Below, one piece after another: positions 1 to 64,000 of a DNA stretch of 64,000 nt; position 1 is the stretch's first letter, and each line of letters starts with the position of its first letter. The stretch spans positions 2,480,001-2,544,000 of the forward strand of contig NC_037315.1 in assembly GCF_000143535.2 (NCBI RefSeq), given 5' to 3'. A model generated the notes under the pieces. It did no database searches, was not told where the DNA came from, and saw nothing but the letters and a program-made list of their open reading frames with translations. The translations under genes and the position numbers were made by a program. This stretch comes from Botrytis cinerea B05.10 (Eukaryota > Ascomycota > Leotiomycetes > Helotiales > Sclerotiniaceae).

Positions 1-1834
1 TATTATAATAATATGAAATATAATATTATATTGATTTCATTATCCCTATAATGATATCAATATTTATATTATTATAATTATTATTATATTTTTATTACTA
101 TTTAATATAATATCTTTTTTAAAATAGCTATTTCATTTACAATTCAAATCTTTTCAAATTTAAATTTAAAATTAAGATTCTGAATATCGATTATAATTTG
201 AAAAGAGAAAGGGTTCTTATTTATTATTATGATTATTATAAAAGCTGTTATAGTATTCTATAGCCTGACCTTGTATCTAATATTATATATTAATTTACTT
301 TTTTGATTTACAATTCTATATAAAATGATTAGATTTTTTATAGTAATAGTAGAGGTCGAAATATCGTTTCTTTTTGCAATTCCTATCTTTATTAAAATAT
401 TTCATTGTATTTAGTTTTATTAGATTATTATTGATTTGTAATAATATTTGTATATTAATAGGATAAGATTGATTAGATTAATTGTATATATATTATTGAA
501 GGTTTTAATTATTCTAGGTATATATTGATTATTTAAAATCCCTATGGATAGAATCTAAATAGTAATTTTTTTTTTTTATAATTTTGAAATTAATTAGAAA
601 ACTTTTGTATTCAATTATCAAAATTATTAAGATTATATGAATTGGGATCTATTTATATAAGGATCTTCAATTTATTAGACATTTTAAATTTTAATATCAA
701 AACCAAATTTCTTATATTATAGTGATATTGTCTTTCTAAATAATCAAAAGTGATATAAAAAGTGGAAAATGATTATCTATCTATTTTAAGCTTGTCAAAT
801 TGTATCACTGCTTTGTATTTAATATCAATTGTAATATAAAGAGTATTAAGTTTTTTGAGAAATTGGAATACAAATTTATATAGGGATCTATTATTTAGAA
901 TATCATTAATATCTTTTTATCTTTTTTATTATATATATCCTTTTATTAATAATATTATATAATATATCTTCTTTTCTTCGATATTGAAAATCAAAGAATC
1001 GATCTTCCAATACAATTGAAAACCTTATTTTTGTACAAGATATTCATTTTGTTAAAATAATATAATACTTTTTTTTGGTTTTAAAAAGATTGGGGTTTTA
1101 AAAAATCTATTAATATAAAACGCTATTCAATGATTGTACAATTGTAACTCAATTGAATTGATTATATAAAAGAAAACTAAATTAAGAATTTATTTCAACT
1201 TGAATATGAAGATCTATAATAATAATTTATTTAATAAATAAATTATAATTTAATTAGTTCTAAGTATCTCTCAAAAAGCCAAAAATATAATCAATGATTT
1301 TATAAAAGTAAACAAAATATTTTTATTTCTTTAATATAATAAAGATATAAAATAAATGAAGATTAATATTGATAATCTTAAATAATTCATTAATAAAATA
1401 TTATTAATTAATGAATAATATATAAATGCTAATATAGAATTCTTCAAATTCAAATCCCATCGGGGATGAATTAAGTACATCGAATATATCGATTGAAAAT
1501 AAAAACGAAAATGAAAATAAAAACAAAAATGAAAATAAAGTTAATAAGAAAAATGAAGAATTGATTTTATTAGATTAGATTATTATAATAATAATAATAA
1601 ATTTTTTTGAAAAATAGAATATATTATTATAAAATAAGGGATAAAACCTAAATAAGATATATAATATTCTATAAGAATAGAAGAAGGCACTGAATAAATG
1701 ACGATTATATAAGATATAGATGTTTAAGGCATCTATAAGACTATGCTATTGAACCCGTGATAATAATAGTTGTAGTTGAAGTTAGGAAACAGATTATAAT
1801 TAGAAATTATATATTATATTATTTTGATAATGAG

Positions 1835-2035
1835 AGTAGTACGAGAATGAAAACACATGACTTCAAGATCACATATTACTAGCATTTAGCATTTATAGCT
1901 TCACTTCTATAGACCTCAAAATATTATCGAACTTTCTATCTTTCAAAATTGTTTCCTAAGAAATTAAATAACCAACTCTTACCACCTCCCCCACTTTATT
2001 ATTATAATATAACAATTCATTTTGTTCTATTATAT
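1835..2035 (-). repeat. Dispersed repeat, copy A (inverted relative to copy B)
   Basis: The reverse complement of this segment aligns over about 200 bp with 6570-6765. Shared blocks include a run reading 'tatagaagtgaagctataaa'. Most differences are C/T or G/A transitions, as RIP would leave. The repeat includes sequence on both sides of a TGTTGG-like motif, so it is probably part of an LTR or element end, not a whole element. The family is not identified. Confidence 0.6.
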
Positions 2036-3942
2036 ATAATATTTATTTTATATTTATTTTATATTTATTTTTTATTTAATATATATGATTAGTTATTTTA
2101 TATTTAATATATATTTATATTTATTTTATATTTAATATACATAAGAGTTTTTCTTATATAATCATTATAATTCTCTACTTTAATATATTAATAATTTATA
2201 TAGAAAAGAAAATATTAAAAGATTAATTAGCTATATATAAATTTAAGCTTTCAAATTGTTTTTAAAAAGCAAATGATTATTGAATATAATACACAGATTG
2301 AAGTAGTGAAAATACTAGAGAAATTATAAATAATATAATAATGTAATTTGTGATTATTGTAATAAAGGAGATATTATTTCCCTAAAAATTTAAAACCGAT
2401 GCATAATCTTATAATACAAAAACGAAAAGGGGGAGTAGAGAAACTTTATTATTATATTTATGTTTATTACAATATTGAAAGAATATATTGTAATTATTTT
2501 AAATGAAATAATCTTTTATGGAATCATTGATATTATTTGAGAATTAAGAGAGAATCTTTGTTTTTTCAATTTATGAATTATATAAACAAAGGAATATTAG
2601 GGTAAATAAAATGAAAATTCAAAAATCTATAAGACTAAAAAATTCTTATAGAATTTTGATTATATATAATTAAAATGTAAATGAATTAATAGCTATTTAA
2701 TAAATATTTATTGATAATACGAAAATGAACTTTTTCTTATTTAATAATAAAAGGAAAACAAAGAATAATATTCCTTAATCAATAACTATTTCAAAAACTT
2801 AAAAAAAAAGATTACAAATCAAAAAAGCCTAACAATGATATCTCAAAAAATAATAAAAATATTGATTAATGTAAATACAATAGATTTCTTTATAACTTTA
2901 TAAGAATTTTACAAAATTATAAAAAAGAATAAAAGAACTCAAAATTATGTAAAAACAATAATATAGAATCTTATTTTTTTTCAAGATTACAATTTATAAT
3001 AATTAATCAAAAATAAGATATTAAAAAAAAAAGAGAAAGAAAATATTTTAAAAAATATAAGATTTATCAAATTTGAAAGAGAGATTGATTAAATATAAAA
3101 GAGAGATTTGATTTCTAATTTAATTTTTGAGAATTAAAAAACACCTTTGAAATTTCAAAAGAAAAAGAATTATTTTTTTAATAAATAGAAAAATAATAAA
3201 AAATTAAATTTATTAGATTAAAGTAAAGTATTAATATATTTTTATAAAAAGAGTATATTAATGTTATATAATTTATTATTATTCTAAGATAATTAAATAA
3301 AACAAATACTTTATTATTATTCCTTTTCGAATAAAAGAGAATATTGTGATTCTAAGATTTCAATATTATAAAAGAATATAAAGATATAAAGCAATTCTGA
3401 TATAATTATAAAATAAATAATAAAGATTTTCGTTTATAAATTATATTATAAATAAAAAGAATCCTTTGAAAAAATATTAAGGTTATAAAAGAATAACGAT
3501 AAAAAAATTAAAATTAGAAATATAAGTTTAAGTTTTTTTTCTCAAAAAGCATTTAACAAATAATATTTATCATTTTATTAAAAATATAAATAGGATAGAG
3601 AAAATAATATTGATATATTTATAGATTTTATATATTTATATAATTAAATTATTTAATATATTGATAAAAATAAAAGAAGGAAGGAAGTTCGAATTTTTTA
3701 ATATAATAGTATAAAGATTGATTAAATTTTTAGTATTAAAGAAAAGATTTTAAAAAGTATTAATATTTTAATATTTTGATTTCAATTTGATATATAAAAT
3801 AAAAACGAATATTTTCAAAAATATTTTGGAAGAGGTATTATTTTAATAACTTGATTTCTAAAAAAATAGAAAATAAAAGTATTAATAATATAATTTAATA
3901 GTTATTCTATTATATTAATAAATCGGCTATTATTTTTATATA

Positions 3943-4127
3943 TGTTGGAACATATGACTGACGAAACACGTGATATCATCACGTGTTTCCCCTACATCGT
4001 AAATGGGATAGCAATATCTATATAGATTAATAGAATTCTTTCATATAAAAGGATTAGATAGAATATAAGAATCCTTTTACTCTATATACACTCTATATAT
4101 ACACCCTTTTATAAAGTCTATTCAATA
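3943..4127 (+). repeat. Candidate left LTR of the Copia relic
   Basis: Begins TGTTGGAAC and ends TTCAATA, probably TTCAACA after a C-to-T change. It contains a perfect 11-bp inverted repeat with a 3-nt centre (3964-3974 / 3978-3988) holding CACGTG on each arm. Aligns end to end with 14409-14592 with almost only transition differences. Preceded by ATATA. Confidence 0.6.
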
Positions 4128-6569
4128 TTAATTAATAATTAATAAAACTCAATTACAAAATAATAAGATCAAATCTAATAAAAAAATATCTATTAAAAAA
4201 ACAAATATGATTATATTAAATTAAATTTATATATAATCTATAAAAAAAAATCAAAATATTATATTCTGTATATTATCTTTTTCAAATTATATATTAAAAA
4301 GAGATTTCTAATTATAATTGATTTTCTTAGGATAACTTGATTTACATCAATTCTATTTACATTTATTATACTCTCGTATACACTATACATCAAATTTACT
4401 TAATACAATATAGTATTGAATATTATTATTCAATATAGCTTTTCCAATTTTTAAAATACTTTTATATAAGATAAATTTTATATTTTGAAAAAAACAATTG
4501 AAATTAAATAATATAGAATTTATAAAAATCTAAATAAATATTAATATTATTATATAAATAATTAATCTACAATATAAACAATATAAAAGATAATATTTAT
4601 AAAATGAGTTTCAAAAATGATAAAAAAATTAAATAAAGATTATATTTAAGATTGTATATTAAAAAGCTTTCAAATTTATATAAAATCAATTAATTCTTTA
4701 TAGCTTTTAAATTCAATAAACAAAAAAAGGTTTTAATTATATTAAAGTTTTTATTGAAATTATTCTGAAGAATGAATCAAATAAATAAATAAAAAAGATT
4801 CAAAAAAAAGCAGAATAATTGAAAATAGAATATATAAGTATATATAATCTTATTTTATTAAAAAAACAAATTTGAATTCAAATAATATATATATCAAAAC
4901 TTTTTAAATAATTATAATAAAATAAATAATAATAATAAAATCAAAGTCAGATCCTTTTTAATTTAATAAAACTAAATTATATAATACAGTAGAATACATT
5001 TTATATAATATATAAATAAAACCTTCTTTCAAATCTTATAAAAATATATAATAACAATGAATTCAAATATAATAATAAAGAATAAAATTTCCTGAATAAA
5101 AAATTATAAATATTTTATAAACTTTATAACAAAATCAAAATTTACCCAAATAAATATAAAACAATATTTTCTATGATACTTCAAAACTCTACATTATTTT
5201 TTTATTTTAATAAAACTAATAATAAAAAATTAAAATTTAAAAAAATAATTATATTTATAAAAATATATTTTAAAACAAAAAAGAAATATTAGAAATATTT
5301 TATCAAATAATATAATATAATATTTCTATAGATTATATAAAAACATTTTAATAAATTATTTTTAAAGTAATTAAAAAAGCTTTTAAATATATTTTATATA
5401 TTACAATATAAATTAATAAATTTATATTAATTAGGATTAATATTAAACAATCAAATTATAAATACTTATTATAATACTCTTAAGTATAATATCATTTTAT
5501 TATATTCTATTATAATATATAGAAACCTTTATATTAATCTTTAAAATATTATTAATCAAATCAACAGAATATAATTAATAAATATTTATATTATAGATTT
5601 AATAATTAATAATCTATTAAATATGGAAATATATTAAATAGATTATATATATAGTAATCAAGATTTATATAAAAATCAAAAAAATATAAAATTCAATGGA
5701 AAAGTAAATTTATTCTCCTTCATTTATATTTATTAATAAATATATTAAAAAACTTCAATATTCTCAAATATTATTATATATATTAATTTAGAAATGCTTT
5801 ATATACAAATAATTAGAATATTAATTAATAAACTATTTAAAAAAGGAATGAATAAAGAAATATTCAAATAATATTTTATAAAATATAAAGATATATTTGA
5901 ATTGTAATATAAAAAAGATGAAATATTAAAAGAAGATAATATTTTCGAATATTTTCAAATTAAATCTTTATACAATCAAATAATTCAATTTGAAATAGAT
6001 TTTATTGAAATAGGTTTTATTAATAAAATATATATTATAAAACTATTAGGAAGATAATTATTAATATATACATATATATTTATAAAATAATCAATTCAAT
6101 TAATTATATAAAAAATATAAAAGAAGTAAAAATGTAAATAAAATCTTTCAATTTCAAGATTGATATTTAATAAATATATCTCAAAATGTTATCTTAGATA
6201 TAAATATATTAGAAATATTAATAATAGAAGAATCTCAACTATAAATATTAAAAAAAGAAAGGTATTTTATATATAAAAAGTATTAAATACAATATTAAAT
6301 TCGAAAAAGGAATTATATAATTGCAAGAAGATATTATTATTTAAATATTAATTAGAATTATTATATGTTTTATTGTATTAATAAATATTCCATTTCTTAT
6401 ATGTATATAGGATATAGATTATTTATATATTACATTTAATAATATATCGAATATCCTAAAATAAGATAATAAAATTATTCCTATTGTAAAAGAGTAGAAG
6501 GTGATAATGATTATATAAGAAAGCCTTTGTATATATTAAGTATAAAGCAAATAGCTATATGTAATAAAG

Positions 6570-6765
6570 TAGAATGAATCATTATATTACGATAATAAGA
6601 TGAGAAAAGTATTTAGAACTAAGTATTTAATTTTTTAAGAAACAACTTTTAAAGGTGGGAAATTCGATAATATTTTTAGGTTTATAGAAGTGAAGCTATA
6701 AATACTAAATGTTGGTAACACGTGACCCTAGAGTCACGTGTTTTCACTCTCACACTATTGTATAA
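6570..6765 (+). repeat. Dispersed repeat, copy B, with CACGTG palindrome
   Basis: Partner of the segment at 1835-2035 in opposite orientation. This copy is less mutated and contains a perfect 10-bp inverted repeat around a 6-nt spacer (6717-6726 and 6733-6742), each arm carrying CACGTG. Just downstream is a TATA-like stretch. It resembles the start of an LTR (TGTTGG at 6710-6715) but no paired direct copy was found. Confidence 0.55.
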
Positions 6766-6904
6766 AAATGAGAATACTCTTTTATACTTTTCGATTAAAT
6801 AGAAAAAATGATAATATATTATTACTTAATCGAAAATGAATTTTGATAAATATATCAAAGATTCAAATATCCCTTTATATAAAAATTTATTAAATATTCA
6901 ATTA

Positions 6905-7112
6905 TATAGGATATATAGATATTGATTTTCAAATAATCGAGAAACTCAATAAAGTATATAAATATTGTTAACTTTATATAAAATCCTTAGAATATTTCAA
7001 ATTCATAATAAAAGATAATATTGAATTTAATTATTCAATTATTTTAAATATATTCTATATTGAAGGAATACCTATTCTTTATATCATCGATGAGGCTACT
7101 ATATACAATACT
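6905..7112 (+). pseudogene. Copia-type integrase relic, part 1
   Basis: Plus-strand reading, ending with codon ACT at 7110-7112, gives protein-like sequence interrupted by stops. It has a Cys-containing stretch like the end of the HHCC zinc motif (YKYC followed by a TAA where Gln is usual), then a segment ending in YIIDEAT (about 7080-7100), which resembles the start of the catalytic core in fungal Copia polyproteins. The stop fits a CAA-to-TAA (C-to-T) change. The frame continues on the far side of the Gypsy element at 13550. Family match is from recall of the motif pattern; a profile search with PF00665 would test it. Confidence 0.7.
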
Positions 7113-7592
7113 TGTTACAGGAGCTGCCTCTAGGGTCACGTGGAAGTGTCTAGAGATCTCTCGAGGTGGTTTTAGACTAGACTTCAAGTAGGAATTCAAT
7201 AAGGTTGTAACGGGTTGCAATTCTCGTAACTATAGTAATGAAACTAATGATTGTTCTTGAGCACGAAGCTCTACATTATAATGAAACCCATTCCCTTATA
7301 TAGATCTTCGTCCTCAGTATGCTAATCCCCGAATACTCTCAACATGATGGATCGCAATGGATCGCACTGCGCTCCAGGAGCGCTGGCGCTCCCTGACGCT
7401 CCATCACGTGCCCAAGTCATGTGAGTTCCAATGTCTTAGCTTATCGTTCTTATCCCTGAAATTAGTCCCCTAGGACATTTCTAATCCTAAATATAACTTC
7501 GCGAGAAGTTTGCAAAGTTATATTCCTCTTAATTCCAAGATTGATCTGTTGTCCCGTGACTTCTGTTGACCTGTTACCAATCCGTCGTAACA
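7113..7592 (-). repeat. 3' LTR of the Gypsy element
   Basis: 480 bp, TGTTAC...GTAACA ends, identical to 13065-13544. Contains a C+G-rich cluster of short imperfect repeats of GCGCTCC (about 7369-7402) and a TATATAAG box on the minus strand near 7295-7302. Preceded by the target duplication ATACT at 7108-7112. Confidence 0.97.
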
Positions 7593-7605
7593 CTATCCCC
7601 TTCTT
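7593..7605 (-). other. Polypurine tract of the Gypsy element
   Basis: On the element's coding strand the purine-rich run AAGAAGGGGATAG lies immediately against the 3' LTR, the position used to prime plus-strand DNA synthesis. Confidence 0.75.
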
Positions 7606-7629
7606 AGCCTAGCGCTTGTCCCAAGCGTC

Positions 7630-7636
7630 TATATAG
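7630..7636 (+). promoter_or_regulatory. Possible TATA box for the antisense gene
   Basis: TATATAG on the plus strand, about 55-60 nt upstream of the ATG at 7691, lying between the LTR and the antisense frame. The spacing is plausible for a short 5' leader, so the gene may have its own promoter inside the element. Confidence 0.4.
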
Positions 7637-7690
7637 AACGTAGTACCCCACTTGGGATATTTGTCGCTGTATGGTATTTCTTTATTCAAT

Positions 7691-8284
7691 ATGACTGACA
7701 ACTTTCACAAACGAAAGGAAAGATTACGTTTAGCTCGTCTCGTTGAATCCCGTGGTTTCGAAATGTCTTCTTGTTCTCTGTGTGAACGCCAAGGGCGTAA
7801 ATGCATTGTTTCTTCTTCAGATTCCTCGCGGTGCGCCGAGTGTATCCGTCAAGGGCGAAAATGTGACGTTCGTGGTCCTGTGGAGAGTGATTGGGATAGT
7901 CTGGATCGTCAAAAGGCCAGATTGGATGAGGAGGAGGAACGCGCGATTAGTGTTTCTCAGGAAGCAATGGCTAAAATCCTGCGATTGCGAAAGCAGAAAC
8001 GTTTCCTGTTGAAACGTGAGTCTGAGATGCTTCGCCGTGGTTTACGAACTCTCGATGAGCTAGTGGAGGCGGAGGAGAAGGAGAGACTAGAAAAGGAAAA
8101 GATTGAAAAGGAGCGTGTTGAGGAAGAAACAGCAAACGTTGATGCTGCGCCTACTCCTATTGATTCTTCTTCCTTCGACTTCTTCGATCCTTCTTTGCCT
8201 GAGTTGTCCGAAGCGGATCTTGAGGCTTTACTGGCAGGTGTGGGTACTTCAGGTGGAATGCCCGTAGCTTCTCAGGGCAGCTGA
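7691..8284 (+). CDS. Antisense retrotransposon gene: Zn(II)2Cys6-like, coiled-coil, acidic-tail protein
   Basis: 197 aa, encoded on the strand opposite to Gag-Pol, filling the space between the pol stop and the 3' LTR and overlapping the last ~128 bp of pol tail to tail. The open frame extends upstream to a TTG at 7652, but the first ATG is 7691 and a TATA-like box precedes it. Near the N-terminus, after a basic stretch (HKRKERLRLARL), six cysteines are spaced CX2CX6CX9CX2CX6C. This fits the fungal binuclear zinc cluster (CX2CX6CX5-12CX2CX6-8C), with basic residues (RQGRKC) in both halves. A long charged helix rich in E, K, R and L follows, probably a coiled coil, then a tail with FDFFDPSLPELSEADLEALL, resembling an acidic activation domain. 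I infer a DNA-binding or regulatory protein, for example acting on LTR transcription or silencing. I recall multi-copy hypothetical proteins of similar layout in fungal proteomes but cannot verify this here. Confidence 0.75.
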   Translation: MTDNFHKRKERLRLARLVESRGFEMSSCSLCERQGRKCIVSSSDSSRCAECIRQGRKCDVRGPVESDWDSLDRQKARLDEEEERAISVSQEAMAKILRLRKQKRFLLKRESEMLRRGLRTLDELVEAEEKERLEKEKIEKERVEEETANVDAAPTPIDSSSFDFFDPSLPELSEADLEALLAGVGTSGGMPVASQGS

Positions 8285-11200
8285 GATCCTCCTTGAATTC
8301 CCATGTGTTTTCTGAATGTGGGTAGTCTAACCATTTGATCAAATACTTGACCTTGTTTCTGACGTATTTGCAGTCTAGTATTGTTTCGACATCGTATATG
8401 GCGTTTGGGTTGACTGGTTCAATTTCTGTAAATGGCGCATTTGGCGCTCCTGGTGGTGCTGGTTCGAGCAAGGATATGTGGAATACTGGGTGGATATTCA
8501 TTGTGTCTGGTAATTTCAATCGATAATTAACCGTTCCTATTACCTTATCAATCTTGAATGGTCCTAGTTTCCTGTGGTCGAGTTTATTGCTTGGTCTCTT
8601 GGTTTCGATGTTTCGTCGTAGCAAATAAACTTTATCCCCCTCTTTAAGCGTAGGTTCCATACTACGTTTCGTATTGTAGTACGCTGCTGTTCTGGAAGAT
8701 ATGAATCTTAGATCAAGAGCCAGTTGCTCTTGGAGATTTTTCAGCTGTTCGACTTGTACTATTGCTGATTCGGCATTAACTTCTTGTGGTATCGGGATTT
8801 TATACGCTTGTGGATTAAACCCAAAATTAGCTCGTGCTGGTGTGATTTTCGTGGTTTCCGTTTCCGATGTATTATATGCGAATTGTGCCATAGGTAATAG
8901 TTCTACCCAATTGTCTTGTCGATAATTTACATAGCATCTAAGATATGCTTCCATTGTCTGATTGGTCCTCTCTGTTTGACCATCTGTTTGTGGGTGGAAA
9001 GATGTCGATAGCTTTCTCTTGATACCCATAAGTGCTAATAAGGTAGTCCAGAATTTTGAGGTAAAGAGCTTGTCTCGATCCGAGATTATCTCATCTGGTA
9101 CTCCGTGTATGCTTACTATGATCCTTAGGAACACATATGCTAGTTGTTCAGCATCCCATGTTTCCTTGAATGGTATCATATATGCAAATTTCGTTAGCCT
9201 GTCTACTATATTGAGTATCGCGTCGTACTCAATTCCTGTAGTAGGATCCTTTGAGAGTGGTAGTTTGACCACAAAGTCCCATGTGATGGACTTCCATGGC
9301 TGAGAAGGCATGTCTGGGGTCTGGAGCTGACCATACGGAGCATGTCGTGATGACTTGTTTCGTATGCAGGTGTCACAATTTCCAACAACTTCTTCAACTA
9401 TCGTTCTCATTCGTGGGAAGTAACTGATTTCCCGTATTCTTGCAAATGTCCTTGCAATTCCTTGGTGTCCATGTGCCGGCAACCCATGTTGTTCCGTCAC
9501 AAATTCCTTGGTCATTTGACTCGGAATGTATACTTTTCCATGAAAGTATATGGTATCATTTTCTATAGTGAATCCTGGTTCTATTGTCTTGCGTATGCGT
9601 GTGGCAGTAGCATCCTTGTCGTAGTGTGATTGAATCTGTTTTCTGAGGTGGTTGTCTTCCAACAGGTGTGTTGCTGCAAGCTGTGGTGCATTGTAGACCA
9701 GTGATTCGCCGTCTTTCTTGAATATAGCGTATGACTCGTACGTTTTGTTTTCTTGATATTCTGGTTTTCGGCTAAGAGCGTCGGCTCTAGCGTTTTCTGA
9801 TCCTTTGACATATGAAATTCTGAAATTGTAGTTGGCCATGGTCTCCGACCATCTGACCTGTCGTCTGTTTAACTGCTTCGTTGTGGTGAAGTAAACCAAG
9901 TTCTTATGATCTGTATACACCTGTACTGTGTATTTCGATCCTTCCAAATATACTCGCCATTCTCTAAATGCATCGACTATCGCCAGTAATTCTTTGTCAT
10001 ATATCTCGTAATTCAACTCGGCTGGTGATAGTTTTCGGGAGTAGAATGCGATTGGCTGGTATTTTCCATTCTGGCCCGGTTGGCTCAGAACTGCTCCTAT
10101 AGCGAAATCTGAGGAATCCGTTTCCACTATGATTTCTTTCTCTGGGTCAAAAGTCAACAGTATTGGTTCTTCTGCCACTGCTTGTTTGAGTGTATCGAAT
10201 GACTCCTGTGCTTTGGCAGTCCATTCGAAGCTTCCTTGATCTTTTCTGGTTAACGTGGTCAAGGGTGTAGTAATCCCTGAATAACCCTTGATAAATCTTC
10301 TATAGAAGTTGACAAATCCTAGAAAGGATTGTACTTCCTTGATTGTGGTCGGCTGCTTCCATTCGAGCACTGCCTTAACCTTGTCTTTGCTCATCTTGAG
10401 CCCTTGGCTTGATACGGTGAATCCCAAGAATTCTGTTTCTGTGACATGGAATTCGCATTTGCTTGGTTTGCACAGCAAGTCTGCTTTGGATAGACTTTCG
10501 AGGATGCTGCTAACGTCCTTAATGTGTTGAACCTTGTTGTTTGAATATACTAGGATGTCGTCCAAGTAGCATATACAGCAAGTATCCAAATATTGTGACA
10601 ACACATTGTTCATAAGCCTCATGAAAGTAGCTGGTGCGTTGGTTAGCCCGAACGGCATAACTTGGTACTCGTATAGCCCGTATCTTGTTTTGAAAGCGGT
10701 TTTCCATTCTTCGCCTTCCTTCATTCTGATCAAGTGGTAACCATTACGTAGGTCCATCTTGGTGAATATCGTAGCTCCGCCTAATCGATCTCTTAATTCC
10801 GTAGCTAATGGAAGTGGATATCGATCCTTCTTAGTGAGTGCGTTAAGCTTTCTATAGTCTACAACTAGTCTATCGGGTCCATCCTTCTTGGGTACCCACA
10901 TAGTTGGACTGGCCACTTGGGACGCGGATTCCCTGATCCATCCCTTGGCTAAATTGTCGTCGATGTATTCTCTGAGCCTTTTTAACTCATCGGCTGACAT
11001 TGAATAAATTGGGGTGTGCACAGGCATCTTGCCTTCCTCCAATATTATCTCATGATCCCATGGCTTGTGTTCCGGTAAAGCCTCATGGATCCCTGGTTCT
11101 TTGAAAACATGTTCATATTTCTTGTACTGTTCTGGTATCGTAGGCCTTTCTTTTGCCTCGATTGCGATTTCGTGCCGTGTCGTTGGCTTCTGCATTTGTA

Positions 11201-13013
11201 GAGGAGGTGTACTGGCCTTCGCTCTTAATGGAGGACCCTGGACTGGGTGTCCTACGTCGCCGGTGTTGTTCGCGTTCAACTCTCCTTGGCGCGTGTTACG
11301 TCTCGCGGACGCCTCTAGCGTGTCCCTGTGACCGCTTTTGCACTGATCAAATGTCACAATTCCTTGTGCCCAATCTATTTTCGGATTATGTGCCTTCAAC
11401 CATGGCATTCCTAAGATGATCTGTTGTTGGCCCAATGGCACAACGTCAAGCTGTATAACCTCTGTATGTTGGGTTATGCCCATTCGTACTGGGATTGTCT
11501 CCTGCGAAATCTTTCCGTCAGACCCTGCTAGCTGTCCGTCAACTAACTGCAATCGATAGGGGTATTGTTTCGTCTGAAGTGGTATTTCCAAGTACTTTGC
11601 AGCTTCTGGTGCAATAAAATTTCCTGTAGCCCCTGAATCTATCATGGCTGATTGTATGTGTCCATTTATCTGAACCTTGCAGTATATCTGTCCTGCTTGT
11701 CCCGTAGCATTCAACTGCTGGGTAACTTTGCGAACTTTTCGCGAAGTTATATTTGAAGTTAAATCCGTGCATGTTACATTATTCTGATGGTTCTTCGTCT
11801 TCCTTTTCTTGGGGAACCATCCGGTTGCTTCTTTATCTGATCGATGGATTCCGCAGAATTCATCATAGCAAGCTGTCCAGCTCATCGTGGCGTGGTCCGC
11901 TTCTGCCTCGTCCTGGTGACTTTCTTCTGTCACAGAGGGTGTTGGGGTTCTGTAATACTCTTGTTCCCATAAGTCTATTGCATTCATGCCCTCTTTATTT
12001 CGTGGTAATTCCTTTAGTAATTGCTGGAATTCCTCAACGGTGAAAGTCTCAGTATTTTCGGATTTAGTTGGGTTTTCTGGGATTGTAAAGGTAGCGTTAA
12101 GTTGGCCTTTGCCGAACTTAGGTTTGAAGTTGCCCCTTTTTCCTCCTGTCTTCTTGCTTCGGCAGTCTGCTGCTCGGTGCCCTGCTTTTCCACATTCAAA
12201 GCATAAGTTGTTTTCTCGTCTTCGTCTCTTTTCTGAGTCATCGTTCCCGTTTGTGTAGTGCGTAGCGTCTAGTTCCATGGGGTCTCCGTATCTTTGTGGA
12301 TTGTAACGTGGTCTACCCTCATTCTTGCGGTAACGCCCTTGCTTCTGATTTCCTTGGGGTTTGTATGATCTCTGGCTTTGTCGATATCTGTAGAGACGAT
12401 CATCTGATTCGATGGAGTCCTGAATTAGATCGTTCAGATCTGTACTCTCGGCAGATCTTTCTAATTCCAGTCTGACTTCTGGTTTGAGTCCCTTGCGGTA
12501 GTGACTCATGATAGCGATTTCGTCCCACTTGGTTGTTCCAGCGTATCTTCGAAATTCCGTAGCATATTTCAATGCTGATCCTGTCTGCTTGAGGTTGAAG
12601 ATCTTATCTTCCGCTACCTCTAGCTCGTTGGAATTTCCGAAGATTCTACGAATCTCTGTCTTAAATCCTTCAAAGCTATTGAAGATTGTTCGGGTGGGTT
12701 GCATGCGATCCTTATCGTCATGCTCGAAATAGTCGCGCAAATATGGTTGGATCCATTTGGTTGCTTCACCTCGAAGGTATGATGCGGCCCATATACTCTT
12801 GGATTCCTTGGTAGTGAACTTGTCCTCATTGAATCGAAAGTAGATCTCAAGTTGTAAGAGGAAAGTATCGAGCTCTTGTCGACTACCTTGGTACTTGTCT
12901 GGTAAGGCGATCTTAAGGGTTTCGTTGATAGTGATCTCCTTTGGGGCATCGGTCATCTCGATGTCGTTGGTATCTCCGGTAGGCTGACCTGTGGCGGTAG
13001 CTCTGGATGCCAT
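8157..13013 (-). CDS. Gag-Pol polyprotein of a Ty3/Gypsy chromovirus
   Basis: One uninterrupted 1,618-aa frame with no Gag/Pol frameshift. In order: Gag capsid-like region (about 30-215); CCHC zinc knuckle, C271 to C284 (CX2CX4HX4C); aspartic protease with DSG at 459-461; reverse transcriptase with YLDD at 816-819; RNase H with ETDSSDFAIGAVL (first Asp 966); HHCC zinc domain around 1180-1220; integrase core with D1246, D1312 and E1348 (35 residues between the last two, the classic DD35E); and a C-terminal chromodomain (about 1545-1595: YDVETILDC, YLIKWLDY, NTWE). All catalytic residues are present, so the element looks competent. Chromodomains of this class are thought to steer integration to H3K9-methylated chromatin, in keeping with the site found here. 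Confidence 0.97.
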   Translation of the reverse strand: MASRATATGQPTGDTNDIEMTDAPKEITINETLKIALPDKYQGSRQELDTFLLQLEIYFRFNEDKFTTKESKSIWAASYLRGEATKWIQPYLRDYFEHDDKDRMQPTRTIFNSFEGFKTEIRRIFGNSNELEVAEDKIFNLKQTGSALKYATEFRRYAGTTKWDEIAIMSHYRKGLKPEVRLELERSAESTDLNDLIQDSIESDDRLYRYRQSQRSYKPQGNQKQGRYRKNEGRPRYNPQRYGDPMELDATHYTNGNDDSEKRRRRENNLCFECGKAGHRAADCRSKKTGGKRGNFKPKFGKGQLNATFTIPENPTKSENTETFTVEEFQQLLKELPRNKEGMNAIDLWEQEYYRTPTPSVTEESHQDEAEADHATMSWTACYDEFCGIHRSDKEATGWFPKKRKTKNHQNNVTCTDLTSNITSRKVRKVTQQLNATGQAGQIYCKVQINGHIQSAMIDSGATGNFIAPEAAKYLEIPLQTKQYPYRLQLVDGQLAGSDGKISQETIPVRMGITQHTEVIQLDVVPLGQQQIILGMPWLKAHNPKIDWAQGIVTFDQCKSGHRDTLEASARRNTRQGELNANNTGDVGHPVQGPPLRAKASTPPLQMQKPTTRHEIAIEAKERPTIPEQYKKYEHVFKEPGIHEALPEHKPWDHEIILEEGKMPVHTPIYSMSADELKRLREYIDDNLAKGWIRESASQVASPTMWVPKKDGPDRLVVDYRKLNALTKKDRYPLPLATELRDRLGGATIFTKMDLRNGYHLIRMKEGEEWKTAFKTRYGLYEYQVMPFGLTNAPATFMRLMNNVLSQYLDTCCICYLDDILVYSNNKVQHIKDVSSILESLSKADLLCKPSKCEFHVTETEFLGFTVSSQGLKMSKDKVKAVLEWKQPTTIKEVQSFLGFVNFYRRFIKGYSGITTPLTTLTRKDQGSFEWTAKAQESFDTLKQAVAEEPILLTFDPEKEIIVETDSSDFAIGAVLSQPGQNGKYQPIAFYSRKLSPAELNYEIYDKELLAIVDAFREWRVYLEGSKYTVQVYTDHKNLVYFTTTKQLNRRQVRWSETMANYNFRISYVKGSENARADALSRKPEYQENKTYESYAIFKKDGESLVYNAPQLAATHLLEDNHLRKQIQSHYDKDATATRIRKTIEPGFTIENDTIYFHGKVYIPSQMTKEFVTEQHGLPAHGHQGIARTFARIREISYFPRMRTIVEEVVGNCDTCIRNKSSRHAPYGQLQTPDMPSQPWKSITWDFVVKLPLSKDPTTGIEYDAILNIVDRLTKFAYMIPFKETWDAEQLAYVFLRIIVSIHGVPDEIISDRDKLFTSKFWTTLLALMGIKRKLSTSFHPQTDGQTERTNQTMEAYLRCYVNYRQDNWVELLPMAQFAYNTSETETTKITPARANFGFNPQAYKIPIPQEVNAESAIVQVEQLKNLQEQLALDLRFISSRTAAYYNTKRSMEPTLKEGDKVYLLRRNIETKRPSNKLDHRKLGPFKIDKVIGTVNYRLKLPDTMNIHPVFHISLLEPAPPGAPNAPFTEIEPVNPNAIYDVETILDCKYVRNKVKYLIKWLDYPHSENTWEFKEDLSCPEKLRAFHLKYPHLPVKPQDPLRTTQAKKDRRSRRKKNQ

Positions 13014-13064
13014 ATTAGCGGTTGGTTATCGAATCGGTACTTGAAGCAGAAATGGTGCTCAAAG

Positions 13065-13544
13065 TGTTACAGGAGCTGCCTCTAGGGTCACGTGGAAGTG
13101 TCTAGAGATCTCTCGAGGTGGTTTTAGACTAGACTTCAAGTAGGAATTCAATAAGGTTGTAACGGGTTGCAATTCTCGTAACTATAGTAATGAAACTAAT
13201 GATTGTTCTTGAGCACGAAGCTCTACATTATAATGAAACCCATTCCCTTATATAGATCTTCGTCCTCAGTATGCTAATCCCCGAATACTCTCAACATGAT
13301 GGATCGCAATGGATCGCACTGCGCTCCAGGAGCGCTGGCGCTCCCTGACGCTCCATCACGTGCCCAAGTCATGTGAGTTCCAATGTCTTAGCTTATCGTT
13401 CTTATCCCTGAAATTAGTCCCCTAGGACATTTCTAATCCTAAATATAACTTCGCGAGAAGTTTGCAAAGTTATATTCCTCTTAATTCCAAGATTGATCTG
13501 TTGTCCCGTGACTTCTGTTGACCTGTTACCAATCCGTCGTAACA
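13065..13544 (-). repeat. 5' LTR of the Gypsy element
   Basis: 480 bp, identical to the other LTR; followed by ATACT (13545-13549), the second copy of the target duplication. It should drive Gag-Pol transcription toward lower coordinates. Confidence 0.97.
13247..13254 (-). promoter_or_regulatory. TATA box of the Gypsy 5' LTR
   Basis: The minus strand reads CTATATAAGG here, about 235 nt upstream of the Gag-Pol ATG (13013). It is a good RNA polymerase II TATA box and would place the transcript start about 25-40 nt further along, defining U3/R. Confidence 0.6.
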
Positions 13545-13549
13545 ATACT

Positions 13550-13990
13550 ACTGCATTTATATAAAATATAAACACAAAAACAATTTGAAATATTATTCAG
13601 AAATACTAGATCGATATATACCTTGGTTCATTAGATTATATATTATATAATATAAATACGAATTTTATATTAATTGAATTTCAACAAAATGTAAAAGCTT
13701 TCCAAATCGATATTCGCAAAGTCCCTATAGAAGTTCACAATGCAATTAATAAAATCAAAAGATTTCATATACCTATACAATGAGTATATAAAATATTCAA
13801 AAAAGAATTGAAAAACGAGAATCTCGAAAAAGAAGTTATTTTATAGATGGCAGTTAAAGCAGTAAATGATATTACAGGACTAAACAGCCTTATCCCAACC
13901 CTTCTCGTATATAAAGCAAGCTCCCTGTCATCGATCGGGAGAATAGGATTTTGATTCAACTGAACTAAAACATTCGCAACATTATACAAT
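13550..13990 (+). pseudogene. Copia-type integrase relic, part 2
   Basis: Reads in the frame left at 7112. Recognisable pieces are the NINTNF stretch (about 13649-13666), where Copia integrases have a catalytic Asp (now Asn, a G-to-A change); VPIEVHNAI (about 13722-13748), carrying the catalytic Glu; and MAVKAVNDITG (from about 13847), a segment conserved downstream of the core in fungal Copia polyproteins. In-frame TGA and TAG codons sit where CGA (Arg) and CAG (Gln) are expected, i.e. C-to-T changes. Clearly non-functional. The minus-strand open frames here are shadows of this relic. Confidence 0.75.
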
Positions 13991-14408
13991 TGCAAAGCCC
14001 TATTATATAAAGAATCAGTATATTACATACAATATAAACTTTACAGCAAATACAAGATAAGAACTCAAAACAATCAAGTACCCTATAGTCAATATAAAAT
14101 ATACATTTTTAAAAATTCGGTAATTACAACTTTCAATAATTCTAAAAACCATCAATACAATCTCGAAATGAAAAATATCAACTAAACCAATCGAAAAACA
14201 TATACAAAATGAAAAGCTTCTGTTTTTAATAAAATTAAAGAATACAAATATTGAATATTTAATTGATTTGAGAAAAGAATTCACCATATTCATTTAAATA
14301 AAAAATAAATACAAAAATCGAACTAAACAATTAAATAACTATTCGTATTCCAATAATCAATCCGATTTATATATATAAAACTTTATATAAAAAAGAAAAT
14401 TAAACCTA

Positions 14409-14592
14409 CATTGAAACACATAACTAATGAAACATATAATATTATTATATATTTCCTTTATATTGTAAATAGATAATAATATTTATATAGATTAACAGAA
14501 CCTTTTTATATAAAGAGATTAAATAGAATATAAGAATCCTTTTACTTTATATGCGTTTTGTATATACACCCTCTTACGACGTTTGTTCAATA
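14409..14592 (+). repeat. Candidate right LTR of the Copia relic
   Basis: Direct copy of 3943-4127, 184 versus 185 bp. Its CACGTG palindrome has been erased by transitions (CACGTG to CATATA-type sequence), while its 3' end (ACGACGTTTGTTCAATA) is better preserved than in the left copy. Followed directly by ATATA. Confidence 0.6.
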
Positions 14593-17500
14593 ATATACAA
14601 AATACATTTGTATATAATTATATACTTTTTTTAATTATTAATTCAATTTTTTGAAAATCTAATATTAAACATTTGATGATATATAAATTATAAAAATTTA
14701 ATTAATTTTAATGAATTAGAGTTTTTAAAATAGTTGTTATAAAAAAAGCGTTTTTGTAATGAAAATCATAACAACTTTGATTTTTTTTGAAATCGAAAAG
14801 AATTATTTAAAGAAATCTTTTTTTAAATAATTGATTATTTATTATTGTTGAATATTCTTTTTTTTAAAAAATAATAATCAATAATTAAAATATAAATTAT
14901 TTAAAAATATAATTTTTTATATATGTTGAAATAACCAAACTATCATTAAACCATATTATTCAATAATATTTTAATTAAAAAAATATAATTAATAAAATGC
15001 TGATATATTATTTATAATTAAAAACTCCTAACAATTATAAAATACTTTAAAAATAAAAGAGATATTTGAAAAAAGCATAATTCAATATTAAAATCATAAT
15101 AATTTATAAAAATTTGAAATACTATATTTTAATTTAAAAATTAAATTAAAAATAAACAAAATGTACAATACATCTATTTTAATACAATTTTTACATTTAT
15201 TATCAAAGAAGATTTACAAATCCTATAAATGAATTTGATAAAAATTAAATCATATGAATAATAATAAAGACAAAATTATTATTTAATTCTTTATTTTTCA
15301 AAATAAAATAAAGAAAAAAAATTATATTAAAATAATAAAAATTTATAAAAAGGGTTTTAATGAAAAATCAAAACTTATCAAGTTTGTTAAAGCGATTTCT
15401 AACGATATCTTAAAAGGATTAGCTATTAGTTATATAATATATTATATTAAAAAGTCGAGATCTAAGAAGTTTACAAATAATAATATATTATTTGAATAAA
15501 TACAAATTGATATTATAATTAATTCTAATATTCAAAAAAAAGAGAATAAAAAAAACCAGAATCTTATTAATTACAATCTATAATTATTAGTAAAAAGTAT
15601 ATTAGCTATTTCAAAAGTTTAAATTAAAACAATTATTATAATTATAATTATTTATAAAATTAAAATAAAATTATTTTTGAAAGTTATTTAAATTATTTGA
15701 AAAGTAGACTCGAAATATATAAAATTTAAAATAAATATTAATTTAAAAAAGAAATGTAATTTAAAAAATGAAATAGTATGTATAAATAATTTTATATTAA
15801 AGAAAAAACTTTCTCAATTATATTATAATAATATATTTATAAAGTATTTTAATGAAAAGAAAACAATAGAATTATTAAAATGTAATTATATATAATAAGA
15901 AATATGAAAAGAATATAAAAAATATATAAAGAAATATAATAACATATAATATTTTAAATTATATAGATAGTTAAATAGCTTATTATATTCAATTCAATTG
16001 TGATTTGAAATATTAATAGATTTCATAATGAATCTATTATTTATTAAAAGTAAATAAAATAGAAAACAATTATTTAATAATATTTTAATAATTATAAATA
16101 GATTTATAAAGATGATAAGATATATTTTATATTATAAAATTAATATTTCAATTATATATTAAAGTATTTTCGAAATTTAAAATATTTAAAGATATTATAT
16201 TTAATAAAGAAATAGTTTTTATTAATACTTTTTAATCAATTTTTTCTTTTAATATAAAAATGAAAAAGTATTTTAATATAGTTTTTCATTTTTGAATAAA
16301 TAAACAAATAAAAAATAAAATCAAATATTAAAATATTATTGCTTTATGAATACTCTTTTATTATATTTTATATTTTCTAGTATATTTTGTAGAGAATTAT
16401 ATTTGAAATAGATTATAAATTTGAGTTTGTATTCAAATTAGAATTAAAAAAAGAAGTATATAAAATATAGAGAAAAGGTAGAGGTTGATATTTAAAAAAG
16501 CAAAGGTTATTAAAATTATTAAGAGGTAAAGATTTAATTATAAAAGAATTGAAGTAGAAGTTTTTTATTGTTAAGATTTAAAGAGATCTTAAAAATATAA
16601 TAAATTGAATTATTTAATGGTATATATATATATATCTATTATTTATCTAATAAATATATTTATTTTCTTAAAGTTATTTATATTTATATTTCGTGAAAAT
16701 TAAAATTATATAAAAAAAAGAAGATGTAATTTAAAGAGATCTATAATTCAATTGTAATTATATATTAAAATAAATCTATTAATAATATTATCGATTGTAT
16801 TAGAAAATCGATTGTTATAATAAATAAGAATAATAACAAATTATTAAAGATTTCGATTTTCAATCGGAAAAATTAATAATAATGATTTAAGATAACAAAG
16901 TTTTATATTGTATAAAAAGATTGGGGTTATATTATTATTAATAATATAATTATATATTAATATTAGAATAGCTAAATTCGATAAAGTAATATATAAAATG
17001 AAGAAAGCTTAAATTAATATAGAGCTTTCTATTATTTAATAGATTAATAATATAAATAATAAATTTATTAAAGAGATTGTTAAATTTAATATAAAATAAA
17101 TCAAATTACAAAGAATATATATATATTGTTTTTTAAAAATCATAAAATAAATTTATTTGATTTATTATATAAAAGTTTAAAAAATGATATTATAATTAAA
17201 AAAAGATTGGTTTAAGTTTTATTTTATTCGAAAGAAGATTATTAAAATAAGTATAAATTAGAAAGATATATTGATTGAAGATATTATATTTGATTTTTTT
17301 ATTTAAAACCTTTTAAAATGATTTAATATTATTATTGAAATAAAGATTTCAATACTAATTATGGAAATCAATAAAATACTTATAATATTCCTAAACCTTA
17401 TCAGCAATTCAATATATTTTATAATTATATCGAAAGCGATTTCCTGACCTCCTTTAAAAATACTTCTAATATAAAAATATAAAACAACTTAGCTTTTTCT

Positions 17501-17740
17501 CAAAACTATTTTAATTCTTATAAGATTTTGGGAAATATAATATTTCTATAATAAATCACTTACAAAGATTATTTAGAAATAAGAATTGAATTAAACATAT
17601 TATAATTAATATAAAGCTTTTACAACTTAACTCTATAAATAATAAATCTTTATTTATTAAAATTATTATATTCCTAATACATACTTCTTTTTTTTATATA
17701 ATCAATCTTATTAATAATAAATATTCAAATAAAGTCTTTA

Positions 17741-17910
17741 TGTTAGAGTCAATGCAAGGTGACGACTAGTGTATAATAGGATCCAAAAGAATATAAGATT
17801 TTTCATTACTTTTCTCAATCCTTTTTAGAATGAAGCTATATATGATATGAAAACTCTATATCGAATAAATGATTGATTCAATATTGGTTTTATATCGATG
17901 TTTCGTAATA
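17741..17910. repeat. Left LTR of the TRIM-like element
   Basis: 170 bp, starts TGTTAGAGTC; its last bases TAATA correspond to TAACA in the other copy. Preceded by CTTTA. Confidence 0.85.
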
Positions 17911-18299
17911 GAGTTTTTCCCTTCAGAACTTTCGTTTTCGAAAGTTATAAGTGCTATAAAGAATTCGAAAGCTTTAAAGCTTATTCGATAGATTCCCTTT
18001 ATTATATCGATGTGCTTTCGAAGCCTTATTAAATCCTACAGCAATAAGTCTATTGCAGTGTCTACATCCTCATTTTATGAGGTTCAACTCCTTTATAATT
18101 CTGAGAGCTATATTGTAGTATAAGAGTGCTAAGAGTTAAACTGAATCCTTTAAAACCTTTAAAATCTTCAAAATTCGAAAATTCGAAAAATGGCCACTTC
18201 CTTTCCTTTATTCTATTAATATTGTTTCGCTTTCGGTAGAGTGGTGATTTATATTCGATAGGGTTACTTCCCCTTTTTCGGTTTTCGCTTTTGAAAGCT

Positions 18300-18372
18300 A
18301 TAAGAGTTTGAAAATCTGAAAATTCGAAAATCTGAGAATTCGAAAATCTGAGAGTTCGAAAATCTGAGAAAT
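18300..18372. repeat. Short tandem repeat (GAAAATCTGAGAATTC-type) inside the TRIM-like element
   Basis: About five imperfect copies of a 15-16-bp unit reading GAAAATCTGAGAATTC or GAAAATCTGAGAGTTC in tandem. No coding potential. Confidence 0.7.
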
Positions 18373-18419
18373 TAGAAATCGATGGTGTTCTATTAGTATT
18401 GAACTAGTCGGGCACAGAA

Positions 18420-18670
18420 ATCCCGAAAATCCTATAAAATCTTGTAAAATATATAGAATCCTATAAAATGTATGAAATCTTGTGAAATCCTGTAAAATGC
18501 AGAGAATCCTATAAAATCCTATAAAATCCTATAAAATGTATGAAATCCTATAAAATCCTATAAAATGTATAGAATCCTATAAAATCTTGTAAAATGTGGA
18601 GCTTCATTGGCTTTCCACTAAGTCCTCGAAATCTAAAAGAAATCCTGAAATCCTATAAAATGTGGAGAAT
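18420..18670. repeat. AATCCTATAAA-type minisatellite inside the TRIM-like element
   Basis: More than fifteen imperfect copies of an 11-bp unit (AATCCTATAAA and variants AATCTTGTAAA, ATGTATGAA), partly grouped into higher-order units. The array makes up much of the right half of the interior. Confidence 0.75.
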
Positions 18671-19298
18671 GTTTGAGAGACCTGGAATTCTATAAAATAG
18701 CCTATTTGCGTTTCTAGATGAATGACTTCAGTATAAATATTGTTTTGTTTTTTACTAGATACAAATTATTCGATGTAATATCGATTGTTTGCAATTGGCT
18801 TCTATTAATGGATTCTAATTGATTATATAATAACTAGCTAGGTTTTTCTCTATATAAAAGGTCTTAAATATTATATAAAAATATTATTATTTCGATAATA
18901 GAATTTAAATACACTATTAATATTTTGCAAACACTGCTTAGAATAGGATTCGCTTTTTAAAAGAAAGATTCTTCTTTTCAATATTTTCCCCTCCTTTTTT
19001 AACTTTTATTCAATTATTCTATTTCATTTCAAAAGAATATTAAAAATATATTATAAAAATACTTTATAAATATTTCTAAAGAATTCGATTTATAAAAGCT
19101 TTCTTTTTTAATATTCTTTTAATTCAATTTTATAAAAATAAAAGGTATTTCAATGATTTGAATATTATCACTCATATACCAATAATATATCCTAGACATA
19201 TCACAACCTAAAAGAGTTTTAAAGCTTTTCAAAGCTTTTTAAAGTTATTCCCAAAAACTAATCGATAACTTGCTTTAAAAAAATTGAATAAAAAGAAT

Positions 19299-19468
19299 TG
19301 TTAAAATCAATACAAAATAACGACTAGCATATAATAAGATCCAAAAAAATATAAGACTTTTCATTATTTTTCTTAATCCTTTTTAAAATGAAATTATATA
19401 TAATGTGAAAACTTTATATCGGATAAATGATTGGCCCGATGTTGGTCCTACATCAACGTTCCGTAACA
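19299..19468. repeat. Right LTR of the TRIM-like element
   Basis: 170 bp, begins TGTTAAAATC and ends CCGTAACA, followed by CTTTA. Its 3' third keeps more G+C (GGCCCGATGTTGGTCC) than the left copy, while its 5' third is more mutated; each copy was hit at different sites. Confidence 0.85.
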
Positions 19469-20880
19469 CTTTACTAGTTATACTCTTATTAAAAATAATA
19501 ATATATTGATTTGGATTCTATTATATTAATAAAACTCCTATTTTGCGAATAATAAAATAATAAATATAATTATTAATTATTTTATTATAAATATAATTAT
19601 AATTATAATTATAAATTTATATTATAAAATCTAATTGTTTTTTATTATTACTTTTTTTTTAAAAATATTAATTATTTTCGAATTATTCTAGTTTCGATAT
19701 TATGATCCCTTTATAAAATTAATTTAAAATAACTTTTTTATTTATATTTGGTTATTATATAATACAATATTACCTTTAGAACTCTTTTTGAATTATATAA
19801 GTCTTTATAATCAATTCGTTTTACTTTATATTATATTTTATAAAGATTATAGAGAACTCTTTTTTTCAGAAGAAATCAGTAATTACTTTTTGATAACTAT
19901 ATATAAAAAAAGATTATAATATTATTATAAATATAATACTTATAATAGAAACTAATTATTATTATATTAGAATTTATATTAAAGATAAGAATACTCAAAC
20001 TTAATTAATCAAAAATCGCCCTAGCATTTACCCAATCCCGATTAAGAAAATAACTAAATTCTATCACTAAAAATCTAATTCACAATGGAATTCATTATTA
20101 TTACTTTCTATTCCAATATCAATTATATATATACTAATAAAAAACCCTAATACAAATAATATTTATTAATTTTAGACTACAAGTTTTATTTTCTTCTACT
20201 AATAAGATAATATTCAAATAATTCAACTTATATAAAACAATTTAAATTGAATAATTAATTATAAATCAAACTTTCTATTTCCTTCTATTGATCTTTAAGA
20301 TTTAAAATATAAGAATATTCTATAAGATAATAAGGATTTCTATAAAACTCTTTTATAAAAATTATTATATTTATATAATTTTGTTTTGAATTGTTATAAA
20401 TCAATATATCTATATAAAATCTCAAAAGCAAATATCTTTAAGTTTTTTATTAGGAAATTTAAGCTCAATAATATTAAGATTATAAAGAAAAGCTTTTTAA
20501 TTGATTATAAAACAAATTGTTTATATTCTTATCTAAAAAAAACTGATATCCTTTTAAAACGATAAACCTAAGATTACAAAATTGAATTAATATTTAGAAA
20601 GAAATCTCTCTATTTTAAAAATAGATTATTATTATTATTAAAGTTGGAGATTGTTTATAAATAAATCGATAATAATCTTAATAAAGAATTCATTTATAAA
20701 TAGAGATTTTGTAATATTGCTTTTTTGTTTTTAGTAATCAAGTTTGATAGAGGTATATGTATTTGTTAGGATTATTATAGATTGAATAATATTATAATAA
20801 AAAATCAATATTTTTTCTTTATAATTCATAAAACTCTAAATGCTTTTTATAATATTAAAATCTATATAAAGCTAGATATT

Positions 20881-21830
20881 ATAATTGTTTTTAATAAAAT
20901 ATATATTATTAAAAGAGATAAATGAAAAACAACATTTATTATTTGTTTTAAACTTTTCAAATTATTTATTATATTATTTAGCTTTTATAATGTTTTAGCC
21001 TTTTTTCAAAATAATATTAATTATATATTATTTAATGAGCTTAATAAATATTATATTATCTATTTAAATAATATTTTTATATATTCAATTAATATATTAA
21101 AATACAAAAATTATATTAAAAATATAATATAAAAATTAATCGATATTAGTTTTTAAATTGATATTAATAAGTACAAATTCGAAATAATTTCAATCCAATA
21201 TTTGGAATTGATTATTATAATTAATAATATTAAAATAGATTCGAATAAAATCACCATTATTGTTTTCTGGAAATAATCTTTCTTTATAAAGGATCTCTAA
21301 TATTCCTTAAAATTTGTTAATTTTTATTAATAATTTATTTAGGATTTTTCTAGGATTAATTGATTATTTAATAATCTAATATAAAAGAATTTTATATAGA
21401 TATAGGGATTGAAATAAAAAAAAAATTTTATATTCAAGAATACTTTTATTATTATATTAATATTCACCTATTTCGATTACAATAGAAAAACAGTTTAAAA
21501 GATTGATATATTAAATTAGATATTGAATAATATTCTTTTATAATATAATATAAAAAATATATTTCTTATTAAAATATTTGGCAATTAAGTATAATTATAA
21601 AATCTATAATAAGGAATTCCTTACAATTATAAATTTTATAAAAGAATGATAATTAGAGCTTTAGGGATTTCAATATAAATTTGAGATTCTTATTAATTAT
21701 AAGAATCTCAAATATTTCATAATTATAAAAGTATTAAATCAATAATAGATTTACTAATTCGAATTTCTTTTTCAATATAATGTCCATATAATTTATAGGC
21801 TGGGAGCTAAGATTATTTAATTAAACACTT
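20881..21830 (+). pseudogene. Gypsy reverse transcriptase / RNase H relic
   Basis: Plus-strand translation shows a decayed Gypsy Pol. FNKI followed by a stop in KTTF is where RT has EWKTAF, so the TGA fits a lost TGG. LNKYYIIYLNNIFIYS (catalytic motif at 21061-21072) has YLNN instead of YLDD, both Asp codons GAT now AAT. Then KFVNFY with stops matches the FLGFVNFYRRF region. After at least one frame change, NLKYF (about 21704) and YRLGAK (about 21795-21812) match the HKNLxYF and YxPGxxN stretches of RNase H. All changes fit G-to-A or C-to-T transitions. It is a different, older copy than the intact element at 7113-13544. Any integrase that followed is too decayed to name. Confidence 0.75.
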
Positions 21831-24800
21831 TTAATTATAGGTGAGAAGATAAATTCAACTTTTTGATAAAAGATAATAAATATTTCAAAGATAAAAAGTG
21901 TATAGTTTTATTAATGGATATATTTGATATTGATTTATATAATAAGCTAATTAATAGAATCTAATTTATTTCAATAGATCTTGTTATATCAATTAATAAT
22001 AAATCAATTAATGATTTAATTAACGAAGTATGTAATGGATCAGATATAATTCAATAATTGACTATTACAATTAAAAATCTATTTATTCAAAAATAATTTA
22101 TAATATTTGAAAAGATTTTATATATTATTATATAAGATTGTATAATAATCAATTATAAAATCTATTATTATAAAAGGCTTTGGATTTTATTAAATAATAA
22201 AATGAAAATTCAAATTATTTATAAAATATATTTATTTAATTCTATAAAACACCCTAATAGAACCAAAACAATTAATTTAATTTCTCAAATTTATTAATAA
22301 TCTCAAATACATTAAAAAATTGTATATACATTCAGATATATAAATTTGATATATATATTAAATCTTTTAAATTAATTTTATTAAACTTCTTATATTCTTT
22401 ATTAATTCTATTTCAAATTCGATTTAATATATAAATAAATTATATTATTCTATTTTTCAATTATATTTATTGTAATTCCATTTATAAATATATTTTAATT
22501 ATTAATTATTATTTAATTAAAATGAAGTATTTTATCGATATACATTTTTTACTAATAAATAAACTTATAAATATATTTATTAATTATATTTATATTCTAT
22601 ATAAATTATCTGATAATATAATTTCTAATCAAAGAATACAATTTGTCTTTGGATTTTGATTTCAATTTTCGAAATGATTAATAATAATGCTTAAATATTT
22701 TTCGGTTTTCCATTTTCAAATTGATAATTAAATAAAAACGATTAATTTTTCTTTGAAATAATATCTTTATACTTTTAATAACTTTTATCAAAATGTTTGA
22801 ATATAATAGCTATTACTAATTAAGTTTGTTTTAAATGATATAATTTCGAAAATTATTGATTGTTTTTTGTTTTTTATTAATTATAGATTTCATTTATATA
22901 TTGAAATCGAGATTAATAAACCTTGTTTACTAAAAATAAATCTAATATAAAAATATAAATTTTTTAAAAGTAATAAGATAATAAAGTGAATGAAATGAAT
23001 CCTATTTCAATTATATATATTAATTCGATAAATAGTAACAATTTATACAGAAAATATTAATTGATATAAAATTAACTCATTTTATTATAATATTGAATAA
23101 AAGATATCTATAAATATTAAAAATATAAAGATTTTATAAAAAACAAAGAAATTAAATAATTAATAAATCAAACTATATAAAATTATAAAAATCTATTTAC
23201 ATTCTATTTTATTTAGTTATTAAAAGACATTCGAATCTTTTTAATCTTTTATTATTCATTATTAATTTCTATTATTAATAAAATATATTTTCCTTAATAA
23301 ATAGTAATTAATAAAATAGAATCAATTACAATTAAAAATAGGTTATTGAAAAAAAAAGGATAAAAAGAATGAACTAATATAAAAATAGATTTTCAAAGAA
23401 ATTCTTAATAATTATAACAAAAATGAATATCATTATTTAATGAAATAAAAATATTGTACTTTCATCTAACAACTAATAATAAATTTGAAAAAGAATAAGA
23501 AATTTCTAATAGAATATTATTATATATATCTTAAGAAATCTGATTCTCCAAAATAAGTTTTGAATAATCCTATTACAAAGACAATCCTTATATTAGCAAA
23601 AGTTGATATAGTAATGAATCCAATAATTCGAAAATCAATTCAAAGGAAAGTCAAATTCGTTTAAGGAAAAACAAGAACATAAAGAATTTCATTTATTGAA
23701 AAAGAATATAGATAATCTAATAAAGATAAAAGAGTTTAATTTATAAAAAACAATTTTTTTTATTTAATTTAAATACAATAATAAACACTATAATATCAAT
23801 TTTTCTATTTATTTGAAATAAATAAACTATTAAAAGAAAATATTGTTATAAATTTAATAATATAATTTTATAAATATTTTAGATATTTATATTTTATATA
23901 ATCGGTGTTTATCCAGTGTCTTCTTCCATTCTTATAGAATATTATACATTTTATCTAGGTTCTATCTCTTGTCCTGTAATAATTATTATAATATATATAG
24001 ATAGACATATATAACTAACATTAATTATATTACAATTTTTATTTACAAAATACTTTTTTTAAAGTATAATACAAATTCAAACTTATAGTCTATTAAAAAA
24101 ATCATATAATGTAATTTAACACTAAATATATTATATCATCGAATATATTACTCTTATCTCAATTCACATTTTCAATCTTATATTATTCAATAATAATTAA
24201 ATCAATTAATTAAAATTATTGAGAATCTAATGATCTAAAATCTATCATATTATTTTAATAAATTCTTATATTATATTCTATCTTTTTATATTTATTATAA
24301 TATCGATTAAGAAATATTTTTCTATTAAAATTCCTTTCTTTTTAATATTCATTATATTAAATTTGAATATCAATCTTTTATTAAAATAATATATCAAAAG
24401 CTTTTTATTCAATAAAGACTTTTTCTTAATATAATTAAATTTCTTTTATATATTAATATTTATTTAATACTTCATTTACTATTCGAAATATACAATTCTC
24501 TATATTTAAAAATATATTTTTATAAACTGATTTTTTAATACTTTTAATTATAACTAATACAATTTCGAATATAAATATAAAAAAGTTTGATTAATAATAA
24601 ATTATTCAAGATTTAAATAATATTAATTAAAAAAAAAGCTTTTATTAAATTATAAAGGATTTGAAAAATCTATGGATTTGAATTGAAAAAGGGAAGAGTA
24701 AATATATAAATTCGAATATCTAATTTCAAAATTAAATGAAATTAAATTTGTTCCTTAAAATTCTGATTTTATATATTGAAAGGTAATTGATTTTTCATAT

Positions 24801-26190
24801 ATAATTTTAAAAACTATAAAGAATTCAATCTTAGAAATATAATTAATATATATTTTAATAAATCTATCAATTTGATTATTATATAAATATCTCAAATTGT
24901 TAAAATAGTTAATATCAAATAATTAAATTAGATAATTTGAATATAATAATAAATATAAATATATAACATCATTTTCTTTATAATATATTTGAAAAGTTAT
25001 TGATTTGTAACTTTTATATTCATTTAATATTAATATTCGATATTTACCCTTTCTTCGATTCTTAATATACTTATCGAAATGTTTCAATTATTTTAAATCT
25101 ATTTTATTGTTTGTTTATTTATTAGATAAAAATTTAATAATCTATTTTATAAACAAATTTGTTTCAATATATTAATTGAAAAGATAAACTTATTTTTGAA
25201 TTATTAGAAATAAAGAGATAGTTTTATTCTTTTCATTTTTATATATTATTATTAGAGTTTATTCTCAATTATTTAATTATATTATTTTATTTTTACTATT
25301 TTATTTAATATTAATTATTATTATTGTTATATATATAATTCCTATTATAAAGCCTATTTCATTGAAATTATAGAAATCTCCATTCAAAATATTATATTTT
25401 GTTTATATATTTATAATTAATTGAAACCACTTTTCAAAAAGCTTAGGATTCTTATAAAGAGTTTTTTGAAAGTTATAAATATAACTAAGATATATCTTTA
25501 ATTCAATTCAATATTTTACAAATCGATATATTTAAAGCTTTCCAATATATTTTGTATATTTCGATTTGAGAATATTATTTATCATATTTTCTATATTCTT
25601 TAATTTAAATAGAAATCCTTTTAAATCTATATCAAGTATATATTAAACAATCACTTTTTCTTTTAATTCTATAATTTTATAATTATTTATTCGAATTTCT
25701 ATATAGAAGAATAAACCTTTTATTTTATAGAAAAATATTATATATATTATATTATATAGTTTAGTAGTTTTATAAATATTAAGCTTTTTATTTTTTTGAA
25801 TAGTTTTAATAATTAAGAGTATTTGAGTTTCTTTTCTTATTGATTATATAATAAATAATTAATAAATTGTATGTTGAAATTGGAGAGTGTAAATTGAGGT
25901 AAAAGTGATATATTTGGTAATATAGTATACTCGGTGTTAAACCACGTTAAATAAAAAGTATTAATATTATAAAACTATAAAGATTAAATTATAATATGTA
26001 AGTTTGTATATCTTAATATTATCACATAATAACTAACCCAATATAATATAGTGAATTTCCTAATATATGATACGATCGATATTGCCAATAGATTATATTA
26101 ATAAATAAAGAAATTATATAATTATATACAAACAGATTTTATATATATTTGAAATGAACTATCTAGTGACATAGGTTACTCAGTATTAAA

Positions 26191-26782
26191 CCCTGCTATT
26201 TGAATTCAACCAACTCAACTCTCTCTTATATAATAACCCCAATCATCATTTTATGTTGATTGATCATCATCTGAGTTCTTATATTTCGGGTATTTTTCAA
26301 ATGTGATGGCAGGACTCCACTACCCCGCAAACTTCCCCCTCCCCTCCCCGCAACATCCAATCACTCCCAGAACGCTTCACCACGATACCGAATGACTCCA
26401 GCAAGCTTGCACCAAGCTATTCCAGACCCAGCTCTAGAGTTCTACAATTCCATCCAATAATAGATAATTACCCATTGGAAGGCGTCCACCTTCGAAATTC
26501 ATTCAATCATAACCACCAATTAACTCCTCCATGTGAAATTTCTATCTGGTATAGCTCAGAGCGACATGATTAAGATTTCACGGTGTTTATCTGTCGATTC
26601 AAATCAATTCTACCTTGCATAAGCATGTAGGAGAAGATACTCACACTATCCACTATAAGTTGTAGACGTCACTAGTAGCAAAGTGGGATGACCCAGTCAC
26701 CCAGGAGTTATATATAGTCCCCCGCTTTCACCCACGTACCGATGTCCCTAATTTCCGCTCGGATATTATATCTAATACTACA
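26191..26782 (+). promoter_or_regulatory. Isochore boundary and carboxylesterase promoter
   Basis: Normal base composition begins abruptly at about 26190-26200. The stretch contains no gene. A TATATATAG box lies at 26709-26717, about 70 bp upstream of the esterase ATG, preceded by C-rich tracts (about 26322-26350). The esterase is therefore the first gene beside the heterochromatin-like block. Confidence 0.5.
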
Positions 26783-28372
26783 ATGGTGTACATTAATTCT
26801 TTCTCGGGCATAGTGGCGACACTTCTGTTCTTCATCCAAGCTGCCAGCTCGAGACCGCAGTGGGAGTCAAAATCAAATGTAAACTTGAGCATTTCCACCA
26901 CGAGTGGCAGTCGTAAGTGCTCTTTAAGACTCGTTTGAACATAATATTAACCAATCTTAGTTCAAGGAATTATCAACGGAACCACACCTAATGTTCGGCA
27001 ATTTCTAGGTGTACCCTTCGCTCAGCCTCCCACCGGCGACTTGCGTTGGATGCCACCGAATGCACTACCATCCAACCAGTCGTCTGCAATTATTGATGCA
27101 ACAAAATTTTCTCTGAATTGTCCACAATACGAAAGTGCAATTCCTTCCATCTATAACACCTTCGTCCGAGAATTTTTCATCTGGGGACCAAGTGGCGAAA
27201 ACTGTCTTACTTTAGGTATCTGGGCACCGCTTCACTCTCAACCGGAAGACAAGCTACCGGTTTTGATATTCCTTTACGGTGGAGGGCTTCAAACTGGAGG
27301 GTCTTCAGTACCTTATCAAAATCCCTCAAAATGGGTTGAAAGAACACAATCTCATATCGTGGTTAGTATTCAATATCGGGTGAATATCTTCGGATTTCCA
27401 AATGCACCTGGGCTTGAATCTCAAAACCTAGGTTATCTTGATCAGCGAGCGGGGGTAGAATGGCTTCAGAAAAACGTCGCTGCATTTGGCGGAGATCCTG
27501 ACCAGATGGTTCTATGGGGACAATCAGCTGGAGCATCATCAACAGATGCATACAATTATGCTTATCCGGACGATCCGATTGTGAAAGGTTTCATATGTAA
27601 CTCAGGCACTTCACTGACATCCACGCCGATAAACGATCCTTCTTACTCAAATTTCACATTCGTGGCTTCTCATTTCAATTGTACAGGTACCGAACTTCTC
27701 TCATGCATGCGTCAGATTCCAGCCGACGATATTGAAGCTTTTCTGAAATCTTACAATGATGCTCTTACCACTCCTACTTTATCATTCAACATTATTCGGG
27801 ATGACAAGATTGTCTTCCAAAATTATACCCAGCGACTTATAGACAACCAGATATCTCCACTTCCCGTGGTTTATGGATTCAATGACAACGATACCATGTC
27901 ACTCGACGCATTTCCAGAAGATCCATTATCCGAATCCGCTAATCGTACCCTGGCTTCCATCAACCAAGTTCGTCGCTACGTCTGTCCAAACTCAGCTGCA
28001 TCATACTATCGAACCCAACTCGGTCTTAAAACGTACCGCTTTCAATACCGTGGAAATTTCTCCAATGTCGCCCCTTTAGCATGGGCAGGCGCATATCATT
28101 CTAGCGAGCTCCCTATGATCTTTGGAACCTCGGAGGACTTCAGGGGCAAGAATACAGAGCTGGAATGGGAAACGAGTAGAGCGATGCAGGATGCTTGGTT
28201 AGCATTTGCAAGAAAGCCTGATGGAGGATTGGAGGAATTAGGCTGGGGCAATATTAGGGGGCAGGTGGTGGAGGTTTTTGGAGGGAGAAGCACGTACGAT
28301 GATACCGGGAAGAATGTCGCGAAACAGCTTATAAGTTTAAAGGAGTTAGCGGAGAGCTGTAGTGTCAAGTAA
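26783..28372 (+). CDS. Secreted type-B carboxylesterase/lipase
   Basis: Two exons, 26783-26912 and 26961-28372, joined by a 48-bp intron (GTAAGT...TAG), give 513 aa. The first exon supplies a signal peptide (hydrophobic IVATLLFFIQAA after a short N-terminus). The splice restores the family hallmark G..R.FLGVPFAQPPTGDLRW. Then come YGGG (about 147-150), forming the oxyanion hole; GQSAG with nucleophile Ser232; and GAYHSSELP with the catalytic His at 423. The acid residue probably lies in GFNDND (about residue 330-340) but is not typical and I leave it open. Several N-glycosylation sites (NFT, NCT, NYT, NRT, NFS) agree with secretion. Likely substrates are carboxylic esters or lipids; sequence alone does not tell which. 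Full length for the COesterase family. Confidence 0.9.
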
Positions 28373-28807
28373 GCACAGGGAAAGAATGATGTCAAGTTGA
28401 ATGAGAGATGAATTGCACATGAGCGAATGTAGATTTATAATAGGAATTGGGGACAGTTGAATAAATCGAACACATGTAGATACCACTTGGTCATGCTATA
28501 CACAAACAAGCATTGCACTACTTGTACGCCTTCGTTCTTTTTCTCGATCGAAATTTTTACACAAGAAGGCTGACTGCCATCGCATGGCTGAATAGTCTTG
28601 TAACCAATTATATATAGCAGAAGACCCATGAAACCAAGGTTTCCTGCAACATTCATCCGTTGGTCGGATAAGAAGCTTACTAATCTGGTCAGAATGCCAG
28701 CTCATCATTTCATCGGCCGTTAGTTATATCATACAGACAACGAATTTGATCATACTTCGTTCTCTCCAGACTTACTTCTCCCTCGCAGTACGGTTAAATC
28801 TGCCAGT
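28373..28807. other. Intergenic
   Basis: 435 bp between the esterase and the HET gene. It presumably holds the esterase 3' UTR and the HET promoter; no motif stands out. Confidence 0.5.
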
Positions 28808-31172
28808 ATGGATGGACGAGATTGCGAGATTGAAGAAGATAGCCCATCGATCTCGTCTCCATTGAAATCAGGCAGCAAAATTGATAAAGATTCCACGGAT
28901 CAGGTTGAGACAGAGGATGAATTCGAAACATCTGGTCCAAAGACTGAAGATACAGAAAGCGAAATATTAAGCTCTGATTCGGATCATTCTTTTGATCACG
29001 TTCTTGATGGATTACCCAGAAGCGAAAGCATGCCGCCAACAAAGCTATGTGCTACCTGTCAGAATATGGTCGATCAACTAAGACAATTTGTTTGGGATGC
29101 ACCGATATATCATTTACGGAGTCTATTGAACCTAAAAGCTTCGGCGCAGAATGGTTGCACCTTGTGTGCCACATTTATTCGCACTGATGATGAAGAGGGG
29201 CGCGATGCAATGTTTTCAAAACATCTTGATGAATGGAAGGCCAGATTTGGAGAAGTCCCCACCCCATGTTCATGAGCGTTCATGGATACCCGCAAACGTG
29301 GACTTCATCGTCTGCCGCATTTTAAATTGTACTTTTCAAATGAACCTCACTGGACGCTTGAAAGTACGAGAGTTTCGTTGAAAGCAGATATAAGAGAATC
29401 ACCTGAAATATGTAAGTCGTGTAATGAGAGGACATTGGAGTGCTTTCCAATTACATGGTACTACATCAAGAACCAATCAAAAGTAGCAAGTGCAGTTACT
29501 GCCAGAAGTACTCTTGTGTCTCTTCTAACCCAAGTGAGGTGGCTTGGTTCTTGAATTAAGCTTGCGGGTGGGACTTTGCAAGGGAGAGATGCTATGGATA
29601 AGTCATTTCGGATGTAGATCTTTGAAAGCTTGGAGACCACTGGAGCTAATTTGAGCTTATCCAGATAATAAGGTATTTGAGGAAATCGATCCAAGTTCGA
29701 ATACGAGGCAATCAATACCTCTGATTGAAAGGTAGTTGATTGCTTGTCAAAGATTACATCCGGAATGTAAAGCTCAAAGGCCGGGGTTCATACCAACAAG
29801 ACTGATAGATCTTCGAGGAAAACACCCAAAACTTTGTTTGGGAAGTACAATCAAGAAAAATGATCTTCAATATGCGACCTTAAGTCACTGTTGGGGAGCC
29901 CCAGAGAAGAAATATCAAACACTAACGAAATCAACCCTCATAAATTACCTGACGAAAATAGAAATGGAAGACCTTCCGAAGACATTTCATGACGCCATTA
30001 AAGTTTGTGTCGGGTTGAAGATTAGGTATATTTGGATTGACTCACTCTGCATCATACAAGACGACAAAGAAGACTGGAGGAGAGAGTCTGTCACTATGAT
30101 TGATGTCTACGGTAGCTGTTTGCTGAATATTGCTGCATCTAGCTCCATTGATGGTAGTCAAGGATGCTTTTTTGATAGGCAAGATGCCCTGAGGTGTCGC
30201 ATCTCTTTTAATCTCGATAAAAAGAACGATGCTATGCATGATCTTATACCAGATACAAAGCATCCACTAGAGAATTCCAGCGTTTGTCCGGTAGAAGGTC
30301 GAGGCTGGACCTTACAGGAGCGCCTTCTCTCACCACGAACTGTGCATTTTACTCGGGAAGAGGTGTTTTGGGAGTGCCATGCCAAATTTGTTTCGGAAAG
30401 CTCGCCTTTCCACTCTGATAAATTGGACTCTCAAAGAAATAAAGAGATTTCAACCAGGAAATGGAAAAAGATTATTGATAATTACACTGGCCGCCATTTA
30501 ACTTACGAAGCGGATAGACTAATAGCACTAGGCGGAATTGCGGCGAAAATACAGCAACAGAAGAAAGATGAATATTTTGCTGGAATGTGGGGTAACAACT
30601 TAATATTGCAACTCTGTTGGCAGGTCTGTGATAAAAAAGCAAGCCGAAGAATCTCACCTCAACGAGCTCCAACATGGTCCTGGGCATCTGTAACATCGCG
30701 GGTCATAAGCGACGACATTCATTCGCCCTTCGGAATTCGGTTATCTAAAGTTTGGAAAGACGACAAACCAGCGACTGAACATCAATTCGGCGACATGCCG
30801 AATGTAGCACTATGGCTATCATGTCCTCCACTTTTACCCGTCCAAGTTATCATGCCAAATACCATGGTCTTTCGGGAGAAATTTACCTCGGATCCTTTGT
30901 TTACAATGGACTGTGTAGAAGATACTATACTTGTCAATATAAACAGTGACAGGTGCACTTTGTTCATACTACAGATTTCCGATGGCGATGGATTAATCTT
31001 GAAACGTATTGAAGGGGCCCCAGGGGTTTATGAAAGAATAAGTTATGTGCTGTCATTCCCTTATAGAAGTTTCGATGTGCACGATGAAAAGAATCATGCA
31101 GAAAAGAGTGCATATGTCCCGAAGGAGAAACACAATTTTGACACCGATGAGCATGTCATATGTTTAGTTTAG
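28808..31172 (+). CDS. HET-domain (heterokaryon incompatibility) protein, N-terminal part apparently disrupted
   Basis: The HET core is one open stretch from about 29736 to 31172. It carries the block YATLSHCWG, then LPKTFHDAI, IRYIWIDSLCIIQDD, DVYGSCLLNIAASSS, later GRGWTLQERLLSPRTVHF, and near the C-terminus DRLIALGGIA and PTWSWASV. Such proteins trigger allorecognition cell death in ascomycetes. The N-terminal region starts at ATG 28808 with an acidic, Ser-rich leader and a Cys pair region (LCATCQNM, GCTLCATF). This frame meets TGA at 29273-29275, continues open in the same frame to about 29411 (a GTAAGT donor), and the next 320 bp look non-coding. The HET part begins right after an AG at 29735 with LIACQRLHPEC, normally preceded by a Trp. 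I found no pair of splice sites that joins the parts in phase. It is either a multi-intron gene or one damaged at its N-terminus. Confidence 0.7.
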
Positions 31173-32444
31173 TCATCAACGAGGTCATCGATGACATATT
31201 AAGGAAATAACTAATGTTAGTCCGAGTAGTTTTATTTTACTGAAAGCTCAAGTAGGCAACGAATACAAGATGGATCAATAGAAACCGGGCTGGTGAAGTC
31301 GAAATCGAGGATTAAGGATAGGGTGTGATCCCGATAATGATTACATATCTCTTGCGAGCGGAAGTTTATGAGACTTTTCTTTTACTTCGGGAAAGGAATT
31401 TTGACTTGCTTTATGCAGTGATGCTAAGTGTCAACATTAGACATCGCGGATAGCTCTTTTGGTGTTGGTGATCTGGTAACTAAGAGCTTATTTTCATTTC
31501 AAGTAAAGTTCAATGCAACGTTATGATACAGGACGATTTTGGGTGAAAGTTGAAACTAGTCAGATGTTCACAAATGAAATCTTCTTGATTTATAAGAAGT
31601 GTGCGTGTGAACTGATAGACTATAGGGGTGGAAATCTCTAAAATCGGGACGAAGGCCCCCTTTCCGCAAAACTGTAGGACCTCGACGCATATCCTAGGCG
31701 AATCATGGCAGAGGGTTCTCATCATTGAGACTAACCAAAAACTAGCGACCACGACTATCAAGATAGCAAGAATAACAAGACACTGATATTTCCAGCTCTC
31801 GATTAAGAGGACCCCTTATTACGGACATTCTTCGCATCTGCACAACAACTTGGGGAAATAAATATAAAATTCTCACGAACTGAATTTTTATGACTTCTCG
31901 TTTATCAAGAGCTTAACGCCATAGTAAATCAGAACAGAAACTTGACTCAATTCAAGAAATCGTTTCAAAATCTTCAACTTAAATTGCGACATGTTATACC
32001 AACACCTGCATATACACCCGCCCCGCCGTTCCGAATTGCCGGCTAAAGATGAAACCCGCACAATAATGACCGTCTTGGCAACAACCTCAACGGTATTTCT
32101 ATATTAACATTATATTAAAACATTCTGTTTAATTTATTTTCCCCGGATTGAGGAGAATTCGCACCAATACTTCTAGGGGATTTATATTAAATGTAGAATT
32201 TAGCCCCCACTACCCCGGATTTTCATTAATATATCAAGTTTCGTCAGTAATTCTTCGACGATCACAAGATTCAATCAATGTTACCACACTGAAAGCCAAG
32301 ATATCTTCATCACTCATTCTTTACTGATTCTATTTATCAACTTAATGTATATAATTCCCTCAAATTCTCTCATCCGCTAATTTCCTTTCCAGCTCCCTCA
32401 CTCATTCCCAGCCTTTCAATTACCCTCCCCTACTCTACATCACC
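31173..32444. other. Intergenic
   Basis: 1.27 kb without a supported gene. A minus-strand frame of 83 codons at 31510-31761 has a hydrophobic start but no upstream ATG and no homology I recognise. The C/T-rich stretch before 32445 (about 32389-32442, many TCCC/CTCCC) is a typical fungal promoter of the AA9 gene. Confidence 0.5.
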
Positions 32445-33447
32445 ATGCATCTTCTCTCCCTTCTCTTTCCGGTTATTGCCCTCATCCCTACTGTTCTCTC
32501 TCATGGCTACGTCTCCGGAATTGTAGCAAACGGCGTCTACACTGCTGGCTGGCAAGTCTCCTACTGGTACGACATTATAAACAAGGTTCCCTATCCACAA
32601 ACCCCCGGGTGGTACGAGGAGGCATTGGATTTGGGGTTTGTTGCGCCTGATCAGTATTCGTATGTTTTCTCGTTTTTCTCTTTCTTGACTTTCTACTTCC
32701 AGTTTTTACAAAGGAGGAATGAAATGACTGATTTCATCAAATTAAAGGACTTCCGATATCATATGTCACAAAAACGCCGTCAATGCAAATGTTTCCGCTA
32801 CTGTTGCTGCAGGAGGAACAGTACAATTTCAGTGGACTACCTGGCCGCATAATATTGGGCCAGTGTTGACTTATGTCGCTAACTGTGGGGGAAGCTGCTC
32901 TACTGTATGTTACTCTCAATTTCTTTTCTTTTCCTGCTCAAAGTATCATGTTCCCCATGAATTACCAAATTTGCATGATCGAACGGGATAAAAAAGGAGA
33001 TGGCTGATGATAGTAGGTCAACAAAAACAATCTCAAATGGGTGAAAATCGATCAATCAGGTATCAATTTCAGCACACAAGTCTGGGCTACAGGAGCTTTG
33101 ATGGCGAACAACAATACATGGACGAGTACCGTACCAAAGACCCTTGCTGCTGGTATGTGAACTTACTATCTTCTCCCCCCTCTCTCGATATCTCTCCAAC
33201 TAACATCACTACAGGACACTACATATTCCGCCACGAAATCATTGCACTACACGGCGCCACAACAGCCAATGGCGCGCAAAATTACCCTTTCTGCGTTAAC
33301 ATTGATGTGACAGGTTCCGGGACAGCAAGTCCTGCCGGTGTGGCCGCGACGAGCTTTTACAAGGCTACAGACCCAGGAATTTTGTTCAACCCATATGTGA
33401 CATTGAGTAATTATACGATTCCAGGCCCAGCTTTGTGGACTGGTTAG
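32445..33447 (+). CDS. AA9 lytic polysaccharide monooxygenase (GH61 type), secreted
   Basis: Four exons, 32445-32659, 32748-32904, 33017-33152 and 33215-33447, give 246 aa; introns are 88, 112 and 62 bp and all phases agree. The signal peptide (residues 1-19) ends before His20, the mature N-terminal His of the copper brace (HGYVSG). The second copper ligand is H106 in WPHNIGP. The axial Tyr is Y193 with Q191 in [11 protein letters not shown]. Cys78 and Cys196 are placed like the conserved disulfide. The start of exon 4 ([10 protein letters not shown]) is also a strong family mark. The enzyme oxidatively cleaves cellulose or related beta-glucans outside the cell using copper and a co-substrate. 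It ends shortly after the core (PALWTG), so there is no CBM1. The C1/C4 specificity is not deducible here. Confidence 0.95.
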
Positions 33448-34133
33448 ATGGTGAGGGAAACATGGAATGAGAGTGATGAGTGATGGTGTGTCGTGTGAGT
33501 TTGATGGGGCGCTTGGGGATCCATCGGTTCTGGGGGGGTGAGAGGAGGTCTTGATGTTGGATTATTTTTGAAATGTGGTATGAGATGGAATTGGATGTTT
33601 GCGTTTGTAAATAGTTTGACTATTCAATTGAACTTGTATATACGCGAGTAAATCATGTTTGATGATGTGAGACATGCTATTTGGGACTTGGGATAATAGC
33701 AATAAAACTGTAAAAAGGGCTATTTACACACGAATGATTGGCACTTAGAGCTACCACAAAGGGTAATACAAAATTTGACTTAGGGTTCCAACGTATTTCT
33801 GTATAAGATACTGAAGAAAGGAATAATGAGTTAGATATGTTACAAAATCATCACTTAGTAGTAAATTTCATGTGTATCTCGATATACGATCTTAAGCGAG
33901 TTATGCCGGGTACTTTATCATGTATCTGGCTGAACGTTTTATTGATTTCAGAACATCAAGTATTTTGGGTGAAATTCTGGTAGTGAGAAATTTATTTATT
34001 GAATATCGTTCTGCCCATTGGGAAGATTTAAGATATTGACACACACACACACATATATATATATATGGTAAACCACATCTGACTAGTTCAGAATGTCATT
34101 TGAAATAATTCGATAAATACATAAAGCATCGCC
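33448..34133. other. Intergenic between convergent genes, with (AC)n(AT)n microsatellite
   Basis: Holds the 3' ends of the AA9 gene and of the minus-strand gene to the right. A microsatellite of AC then AT dinucleotides lies at 34039-34066. Nothing else was seen. Confidence 0.6.
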
Positions 34134-35505
34134 CTAGAATCTAACATGATAAACTTTATGCTTAATAACCAAATTAATATCTCTCCTCATACCAATCAAC
34201 ATCTTCGCTTCTCTTGAGTCACCATTTCCAACCTTCCAGACCCACGTAGGAGCACTAGGTAGCGTACCACTAGCTTCCTCTCCTCCTATCCGTGTACCTT
34301 GCACCAATTCCCCATTCTCCCCAGTAATCATTTTGTTCAGAAGTGATATCCATCGATCCTGATTCTGAACAAAGGATGAAGAGAAGAATTCCCCATACTC
34401 ACATTCGACTTTCACACTGATCAATCTTTCGAATTTCCGCAATGAGTGTGTGAGAAACATTTCGAATCCACCATGTTCGTAGGAGAACATCTTGCGAAGT
34501 GTTAAATGACGGAGAGAAGAATAAAGAAGAGACATCTGGTTCGGGATCTTTGATAGTGGAGAGAAGTTGCAGCTGAGAGTTCAATTAGTAGGTGATTACA
34601 TGGTAAGAATTCAGATCAACAATCTGTAACTTTCAGTATCTCTAGACAATTAAACATTTCGAGTTTGTTCAATTGCCTAAATTCGATGAATGCTCAAATG
34701 ATTTCAAGTACTGAAAGCTTTTGTTCATCGACCTACGTTCTAGATCATCGAAGGGATTCATTTGGGAAACTCACGGTATGATCAGAAGTAATTTGCGAAA
34801 CATCACACATACTTCTGGATCCGCAAACTTGAGAGTTTTCACAATGTTATACGTGAACATGTTGATTGAATAAAAAGTTGTCTTCGCTTCAATACATAAA
34901 TGCTGTGAACCGTATATCTTTAGGGCTCTGAGAAAGACGGGCGTCTTAGATGCAGATTTCTTTTTCTTCTCAACAGGTCTGAGAAGAGTGTATTCATATA
35001 TTATTCTTCTGATTTCAATAGGCAGGGCATTAAATCTGAATTGTGTTTTCCGCATTTTCTCTGTGATATGAACTCGAGAGGTCTGGATAGATTCGATCCC
35101 TTGAAAATCTCGAAGATTTGTCTTTTTCTCCTTGCTAATCGTGTTTAATAGTAATAATTCCGACGTCCACGCCTTTTTAGTCCAAATATTGTTAAATTTG
35201 GATATTTCATTGAAATAACCGAATCGATTGTGGGCTTCGACATGACGGCGAACGATTTGGACTCGGGGCTGATGAGCTTCATTCCCAGTGGGACAATCAT
35301 CGTTGTCCAAGAATCTTGTGTGTGTGGAATAAACACATGTTTGACGAAGTTGGGTCACAGCATTCTCAGAAGTATTATTAATGATGTTCACTGAGTGAAG
35401 AGATGGAATATTTGGTATGAGATTTGTCGTCTTGATGCCGTTTGAAGGGTTACGGTTCATGATTATTGGCGTTTTGTTGTCGGGAATATTACCTTGTGGC
35501 GTCAT
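34134..35505 (-). CDS. Hypothetical fungal protein with F-box/2EXR-like motif
   Basis: Two exons, 35505-34775 and 34572-34134, separated by a 202-bp intron (GTGAGT...CTCAG), joining in phase to about 389 aa. The start ATG at 35505 is the first in the frame; the frame is open further upstream without an ATG, so an extra 5' exon is possible. At about residues 155-180 is FRFNALPIEIRRIIYEYTLL, the typical opening helix of fungal F-box or 2EXR domains (LPxEIRxxIY). The rest is charged and without a known motif; the C-terminus contains PTWVWKVG. I infer an adaptor-like or lineage-specific protein of unknown role. No neighbour suggests a pathway. Confidence 0.65.
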
Positions 35506-35931
35506 TTCTGAAGAACTCCGGCCTGTCTGAGATGGCGTATTTTCGTCTAAAATAGTTCGAAGGTGTCGTCGTCTCCTATCTCTGACCCGAAAAGGGACGA
35601 TTAAATTACACAATAAGAAGTGAGGAACGATTGATGTACGTAATTTGGTGATTTGAGTGTATTTGTAGATAACGGAGCTCTTATACAATAGATTTTTGAA
35701 AGATTAGTACTCATTCGTAGAACAACTTTAAGAAGTTTGGTTTGGAATGACAGGAAGTTTGCTTGGTCGTCTCATCAGACCAAGAAACTAACATAGCCGG
35801 AAAATCTTAGCTTCCAAGCCTAGTCGTCCTAGAACGCTTCAATCCCAGCCTATACGCAACATTAAGGTTTGTTATTTTGCCGAAGATTAAGCGTGACGTG
35901 CTGCAGTTCAGGCTACCAGGAAGTTTCCAGA
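35506..35931. other. Intergenic / upstream region
   Basis: 426 bp between two minus-strand genes. It serves as 5' region of the F-box-like gene and 3' region of the AlkB gene; no motif was recognised. Confidence 0.4.
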
Positions 35932-37349
35932 TCAAGAGCTTCCTTTATCAATCTTTTGGTTACCGATATTTGCCTCAGCTTTTATTTTATCGTGCCAGGT
36001 CGGATTACCATCGTCGTCAAATTCAGCCCATTCAAAATACGTGCAGCCTTCTTTTCCGGGAGCATTTCCAGCGTAGCACATCCAGAAGTATCGGCCTAAA
36101 TTCTCCTTCTTTCTTTGTACAACTCTCAATACTGTAGGTACACCACATGTGCATTTTGGTGTAAATTTGGGATGTAACAAAGCTTTATAATCTCTGTAAG
36201 TAATATTGATTCGTCGGTTCCCAGAGATTGGATGAGGATCAATGGCTTGTGCTGGTGCGATGCTATGTTTCCAAGTTTCTTGCATTTCCGCATGCATGAT
36301 CAACAAAGAGTTGTGTGGTAGGTGGATAGCTATTTGGCCTTCGGCATCTGAAGACTCCTTGCTTTTCTCTTTCGATTCTGACTCTTGAGCGACTATTTTT
36401 CGAACACGAAATTCACGTGCCACACCCAAAGATATCGATCCTATGACAGCTCGTGGTCCAAGGTAAGTGAGCTGGTCACTATGGTATCCCACACTCTCTG
36501 CACCACCTTTATAGCAGTTGACGACAGCTGCATTCGGCTTCCATGTGTCCGATGATTGGTATTTAAGCTTCTGGCCGTTAGGATAGTGTTTTAAGATTCG
36601 TGTTGCGACTTCTGAATTGACAGCATCCTGAACTTTAGGCGACACTATTCTCATTTGTGGAGTAAGTTGACGTACATCCTGCAAGTAACTGATTTAGCAA
36701 TCCGAGACTTCAAATTCTAAGTATTACTCACTGTTAGTAGGCCACCATTGTAAATATACTCAGTCTTCTGAGCCCTTTGCTCTTCCAAATTTTCAACGTA
36801 AAAGCAAGCCGTATGGGGACTCGTGACCACATTATCAAATAGTTTAAAGGTATTCCTTTCGAAAGTTGCTGCTTCGTTTAACAATTCCTCAAGTAGCGTA
36901 TTGGCCTCTTCCGCCGGTAGGAAGTTATGTATAATAGAACATGGAGTGTGAGCTGCGACATCTTCAGGAGAATATAAATGAAGAGTCTTCCCTTTTCTAG
37001 ACAAAGGCTTGACTCGCTTTATCGAGTTCTCACTCGAGATAAATGTAGAAAGAGAACTTTGATATCCTACCGTGGCCGATGGCTTCTTGGGCATAGGCAA
37101 AGAGGGAGTATCCGAATTAGACATGAAATTTGAGGCTTTCTCAACATCACCTTCATGTTCAAGTAACATTTCAAGAAGAACGCCCTGTTCGACCTCAGGG
37201 TGCAGAGATGACAATAGCGCCAGCTTAAAATCCGTAGATTCATCATCTGGGACATAGAGATTTTCAATGCTGTCATTTGCGTTTGACTTCAGCGGTGACT
37301 GAGAAGAGACAGAAAGCTTTCGCTTTTTCCTGGATAAAAAGGCATCCAT
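35932..37349 (-). CDS. AlkB-type Fe(II)/2-oxoglutarate dioxygenase with CUE and GRF domains
   Basis: Two exons, 37349-36732 and 36678-35932, with a 53-bp intron (GTGAGT...GCAG), phase 0, give 454 aa. A CUE-like helix bundle lies at about 40-78 (LALLSSLHPEVEQGVLLEML), which would bind ubiquitin. The dioxygenase core follows: NCYKGGAESVGYHSDQL with iron ligands H272 and D274, WKHSI with H344, and RRINITYR with R362 and R368 binding 2-oxoglutarate. At the C-terminus is a GRF-type zinc finger (C382, C384, C407, C417; FWMCYAG, GCTYFEW). The core resembles ALKBH2/3, repairing alkylated DNA or RNA by oxidative demethylation. The GRF finger suggests nucleic-acid binding. The extra CUE domain hints at recruitment by ubiquitin, as in damage signalling. 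Shares a 435-bp divergent promoter with PEX7. Confidence 0.9.
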
Positions 37350-37784
37350 AATAGTGACGAATTGTTCTTCCGGTTTAGTGTTTGATCAGAAATCGAGGTC
37401 ACCTATAGCTAGCTAGTCGTGCTCCTTGGTGAACAGCGCGCCGGAATTTAGGGAATTCTATCTCACTGCGTATTGCCAATAGGACTAACAATAAGTTGCA
37501 AGCTTGCAAAGGTTTGCGGATGCTTGTGGATGCCAGCAGAAACAATCGCACCAATCCCACATATATAAAGTAGCTTTCCCCTACGGCCGTGGTTCACAAA
37601 CTCAGAGCCTCCAGCGTTGTGATAATCACGTGTATGATTACTCAGCCGAAGAACTCCTCGGCTCAAATTCGTGGTGGGGTTTAGCTTACCACCTCCATTT
37701 CAGCTAATTACTGGTGACGATTACAGCAATACATACATACAATCGCAACGTTGAGGTTCGGCGACTATCCCTCCCTTCGCAGCA
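37350..37784. promoter_or_regulatory. Divergent promoter between the AlkB-type gene and PEX7
   Basis: 435 bp between the two start codons; both genes must be controlled from here. It contains GCGCGCC (37436-37442) and CACGTG-like TCACGTGTATG (about 37626-37636). No TATA box is obvious. Confidence 0.5.
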
Positions 37785-38972
37785 ATGATGGAGTTTATTA
37801 CTCGAGGCTTCAAGGGCTCTGCAGTTAAATACTCTCCCTTTTTCGACAATCGAATCTGTGTGACTGCTTCTGCCAATTATGGGTTGGTAGGAAATGGGAG
37901 ACTTTATAGCTTGATGTTGACTCCGCAAGGTATTCAAGTACAGAAAACGTAGGTACTATTCGGAGCTTGGCGTAGATTCCACCCCTCTTGTCATCTGTAT
38001 AGCTTCTGCTAACTATCTTCCTTCCTCCTAATGAAGCTTCGATACCCAAGATTCTATTTACGATTTGTCATGGTCCGAATCAAACGAAAATCAAGTCGCT
38101 GTCGCATGTGGTGATGGAAGCGTCAAATTATTCGATACCGCGATTCCTGAACCATTTCCCGTCGCAAACTTTCATGAGCATGGGCGCGAAGTCTTTGCTG
38201 TTCATTGGAACTTGGTCTCAAAAGACACATTTGTTTCAAGCTCTTGGGATGGTACAATTAAACTGGTACGAGAATCTCCTATTTCTGAATGTAATTGTCT
38301 TATGGACGGTATTGTTGACCCTTCAACTATCAGTGGAACCCAAACCGCGCAAGTTCGATTCTTACATTACCCACTCATTCTTGCACATATAGTGCAGCTT
38401 TCTCTCCCCATTCACCCTCCGTCATATCATCTGTCTCCGCAGATTCGCATTTAAGAATATTCGACCTTCGTACTCCTTCCTCGGCTTCCAATCATTTAGT
38501 CTCACTTATTCCAATCCATGGTTCCTTACCAACTGCAGGCTCCGTGGGGGCAATCGGAAGTAATCGTCAAGTTTCAGCTCCAAACGAAGTTCTTACCCAT
38601 GATTGGAATAAATATCGTGACGGAGTTATTGCAACGGGTGGTGTCGATCGAGCGATTCGGACTTTCGATCTACGCAATGCGGGTGGTGGACCTGTCGCCG
38701 TTTTAGAAGGACATGAATATGCTGTTCGAAAATTGGTCTGGAGTCCTCATCTCAGCGATACACTCTTGAGTGCCAGTTATGACATGTCTTGTCGCATATG
38801 GACTGATGGTACAATGAATGCCACCATCCCTCGGCAAATCGGTCGCATGGATGCCCATACCGAATTTGTACACGGTGTTGATTGGTGTCTCTTTGGGGAA
38901 GGTTGGTGCGTCAGCACTGCTTGGGATGAAAGATTACTGGTCTGGGATGTTCGTTCTGTTATGACGGCATAA
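37785..38972 (+). CDS. PEX7: Peroxin 7, PTS2 receptor (WD40)
   Basis: Three exons, 37785-37948, 38037-38265 and 38334-38972, give 343 aa; introns of 88 and 68 bp, phases agree. Two consecutive ATGs start the frame. The N-terminus has the Pex7 signature KYSPFFDNRICVTASANYGLVGNG. WD-type repeats follow: YDLSW...LFD, VFAVHW...SSSWDGTIKLW, CTYSAAFSPH...LRIFDLRTPS, VLTHDWNK...IRTFDLRN, VRKLVWSPH...CRIWT, VHGVDW...WDERLLVWD. It fills the usual length for the family with nothing missing. Pex7 binds PTS2 peptides (such as that of thiolase) in the cytosol and brings them to the peroxisome with a co-receptor (Pex20 in filamentous fungi). The identification rests on the whole repeat pattern and the N-terminal signature. 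Confidence 0.93.
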
Positions 38973-39266
38973 TTCTTGACAAAATCCTCATTCCTTTGCC
39001 TCTTCAGCGACTTCTTTTCTTCTAGTGAAGTTTAATGAGAATTTTCCTTCTTTCTGCATACTTTGGGAAATCAAATGACCCTGGGAGCGATATTGATACC
39101 ACATGAATGGCGTTTTACCTGTAGGTGTCAAGGATATGAAAATGAAATTTTTATAGAATCTTGTGTATAGAATCTATGCGTGGATGTTGCGGACTGTATA
39201 TAAGAAATCTTGGGTATTGGGTTTCGGAGTGCTAGGAAATTAAGAGGAGAATGTATCGCGCATAGA

Positions 39267-39297
<31 letters not shown>

Positions 39298-40207
39298 TCT
39301 TCCTACCTTGTGGGAAGGGTTCAAAGCGATGAAATATTATAGATTAATATAATTAGTTAAATCATCTACACAATTTGTAGTACGTAGTCGATATCTTCTC
39401 CGTTGCAGGTAGAATAATACTTACCGCCTAGATATGCGAGTATACCTACACAAGAATCTTCATCAGCGGCTTCTTGATAATGCCCTCCCTAAATGTTATT
39501 ACAAAGCTCTGTTACTGTAGACTTTCCTCAAGCACTCACTTCATTCATCACCACACATCTAATCTGCATCACAAAATCAAAAGCAAAGCACATGTAAATA
39601 GTATCAAAGAGTATTCATAAAGTAAAGAGTAGAATTATGCCTATCCATATGACTATCCTATCCTATCCTATCCGTTCCCCATCCACTCACTCACTCTCCT
39701 CCCCAGATCTATCCATCCCCAATTCTCCATCATAAAAATTTCATTTCCTTTTCTCCATCCCATACTTCAATAGATTTTCCTCATTGTACACCCAACTCGT
39801 TAGTTATACAGAGGTATGTAGTAGGTATACTAGGGGGATTTGTGGTTGCTAAATGAACCACAGTTTTCGTCGCTCCCAAAAAAGCAACGCCTAAGCTCCA
39901 TTTCCCCGCCCTGTGCCCATTTTTGTATCCTTCCCATCTATTTGCTATAATTTCCATCAGGAATCAAAGAATTGTATGTATCGTACAGACATAAATTTGA
40001 GTGTCGTTTTCTTCCTCCCCGAATCCTGCATGTGCCATTTTTCTTTGTGGTTTCGTACCATTGAAAAATCTGACAGGAATGTAGTAAAACAAAATAAGCC
40101 GAGACAGAGGCAGAATAAAAAAGAAAGGGGGAAAGAAACGAAAGGGAAAAGAGGTGATGATACACAAACAAGCGATTTAGTTAGATCAATCAAGTATCAA
40201 ACCTTGT
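38973..40207. other. Intergenic between convergent genes, with (TA)n microsatellite
   Basis: 1.2 kb between the 3' ends of PEX7 and the helicase gene. A (TA)n run lies at 39269-39294 and TATCC-type short repeats at about 39656-39672. Open frames here and at 39.9-40.2 kb have no support. Confidence 0.6.
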
Positions 40208-42304
40208 TTAGAAACTTGATGAACCAAATCCTCCTTTGGAGCCACCTCTATCACCACCGCCGAATCCTCTTCCGCCGCTTCCGCCACCTCTTCCGCCACC
40301 TCTTCCGCCGAATCCTTTACCACCTCCACTTCCACCACTTCGGCCACCACCGAATCCTCTTCCTCCGCTGGATCCACCACTACTTCCAAATCCTCTTCCT
40401 CCACTGGATCCACCACTGCTTCCAAATCCTCTTCCTCCACTAGATCCGCCACTGCTTCCGAATCCTCGTCCACCACCAAAATCATCATTATCCTCGCGAG
40501 GTTCATGTCCAATGTTAACGCCCGGGATTCTGTCGATTCCCAATTTGCGTGCAAGGCCAGGGCCAACCATAGGAGGTTTCTCCCAGCCCCAACCAAATTT
40601 AGTCCAGTTGTTCAAGTCTTCCATCATCGCTCTAGGACTTGCACCCCTCTGACCTTGGCCAAGTGCTCCCATGTATGCGTCGACTTTAATTTCACGGTCA
40701 ACTCTCTTCGTTGCTTGGCCGACTTCATTAAGGATTTCTGCGGTTGTGGCTGGTAGTTGAGCATCTTTTTTCATATCGACAAATGGTGTCTCGAGTGTAC
40801 GATCAGGGGTGATTGGAAGGTTGGACAATGTTCGACGAGCTCCTGGGATTTCAGATTGCGTCAATAAGAGCCATCCTTCTCCTTCCTTGCCTCCTCTTCC
40901 AGTTCGTCCTACACGATGGATGTATGTATCTCTGTCTCTAGGTACACCGACTTGTATGACGTGAGTAACATTAGGGAAATCCATTCCTCTAGCTGTAACA
41001 TCACTCGATAACATAACGGCAGATTTGGCACGACGGAATCTGTCTGTAACTCTAGTTCTTCTTTCTTGTGTGAGCTTGCCGTGGATAGCAGAAACGTCAA
41101 TCGAATGAAGAGAATCTATTCCTTTCATGATCTCTCCAGCCAATTGAACGTTTGCGGTTGAATTGAAGTATACAATAGCTTTGAATGGAGAAGAACCTTC
41201 AGTGTTAGCCTTTTCAATTCCTTTCTTGCAAATTTCGACCATTGCTGGCATGATGTTCTCCATTCCAGTAGCAGCAACAATCTTTTGAGGGATTCTCTCG
41301 TGTGTGGCTACATCTCCTGCTTTAACGGTTTGTACGAACTGATAATCTGGTTTCAAAAGTCTTCTGACAAGACCCATAACCTCTCTTGGAACAGTGGCGG
41401 AAAATAATAATGTTTGACGATCAACTTCATTTCGTTTAGGCAAAAGCGCTTGAATGTTATCGATATCCTTGGAGAATCCATCATCTAGAAGTCGATCGGC
41501 TTCATCGAGAACCAAAGTTGTTAATCCGGGAGCAGATACTTGACTATATTCATCTGTCAAAAGATCTTGAAGTCTGCCTGGGGTTCCGACAAGGATATGG
41601 CAACCCTCACGTTGAACTTTTCTAAGCATCTCTCTTTTGCTTGATCCTCCGACTGCGACTTGTACAATCAAATCTGTATTTCTTGTAATCTTCACTGCTT
41701 CAACAGCAATTTGTTCTGCCAATTCACGGGTAGGCGAAATGATGATTGCGCGGATATCGGAAGCTCTTGCTCTGGAATAACGCTGACGGGATGCAAGCTC
41801 AGGACTTTTCTCGAGGATGTTTTGGATAGTAGGAAGCAAGAAACCAATTGTCTTTCCGGTACCAGTTCGTGCTTGTGCAATACTATCGTAAAGTAGATTA
41901 GTGTGAGGTTCTCAAATCCAGGTATTTTGTCCAATAACTCACATGTCACTTCCTTGTAGAGCTTGATTAATAGTTAAAGTTTGGACCTCTGTCATGGTCT
42001 CGAGTTTCATGGTTTGGGTGATTTCATTAACAACATTTGGGTGAACCAAACCATACTTGGTGAGTTCATCGAAACGATTAATGACTTTATTTTCTTGAAC
42101 GACGGCAGCTTCTTGAGTGGCAACACTTTGTAATTGTGGAGCCGAGGAAACATGTAGCCACCTTGACTCCAAGACTGGCAGAGAAGTCTTTTGTGAAATG
42201 AGAGAAAGGGTTGAAGGTCTGGTTGAAGGAATTCGAAGAGTTGAAGGGACTGCACGAAGGGCTCTAGATATTGAGGCGGGACCTCTTCTGCAGACGGAGA
42301 ACAT
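40208..42304 (-). CDS. Mitochondrial DEAD-box RNA helicase, Mss116-like, with Gly/Arg-rich tail
   Basis: Two exons, 42304-41943 and 41882-40208, with a 60-bp intron (GTGAGT...GATAG) that splits a codon just before motif I; 678 aa. The N-terminus is rich in R/S/L without acidic residues, as in a mitochondrial targeting peptide. Motifs: QARTGTGKT (Lys131), PTREL (171-175), GTPGR, DEAD (247-250), SAT (282-284), SSDVTARGMDFP, HRVGRTGRGG. After a C-terminal extension typical of Mss116/CYT-19 proteins comes a tail (about 587-678) of GFGSSGGSSGGR repeats and RGG. Members unwind RNA with ATP and help group I/II introns fold in mitochondria. The long proline-rich or glutamate-rich open frames on the other frames here are shadows of the glycine repeats. 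Confidence 0.93.
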
Positions 42305-43049
42305 GTTTAAAAACTGATCCGTATACGGATAAAAACTGAAGAAGGCAGTAATAAAGATTTAATTGAGGTTATAACTGTTAAATTCAACAGTATAAAAATC
42401 AAAGTGGCGATTGATTGAAATTGTCGAAGTCGCTGAAGTCCCCTCTGCAAAATTTGGGCATCAAGTTTCTCTTTCGCCAGAACTTTTTTTTGACGCTAAT
42501 GAGTTTATCTCATGCCGCTAGTATGTAAAAAGCTAGACTGCTTAACACGTGACCAGCCTTATCTGATGCCAAGCGAAAAACGAACGGAGAGATGAACAGT
42601 CCATCCATTTACTTGACTTGAACCTGAAGACGAGGAAAAGTAATGATTCGTCGTGATTAGCTTGCAGCTCTCTCTTCCCGTTCATAAAAATCTGCAATAG
42701 TTATGGGAAAGATTCAGGCAAGCCGAGCTAAAGGAGGTGGTAGTAGAAACTTTTGATAACGAATATTCGAGCGCAGCGAGGTATGGGGGTTTGGGGGCTC
42801 GCCCCCATGTACACCAATTAGATCCCATCTAGATACACCACTACAACGTATTAGGAGTCTTTGTTCGTGGACGTGTATCGATGCATTGAAAAACACGAAT
42901 TCCTTCTAACCTATCTACTCCCAAATACCAGTGTTCGTTCATCCTATATCCGAAAGGAACTCCCGTTCTATACATGGGTATCACCATTCATCTATCGTCA
43001 AAAATTAACCCCGCCAAATGTGCTTTATTTGATAGAAGTCTCCTCCTTT
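42305..43049. other. Intergenic
   Basis: 745 bp holding the helicase promoter and the 3' region of the gene to the right. It contains the G/C hairpin listed at 42774-42812; no gene was seen. Confidence 0.5.
42774..42812. repeat. G/C-rich hairpin cluster
   Basis: A purine-rich prefix (GAGCGCAGCGAG, about 42769-42780) is followed by ATGGGGG (42783-42789), GGGGG (42793-42797) and CCCCCAT (42802-42808). Two alternative stems are possible: a 5-bp stem closed by a CTCG tetraloop, or the outer 7-bp pairing. It stands out against its A+T-richer surroundings and resembles the G/C clusters that are repeated in some fungal genomes. Confidence 0.5.
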
Positions 43050-44207
43050 CTACTTTCTCTTAGGCGAAGTACTATTCCTCGCACCCAGCATTATCAATCC
43101 TTCACTAACGCCTTCATGTAAACCCCCCGTAACTCCTTCGACAGCCCAAGCCACCGCATCCGTAATAGCTTGGCCAACCTTCCCATCACTCATTCCATAA
43201 ACCGCGCCCGTCACCGCTAAGCCCGATTTTCCAATAGTATCAACTGTCACTATACCCCTGGACAGAACCTTTTCTGATATTTTATGTGTTCGATCATATT
43301 GATATGCTGATGTGAGTAGATGTTTCAGATACGGCAAGATAAATTGGAACAGTATAAACAACTGAATGATAATAGCTGCAATACTCTTTTGGAGGACCGA
43401 AGGGGGTTCACCAGTGTTTGAATCTTGACTATTTTCACCGGAATGGGATTCTTCTTGTAAGGATTCTACCATTTCTGCTGGCATAGCACTTTGTAGACTT
43501 ATCTTTTCTTCTGTCGAAAGATCCGAAGGAAGAGCTCGAAGTAAGTAGGTTAAACCGTGGACATAAAGTTGTCTCGCTAAAGAAGTATTGCTAAATCGAG
43601 TGTTTTGGGAAATTGCCGATGATTCCTCAAGTGCAAGAGCAAGAAGATTATATCCTATTAGATATCGATTAGTATATCTGATCCGATTAGATATTGTAGT
43701 CAACGAACCTTGGTTTGCAAATTTCCATGCAATGCCAGAGTTTGTCTCAAAAAACTCTATCGCCTGGAGTTGGCCGTTCTTGAGAAGTTGAGGAAACTCT
43801 TCATCGGAAGAATGCGATTCATCCAAGAAATAGCTATCCGTTTCTCCATCACTAGATATAGAGCTCCGTTCATTGATAAGGGTCGTTGTTGACGATGAGG
43901 ATATGGATCCTGGAGTATTTGCGCCAGATAAAGTGCTTTCAGATTTTCGGCCACTCACAAATCCATATATGTCAACGGACTTTCGAATGGATGGTATGCG
44001 AGGTAAGCGTGATTGTACAATATTTGGAAGCATTGAATAGAGCATTGAAGCTTCTTTTAAATCTTGAGGAAAGACGGGTGGATATTGTTGGCTCTGCATC
44101 ATAGATTCCGGACCCTCAAATACTGTCGTTTGATCTTGTTGTAGATATGACTCCCGAGTAATACTCTGTTTGGAACGACGGGTAGATCGTGCGTACATTA
44201 TGTACAT
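43050..44207 (-). CDS. Fungal protein of unknown function with one membrane segment
   Basis: A single exon from ATG 44207, 385 aa; I do not recognise a named family. Features seen: basic N-terminus; Ser/Thr-rich disordered stretch (about 95-135, with SISSSSTTTLINERSS and an acidic SSDEEFP); then a helical region (NRYLIGYNLLALALEESSA, LARQLYVHGLTYLLRAL). One hydrophobic segment of about 24 residues (SIAAIIIQLFILFQFILPYL, about 283-302) follows. The C-terminal part is Gly/Ala/Val-rich (TGAVYGMSDGKVGQAITDAV, GVTGGLHEGVSEG). It could be a membrane-anchored regulator; nothing in the context says more. The next ATG (three codons later) is an equally possible start. Confidence 0.75.
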   Translation of the reverse strand: MYIMYARSTRRSKQSITRESYLQQDQTTVFEGPESMMQSQQYPPVFPQDLKEASMLYSMLPNIVQSRLPRIPSIRKSVDIYGFVSGRKSESTLSGANTPGSISSSSTTTLINERSSISSDGETDSYFLDESHSSDEEFPQLLKNGQLQAIEFFETNSGIAWKFANQGSLTTISNRIRYTNRYLIGYNLLALALEESSAISQNTRFSNTSLARQLYVHGLTYLLRALPSDLSTEEKISLQSAMPAEMVESLQEESHSGENSQDSNTGEPPSVLQKSIAAIIIQLFILFQFILPYLKHLLTSAYQYDRTHKISEKVLSRGIVTVDTIGKSGLAVTGAVYGMSDGKVGQAITDAVAWAVEGVTGGLHEGVSEGLIMLGARNSTSPKRK

Positions 44208-44912
44208 CAAAGTTGTCTATATTCCCACGAGAAAGGAGTGGAAGAGAGTAGATGTTTTGGCAAAATATACGCAGAAAATTGCAAGCAGATGTTTTGTTGG
44301 ACAAAAACAGGAATTTCCGGTCGAATATGATGGTCTAGGTCCAGAACGTACGTTTCCGGAATAGTTGTAGATCAATATAAATTTCCCTCATCACCAAGAT
44401 GCATTTGGACCGTTGCTGTTTTCGCTGTATCAAGGGAAATCGAGAGAATGTTGAATTTGTATTTTGAATGGAACTATTTGAAAAAGAGAAAGAGAATACA
44501 ATACGTAGGAGGGGTAGACGGAAATTTCATAATGAAATGGGGAGACGAATATTTCTAGGAGACGATAAGAATGTTCGTTGCTATCGCAAGAAAGAAAAAA
44601 AGTTGATTGCATGTGAAAGTGGCTGAAAATAGGTCAACAGTCACGTGGATGAAACATAACCAATCGTGGGTCAACGTGTGAAGATGCAATTCTCTGGTAC
44701 GACAACCATGGGAATTCGCCATGATAAGACGAGATTGAGGACAGGATATGTCTAGTGAATACATGATGATATTCAGAGATCAATATGACAGTAACGTGAG
44801 GAGACATAGCAGTATGATTTGAATCCAGTCGAACCCCTCCGATTCCCTTCCTCAGTCCAACCGAATGCGTTCCCCAGCCTCCTCTTCCCTATTCGTGATG
44901 AGCAGACATCGA
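44208..44912. other. Intergenic
   Basis: 705 bp with the promoter of the 385-aa gene and the 3' region of the GFA gene. TCACGTGG at about 44641-44648 is the only notable motif. Confidence 0.4.
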
Positions 44913-46019
44913 TTATTCCGGAACAACATATTGCGGATCTATCGCTCTAGTGTTTGCCTTATAGATACTAATATCGTCCCACTCAATTCCCTCAAAGCAC
45001 CTTAGATTAATCGAGTGAATAGTTGGCCATCTTTCCCGCTGTGCTGGTGTCAACGATTCCCAAGTCTTGGGAGATTTGGATACTGCATTCATGTCTTTTT
45101 CGACATCGACAGTAATACCGCAAGTTGAGCAGAACCGAAATATGTTGTAAGCTTGACCAAATGAATATTCCGTCAAGTTCGATATGCCCGAGACAGATAC
45201 TTGGTCTCTCTTGGGGTAACAGATAGTGATGCCGAGCTACAGATGATTAGTTTGATATCAAAATGAATTGATGATAGAATACTTACCCGACAACAGATGC
45301 TGCAGTTACAGTCTTGTATATGTTCATGACGCTTGGGCAAGGGAGCTTGAGTCTTGAATGCAATCGTTACTGCACCACAATGACAACCACCTGTATAAAG
45401 CGTTTCGTTCTCGAACTTGGCTGGTGGCAATTCAGCAGTGTATGTGAGCGCAACATATTGTGGTTCACGATCAAGGCCATCATATCTGGTCATGGAATGT
45501 TAGAACTTTCTCTCCATTGAGAAAAACAACTGGATACGGCTTACTTATTCACTTTCAAGGACCATTGATCTACATCTTGGAGAGAATTGACCTAAGCAAT
45601 TGTTAGTTATCCACCGCTGTGACATGAATAAATACGTGCGAGATTCTTCTAACCTCTAACTTACATTGATACCAATGTCTCTTCCCGCTGGAGTGTTGTA
45701 GCGGAATCCTTGTATATTCGATCCACATGTTGGACAAAACTAAACCCATAAGCACCATTCTTGTAAGGTAGATGGTAGGCGGTGTTACCCTATGAGCCAT
45801 TGTACGTTGTCCGAAATGATAATCTTTCAAAGCCCCCTCTCCCTTGGTAATCTCGAAACAACCCTCGCCAGGAAATACCCACCGATATCCCTTTTTGAAG
45901 CAGATGCTGCAGTTGCATTGCGTAACAGTTGTTATTTCAGGCATCTTGATTGTGAATTTGAATGCACCGCAATGGCAGTTTCCATGGTAGGTTTTGAGTT
46001 CTGGTGTAATCTCCGACAT
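44913..46019 (-). CDS. Tandem GFA (glutathione-dependent formaldehyde-activating / CENP-V type) domain protein
   Basis: Five exons, 46019-45789, 45739-45665, 45591-45545, 45485-45287 and 45236-44913, give 291 aa with all phases agreeing; introns are 49, 73, 59 and 50 bp. Two complete zinc-binding GFA units lie in line. Unit 1 has CHC at 15-17, CNCSIC at 35-40 and FCPTC at 78-82. Unit 2 has CHC at 152-154, CNCSIC at 177-182 and FCSTC at 219-223. The linker VNSLQDVDQWSLKVNK joins them. An in-frame ATG at 46184 would add a Ser-rich N-terminus, but MSEITPELK fits the family start. GFA-fold proteins include glutathione-adduct enzymes and many fungal proteins of unknown substrate, so a carbon-sulfur lyase-like activity is only a guess. 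Two units in one chain suggests internal duplication. Confidence 0.88.
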
Positions 46020-46904
46020 GATGGGGCAATTCTTTGCAGATGGGGATGAAGAAAACGAAGATAGAAGAAATGAAGTGCGTGAAAGAGCTGAATGTAGCAA
46101 TTCAAAGATTAGCTTTGAGGTAGAGCAGCACTTTATATCAGCTGTATCTTTATATCGACAGAATTTTGTTGAATATGGAGACATGTCTCAATCCTACATT
46201 TGCGATAATCTCGGCTTCTCCATTTTCTATCTCATATTCCAAATCTTACCAAAGTCAGACATATCATATCAATGGATCTATATTCAACAAAACCTTTCCA
46301 GAAAAGGAACGGCGAAGTCAATTATCTCACATATGACTCATGCGCTCTGGTTCGACTTCTGTTGAGACCATACGCCGAAGTTTCAAGCCTTGCTTGCTAC
46401 CACGACGGGATGCACATTGAGGATTCAACAATGAAGCTCAACAGAAAACCAGATCGCGGTGCGGCAGGAAGAGCAAAACATGATGAGTAATCGTGATCAT
46501 ACATCCACCATCTCGGATAGTAATCAATGCGATGCCTCGGAGTATTGGCATATCTGGCTATCGGAACGTCGGTGTGTTGTCCAGCTTAAAAGGGAAACAA
46601 TAAGACCATCAACCAGCACCCATCTGTCCATCTGTCCATCTGTCCAACAAGAGTAAAGCCGCGCCAATATTCAGTTACGAGACGATACGAACAACGGTTC
46701 TCCGTGTTACATGCATTTGAAGATGTGGAGTTGGAACGGTTGAAACCTTGCTATGCATGTACGTACATACAGTGCAAGTGTGCATCGTATGATCTATCGT
46801 TTTGGGCGTGGGGCTGGGGCTCGGCCTCGGCCTCGGTCTTAAGGTTTCGGGCCCGGATCATGGCACGGGTAACACATTATATATTATATACTACCTGGAT
46901 ATAT

Positions 46905-46939
<35 letters not shown>

Positions 46940-48034
46940 GACGACGACGACGTCAACGATGACGATTCAGTGCCTGGGGCATGGGATGTGTTTGATCGCA
47001 TATCTGCAATACAGGTGCTTCGTGGAAGAACCCTATCACGCTTTTCAATGCCGCCTATGTCTCAGGCTATCTGTTCGTTTAGTTTGCTGCCTTCAACTCC
47101 TACACTCGTGGGCCGACACCTTTCGCTTGAGAAACAGAAACCTCTGAAAATCATCGGCAAAAGATCTCTAGCCATCAATATCAAGAGAAGCAGTATATCG
47201 ATGCTTCCTTCTCAAACGTTTTTTTGGACAGTGATTGGCAACCCCCCACTCAAGCTATCCATGTATGCCAGATACATCACCCCAACACGGACATGAGAAG
47301 TTCACCCGAGCATCGAGCATCCACGATACATGTTGGTAAACCGCTCGGAAAGAATCATCGATGTCGGCTCTGAGCATGAGATTGCATTCGTCGAAACAAG
47401 GAATTGCCGAAGGTAAGGATGTTATGTGCTCTATGACTAAATCCAAGGGATTAATCGCTTCGATGGACTGGTGAAATGCCCACTTCAGGACTGTCAAAAT
47501 GGATGTGCGCACGGTCTGTTCATCGTTGAACCATAATTTGCTATTTATTCCGCGAGGTTGTCGATATGAAAGCATCATGTCTGTTGCATACAAACCTATC
47601 AAGCCCCAGTCATGGCATACATGAAATATTGGGGTGCAGTTATACGCAGAAACGGACACTTTTGAAAAGTCCGAGGCTCCAATTTTGTGATCAAGCTGGC
47701 ACGCTGCATTTGCTAACCCCTTCAATCTTCATCCGCCCTCAATGCCGCACATCCAGATATTGTTCTTCCATCTTCCGCCTCCTGCTCTCCCTGGATGGAG
47801 TCGAGCTATGATGACTACTTAAGGGAGGGCCTTGGCTTGGTTCTTTTGTCAATATCAAGATCAATCAATTTCACATTAGACCAAGCGGGTGATCGACACT
47901 CGATAGTCTATTTTAGCTTTTGTATTAGCTCATAAAATTGATCGCTGCTATCCGAGCTGCGCTCATATATATATATATATATCATCCCAGAGGAAAACTT
48001 GCCCACACGAGGAATACACAAAATTAATTCGAGA
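46020..48034. other. Long intergenic region with microsatellites
   Basis: 2 kb without a convincing gene. A hexanucleotide (ACGACC)n followed by (GAC)n lies at 46905-46952, a G+C-rich GGCTCGGCCTCGG run at about 46812-46842, and (AT)n at 47965-47982 just upstream of the monooxygenase gene. Frames across 46.7-47.3 kb exist only because the repeats lack stops. A 156-codon minus-strand frame (47255-47725) lacks an early ATG and a family match; left open. Confidence 0.5.
46905..46952. repeat. (ACGACC)n / (GAC)n microsatellite
   Basis: About 48 bp of tandem CGACCA units changing to CGA units at the right end. Confidence 0.9.
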
Positions 48035-50009
48035 ATGAAGGTCATTGTCGTTGGAGCAGGAATCGGTGGTCTCGCGGCTGCAATTGGTCTTAGAAGAGCC
48101 GGCCATGAAGTTTTGGTACGAACAATTATTTTCCTAGTGCATTGTCGATCTATAAAGTTTCATAATCTCGTGACAAATAATTTCAGTACTAACAAACACA
48201 CAAGATTTTCGACAAATCTTCTCTGTCTCATGAAGTTGGCGCGGCTATCAGTGAGCACTTCATTCATCCCATCAATAATTTATTCAAATATTAATACATT
48301 CTAGACGTTCAACCCAATGCAGCTCGAGTCCTCGCTAAATGGGGCTTCGACTTCAAAAGAGCACGTCTAGTTGATGCTAAGTCTATAACCGTTACTTCGG
48401 GGGATGAACTACTTGATACCCACGAGATAGAGTGTTCGAATATGGAAGAAAAATACGGATTCGATTTTTTCTATAGTCATAGAGTTGATTTACACTCAGA
48501 ATTAATGTTGCTTGCCACAGGAGAAGAAGGACAGGGAAAACCAGCCATGATTCGCAACAAATGCGAAGTTGTTGATTATGTATTGATATATCCGAACTCT
48601 TCTATGAAATATGCTAAAGTTCATCACAGGATACCATAAATGGATCAGTAACTCTCGCTAATGGAACCATCATGACAGCAGATTTAATTGTCGGTGCTGA
48701 TGGTGTTCATTCCTCGGCAGTGGAAAAAATCGTCGGATATAAGAACCCAGCAATTCCAACAGGTATATCCTGTTTTCGAACCCTGATACCTGTTCAAGAG
48801 CTTCGAGATGATCCTGAATGTGCAGTTTTCATGGAAAAAATGGAAGGAAAACTTCGTATGTTCGCCTGGCCCAAACATAAGCATCAGAAGGTTGTTTGGT
48901 ATCCCTGTAGAGAGTATGTTATATGTTTACCTTTTTGCCACTTTATTTTCAATACTTACACTATACTTAGGAATGAAGTACTCAATATCGCAGTCTTTTG
49001 TTCTGATAAAGAGGATCTTGACCCCTCACACGGTAAGTTTCGCTTCCTTCAGCCATTACATCATGTGTCAACAAACTAAATCGTTATTTTAGATTGGAAT
49101 AATTGTATTCTAACCGAAGTCCTTCTCAATGAACTCAAAGATTGTCATCCTACACTTCGCCATTTATTAGCAAAGACAAAAGATGTCAGACTCTGGGAAC
49201 TTCTTTTCAGAGCCCCTCTTCCTTCTTGGCATCAAGGAAAACTCGTAATCTTAGGCGATGCTGCACACCCTATGTTACCTTGTACGTATTTTCTACCTTT
49301 TCCCCCCTTATAATTTATCTCTATCTTCATTCTCATTTCAATTTCCAACCCCAAACTTTAATCATTCATACTAACACACCTCTCCCTAATAGTCCAAGGC
49401 CAAGCCGGCGCTCAAGCCATAGAAGATGGTTGCGCCCTCGGCATCCTATTTTCCAATCTCCCGGAAGGTACCATCACAGAAGAAACCATCTCAGCCCGTC
49501 TTTCGAGTTTCGAAAAAATCAGAAGAAACCACGCAAGCGCCACACAATTGATTTCAAACGGAGGATACTATCAATCAGATGAAGAGAGGAATAGTGCTAA
49601 GATATATATGGAGGAGGGTCAAGCTGTACCTTGTAAGTCTCTCTGGATTTCTATTCCCCCACTCCCTTGAGTTTTCGGCGTTGCGTTAGCAGGATGAGGA
49701 TTGGAGGAGAGTTGAATGTAAAATCTAGAGTTTGGTGATAGATCTAGAAATGCCAAGTTGTGAAATAACATGCAAATGAGATCAAAGAACAGACCAAGCT
49801 AACCGCGCTCTGCACCAACAGTAACACCCGAAGACTATCAAGAATTCTTCTATAGTTACGATGTCGCGAAACTTTGCAAGAAAGAATTAGAGAGACTTAC
49901 TCAACCCTTCGGAAGTGGCATCTCCGATGCATCGAATTCTGGTTGGGAGAAGGAGAATATGGGAAAGGTTCCTGGGAATTCTAATGAGAGAGTTGCTGTG
50001 GGGGCTTGA
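48035..50009 (+). CDS. FAD-dependent monooxygenase, salicylate hydroxylase type
   Basis: Eight exons give 454 aa: 48035-48115, 48205-48250, 48305-48579, 48630-48913, 48971-49032, 49093-49281, 49393-49632, 49822-50009. All phases agree. The start ATG directly gives MKVIVVGAGIGGLAAAIGL, the dinucleotide-binding GxGxxG (G7-G12). The DG motif is at 156-159 (GADGVHSSAV), and the GD motif LVILGDAAHPM has G304-D305, followed by QGQAGAQAIEDG. This is the class A flavoprotein hydroxylase plan: FAD plus NAD(P)H, hydroxylating an aromatic or related substrate. Relatives include salicylate hydroxylases and enzymes of secondary metabolism; the substrate here is unknown. No biosynthetic cluster surrounds it. 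The last intron (189 bp) is longer than the rest. Confidence 0.9.
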
Positions 50010-51189
50010 TTTGTGAGGGGAATTGTTTCGATAATTTTATTTCTTGAATATTCATTCAAGAAATAATAACACCGATAATGTAACTTGCTAGAAATCTAAA
50101 TTTGAAATACCCTAGGCGAGAGAAAAAGTTTAAATTGTTATTATTCATCTTTATTTTGTCTTTGTATATAAAATTCATTTGTTTAGACTCTAGATATACT
50201 ATCTATAAAGCTCTCTCTTTCTTGATTCTTTATTTGTAGTTCTAATACTCAATATTGCAAACCTTGAGAATCACAGTATAAGAAACCATCAATATGGACA
50301 AACAGCTTACTCTATATATTCGCCCAGGAAAACGAGGGAAGATTCCAGAAACTACCCATACAGTTGAGCGAAGAATACCAAGATTTAAGAAACAGCACGT
50401 AAGATCTTCTTGATAAAGAACTAGTACATGTTATAGAAATTCTCAAGAATTGGAGATTAGTATTTGTGCTGAAGTTGTCAGTACTAGTGTGGATGTGAAG
50501 AACTGGATTTGTCAATGTTGGGATGACTATAGAAGAGGGGAGGAGGAATTAGTTCAAGGGTATGGGATGTGGAAGAGAAGAAGGAGCAGAGAAATGGTAA
50601 TCGGGTTCTCGATAAATAAATGTGTTTAGTATAATGCATGGGAAGTGTTCGATGAATCGCTTTCGTTTGTTGCTCGGGTTCTAGAATATGCTTTCCTGTC
50701 GAAAATGGATGGTGGTCGAAGGAGGAGGATGTTTATTTTCTAATAAGAGTGTGGTTTTGGATGAATTCAATTTTGCAGACTGGGAATGATTGGATGTGAT
50801 ATATTTCGTAAATGGTGAGCAGCATTTTCACATTGAAAGGCGATATCTGAAAAAAAAAAAAAAAAAAAGTCAAGATTCATCGCTAAAAAAAAAACAACGC
50901 AAACGGTGATCGTACGTAGCTCGCGATATCTTTATATCTGGCTGGACCCTGCCAGATATCTTGAATGTTCAGTTCGATAACTCCTCCAACAATAATTATG
51001 CAAAGCCAAATGACTATCTCAAAATGATATGTTTCCTCCAATATCGTTATGTGTCTTCAAATAAGTCGGACTGCAGAGTAAATCAACTTCAAATACCGGC
51101 CATGTCCATAGACGTCCTGTGATGTTTTTGAGAATCAAAATCTCATTGACTACTTCTTTATCTTTCTCTTCTCATTCTGACACATAACA
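50010..51189. other. Intergenic with poly(A) tract
   Basis: Holds the 3' region of the monooxygenase gene, a 19-A tract at 50850-50868, and no supported gene. Confidence 0.5.
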
Positions 51190-51724
51190 AGATTTAAAGT
51201 TTCCAAAAACCTCCATAGCCATATCCTCTTGATCTGCATGGGAGTAAACCAAATACACCTTTTTCACGGCAAAAGTTTCATCCAGTGGCATGGTACGGAA
51301 GAATTCTGATGCGTAAGAAACTTCTGCAGGCCATACATTCGCTCGTCTTTCTTGTGGAAGTCCCTCAGAAAAAAACTTTTCACGTCAATAGCAATATTTA
51401 TGGTAATTTCCCGCCGAGGTGGTCTTGCGTAAAGGGTCTCCTTTCATCCACATGATATCGTTGTCCACGTTATAATAAAATCGACGCGGAATATTGCACT
51501 TTTCTGTAAGTTGAGAAGAGATTGTGTAAACCTTGCTATGGCCATATTTTGGGAGTGCAATATGACGAGATTCTTGGCAGGTATGGAAAAGTCCATTCGG
51601 GTAGCAAGGTGAGGTAATTCGGTTCCTCCAAATTGTCAGGTTGCCTGCCATCTGATTCAACTCCAATTCCTTCACACCTGGGATCGAGTTGAAGGGTGCG
51701 ATAATACGGAATTGCGGAGAGTTT
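51190..51724 (-). pseudogene. Broken second 2EXR unit trailing the gene at 51725-52699
   Basis: Directly after the TGA of the neighbouring 2EXR gene the same frame continues as KLSAIPYYRTLQL, matching WEIAAVPESRVIQIE of the first unit with the TGA in place of the Trp codon. Homology then moves to another frame: LFHTCQESRHIALPKYGHSK matches LLEICRESRSIAMKYYKYS, and YYNVDNDIMWMKGDPL matches FYNTDLDTLWVRGNPL. A further frame change brings FAVKKVYLVYSHADQED, matching MEVEKVYIVYSSGECTDE, up to a stop near 51190. So there is one nonsense and at least two frame changes. It is a decayed tandem copy or a lost second domain. Confidence 0.7.
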
Positions 51725-52699
51725 TCAAACCGCTTGTCGTAGTTCCAGAGGAAGATTAGGGAAATTGTGGAATGTTTGGATGGGATTAAGAAGTCGAGTG
51801 TCCAGAATTGCCTCAACAGTAGGCATCTTCCACTCGGTCAAGGTCAAGCCATCTCGATCGTTCCTTTCTTTTAGCATATTCTGGATCCATTGGTTCCAGG
51901 GGAGATGTTGGGCACAGAATTTTATTTGTTCTGTTAAGAAATTTACTTGCTGCTCAATTTCATCTGTGCATTCCCCGGAAGAGTAAACAATGTAAACTTT
52001 TTCCACCTCCATTCTAGAAACCGCATAAAGTGTGCAAATGCTGATGTCCTGCGGTATGTTTCCCCACGGAGGTACGATCATATGATGTGCTTTGATTCCT
52101 GCAAAGTCAAGAGCAACGGAGCGAAAAAGATACGGCCCCAGTTCGGTAAAACGTCTCTGCCAGAATAGAACTTCTAGTGTCGTTTCGCCTGGTGAGTCAG
52201 TACTGGCGCATTGAAAAAGCGGATTCCCTCTGACCCACAGAGTGTCTAAATCTGTGTTGTAAAATAGAGGACGACCGAGGAAGTTGGAGTATTTGTAATA
52301 CTTCATGGCAATTGATCGCGATTCGCGGCAGATTTCAAGCAACGGTGTTGGTGAGCACTCCGTAGGACTCCAATGTAAAAGGTCATCATCATCGTCAGCA
52401 ATCGCAGCAGCAGCATGATGAATTATTCCCTGAGCATCTCGCTCACAAATAGTTTCAATTTGAATGACCCGGGACTCTGGGACAGCGGCAATCTCCCAAA
52501 TGTCGCGTTGTAGTTCGAGAGGCAATTTGGAAAAGAAGGTGAAATCTCCAGCACCAATGTCAAGTTGGGATTGAGATGAGCTTTGAAGGTCAACTTGAAC
52601 TAGGGATTGAAGTTGATCGCTAGTTTGGGGTTGATCTTGGACATCAGATTGATCATGGTTATCAGGCTGATTTTGAACTTGAGGCTGAACTTGTGACAT
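51725..52699 (-). CDS. 2EXR-domain protein
   Basis: One exon, ATG at 52699 (the frame is open further up but only from a GTG), 324 aa. After a Gln/Asp/Ser-rich, low-complexity N-terminus (about 1-60), the 2EXR domain begins at FTFFSKLPLELQRDIWEIA, then PLLEICRESRSIAMKYY and FYNTDLDTLWVRGNPLF, with a C-terminal MEVEKVYIVYSS. This domain is expanded in Leotiomycetes and has no established biochemical role. The C-terminus reads FPNLPLELRQAV and stops at TGA where a second domain would begin, so the encoded protein carries one full domain plus a stump of another. Its divergent neighbour (53422) encodes a relative. Confidence 0.8.
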   Translation of the reverse strand: MSQVQPQVQNQPDNHDQSDVQDQPQTSDQLQSLVQVDLQSSSQSQLDIGAGDFTFFSKLPLELQRDIWEIAAVPESRVIQIETICERDAQGIIHHAAAAIADDDDDLLHWSPTECSPTPLLEICRESRSIAMKYYKYSNFLGRPLFYNTDLDTLWVRGNPLFQCASTDSPGETTLEVLFWQRRFTELGPYLFRSVALDFAGIKAHHMIVPPWGNIPQDISICTLYAVSRMEVEKVYIVYSSGECTDEIEQQVNFLTEQIKFCAQHLPWNQWIQNMLKERNDRDGLTLTEWKMPTVEAILDTRLLNPIQTFHNFPNLPLELRQAV

Positions 52700-53421
52700 G
52701 GTAGACGCTGGTTTTATTATCGATCTTGTTCTCTTCGTTGAATGCCAGTAATTTGTGAGAAGCCTTGTCTGCACAACGAATCAAATGTATTGAAAAGTTC
52801 CCAAGATTCTTGAATGAAGAAGGTATTTGTTCTTATTGATCATCAGCCTTGGCTTGATTCTGACTGTATGGAATTCAACGTTAATGGAATCTGTTTGTTG
52901 TTGGTTTTATGTTTCTGAGAGAGCGGTAATTGATAGGAGAAGTATTTGAAAATTAAGGTGTATTAACTAAGCGGGTGATTTGATGTAACAGTATCTTGAC
53001 ACACTAGCACTGAGCAGGTTTCGAGTTTTTCGCTTCCTCACCAATCATCAGATCACTCCAAAGTACAACCTTACATTCATGGCTTGAAGTTTTATTGAAT
53101 TGGAGGCTTGAATTGATGTTTATTCTCAATCATCAATGACAAGATTAATAAAGAGTTATCTAAACTTCACAATCAAGATCTGATAATGACCTCAACCAAA
53201 AAAACACAGAAAGATATCTTAGATTCACTACATAGAAGTCAAATGTTGCTCAGGTGAATTTTTACTTAGTAGTTCGATCATATTATACCAAATTCTCTAA
53301 AGTCTTGAGTAGGAAAGCTAAAACACCTCAGAATATCCACAAGACTCCTTAATAAAAGAATATTTTCAACTACCTCCAAGAAAACCCGAAGTTCAATTGA
53401 TAGATTTACAGAAAAATCAAC
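52700..53421. other. Divergent intergenic region between two 2EXR genes
   Basis: 722 bp shared by two outward-facing relatives. No TATA box stands out and no open frame of note was seen. Confidence 0.5.
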
Positions 53422-54291
53422 ATGGCTTTTGATTCCGCGAAGATACGTCGCCATGCCTATAGATGTGCAAAAATTACAGCTTATACCATAGGTGCTATTG
53501 TTTGTAGCGGAGCAATTGCAGCACTCTACATCGGCTATCTGAGCTCAATAGCCCACCATGGAATCAAATCTAGCATCAGAGAAGCAAGATTCCGGAAATC
53601 AATCAAGAGTTCTAGCCCTAAAAGGTTCCGCTCCTTCACAAAGTTCAATTCATTACCCAAAGAACTACAATTAGCAATCTGGAAGCTCGCACTCCAGAAC
53701 ATCGACCCTCGAGTAGTTAAGCTCCAATTGTATTGGTGGAAAGAGAAAGCCCTCCAGTCGGGAACCCAAAACTTCTTGGGCTCTACTCTTACTGCACGCC
53801 AGAAATATACAGCCAATATTCCTGCGTTGCTTCACACCAGTCATGATTCAAGAGAAATCGCCCAAATGAAATTTAAACTTAGTTTTGGGGAATTGTTGCA
53901 AGGACGGCCCGTTTACTTCGATATTGAGGGAGATACCCTTTGGGTTGTGGGAGGACAACAGCACTGTAAAATATTTCCACTTCGACTGTTGGGCATGGAT
54001 GGCTTTCGAAACTTGATCATCACACCTTCACGAAGTACTCTTCGCATTGATGCTCCAGCTACATCGATTGAACCGCTACAAGAGTGGATCGATCAACTGG
54101 TTTCACGCTCAAGAGGGGTAGATATACGCATTCAAATCGTGATCGAGGAGAAGGATAGACTTGATCATCTTTTCAATAGTACGAATGCTGAACGTTTATT
54201 CCGTGCAGTGCAAGGTCTCGGCATACGTGAGTTTCACCCTCTCGTACAAGTAGTCCATAGAGATAGATTGGACTTTGGAGGAGGACTTTAG
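53422..54291 (+). CDS. 2EXR-domain protein with N-terminal membrane anchor
   Basis: One exon, 289 aa, ATG in good context (CAACATGG). Residues about 15-42 (ITAYTIGAIVCSGAIAALYI) form one hydrophobic segment preceded by Arg/Lys, probably a signal anchor, followed by a basic linker. The 2EXR domain starts with FTKFNSLPKELQLAIWKLAL, then IPALLHTSHDSREIAQMKF and VYFDIEGDTLWVVGG. Same family as the gene at 51725-52699, from which it faces away; the pair may stem from a local duplication followed by divergence. The membrane anchor is the main difference. Function unknown. Confidence 0.8.
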   Translation: MAFDSAKIRRHAYRCAKITAYTIGAIVCSGAIAALYIGYLSSIAHHGIKSSIREARFRKSIKSSSPKRFRSFTKFNSLPKELQLAIWKLALQNIDPRVVKLQLYWWKEKALQSGTQNFLGSTLTARQKYTANIPALLHTSHDSREIAQMKFKLSFGELLQGRPVYFDIEGDTLWVVGGQQHCKIFPLRLLGMDGFRNLIITPSRSTLRIDAPATSIEPLQEWIDQLVSRSRGVDIRIQIVIEEKDRLDHLFNSTNAERLFRAVQGLGIREFHPLVQVVHRDRLDFGGGL

Positions 54292-55602
54292 TAAGTACGC
54301 TGTTCTCCTAAAGACGTACACCATCACTAACTGACAATCGTTTAAGACGGAAGTAGATATCATGCATAAAGTGGCGATTCTCATATAAAGAGATATCGGA
54401 AACGGAAACTCCAATACATACAGAGGGATATGAATACATTCTCGATGATTTTTCACTTGACTAGTCATCTGGGCGAGAATCTCTATTTGTGTGGTTCCAT
54501 GAGGTAGCATTTACTTATTTCCTTCTCAACATTTATTCTTCTATAAATAGACAGAGACCACTCACACAATCATCCTATTTAACTGCAGGTCCAAACATCA
54601 AAAATATTGTGACTCGTTGTCGAGGGAGATCGTGAAGAATCCGACATATATTCTGGACAGGCAGGGACTTTAGACGTGCAATACCCATTCCTCAAATCAC
54701 GATAAGTATATATATGGCTCATTGAACAGTTCAGAATAGCCAAGGTCTTGGTATAATCGCGACTAGTGTCTCCGTCAATGGGTGTGTGATAACGTGGTAT
54801 GAGATTTCAATATTGATCTTTCAGAGAGGTTTCAAGGTCCTAATGGGCTGATTATTCGAGGAGAAGTTGTATGATAGAAATGAATTTCGAGGATGAGAAT
54901 TGACGTGAGAATTGAAGATGTGAGATCAGATCAAAACAATTTATATTGATGAAGATTGCTGTGTCGGAAGCTCGGGGTTAGTTAGGTCAAATGTGGCTTA
55001 CTAATTAGCTCGCTCACGGGGGTTGACTTTAACCTCCATTTTGAGACAAACTCCTTTGATATCGCTGCAAAAGATATTGGGTATTCCGTCTTGCGGGTGG
55101 ATCAAAGATATGTATCATCCAGGTATGGCTGTACGAAGTATCAACGCATCCGACGTATATCCAGCCACTCACAACCCTGAAATGCTTGGAGGAACAAGCC
55201 ATAAGCCTTAAAAACTTAAGGGGTATCTTATGGTTGCTTGGCCACCACACGTGGTGCTGGACTTGGAAGATTATGTCAAGCGCTGAGAGTGACAAGCTTT
55301 TGGCAATAATTTCTGCGAATCAAACTGTTTCTCCTGCCAGCGATCTTTACCAAGATGTCCCTTCGGATGTTTTGTTTTATGACAAAGCTAGATCGCTTTA
55401 CAATCTGGTAGTATCAGGGGTGATCTCTGCACTGAGTTGTTGTGGAGAATCCTTGCAAAGGGATAGAAAAAAGCATGTAAGGGCGCCATTTTTGTCAGCG
55501 AGCGTGAAGTCTCATCAGGTTAAATACCGAGATTTTAAGTATAAAAACCCCGATGTTCCCGGGGGGGAGGTGTTTGATGCTTCAAGCTTGTCTTTCCTCA
55601 GA
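54292..55602. other. Intergenic / promoter of the FAD oxidase
   Basis: 1.3 kb. The plus-strand frame upstream of 55603 is open from a TTG at 55186 but reads unlike protein-family sequence and precedes a clear TATA box (55540-55546), so it is judged untranslated. Nothing else was recognised. Confidence 0.5.
55540..55546 (+). promoter_or_regulatory. TATA box of the FAD oxidase gene
   Basis: TATAAAA, 57 bp upstream of the ATG at 55603. It supports that ATG, and the signal peptide it encodes, against a longer upstream start. Confidence 0.55.
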
Positions 55603-57395
55603 ATGTTACCTATTACTTTGGTATTTCCGCTATTATGCTCTATCTCTATTGCTGCAAATGTAGATGATGCAAATGCTACTATCAATTCAGCTGTCGCTAG
55701 CGTCACCAAATCTCCAACTACAAATGTGAACATTTGCGTAAGTATCTTCATTTTTCCTCGGCAATACCAGGGCCTTTTCCCATCGCTAATCAATATCTAA
55801 TGACTCGAATCACTTTGCATAATTTGTTTAACATTGTTAACATGATTTTATAGTGCAAAGCTCTCCAATTTGCATTGGGTTCGAAAGTCTCGTACCCAAG
55901 CTCGTCAGCTTATAGTACATTTTTGACGAAGTTCTATTCTCAGCAAGAATCTCAACTTTCCCCAGGATGTATTGTATCACCAACATCCACAACAGACGTC
56001 TCAATTTCAGTTGGAATTTTGTCTGCTCTGGGTAAATTAACAAATTGGAGTCCTTCATGTCAATTCGCTATCAAATCAGGAGGCCATGCACCAGGAGTAA
56101 ATCAGGCCAACATTAATCAAGGGGTAACGATAAATTTGAGTCCTCTTAATTCCATAAGTGTTAGTAACTACCAGTCTGTGGTATCAGTTGGTCCAGCAGC
56201 AAGATGGGGAGAAGTCTATCTCAAGTTAGATGCTTTACAACTTACTGTTCCGGGTGGGCGAGTTAATTCGGTTGGTGTCGGAGGATTAACAGCTGGAGGT
56301 GAGTCTAGCTGATGAGTTTCCTTCAAAATTTCAATCGATCAATCAACTGACGTACACAGGTGGAATATCCTATTTCTCTCCCAGGAAAGGATTCACATGT
56401 GACAATGTCAAGAATTTCGAAATAGTCCTTGCAAGCGGTAAAGTTGTCAATGCGAATGCAAATCAGAATTCAGATTTGTATTTAGCTTTGAAAGGCGGCT
56501 CCAACAATCTTGGTGTAGTTACGCGAATCGACTTCTATACTCTCCAACAAGGCAAGTTGTGGGGCGGTAATATTCTGTACCCAGCAACGACCGCAGACCA
56601 ACAAATCAACGCTTTGGCAGATTTTAGCAGCAACCCAGCTTATGATGAGTATGCTTCTCTGATCACGAGCTTTGCTTTTCAGCCTAGTGTTGGCTCCGTA
56701 GTGGTTAACAACATCGTATATACTAAGCCTGTCGCGAACCCGGTAGTATACCAACCCTTCACGGCAATTCAACCTCAATACTCGAACACTCTGAGAATCA
56801 CAAACTTGACCGACATTGGAAGTGAAACTGGAGGCACTTTTAGTCAACTACGGTGAGTTTCTCAATATTGCTGTCTTTTCCTTACGTGAATTTGTCCTAA
56901 AGTTTTCGCAGAACATTATTCATAACAACAACATTCAAAGCTAATAAGCAAATGATAAATGCAACTTACAACGCCTGGAACACCGCTCTTCCCTCTATTC
57001 AGTCTCTTTCTAATATTACCTGGTCGCTATCATTCGAACCAATCCCAGTTAACGTCCCCGCCAAATCAGCTTCTACCGGGGGAAACGTCCTCAGTGTAAC
57101 TCCCGCTGACGGTCCACTAATTGTTGCTCTTCTTACCGCCACATGGGGGAACATTGCCGATGATACTATTGCTAGTAATACTGCAAAAACTATGTTCGAC
57201 ACGATTGACGCTTATGCGAAAACTTCTGGATCTTATAACGACTGGCAGTATCTTAATTATGCAGCGAATTGGCAAGATCCCATTGATGGATATGGAGCGG
57301 TGAATAAGGCAAAGTTGCAGGCGGCGAGTAAGAAGTATGATCCGCTAGGTGTTTTTCAGAAGGGCGTTACGGGAGGATTTAAACTTTTTGTTTGA
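55603..57395 (+). CDS. Secreted FAD-linked oxidase, PCMH/BBE type
   Basis: Four exons, 55603-55737, 55854-56298, 56360-56852 and 56912-57395, give 518 aa; introns 116, 61 and 59 bp, phases agree. The signal peptide is MLPITLVFPLLCSISIAA. The FAD-binding PCMH fold shows as CIVSPTSTTDVS, then FAIKSGGHAPG with His123 where family members bind FAD covalently, LTVPGGRVNSVGVGGLTAGG, GFTCDNVKNFEIVLASGKVV and LALKGGSNNLGVVTRIDF. The C-terminus has the BBE-like LNYAANWQDP...KKYDPLGVFQ. Only the His, not the second Cys of plant berberine bridge enzyme, is evident, so a single covalent link is likely. Such fungal enzymes oxidise sugars or secondary metabolites with O2, releasing H2O2; the substrate is unknown. 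Confidence 0.9.
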
Positions 57396-58211
57396 TTCTT
57401 GAGTGGGAGATTCTAGCCTGATTTCTGGATATGTGAGCTCTGGAAAGTTGTTTTTGGATTCAATCCCCGTGTTGAACGCTCCCCTCCAATCAAATTCAAA
57501 CTCTCTCCAGTGGAACAAAAACTTGATTATATCAGGTTAAATAATAATACACGTACAGAAAGTATGGCAATGCGTGGTGGTGCCTATTATTCCGTGATAC
57601 AAGCACGAAATATGTATATTTATAAATAATTTAAATAAATGGTCGCTTATTATTTGTCACCCATCGGAAATATGTTTCTTCCCGAAAGTTTTGTAGATTT
57701 GACGAGACATTGTGTTTGAATGTACATGTTGTCTTGAAGCACAATAAATATGCCTTATTCGAACATAAGGTCTTTGAATCCAATGAAGTTTACTTTGGTT
57801 GCATGTCTGGGCTTTCATAATGATTCTCATCAATGTAAATGACACGTATGCGTGCCTCCTTGGATGAAAACTCTCTTATTTATGTGAAGTCTGCAGCTTC
57901 GGAACAATTGCATGCGAACACCCGATCGTTTTTCATTGTGTTTAATCATAATATTCTATCTGATCTACTCGACTCGACTCATGACAAACTGATATGACTT
58001 TTTTCGAATTCAATTCTTCAATCTCATCATACCTCTCAGTTGCAGATTGGTATAAGTTCTTCCAAGATCCTTGCTCAAGATCCATTCCCAATAAAAAACA
58101 GAGTTGCGGATTTACTAGTCTGTGAGAGCAACATAGTTAATTTCTTCATCTAACACATTCAGTCGAGAAGCTTAGATGACTCTTTTCTCATTCAAGGCAC
58201 TGCATACCCTC
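57396..58211. other. Intergenic between convergent genes
   Basis: 816 bp with the 3' regions of the FAD oxidase and the S58-type peptidase genes; no gene seen. Confidence 0.5.
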
Positions 58212-59671
58212 TCACTGTGCACCCTTATTTGGCAACGCAAGATACTCCCCCGAAGTAAGACAACTCTCATCACCAATATTTACTCTATACTTCGCCACCA
58301 ACTCCCTCACTTTCTCTACTGGGATTCCCTCCAATCTATACCCATTGACTCCCGTTCTCCCATCTCTCCCCGCAATAATCGAATTCAAAATCGCTTCCTC
58401 GGTCGCTTCACTCGCGGCTCGGAAAAGTGTCTCGATACTTTCATTTCGGATGACTTTGATATCATTTACTTCGATCTTTGAAAGTCCATTGACTTGTGGC
58501 GTGTCGACTGTCTCTGTGGGTTTGTTGCCGGTAGAGAGAGCGAGAATAATATCGCCGGAGTGATTGCGACCAACACCGTGGCCTCCAACTTGGGAAAGTC
58601 CCACTGCGCAGTGACGGGCTACGCGGTTGAGTTGGTGAGGGAGAAGTGGCGCATCGGTGCTATGGTTTTGTTAGCTGCAACTCATACTGCACGATAATAC
58701 CATAGACGGAAACATACATGAGGATAATAATAATACTCCCTTCTCCAATCTTTCCATTCTTCTCACTTGCCCTCTCCTTCTCCTCTAACTCCTTACTCTC
58801 TTTCAACAACAACCTTCCAATCGGCACTCCGCCAACTATAAAATCCCTCAAATGTCCATAATTACTCTGCACCAGCACCCCGACCGTGAATTTCTTCTCT
58901 CCCTCCCCACTCTCCCAAGGCACCTCTCCGAAAACCCTCGAACTAGTCCCCGTCCCACCAGGAAACAAATGACAAGTCATACCGGCTCCACCTCCAAACT
59001 GACCTTCTTGAACTTCTTTTTGCGTCAATGCGTTTTCGAGCGCAGGTTTTACCTCTTCGAGAGTTAATGGGGATTTGTAAACATCGTTAAGGATTAAATC
59101 CGCGGTTTCTCCTACAATAGGTGTACCGTAATTGTGAGAGATTTCTTTAACGGGAGTTTCTTTCTTTGCAGCAAGATCGAGAACGCGCTGCCAGAGAGCT
59201 TGGTAGACGGTTCCCAGTGAGAGAGAATTGGTTATCGCGATTGGCTATTTTCGTTAGATTAATTGGCCCAACGCTTTTATATTCATCTATTGGATAGGAG
59301 AGAAAAGAGACTTACGGTATTAGAATATCCCCAATCTTTAATCTGGTAATTTCCTGTCAATTCTCCGTTTCCGTTAAGCGTGTGGAGTCCCGCATAACAG
59401 GGGATGGTGATATCATCAGGATGGCGGGGAAAAATGACAGTAACACCTTTACGGACATCTTCGCCATCATTTCCAACGGTATTTTGGCCGACATGAACTC
59501 CTAAGTAATGTTAGAATTTCTGCTTCCAATTCAAGAACTAATGGGATGTTCTTGTGACACGAGGTCTTAGGACAACTAACCTGGAACATCGAGGATGGAG
59601 TTTTTGGGTCCTGGTGGGAGTTGGCCGGGAACGTATCCGATGTCTTTACTTGTAAGACGTGAGGTCGACAT
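58212..59671 (-). CDS. S58 (DmpA/beta-peptidyl aminopeptidase) family protein
   Basis: Four exons, 59671-59581, 59500-59316, 59244-58718 and 58659-58212, give 416 aa; introns 80, 71 and 58 bp, phases agree. Family marks in order: GVHVGQNTVGN, AGLHTLNGNGELTG, PIAITNSLSLGTVYQ, EGQFGGGAGMTCHLFPGG followed by TGTSSR, VGVLVQSNYG, then ITDAPLLPHQLNRVARH and GLSQVGGHGVGRNHSGDI. Members of this family are N-terminal-nucleophile-like hydrolases that cut themselves into two chains before a Ser/Thr and then release N-terminal D- or beta-amino acids. The self-cleavage point probably lies in the TGTSSR region. No signal peptide starts the chain. The substrate is unknown. Confidence 0.9.
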
Positions 59672-60730
59672 TTTTGCTGAGTAGAAAGAAATTGCGTTTC
59701 GAATTTTAGTGATTTGGAAACATATAGATAGATTGAGCATTACTATGGTGTTTATAAACGTTGTGGTGAGCGGACATATTTCCATATTGGTCGAAATGGA
59801 TCGCGGGGTAATTATATGACAGTGACTCACGCCGTAAGATCATTGGTGCTAGTGCTGCAGGTACAAATGATGCTTATACCGAAGTTCCTATCCCGAATAT
59901 TTCTCTATACCGATCCTTCATTCATATCAGACCTAATTGGTTCAATGACGTGATCTGAGCCGGAATAAGCGGTTCGTTTGTGGATCACATCTAATCAGGA
60001 AGGTAAAAGTTTCGAAGGCCCAATCACGCAAAACATGATTAAGAGACATCGATACCAACATCGCAATTTCTCGATGAAGAATTGAGATAGTACGATAATA
60101 CAACCCCTGAATTTAGCGAAATTGTTTTTCGGTCGCAATAACTCCGGAGTATTCAGGAAATCCCCGAAAAGTGTTCCATCAAATCTAAACAGTAAGCGTT
60201 GTTTTGACTTAGATGTGTGTCTTGTTCTTCACTTTGACATCAATCTAGGTGTGCTTCAAGATAACTAGCGTTCCTCATACAATAGGTCAACGGCGCATCA
60301 GTCCTTGATCCAATATGTGAAAAGACCCATAATATACTGAGAGACGAGAAAGCCGAGCCAGAAAATTACCACAATATTCAATGACAATGCCGCTGGTCAA
60401 GCTATTGAATGTGGATTAAGTGATGGATAGCGGAAGGGATTGGATTATATGAAAGTTGAGCATCAACGAACAGAAGGGAGAATGCAAAATTATCTCTGCA
60501 CCATAATGAATTTTCAGTTCAGCAAAGATGTCTTGAACTATCCAAGTATTTGGATGGTATTCTTCAATCTTGAATGCTACAGAAGATCAGCATATATCAT
60601 AGAAAGGGAAATGATTTTCTTTTTAATTCTAATGTAATTTTTTATGTACATACAAATGCTAAGTAAATAAACACAAAAACGTGCATGAAAATACATGAGC
60701 TATAAGGATTTAGCCATTGACGCGCCCTGA
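59672..60730. other. Intergenic
   Basis: 1.06 kb; promoter of the S58 gene at its left end. Only short frames; nothing recognised. Confidence 0.5.
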
Positions 60731-62542
60731 CTAACGTTCCTCTGCAAATTCCTTATGATGTCTTGCTTTTTCATCGTCCGTCATCTCTTCCCATGGCGTA
60801 TTGTTTAATTTTAAGGGTGATGATAAAGGTGATACTGAAAGTGAATCTTGATGGGGCGGCTTCGGGTATCCGTCTCTTCTGTTACGAGTTGTTGGTGAAT
60901 ATGGTTTTGAGTTTGAATGTTGTTGAGGTTGAGGAATTTGGAGGTGAGGGTGTGATTGCCATTGACTTGTGCTGGGAGCCGGCAAGTCTGGATTACTCCT
61001 TTCACGAGTTACTCGGCGATCACTAGATCCAGGCCGTGCAGGAGAGTTCTGATTTCCATGATGTGATGGTGTTGAAGATTGGGGCAAAGACTTGCGAGGT
61101 GTGTGAGGCGTGCGAGGCGTGCGAGGCGTGTTTCTAGGAGATTCTCTATGTGCAGATTTACCAGGGGACGTCCCTCGTTTGCACTCACTTGGCGACGAAT
61201 CGGTGGTTATTAACAGTGGTCGCGAATGGTCGTGTGTCTTTTTTGGAGCATCGTGTTTTGACTGGCTTTGAAGCTCACGCCGAACCGGCGACCTGGAGCC
61301 GGCTTTTTTACGCTGGTGTATAGGTGTGCCACTGCCCGGACCATAATCTGATGATTCATATATATGTGATTTGGATGGAGCTCGTTTACCAGTGCCCGAA
61401 AGTGACACAGCAGGATTGTCTCGTCCTTTTACTCGGCGCGGATGTGTAGATGTAGATGTGCCACTGTCGGAACCATACTTTGATGATTCACGTGCACGTG
61501 GTTTAGATTGAGTTTGTTTATTGGTGGCGGGAAGGGAAATAGCAGAATCGTGTGGTCTATTTATTCTGCTAGATTCATGACTTTCCGTGCCGCTATGCTC
61601 GCGCGATTTCAATCGTTCCACCCTTTTTTTTGTGGAATGTCCATGCTTGCCTTCCTCATGGCTCACACGATGGCTTTGAACGTCTTTCTTTAGCCAACGC
61701 AGTACGTTCCTAAATTCGAAATGATACTCTTTCTGCCATTTTTTGATCAATTCTCTCGGTGTTATGATGCTCTTTTTCGATTCGGACCGCATGTCCTCGA
61801 ACTGATCCTTATGGCTTTTGATGTATTTTTGAATATCGTTCACTATTTTCTTCAACTCAGAGTCATATTCAGATTTTGACTCGCAGTCGCGAAGAAGATC
61901 AATGCGCTGGCATATCTGATAATCCTGTGGAGATTCCCGTATAACAATGCCTTTCTTGTTTGGTTTGTAGACCGGGTAATCTCTAGCAGTTGCTTTAAAC
62001 AATCTATCTCGGACGTCTGGATGCAAATTACAAGGACGCCACTGATCACCTGTGTGCCACTTTAATTTTCTGCAAGCACTACGTAATTCTCGTGAATAAA
62101 GGTCGTCCCAACGCTTTTCAGGCCTACATATGAATCTGATTTGAGAGTCGGATCTTGGTTCTGTCAAATTCCGGTCAATTTCGAGTGGAACTTCAAGAAT
62201 AATGATATCGAATTCAATGGGGATGTGACGTTTCTTATTCGAACGATCGATGTAATTTTCGATAGATTTGAGTTGCTCTTTCACCGAATCAGATATTTTA
62301 TACGCGTGATTTGTCTGGCGGGAGTTTCCATTTCGATGCTCACTTCTCTGCGATGAGGGGGTTTGTTTTCCATGTTGCTTATCATGTAGAGGATCTCTTG
62401 AAGATCCATCATTCGTCACATTAGTCCGGTGAGTCTTGTTAGTCTTGCTAGTCTTGCTCTGTGATGATTCTTGTGTGTGACTGGTGTGGTTCTCATGACG
62501 GGAATTCTTTTTTAGTCTGCGGAAGTAATCCAGCAACCCCAT
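60731..62542 (-). CDS. Basic, low-complexity hypothetical protein (603 aa)
   Basis: One exon from ATG 62542; I do not recognise a family. The N-terminal ~75 residues are Ser/Thr/Asn/His-rich. A more ordered middle part (about 88-290) includes HIPIEFDIIILEVPLEIDR, a Trp- and Arg-rich stretch (WDDLYSRELRSACRKLKW, GDQWRPCNL) and helical, charged sequence. The C-terminal half is disordered and rich in R, S, H and P with short repeats: PRTPRTPHTPR, and two related SESSKYGSDSGTSTSTHPRR-like units (about 350-420). The last residues (NNTPWEEMTDDEKARHHKEF) look like a short conserved helix. The composition suggests a nuclear or RNA-associated role, but this is a guess. Confidence 0.75.
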   Translation of the reverse strand: MGLLDYFRRLKKNSRHENHTSHTQESSQSKTSKTNKTHRTNVTNDGSSRDPLHDKQHGKQTPSSQRSEHRNGNSRQTNHAYKISDSVKEQLKSIENYIDRSNKKRHIPIEFDIIILEVPLEIDRNLTEPRSDSQIRFICRPEKRWDDLYSRELRSACRKLKWHTGDQWRPCNLHPDVRDRLFKATARDYPVYKPNKKGIVIRESPQDYQICQRIDLLRDCESKSEYDSELKKIVNDIQKYIKSHKDQFEDMRSESKKSIITPRELIKKWQKEYHFEFRNVLRWLKKDVQSHRVSHEEGKHGHSTKKRVERLKSREHSGTESHESSRINRPHDSAISLPATNKQTQSKPRARESSKYGSDSGTSTSTHPRRVKGRDNPAVSLSGTGKRAPSKSHIYESSDYGPGSGTPIHQRKKAGSRSPVRRELQSQSKHDAPKKTHDHSRPLLITTDSSPSECKRGTSPGKSAHRESPRNTPRTPRTPHTPRKSLPQSSTPSHHGNQNSPARPGSSDRRVTRERSNPDLPAPSTSQWQSHPHLQIPQPQQHSNSKPYSPTTRNRRDGYPKPPHQDSLSVSPLSSPLKLNNTPWEEMTDDEKARHHKEFAEER

Positions 62543-63922
62543 ACCGAGATATCAGGGCTATTCCAAGTTATTTTATCGCGGTTTATACGATTGTTAACTC
62601 ATAAGGCAGTAAAATATTACCTCGATCTACTTGGGACGACAACACATCGTGATTCCCGTGTGGGAATGGAAGAATCCTTCTTACCAACGAATGAATATAA
62701 CAACCAAAATAAATGAATGGATCCTTGGGCCAAGAAGGTTTCTTAGTAGCTCTAATCTCAACTTATGAAACTAGAATAATTGGCCCTAGAAAAGAAAACA
62801 GGACCTACAAAGTCTTGCCAGGAGATAGGAAAAAGAATGCTGTAAATATAGAACAAGCTATGCAAATATTGAAATCAAATGAGAGTTGATGTTGGAAAAT
62901 GTTAGAAATCCAACAGAGAATCCTTCGTTGTATTAATATTTGACTGCGGAAAATTACTGCTCAAGATTGAGATCAGGTCTTCATGACCGCCACTCTAAGC
63001 GAGGAAAACTTCTTGCATAAAGACCTGTAACATGGCCATGGCAAGGAGAGTGCGAAGGCAATAACGAATGATGATGTATGTTGTTGACGGTTCGGGCAGG
63101 TCATGGCCGACGTGGCCACCAATGTACACCACCGTCTTCGCATTCGATAGTTTGGCGTCTCAAATACATTCTGAATAAAACAAATTAGGCGCCCCTATAC
63201 CCGCGATAATTGAAGTCCGAATTGGTTCTCGGGTGAGGGAAGTCTGCATAGCAAAGGGAAATATATATTGATAATAGGATGAAGGTACGGTTCAAATAGG
63301 CGCCGGGAAGTATCTTGAACATGTAGCTGAACACTATAAGCTAGAGGATGATGTTGTGTGTTAGTGTGATAGAACTTCAATCGTCGTAAAGGCTCAGGAT
63401 AAGAATACAATCAATGAACGTATATCTGTACAATTCATGAAGATACTATCGTGAACGTCTCGTTGTTGTTATTGTTGTTGTTGTCGTTCATGATCTGGGT
63501 GAAGTTGGTTTGTTTCGCTTAAGGTTATCAACGGAGCATCGGCATCAGAAATGCCGAACTCATCATTACATAAGCATCATTCTGTTGCGCACAAAATCCA
63601 GTGACCAAAGCCGCCGGGCACCACGAGTCACACACAGCTCACGGCCGACCAGGTAGAATTTTTTATATGGTCGACCAAAAACCCGCGATCCGAGGCGAGG
63701 AGATCTCTGTTTGACTCTGATTTCTCTAAGAGAATAGAGGTACATCTAAAAATCACAATGATGAGATAGAGGGCCGAAGAAATGGTCGTTGTGAGCGGAT
63801 GATGTAAGCTGACGGAGATACAACCCGGACGACGGAGATCCGTCAATGGTATTAAACTGGATGTTTCTGAAGTTCTTTCACTAAAGGAAGGCCAGCAAAA
63901 TCGACTCTGTCTCTCCACCAAA
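62543..63922. other. Intergenic with (GTT)n microsatellite
   Basis: 1.38 kb; GTT repeats at 63462-63484. A minus-strand frame at 63628-63921 overlaps the upstream region of the gene starting at 63923 and has no family match. Confidence 0.5.
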
Positions 63923-64000
63923 CATGGTTAAAATTCCAGAAATCATTGAAGCAAACGCTAGCTTCGGCAAGAACAATGACGGTCCCCAAGGTCTCATATG
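63923..64000 (+). CDS. 5' end of a gene running off the window, possibly a short-chain dehydrogenase
   Basis: An ATG in good context (AACATGGTT) opens a frame to the window end: MVKIPEIIEANASF, then KNNDGPQGLI. Fungal SDR-like oxidoreductases often begin MVxLPEIRASNA..., reach ...PxGLVAVF and then the GxxxGIG nucleotide motif, and this start fits that pattern. The decisive motif lies beyond the window, so the call is tentative. Confidence 0.45.

What the first reader, a model, noticed from the sequence alone, without database searches (positions are those of the whole stretch)
7652..8284. Retrotransposon carries an antisense transcription-factor-like gene
Seen: on the strand opposite Gag-Pol, between the pol stop and the 3' LTR, an intact ATG frame of 197 codons encodes six cysteines spaced CX2CX6CX9CX2CX6C, a long charged helix and an acidic hydrophobic tail. 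Known: that spacing is the fungal Zn(II)2Cys6 cluster. Inference: the element encodes its own DNA-binding regulator, perhaps controlling LTR transcription, countering silencing, or acting on host genes. The antisense transcript would run toward the 3' end of gag-pol and could form double-stranded RNA with it, a possible small-RNA source. Coding capacity is preserved in a young copy, which argues against a chance frame.
Basis: partly seen in the sequence, partly recalled or inferred. Interest (0 to 1): 0.88.

Follow-up and report, generated by a model that had tools for sequence, protein, structure and literature searches.

The report
Retrotransposon's swappable antisense zinc-cluster gene
A jumping element in a grey-mould fungus carries, on its opposite strand, a real and conserved gene (already named brtn) that looks like a small DNA-binding regulator and comes in several old, interchangeable versions on nearly identical elements, which suggests that this gene is what sets these elements apart.

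Summary
A 197-codon frame (7691-8284, +) lies antisense to gag-pol of a young Ty3/gypsy chromovirus (7113-13544; identical 480-bp LTRs, TSD ATACT). Correction: its last 128 nt overlap the pol 3' end. It is not a chance frame: 28 of 28 copies in this genome with RT >=95% identical carry it stop-free at the same distance from RT, and omega is 0.14 in this frame against 0.4-2.3 in the five others. The gene is already known as brtn (Zhao et al. 2011, not held; seen only through citing papers). New here: (1) profile and structure evidence, each weak alone but agreeing, for a Zn2Cys6-type cluster followed by long helices and an acidic tail; (2) brtn is a hypervariable, exchangeable cassette: elements with 97.6-98.8% identical gag-pol (one copy 95%) carry brtn versions diverged up to synonymous saturation, from four well-supported clades of a family found in many Leotiomycetes; (3) a palindrome, CGCTTG-YCC-CAAGCG, 2 bp before the TATA-like box of brtn, with 32 of 32 genome occurrences upstream of a brtn. 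Best reading: an antisense-encoded dimeric transcription regulator of the element. Target and direction of effect are unproven; the dsRNA idea is untested.

The parts
7113..7592 (-). 3' LTR of the element (element sense is the - strand), 480 bp
   Evidence: identical to 13065-13544; TGTTAC...GTAACA ends
13065..13544 (-). 5' LTR
7108..7112 (.). target site duplication ATACT (second copy 13545-13549)
7593..7606 (-). polypurine tract next to the 3' LTR (sense TAAGAAGGGGATAG)
   Evidence: read from sequence; role inferred from position
7613..7627 (.). palindrome CGCTTG-TCC-CAAGCG, candidate operator or RNA hairpin
   Evidence: 8 of 8 cassettes; 32 genome hits, reversed control 0; 32 of 32 less than 300 bp upstream of a brtn match
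7630..7636 (+). TATA-like box about 61 bp before the ATG, 2 bp after the palindrome
   Evidence: TATAT core in 8 of 8 cassettes, TATATA in 2 of 8; no RNA evidence
7691..8284 (+). brtn, 197 codons plus stop, antisense to gag-pol
7772..7864 (+). Zn2Cys6-like cluster (Cys28-Cys58)
   Evidence: spacing; profile best matches GAL4/LEU3/PUT3; model; second-look alignments; omega 0.03
7883..8140 (+). long helices, residues 65-116 and 121-150, possible dimerisation coil
   Evidence: model; omega 0.10 for residues 84-155
8157..8284 (+). acidic/hydrophobic tail with short helix 174-183, wholly overlapping the pol 3' end
8157..13013 (-). gag-pol, 1618 codons: gag, protease, RT/RNase H, integrase, chromodomain

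Best explanation
brtn encodes a small, probably dimeric, zinc-cluster transcription regulator. It is expressed from its own TATA-like promoter that lies between the 3' LTR and the ORF and reads back into the element. Shown here: the frame is under purifying selection, is present in every close copy examined, has the six-cysteine fold predicted, and exists as several old variants exchanged between otherwise nearly identical elements. Inferred: the protein binds DNA of the element (first candidate: the brtn-specific palindrome 2 bp upstream of its own TATA-like box) and uses the acidic tail helix to act on transcription, so that it feeds back on its own expression and on that of the element. Variation of the cassette would change which copies respond to which protein, or let elements escape a repressor or host factor.
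For: 28 of 28 close copies with a stop-free frame at constant position. Omega 0.14, zinc part 0.03, helix part 0.10, with frame controls. Six Cys in 57 of 66 aligned relatives. Profile search of the PDB: the six best of 12 listed sequences are GAL4, LEU3 or PUT3, 7 of 12 in all, though the best E is only 0.035. AlphaFold2 model with pLDDT about 95-98 over residues 11-60; in the second look LEU3, PPR1, GAL4, HAP1 and Pho7 align on residues 20-95, e.g. PPR1 1.8 A over 35 residues. Palindrome specific to brtn elements. Acidic, helix-forming tail.
Confidence: 0.45

Rival explanations
1. BRTN acts on the host rather than on the element: it counters silencing or alters host transcription, and its hypervariability reflects an arms race.
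For: Hypervariable zinc part on a shared backbone and shared LTRs; no covariation with LTR sequence; regulator-like build.
Against: The only DNA motif found to go with brtn is inside the element, with 0 of 32 sites elsewhere in the genome. Omega far below 1 shows constraint within lineages rather than fast amino-acid change.
Confidence: 0.2
2. BRTN is an accessory protein of the replication cycle (RNA or integrase/chromatin partner) in which the zinc cluster and coil serve protein or RNA contacts, not promoter binding.
For: Loss of the CGG-contact lysine in most relatives; presence in all close copies; neighbourhood to the polypurine tract and overlap with the pol chromodomain tail.
Against: Other stop-free gypsy families of the genome have no brtn match, so it is not a general need; antisense expression would separate it from Gag-Pol.
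Confidence: 0.2
3. The antisense transcript matters, not the protein: convergent transcription gives dsRNA and small RNAs.
For: Tail-to-tail overlap of 125-140 nt in 8 of 8 cassettes examined; BcGypsy1 is one of the small-RNA-producing subfamilies (passages).
Against: Strong protein-level selection with frame controls. Small RNAs of these elements depend on RDR1 and mostly come from BcGypsy3 in infection. No strand-resolved reads were available here.
Confidence: 0.1
4. Chance frame or a recently captured host gene piece.
For: No annotated gene there in the latest B05.10 annotation, according to PMC8365987.
Against: Omega, frame controls, 28 of 28 copies, relatives in ten other named genera.
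Confidence: 0.02

Closest known systems
brtn of Boty-like / BcGypsy1 retrotransposons (Zhao et al. 2011, Virology 417:248; paper not held, title and citing passages only)
   Same: Same gene: additional antisense ORF of B. cinerea Boty-like elements. A UniRef entry in the protein search is named Putative BRTN (P0003).
   Different: The passages I read treat brtn as one gene and say that one BcGypsy1 consensus lacks its beginning. Here it is a family of divergent, exchanged cassettes with a zinc-cluster-like domain. Whether the 2011 paper says any of this I could not see.
GAL4-type Zn2Cys6 fungal transcription factors (GAL4, LEU3, PPR1, PUT3, HAP1)
   Same: Cys spacing, fold of residues 25-61, following helix, acidic tail.
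   Different: Mostly below Pfam cut-off; CGG-contact lysine mostly absent; no middle homology region seen; 197 aa; encoded antisense in a retrotransposon.
[quoted passage not shown]
   Same: Position and orientation; function unknown; conserved within families (passages of PMC7264820).
   Different: No sequence comparison made here; fungal, with a zinc cluster and cassette exchange.
HTLV-1 HBZ (recalled, no call)
   Same: Works-like comparison: antisense gene at the 3' end encoding a DNA-binding-type regulator with an acidic activation part.
   Different: HBZ is a bZIP protein of a retrovirus; no homology claimed.

Membership tests
brtn of Boty-like elements | antisense ORF between pol and 3' LTR of a B. 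cinerea gypsy element | tested here: met
brtn of Boty-like elements | identity with the published brtn sequence | tested here: inconclusive
   87% identity over 98% of the query to a UniRef entry named Putative BRTN (P0003); published sequence not held
Zn2Cys6 (Pfam PF00172) | CX2CX6CX5-12CX2CX6-8C spacing (range recalled) | tested here: met
   six Cys in 57 of 66 relatives
Zn2Cys6 (Pfam PF00172) | score above Pfam cut-off in this protein | tested here: not met
   no match at E<=1; among relatives 27 of 45 match at E<=10; 1 of 31 scanned singly passes, P0035 22.3 against 21
Zn2Cys6 (Pfam PF00172) | binuclear-cluster fold | tested here: inconclusive
Zn2Cys6 (Pfam PF00172) | DNA-contact lysine as in GAL4 (role recalled) | tested here: not met
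   Gly in this protein; Lys in 7 of 66; GAL4 and LEU3 have Lys there (alignment)
Zn2Cys6 transcription factor | zinc and DNA binding, transcription activity | not testable with these tools
   needs protein
Ty3/gypsy chromovirus | gag-PR-RT-RH-IN order with chromodomain, LTRs, TSD | tested here: met

The most novel reading that the evidence does not exclude
brtn is an exchangeable specificity locus of a retrotransposon, comparable in logic to a phage immunity region: old alternative versions of a DNA-binding regulator are moved by recombination onto one gag-pol backbone, behind a promoter with an element-specific palindrome, so that elements differ in which regulator they answer to and can escape or exclude each other.
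Probability: 0.2. Interest if true: 0.85.

Novelty: new variant of a known kind. Interest (0 to 1): 0.6.

Why it matters
Why LTR elements keep antisense genes is open: a 2020 review of plant elements calls their function unknown (PMC7264820, passages). Here one genome holds 28 closely related copies that share gag-pol but carry six brtn types, a natural set of swaps in which the regulator-like part varies and the rest is nearly constant. That makes the question testable with single purified domains and existing RNA data.

Tried and rejected
Chance frame: rejected by omega, frame controls and copy count. Recent host capture: rejected by relatives in ten other named genera. Cassette divergence by fast mutation in place: rejected because gag-pol dS between L010, L018, L022 and L024 is 0.05-0.09 while brtn dS for the same pairs runs from 0.73 to saturation. 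Strict co-variation of brtn with its LTR: not seen. CGG/CCG sites as targets: only listed by position in LTR and leader; no shared pattern was followed up. RIP as the cause of cassette divergence: not favoured, since the 8 cassettes compared are stop-free.

Led nowhere: relatives in viral contigs and in genome contigs (prokaryotes) gave none; NCBIfam gave no meaningful match; two paper searches for zinc-cluster or extra-ORF retrotransposons gave only listings, which I did not follow up. The third protein search was not used. The structure search of viral proteins never ran. Linkage of brtn to pol in other genera could be read only for Monilinia gene models, as no fungal contigs other than this genome could be fetched. 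KAP1 and CENP-Q rows cover only the long helix and were set aside.

Dropped rows: one search used 7 own cassettes and 59 of 82 fetched proteins (23 fragments, near-copies or decayed rows left out by hand); one search used 44 of the 57 proteins plus the window; one search used 68 of the 100 RT rows. The 32 omitted rows include 5 stop-free RT rows (30-31% identical), which by their coordinates lie near no brtn match. One search used 40 of the 61 brtn places. omega used 8 cassettes, of which L022/L029 and L032/L033 are near pairs.

Full report
What is there. The window lies in a 42.63-Mb genome of 18 contigs; size, contig number and the closest named proteins fit Botrytis cinerea B05.10 (inferred). 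At 7113-13544 lies an LTR retrotransposon on the - strand: two identical 480-bp LTRs, TSD ATACT, and a 1618-codon gag-pol with gag, protease, RT/RNase H, integrase and chromodomain matches. The one correction is that its last 128 nt are also the end of pol. In the eight cassettes examined the overlap is 125, 128 or 140 nt.

It is a gene. In the own genome 61 places match the protein, 30 of them without a stop, one of these a short fragment. Of 28 RT matches at >=95% identity, 28 have brtn antisense at 1475 bp and all 28 are stop-free, although 3 of these 28 RT frames hold stops. Of the 36 stop-free RT rows, 25 have brtn; the other 11 are RT 30-53% identical, i.e. other families. Six of those 11 were tested and five checked by coordinates only. 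Codon ML on 8 natural cassettes outside the overlap gives omega 0.14, and fixing it at 1 costs 112 log units. The five other frames of the same DNA give 1.36, 1.99, 1.75, 0.41 and 2.34. The zinc part gives 0.03 and the helix part 0.10, with the caveat that synonymous sites are near saturation; in the overlap the estimate is 0.33 and is confounded by pol.

It is already named. Boty-like elements with the antisense gene brtn were reported by Zhao et al. 2011. I saw only the title in reference lists and passages of four citing papers; the paper is not held. PMC8365987 (outline, passages, sections 6 and 7) assigns brtn to BcGypsy1, notes that it is missing from the latest annotation, and says that one BcGypsy1 consensus lacks the beginning of brtn. 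PMC5987419 (one passage) reports a Monilinia transcript like truncated Pol and BRTN.

The cassette. Between five full copies of different type, gag-pol bins are 96-100% identical (one bin of L021 is 86-87%), the 5' leader 98-100%, but brtn residues 1-83 are 33-81% identical in DNA. Over 18 copies gag-pol identity between types is 97.6-98.8%, or 95.2-95.7% where L021 is involved. dS in gag-pol is 0.05-0.09 for L010, L018, L022 and L024, while brtn dS for the same pairs is 0.73, 1.58, 1.79 or saturated. L020 and L021 share a brtn type, yet L020's gag-pol is closer to types 1 and 2 (98.3-98.8%) than to L021 (95.6%). Swaps also occur inside brtn: L010 and L018 differ in the first half (64-77% per window) and agree in the second (93-98%); L022 and L029 are identical over the first windows, while the second half of L029 follows L021. 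On the tree of relatives the own types fall into four separately supported clades: T1/T2 with Sclerotinia and Monilinia (100/97), T3/T4 with Stromatinia and Monilinia (100/99), T5 in a 16-row clade with Rutstroemia, Hymenoscyphus and others (99/94), T6 with unnamed proteins (100/95). For T6 and part of T4 I compared only RT protein identity (90-100%) and the pol end, not whole gag-pol. Inference: old brtn versions are exchanged onto a common, recombining gag-pol backbone.

The promoter block. Between LTR and ATG (85-100 bp) the first part is conserved in 8 of 8 cassettes: the polypurine tract, the palindrome CGCTTG-YCC-CAAGCG and TATAT; divergence starts right after it. The palindrome occurs 32 times in the genome (reversed control 0), 32 of 32 less than 300 bp upstream of a brtn match. 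It may be an operator for BRTN or a host protein, or a hairpin in sense RNA (fold z -1.9); conservation alone does not decide. LTRs of L018, L021, L022, L029, L032, L033 and L034 are 89-100% alike despite four brtn types, while L010 and L024 have their own LTRs. This speaks against each brtn version being fitted to its own LTR.

How it most likely works. An antisense, autonomous promoter makes BRTN; the zinc cluster and coil bind element DNA as a dimer; the acidic tail acts on transcription. The gene, its selection and its exchange are shown; fold is likely; binding, target and direction are inferred. Small RNAs: sRNA production from these retrotransposons needs RDR1 (PMC10766185, passages), and in infection over 80% of LTR retrotransposon sRNAs map to BcGypsy3 (PMC8365987, passage), so the brtn antisense RNA is not needed to explain them, though it may add.

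Verdict. Observation right; interpretation right in kind and unproven in function; gene already named; the exchangeable-cassette picture and the brtn-specific palindrome are what I would add. I did not find them in the passages read of the four citing papers (one search lists them), and I could not see the 2011 paper.

Noticed in passing
window 8264-8373: A GT...AG stretch of 110 nt would splice brtn before its last residues onto a further + strand frame antisense to pol; the result ends exactly like the Monilinia fructigena gene model P0005 (P0037 ends alike after a different junction). This shows brtn beside pol in Monilinia and a possible longer isoform.
   Followed up: partly
window 1-7100 and about 14000-26000: AT-rich stretches (12-23% GC in 2-kb bins) around the GC-normal element, as expected of RIP-decayed repeats; the young copy sits inside.
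   Followed up: no
window 3960-3995 and 6717-6745: Two GC-richer palindromic patches with CACGTG in the AT desert, of similar build; unexplained.
   Followed up: no
L021 (G000:C5:2376600-2384600), pol part matching window 10001-11000: This copy is only 86-87% identical to the others in one pol segment, a sign of recombination with another, unseen pol lineage.
   Followed up: partly
brtn C-terminus in relatives: 33 of 66 relatives end in SQG-like tails; in the window this tail is antisense to the SCPE end of the pol chromodomain, so its conservation may come from pol and may mark the same overlap in other genera.
   Followed up: no
window 27041-62542: Ordinary-looking host ORFs: carboxylesterase-like (27041), HET-domain-like (29736), DEAD-box helicase-like (40208); names by eye, no search.
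   Followed up: no
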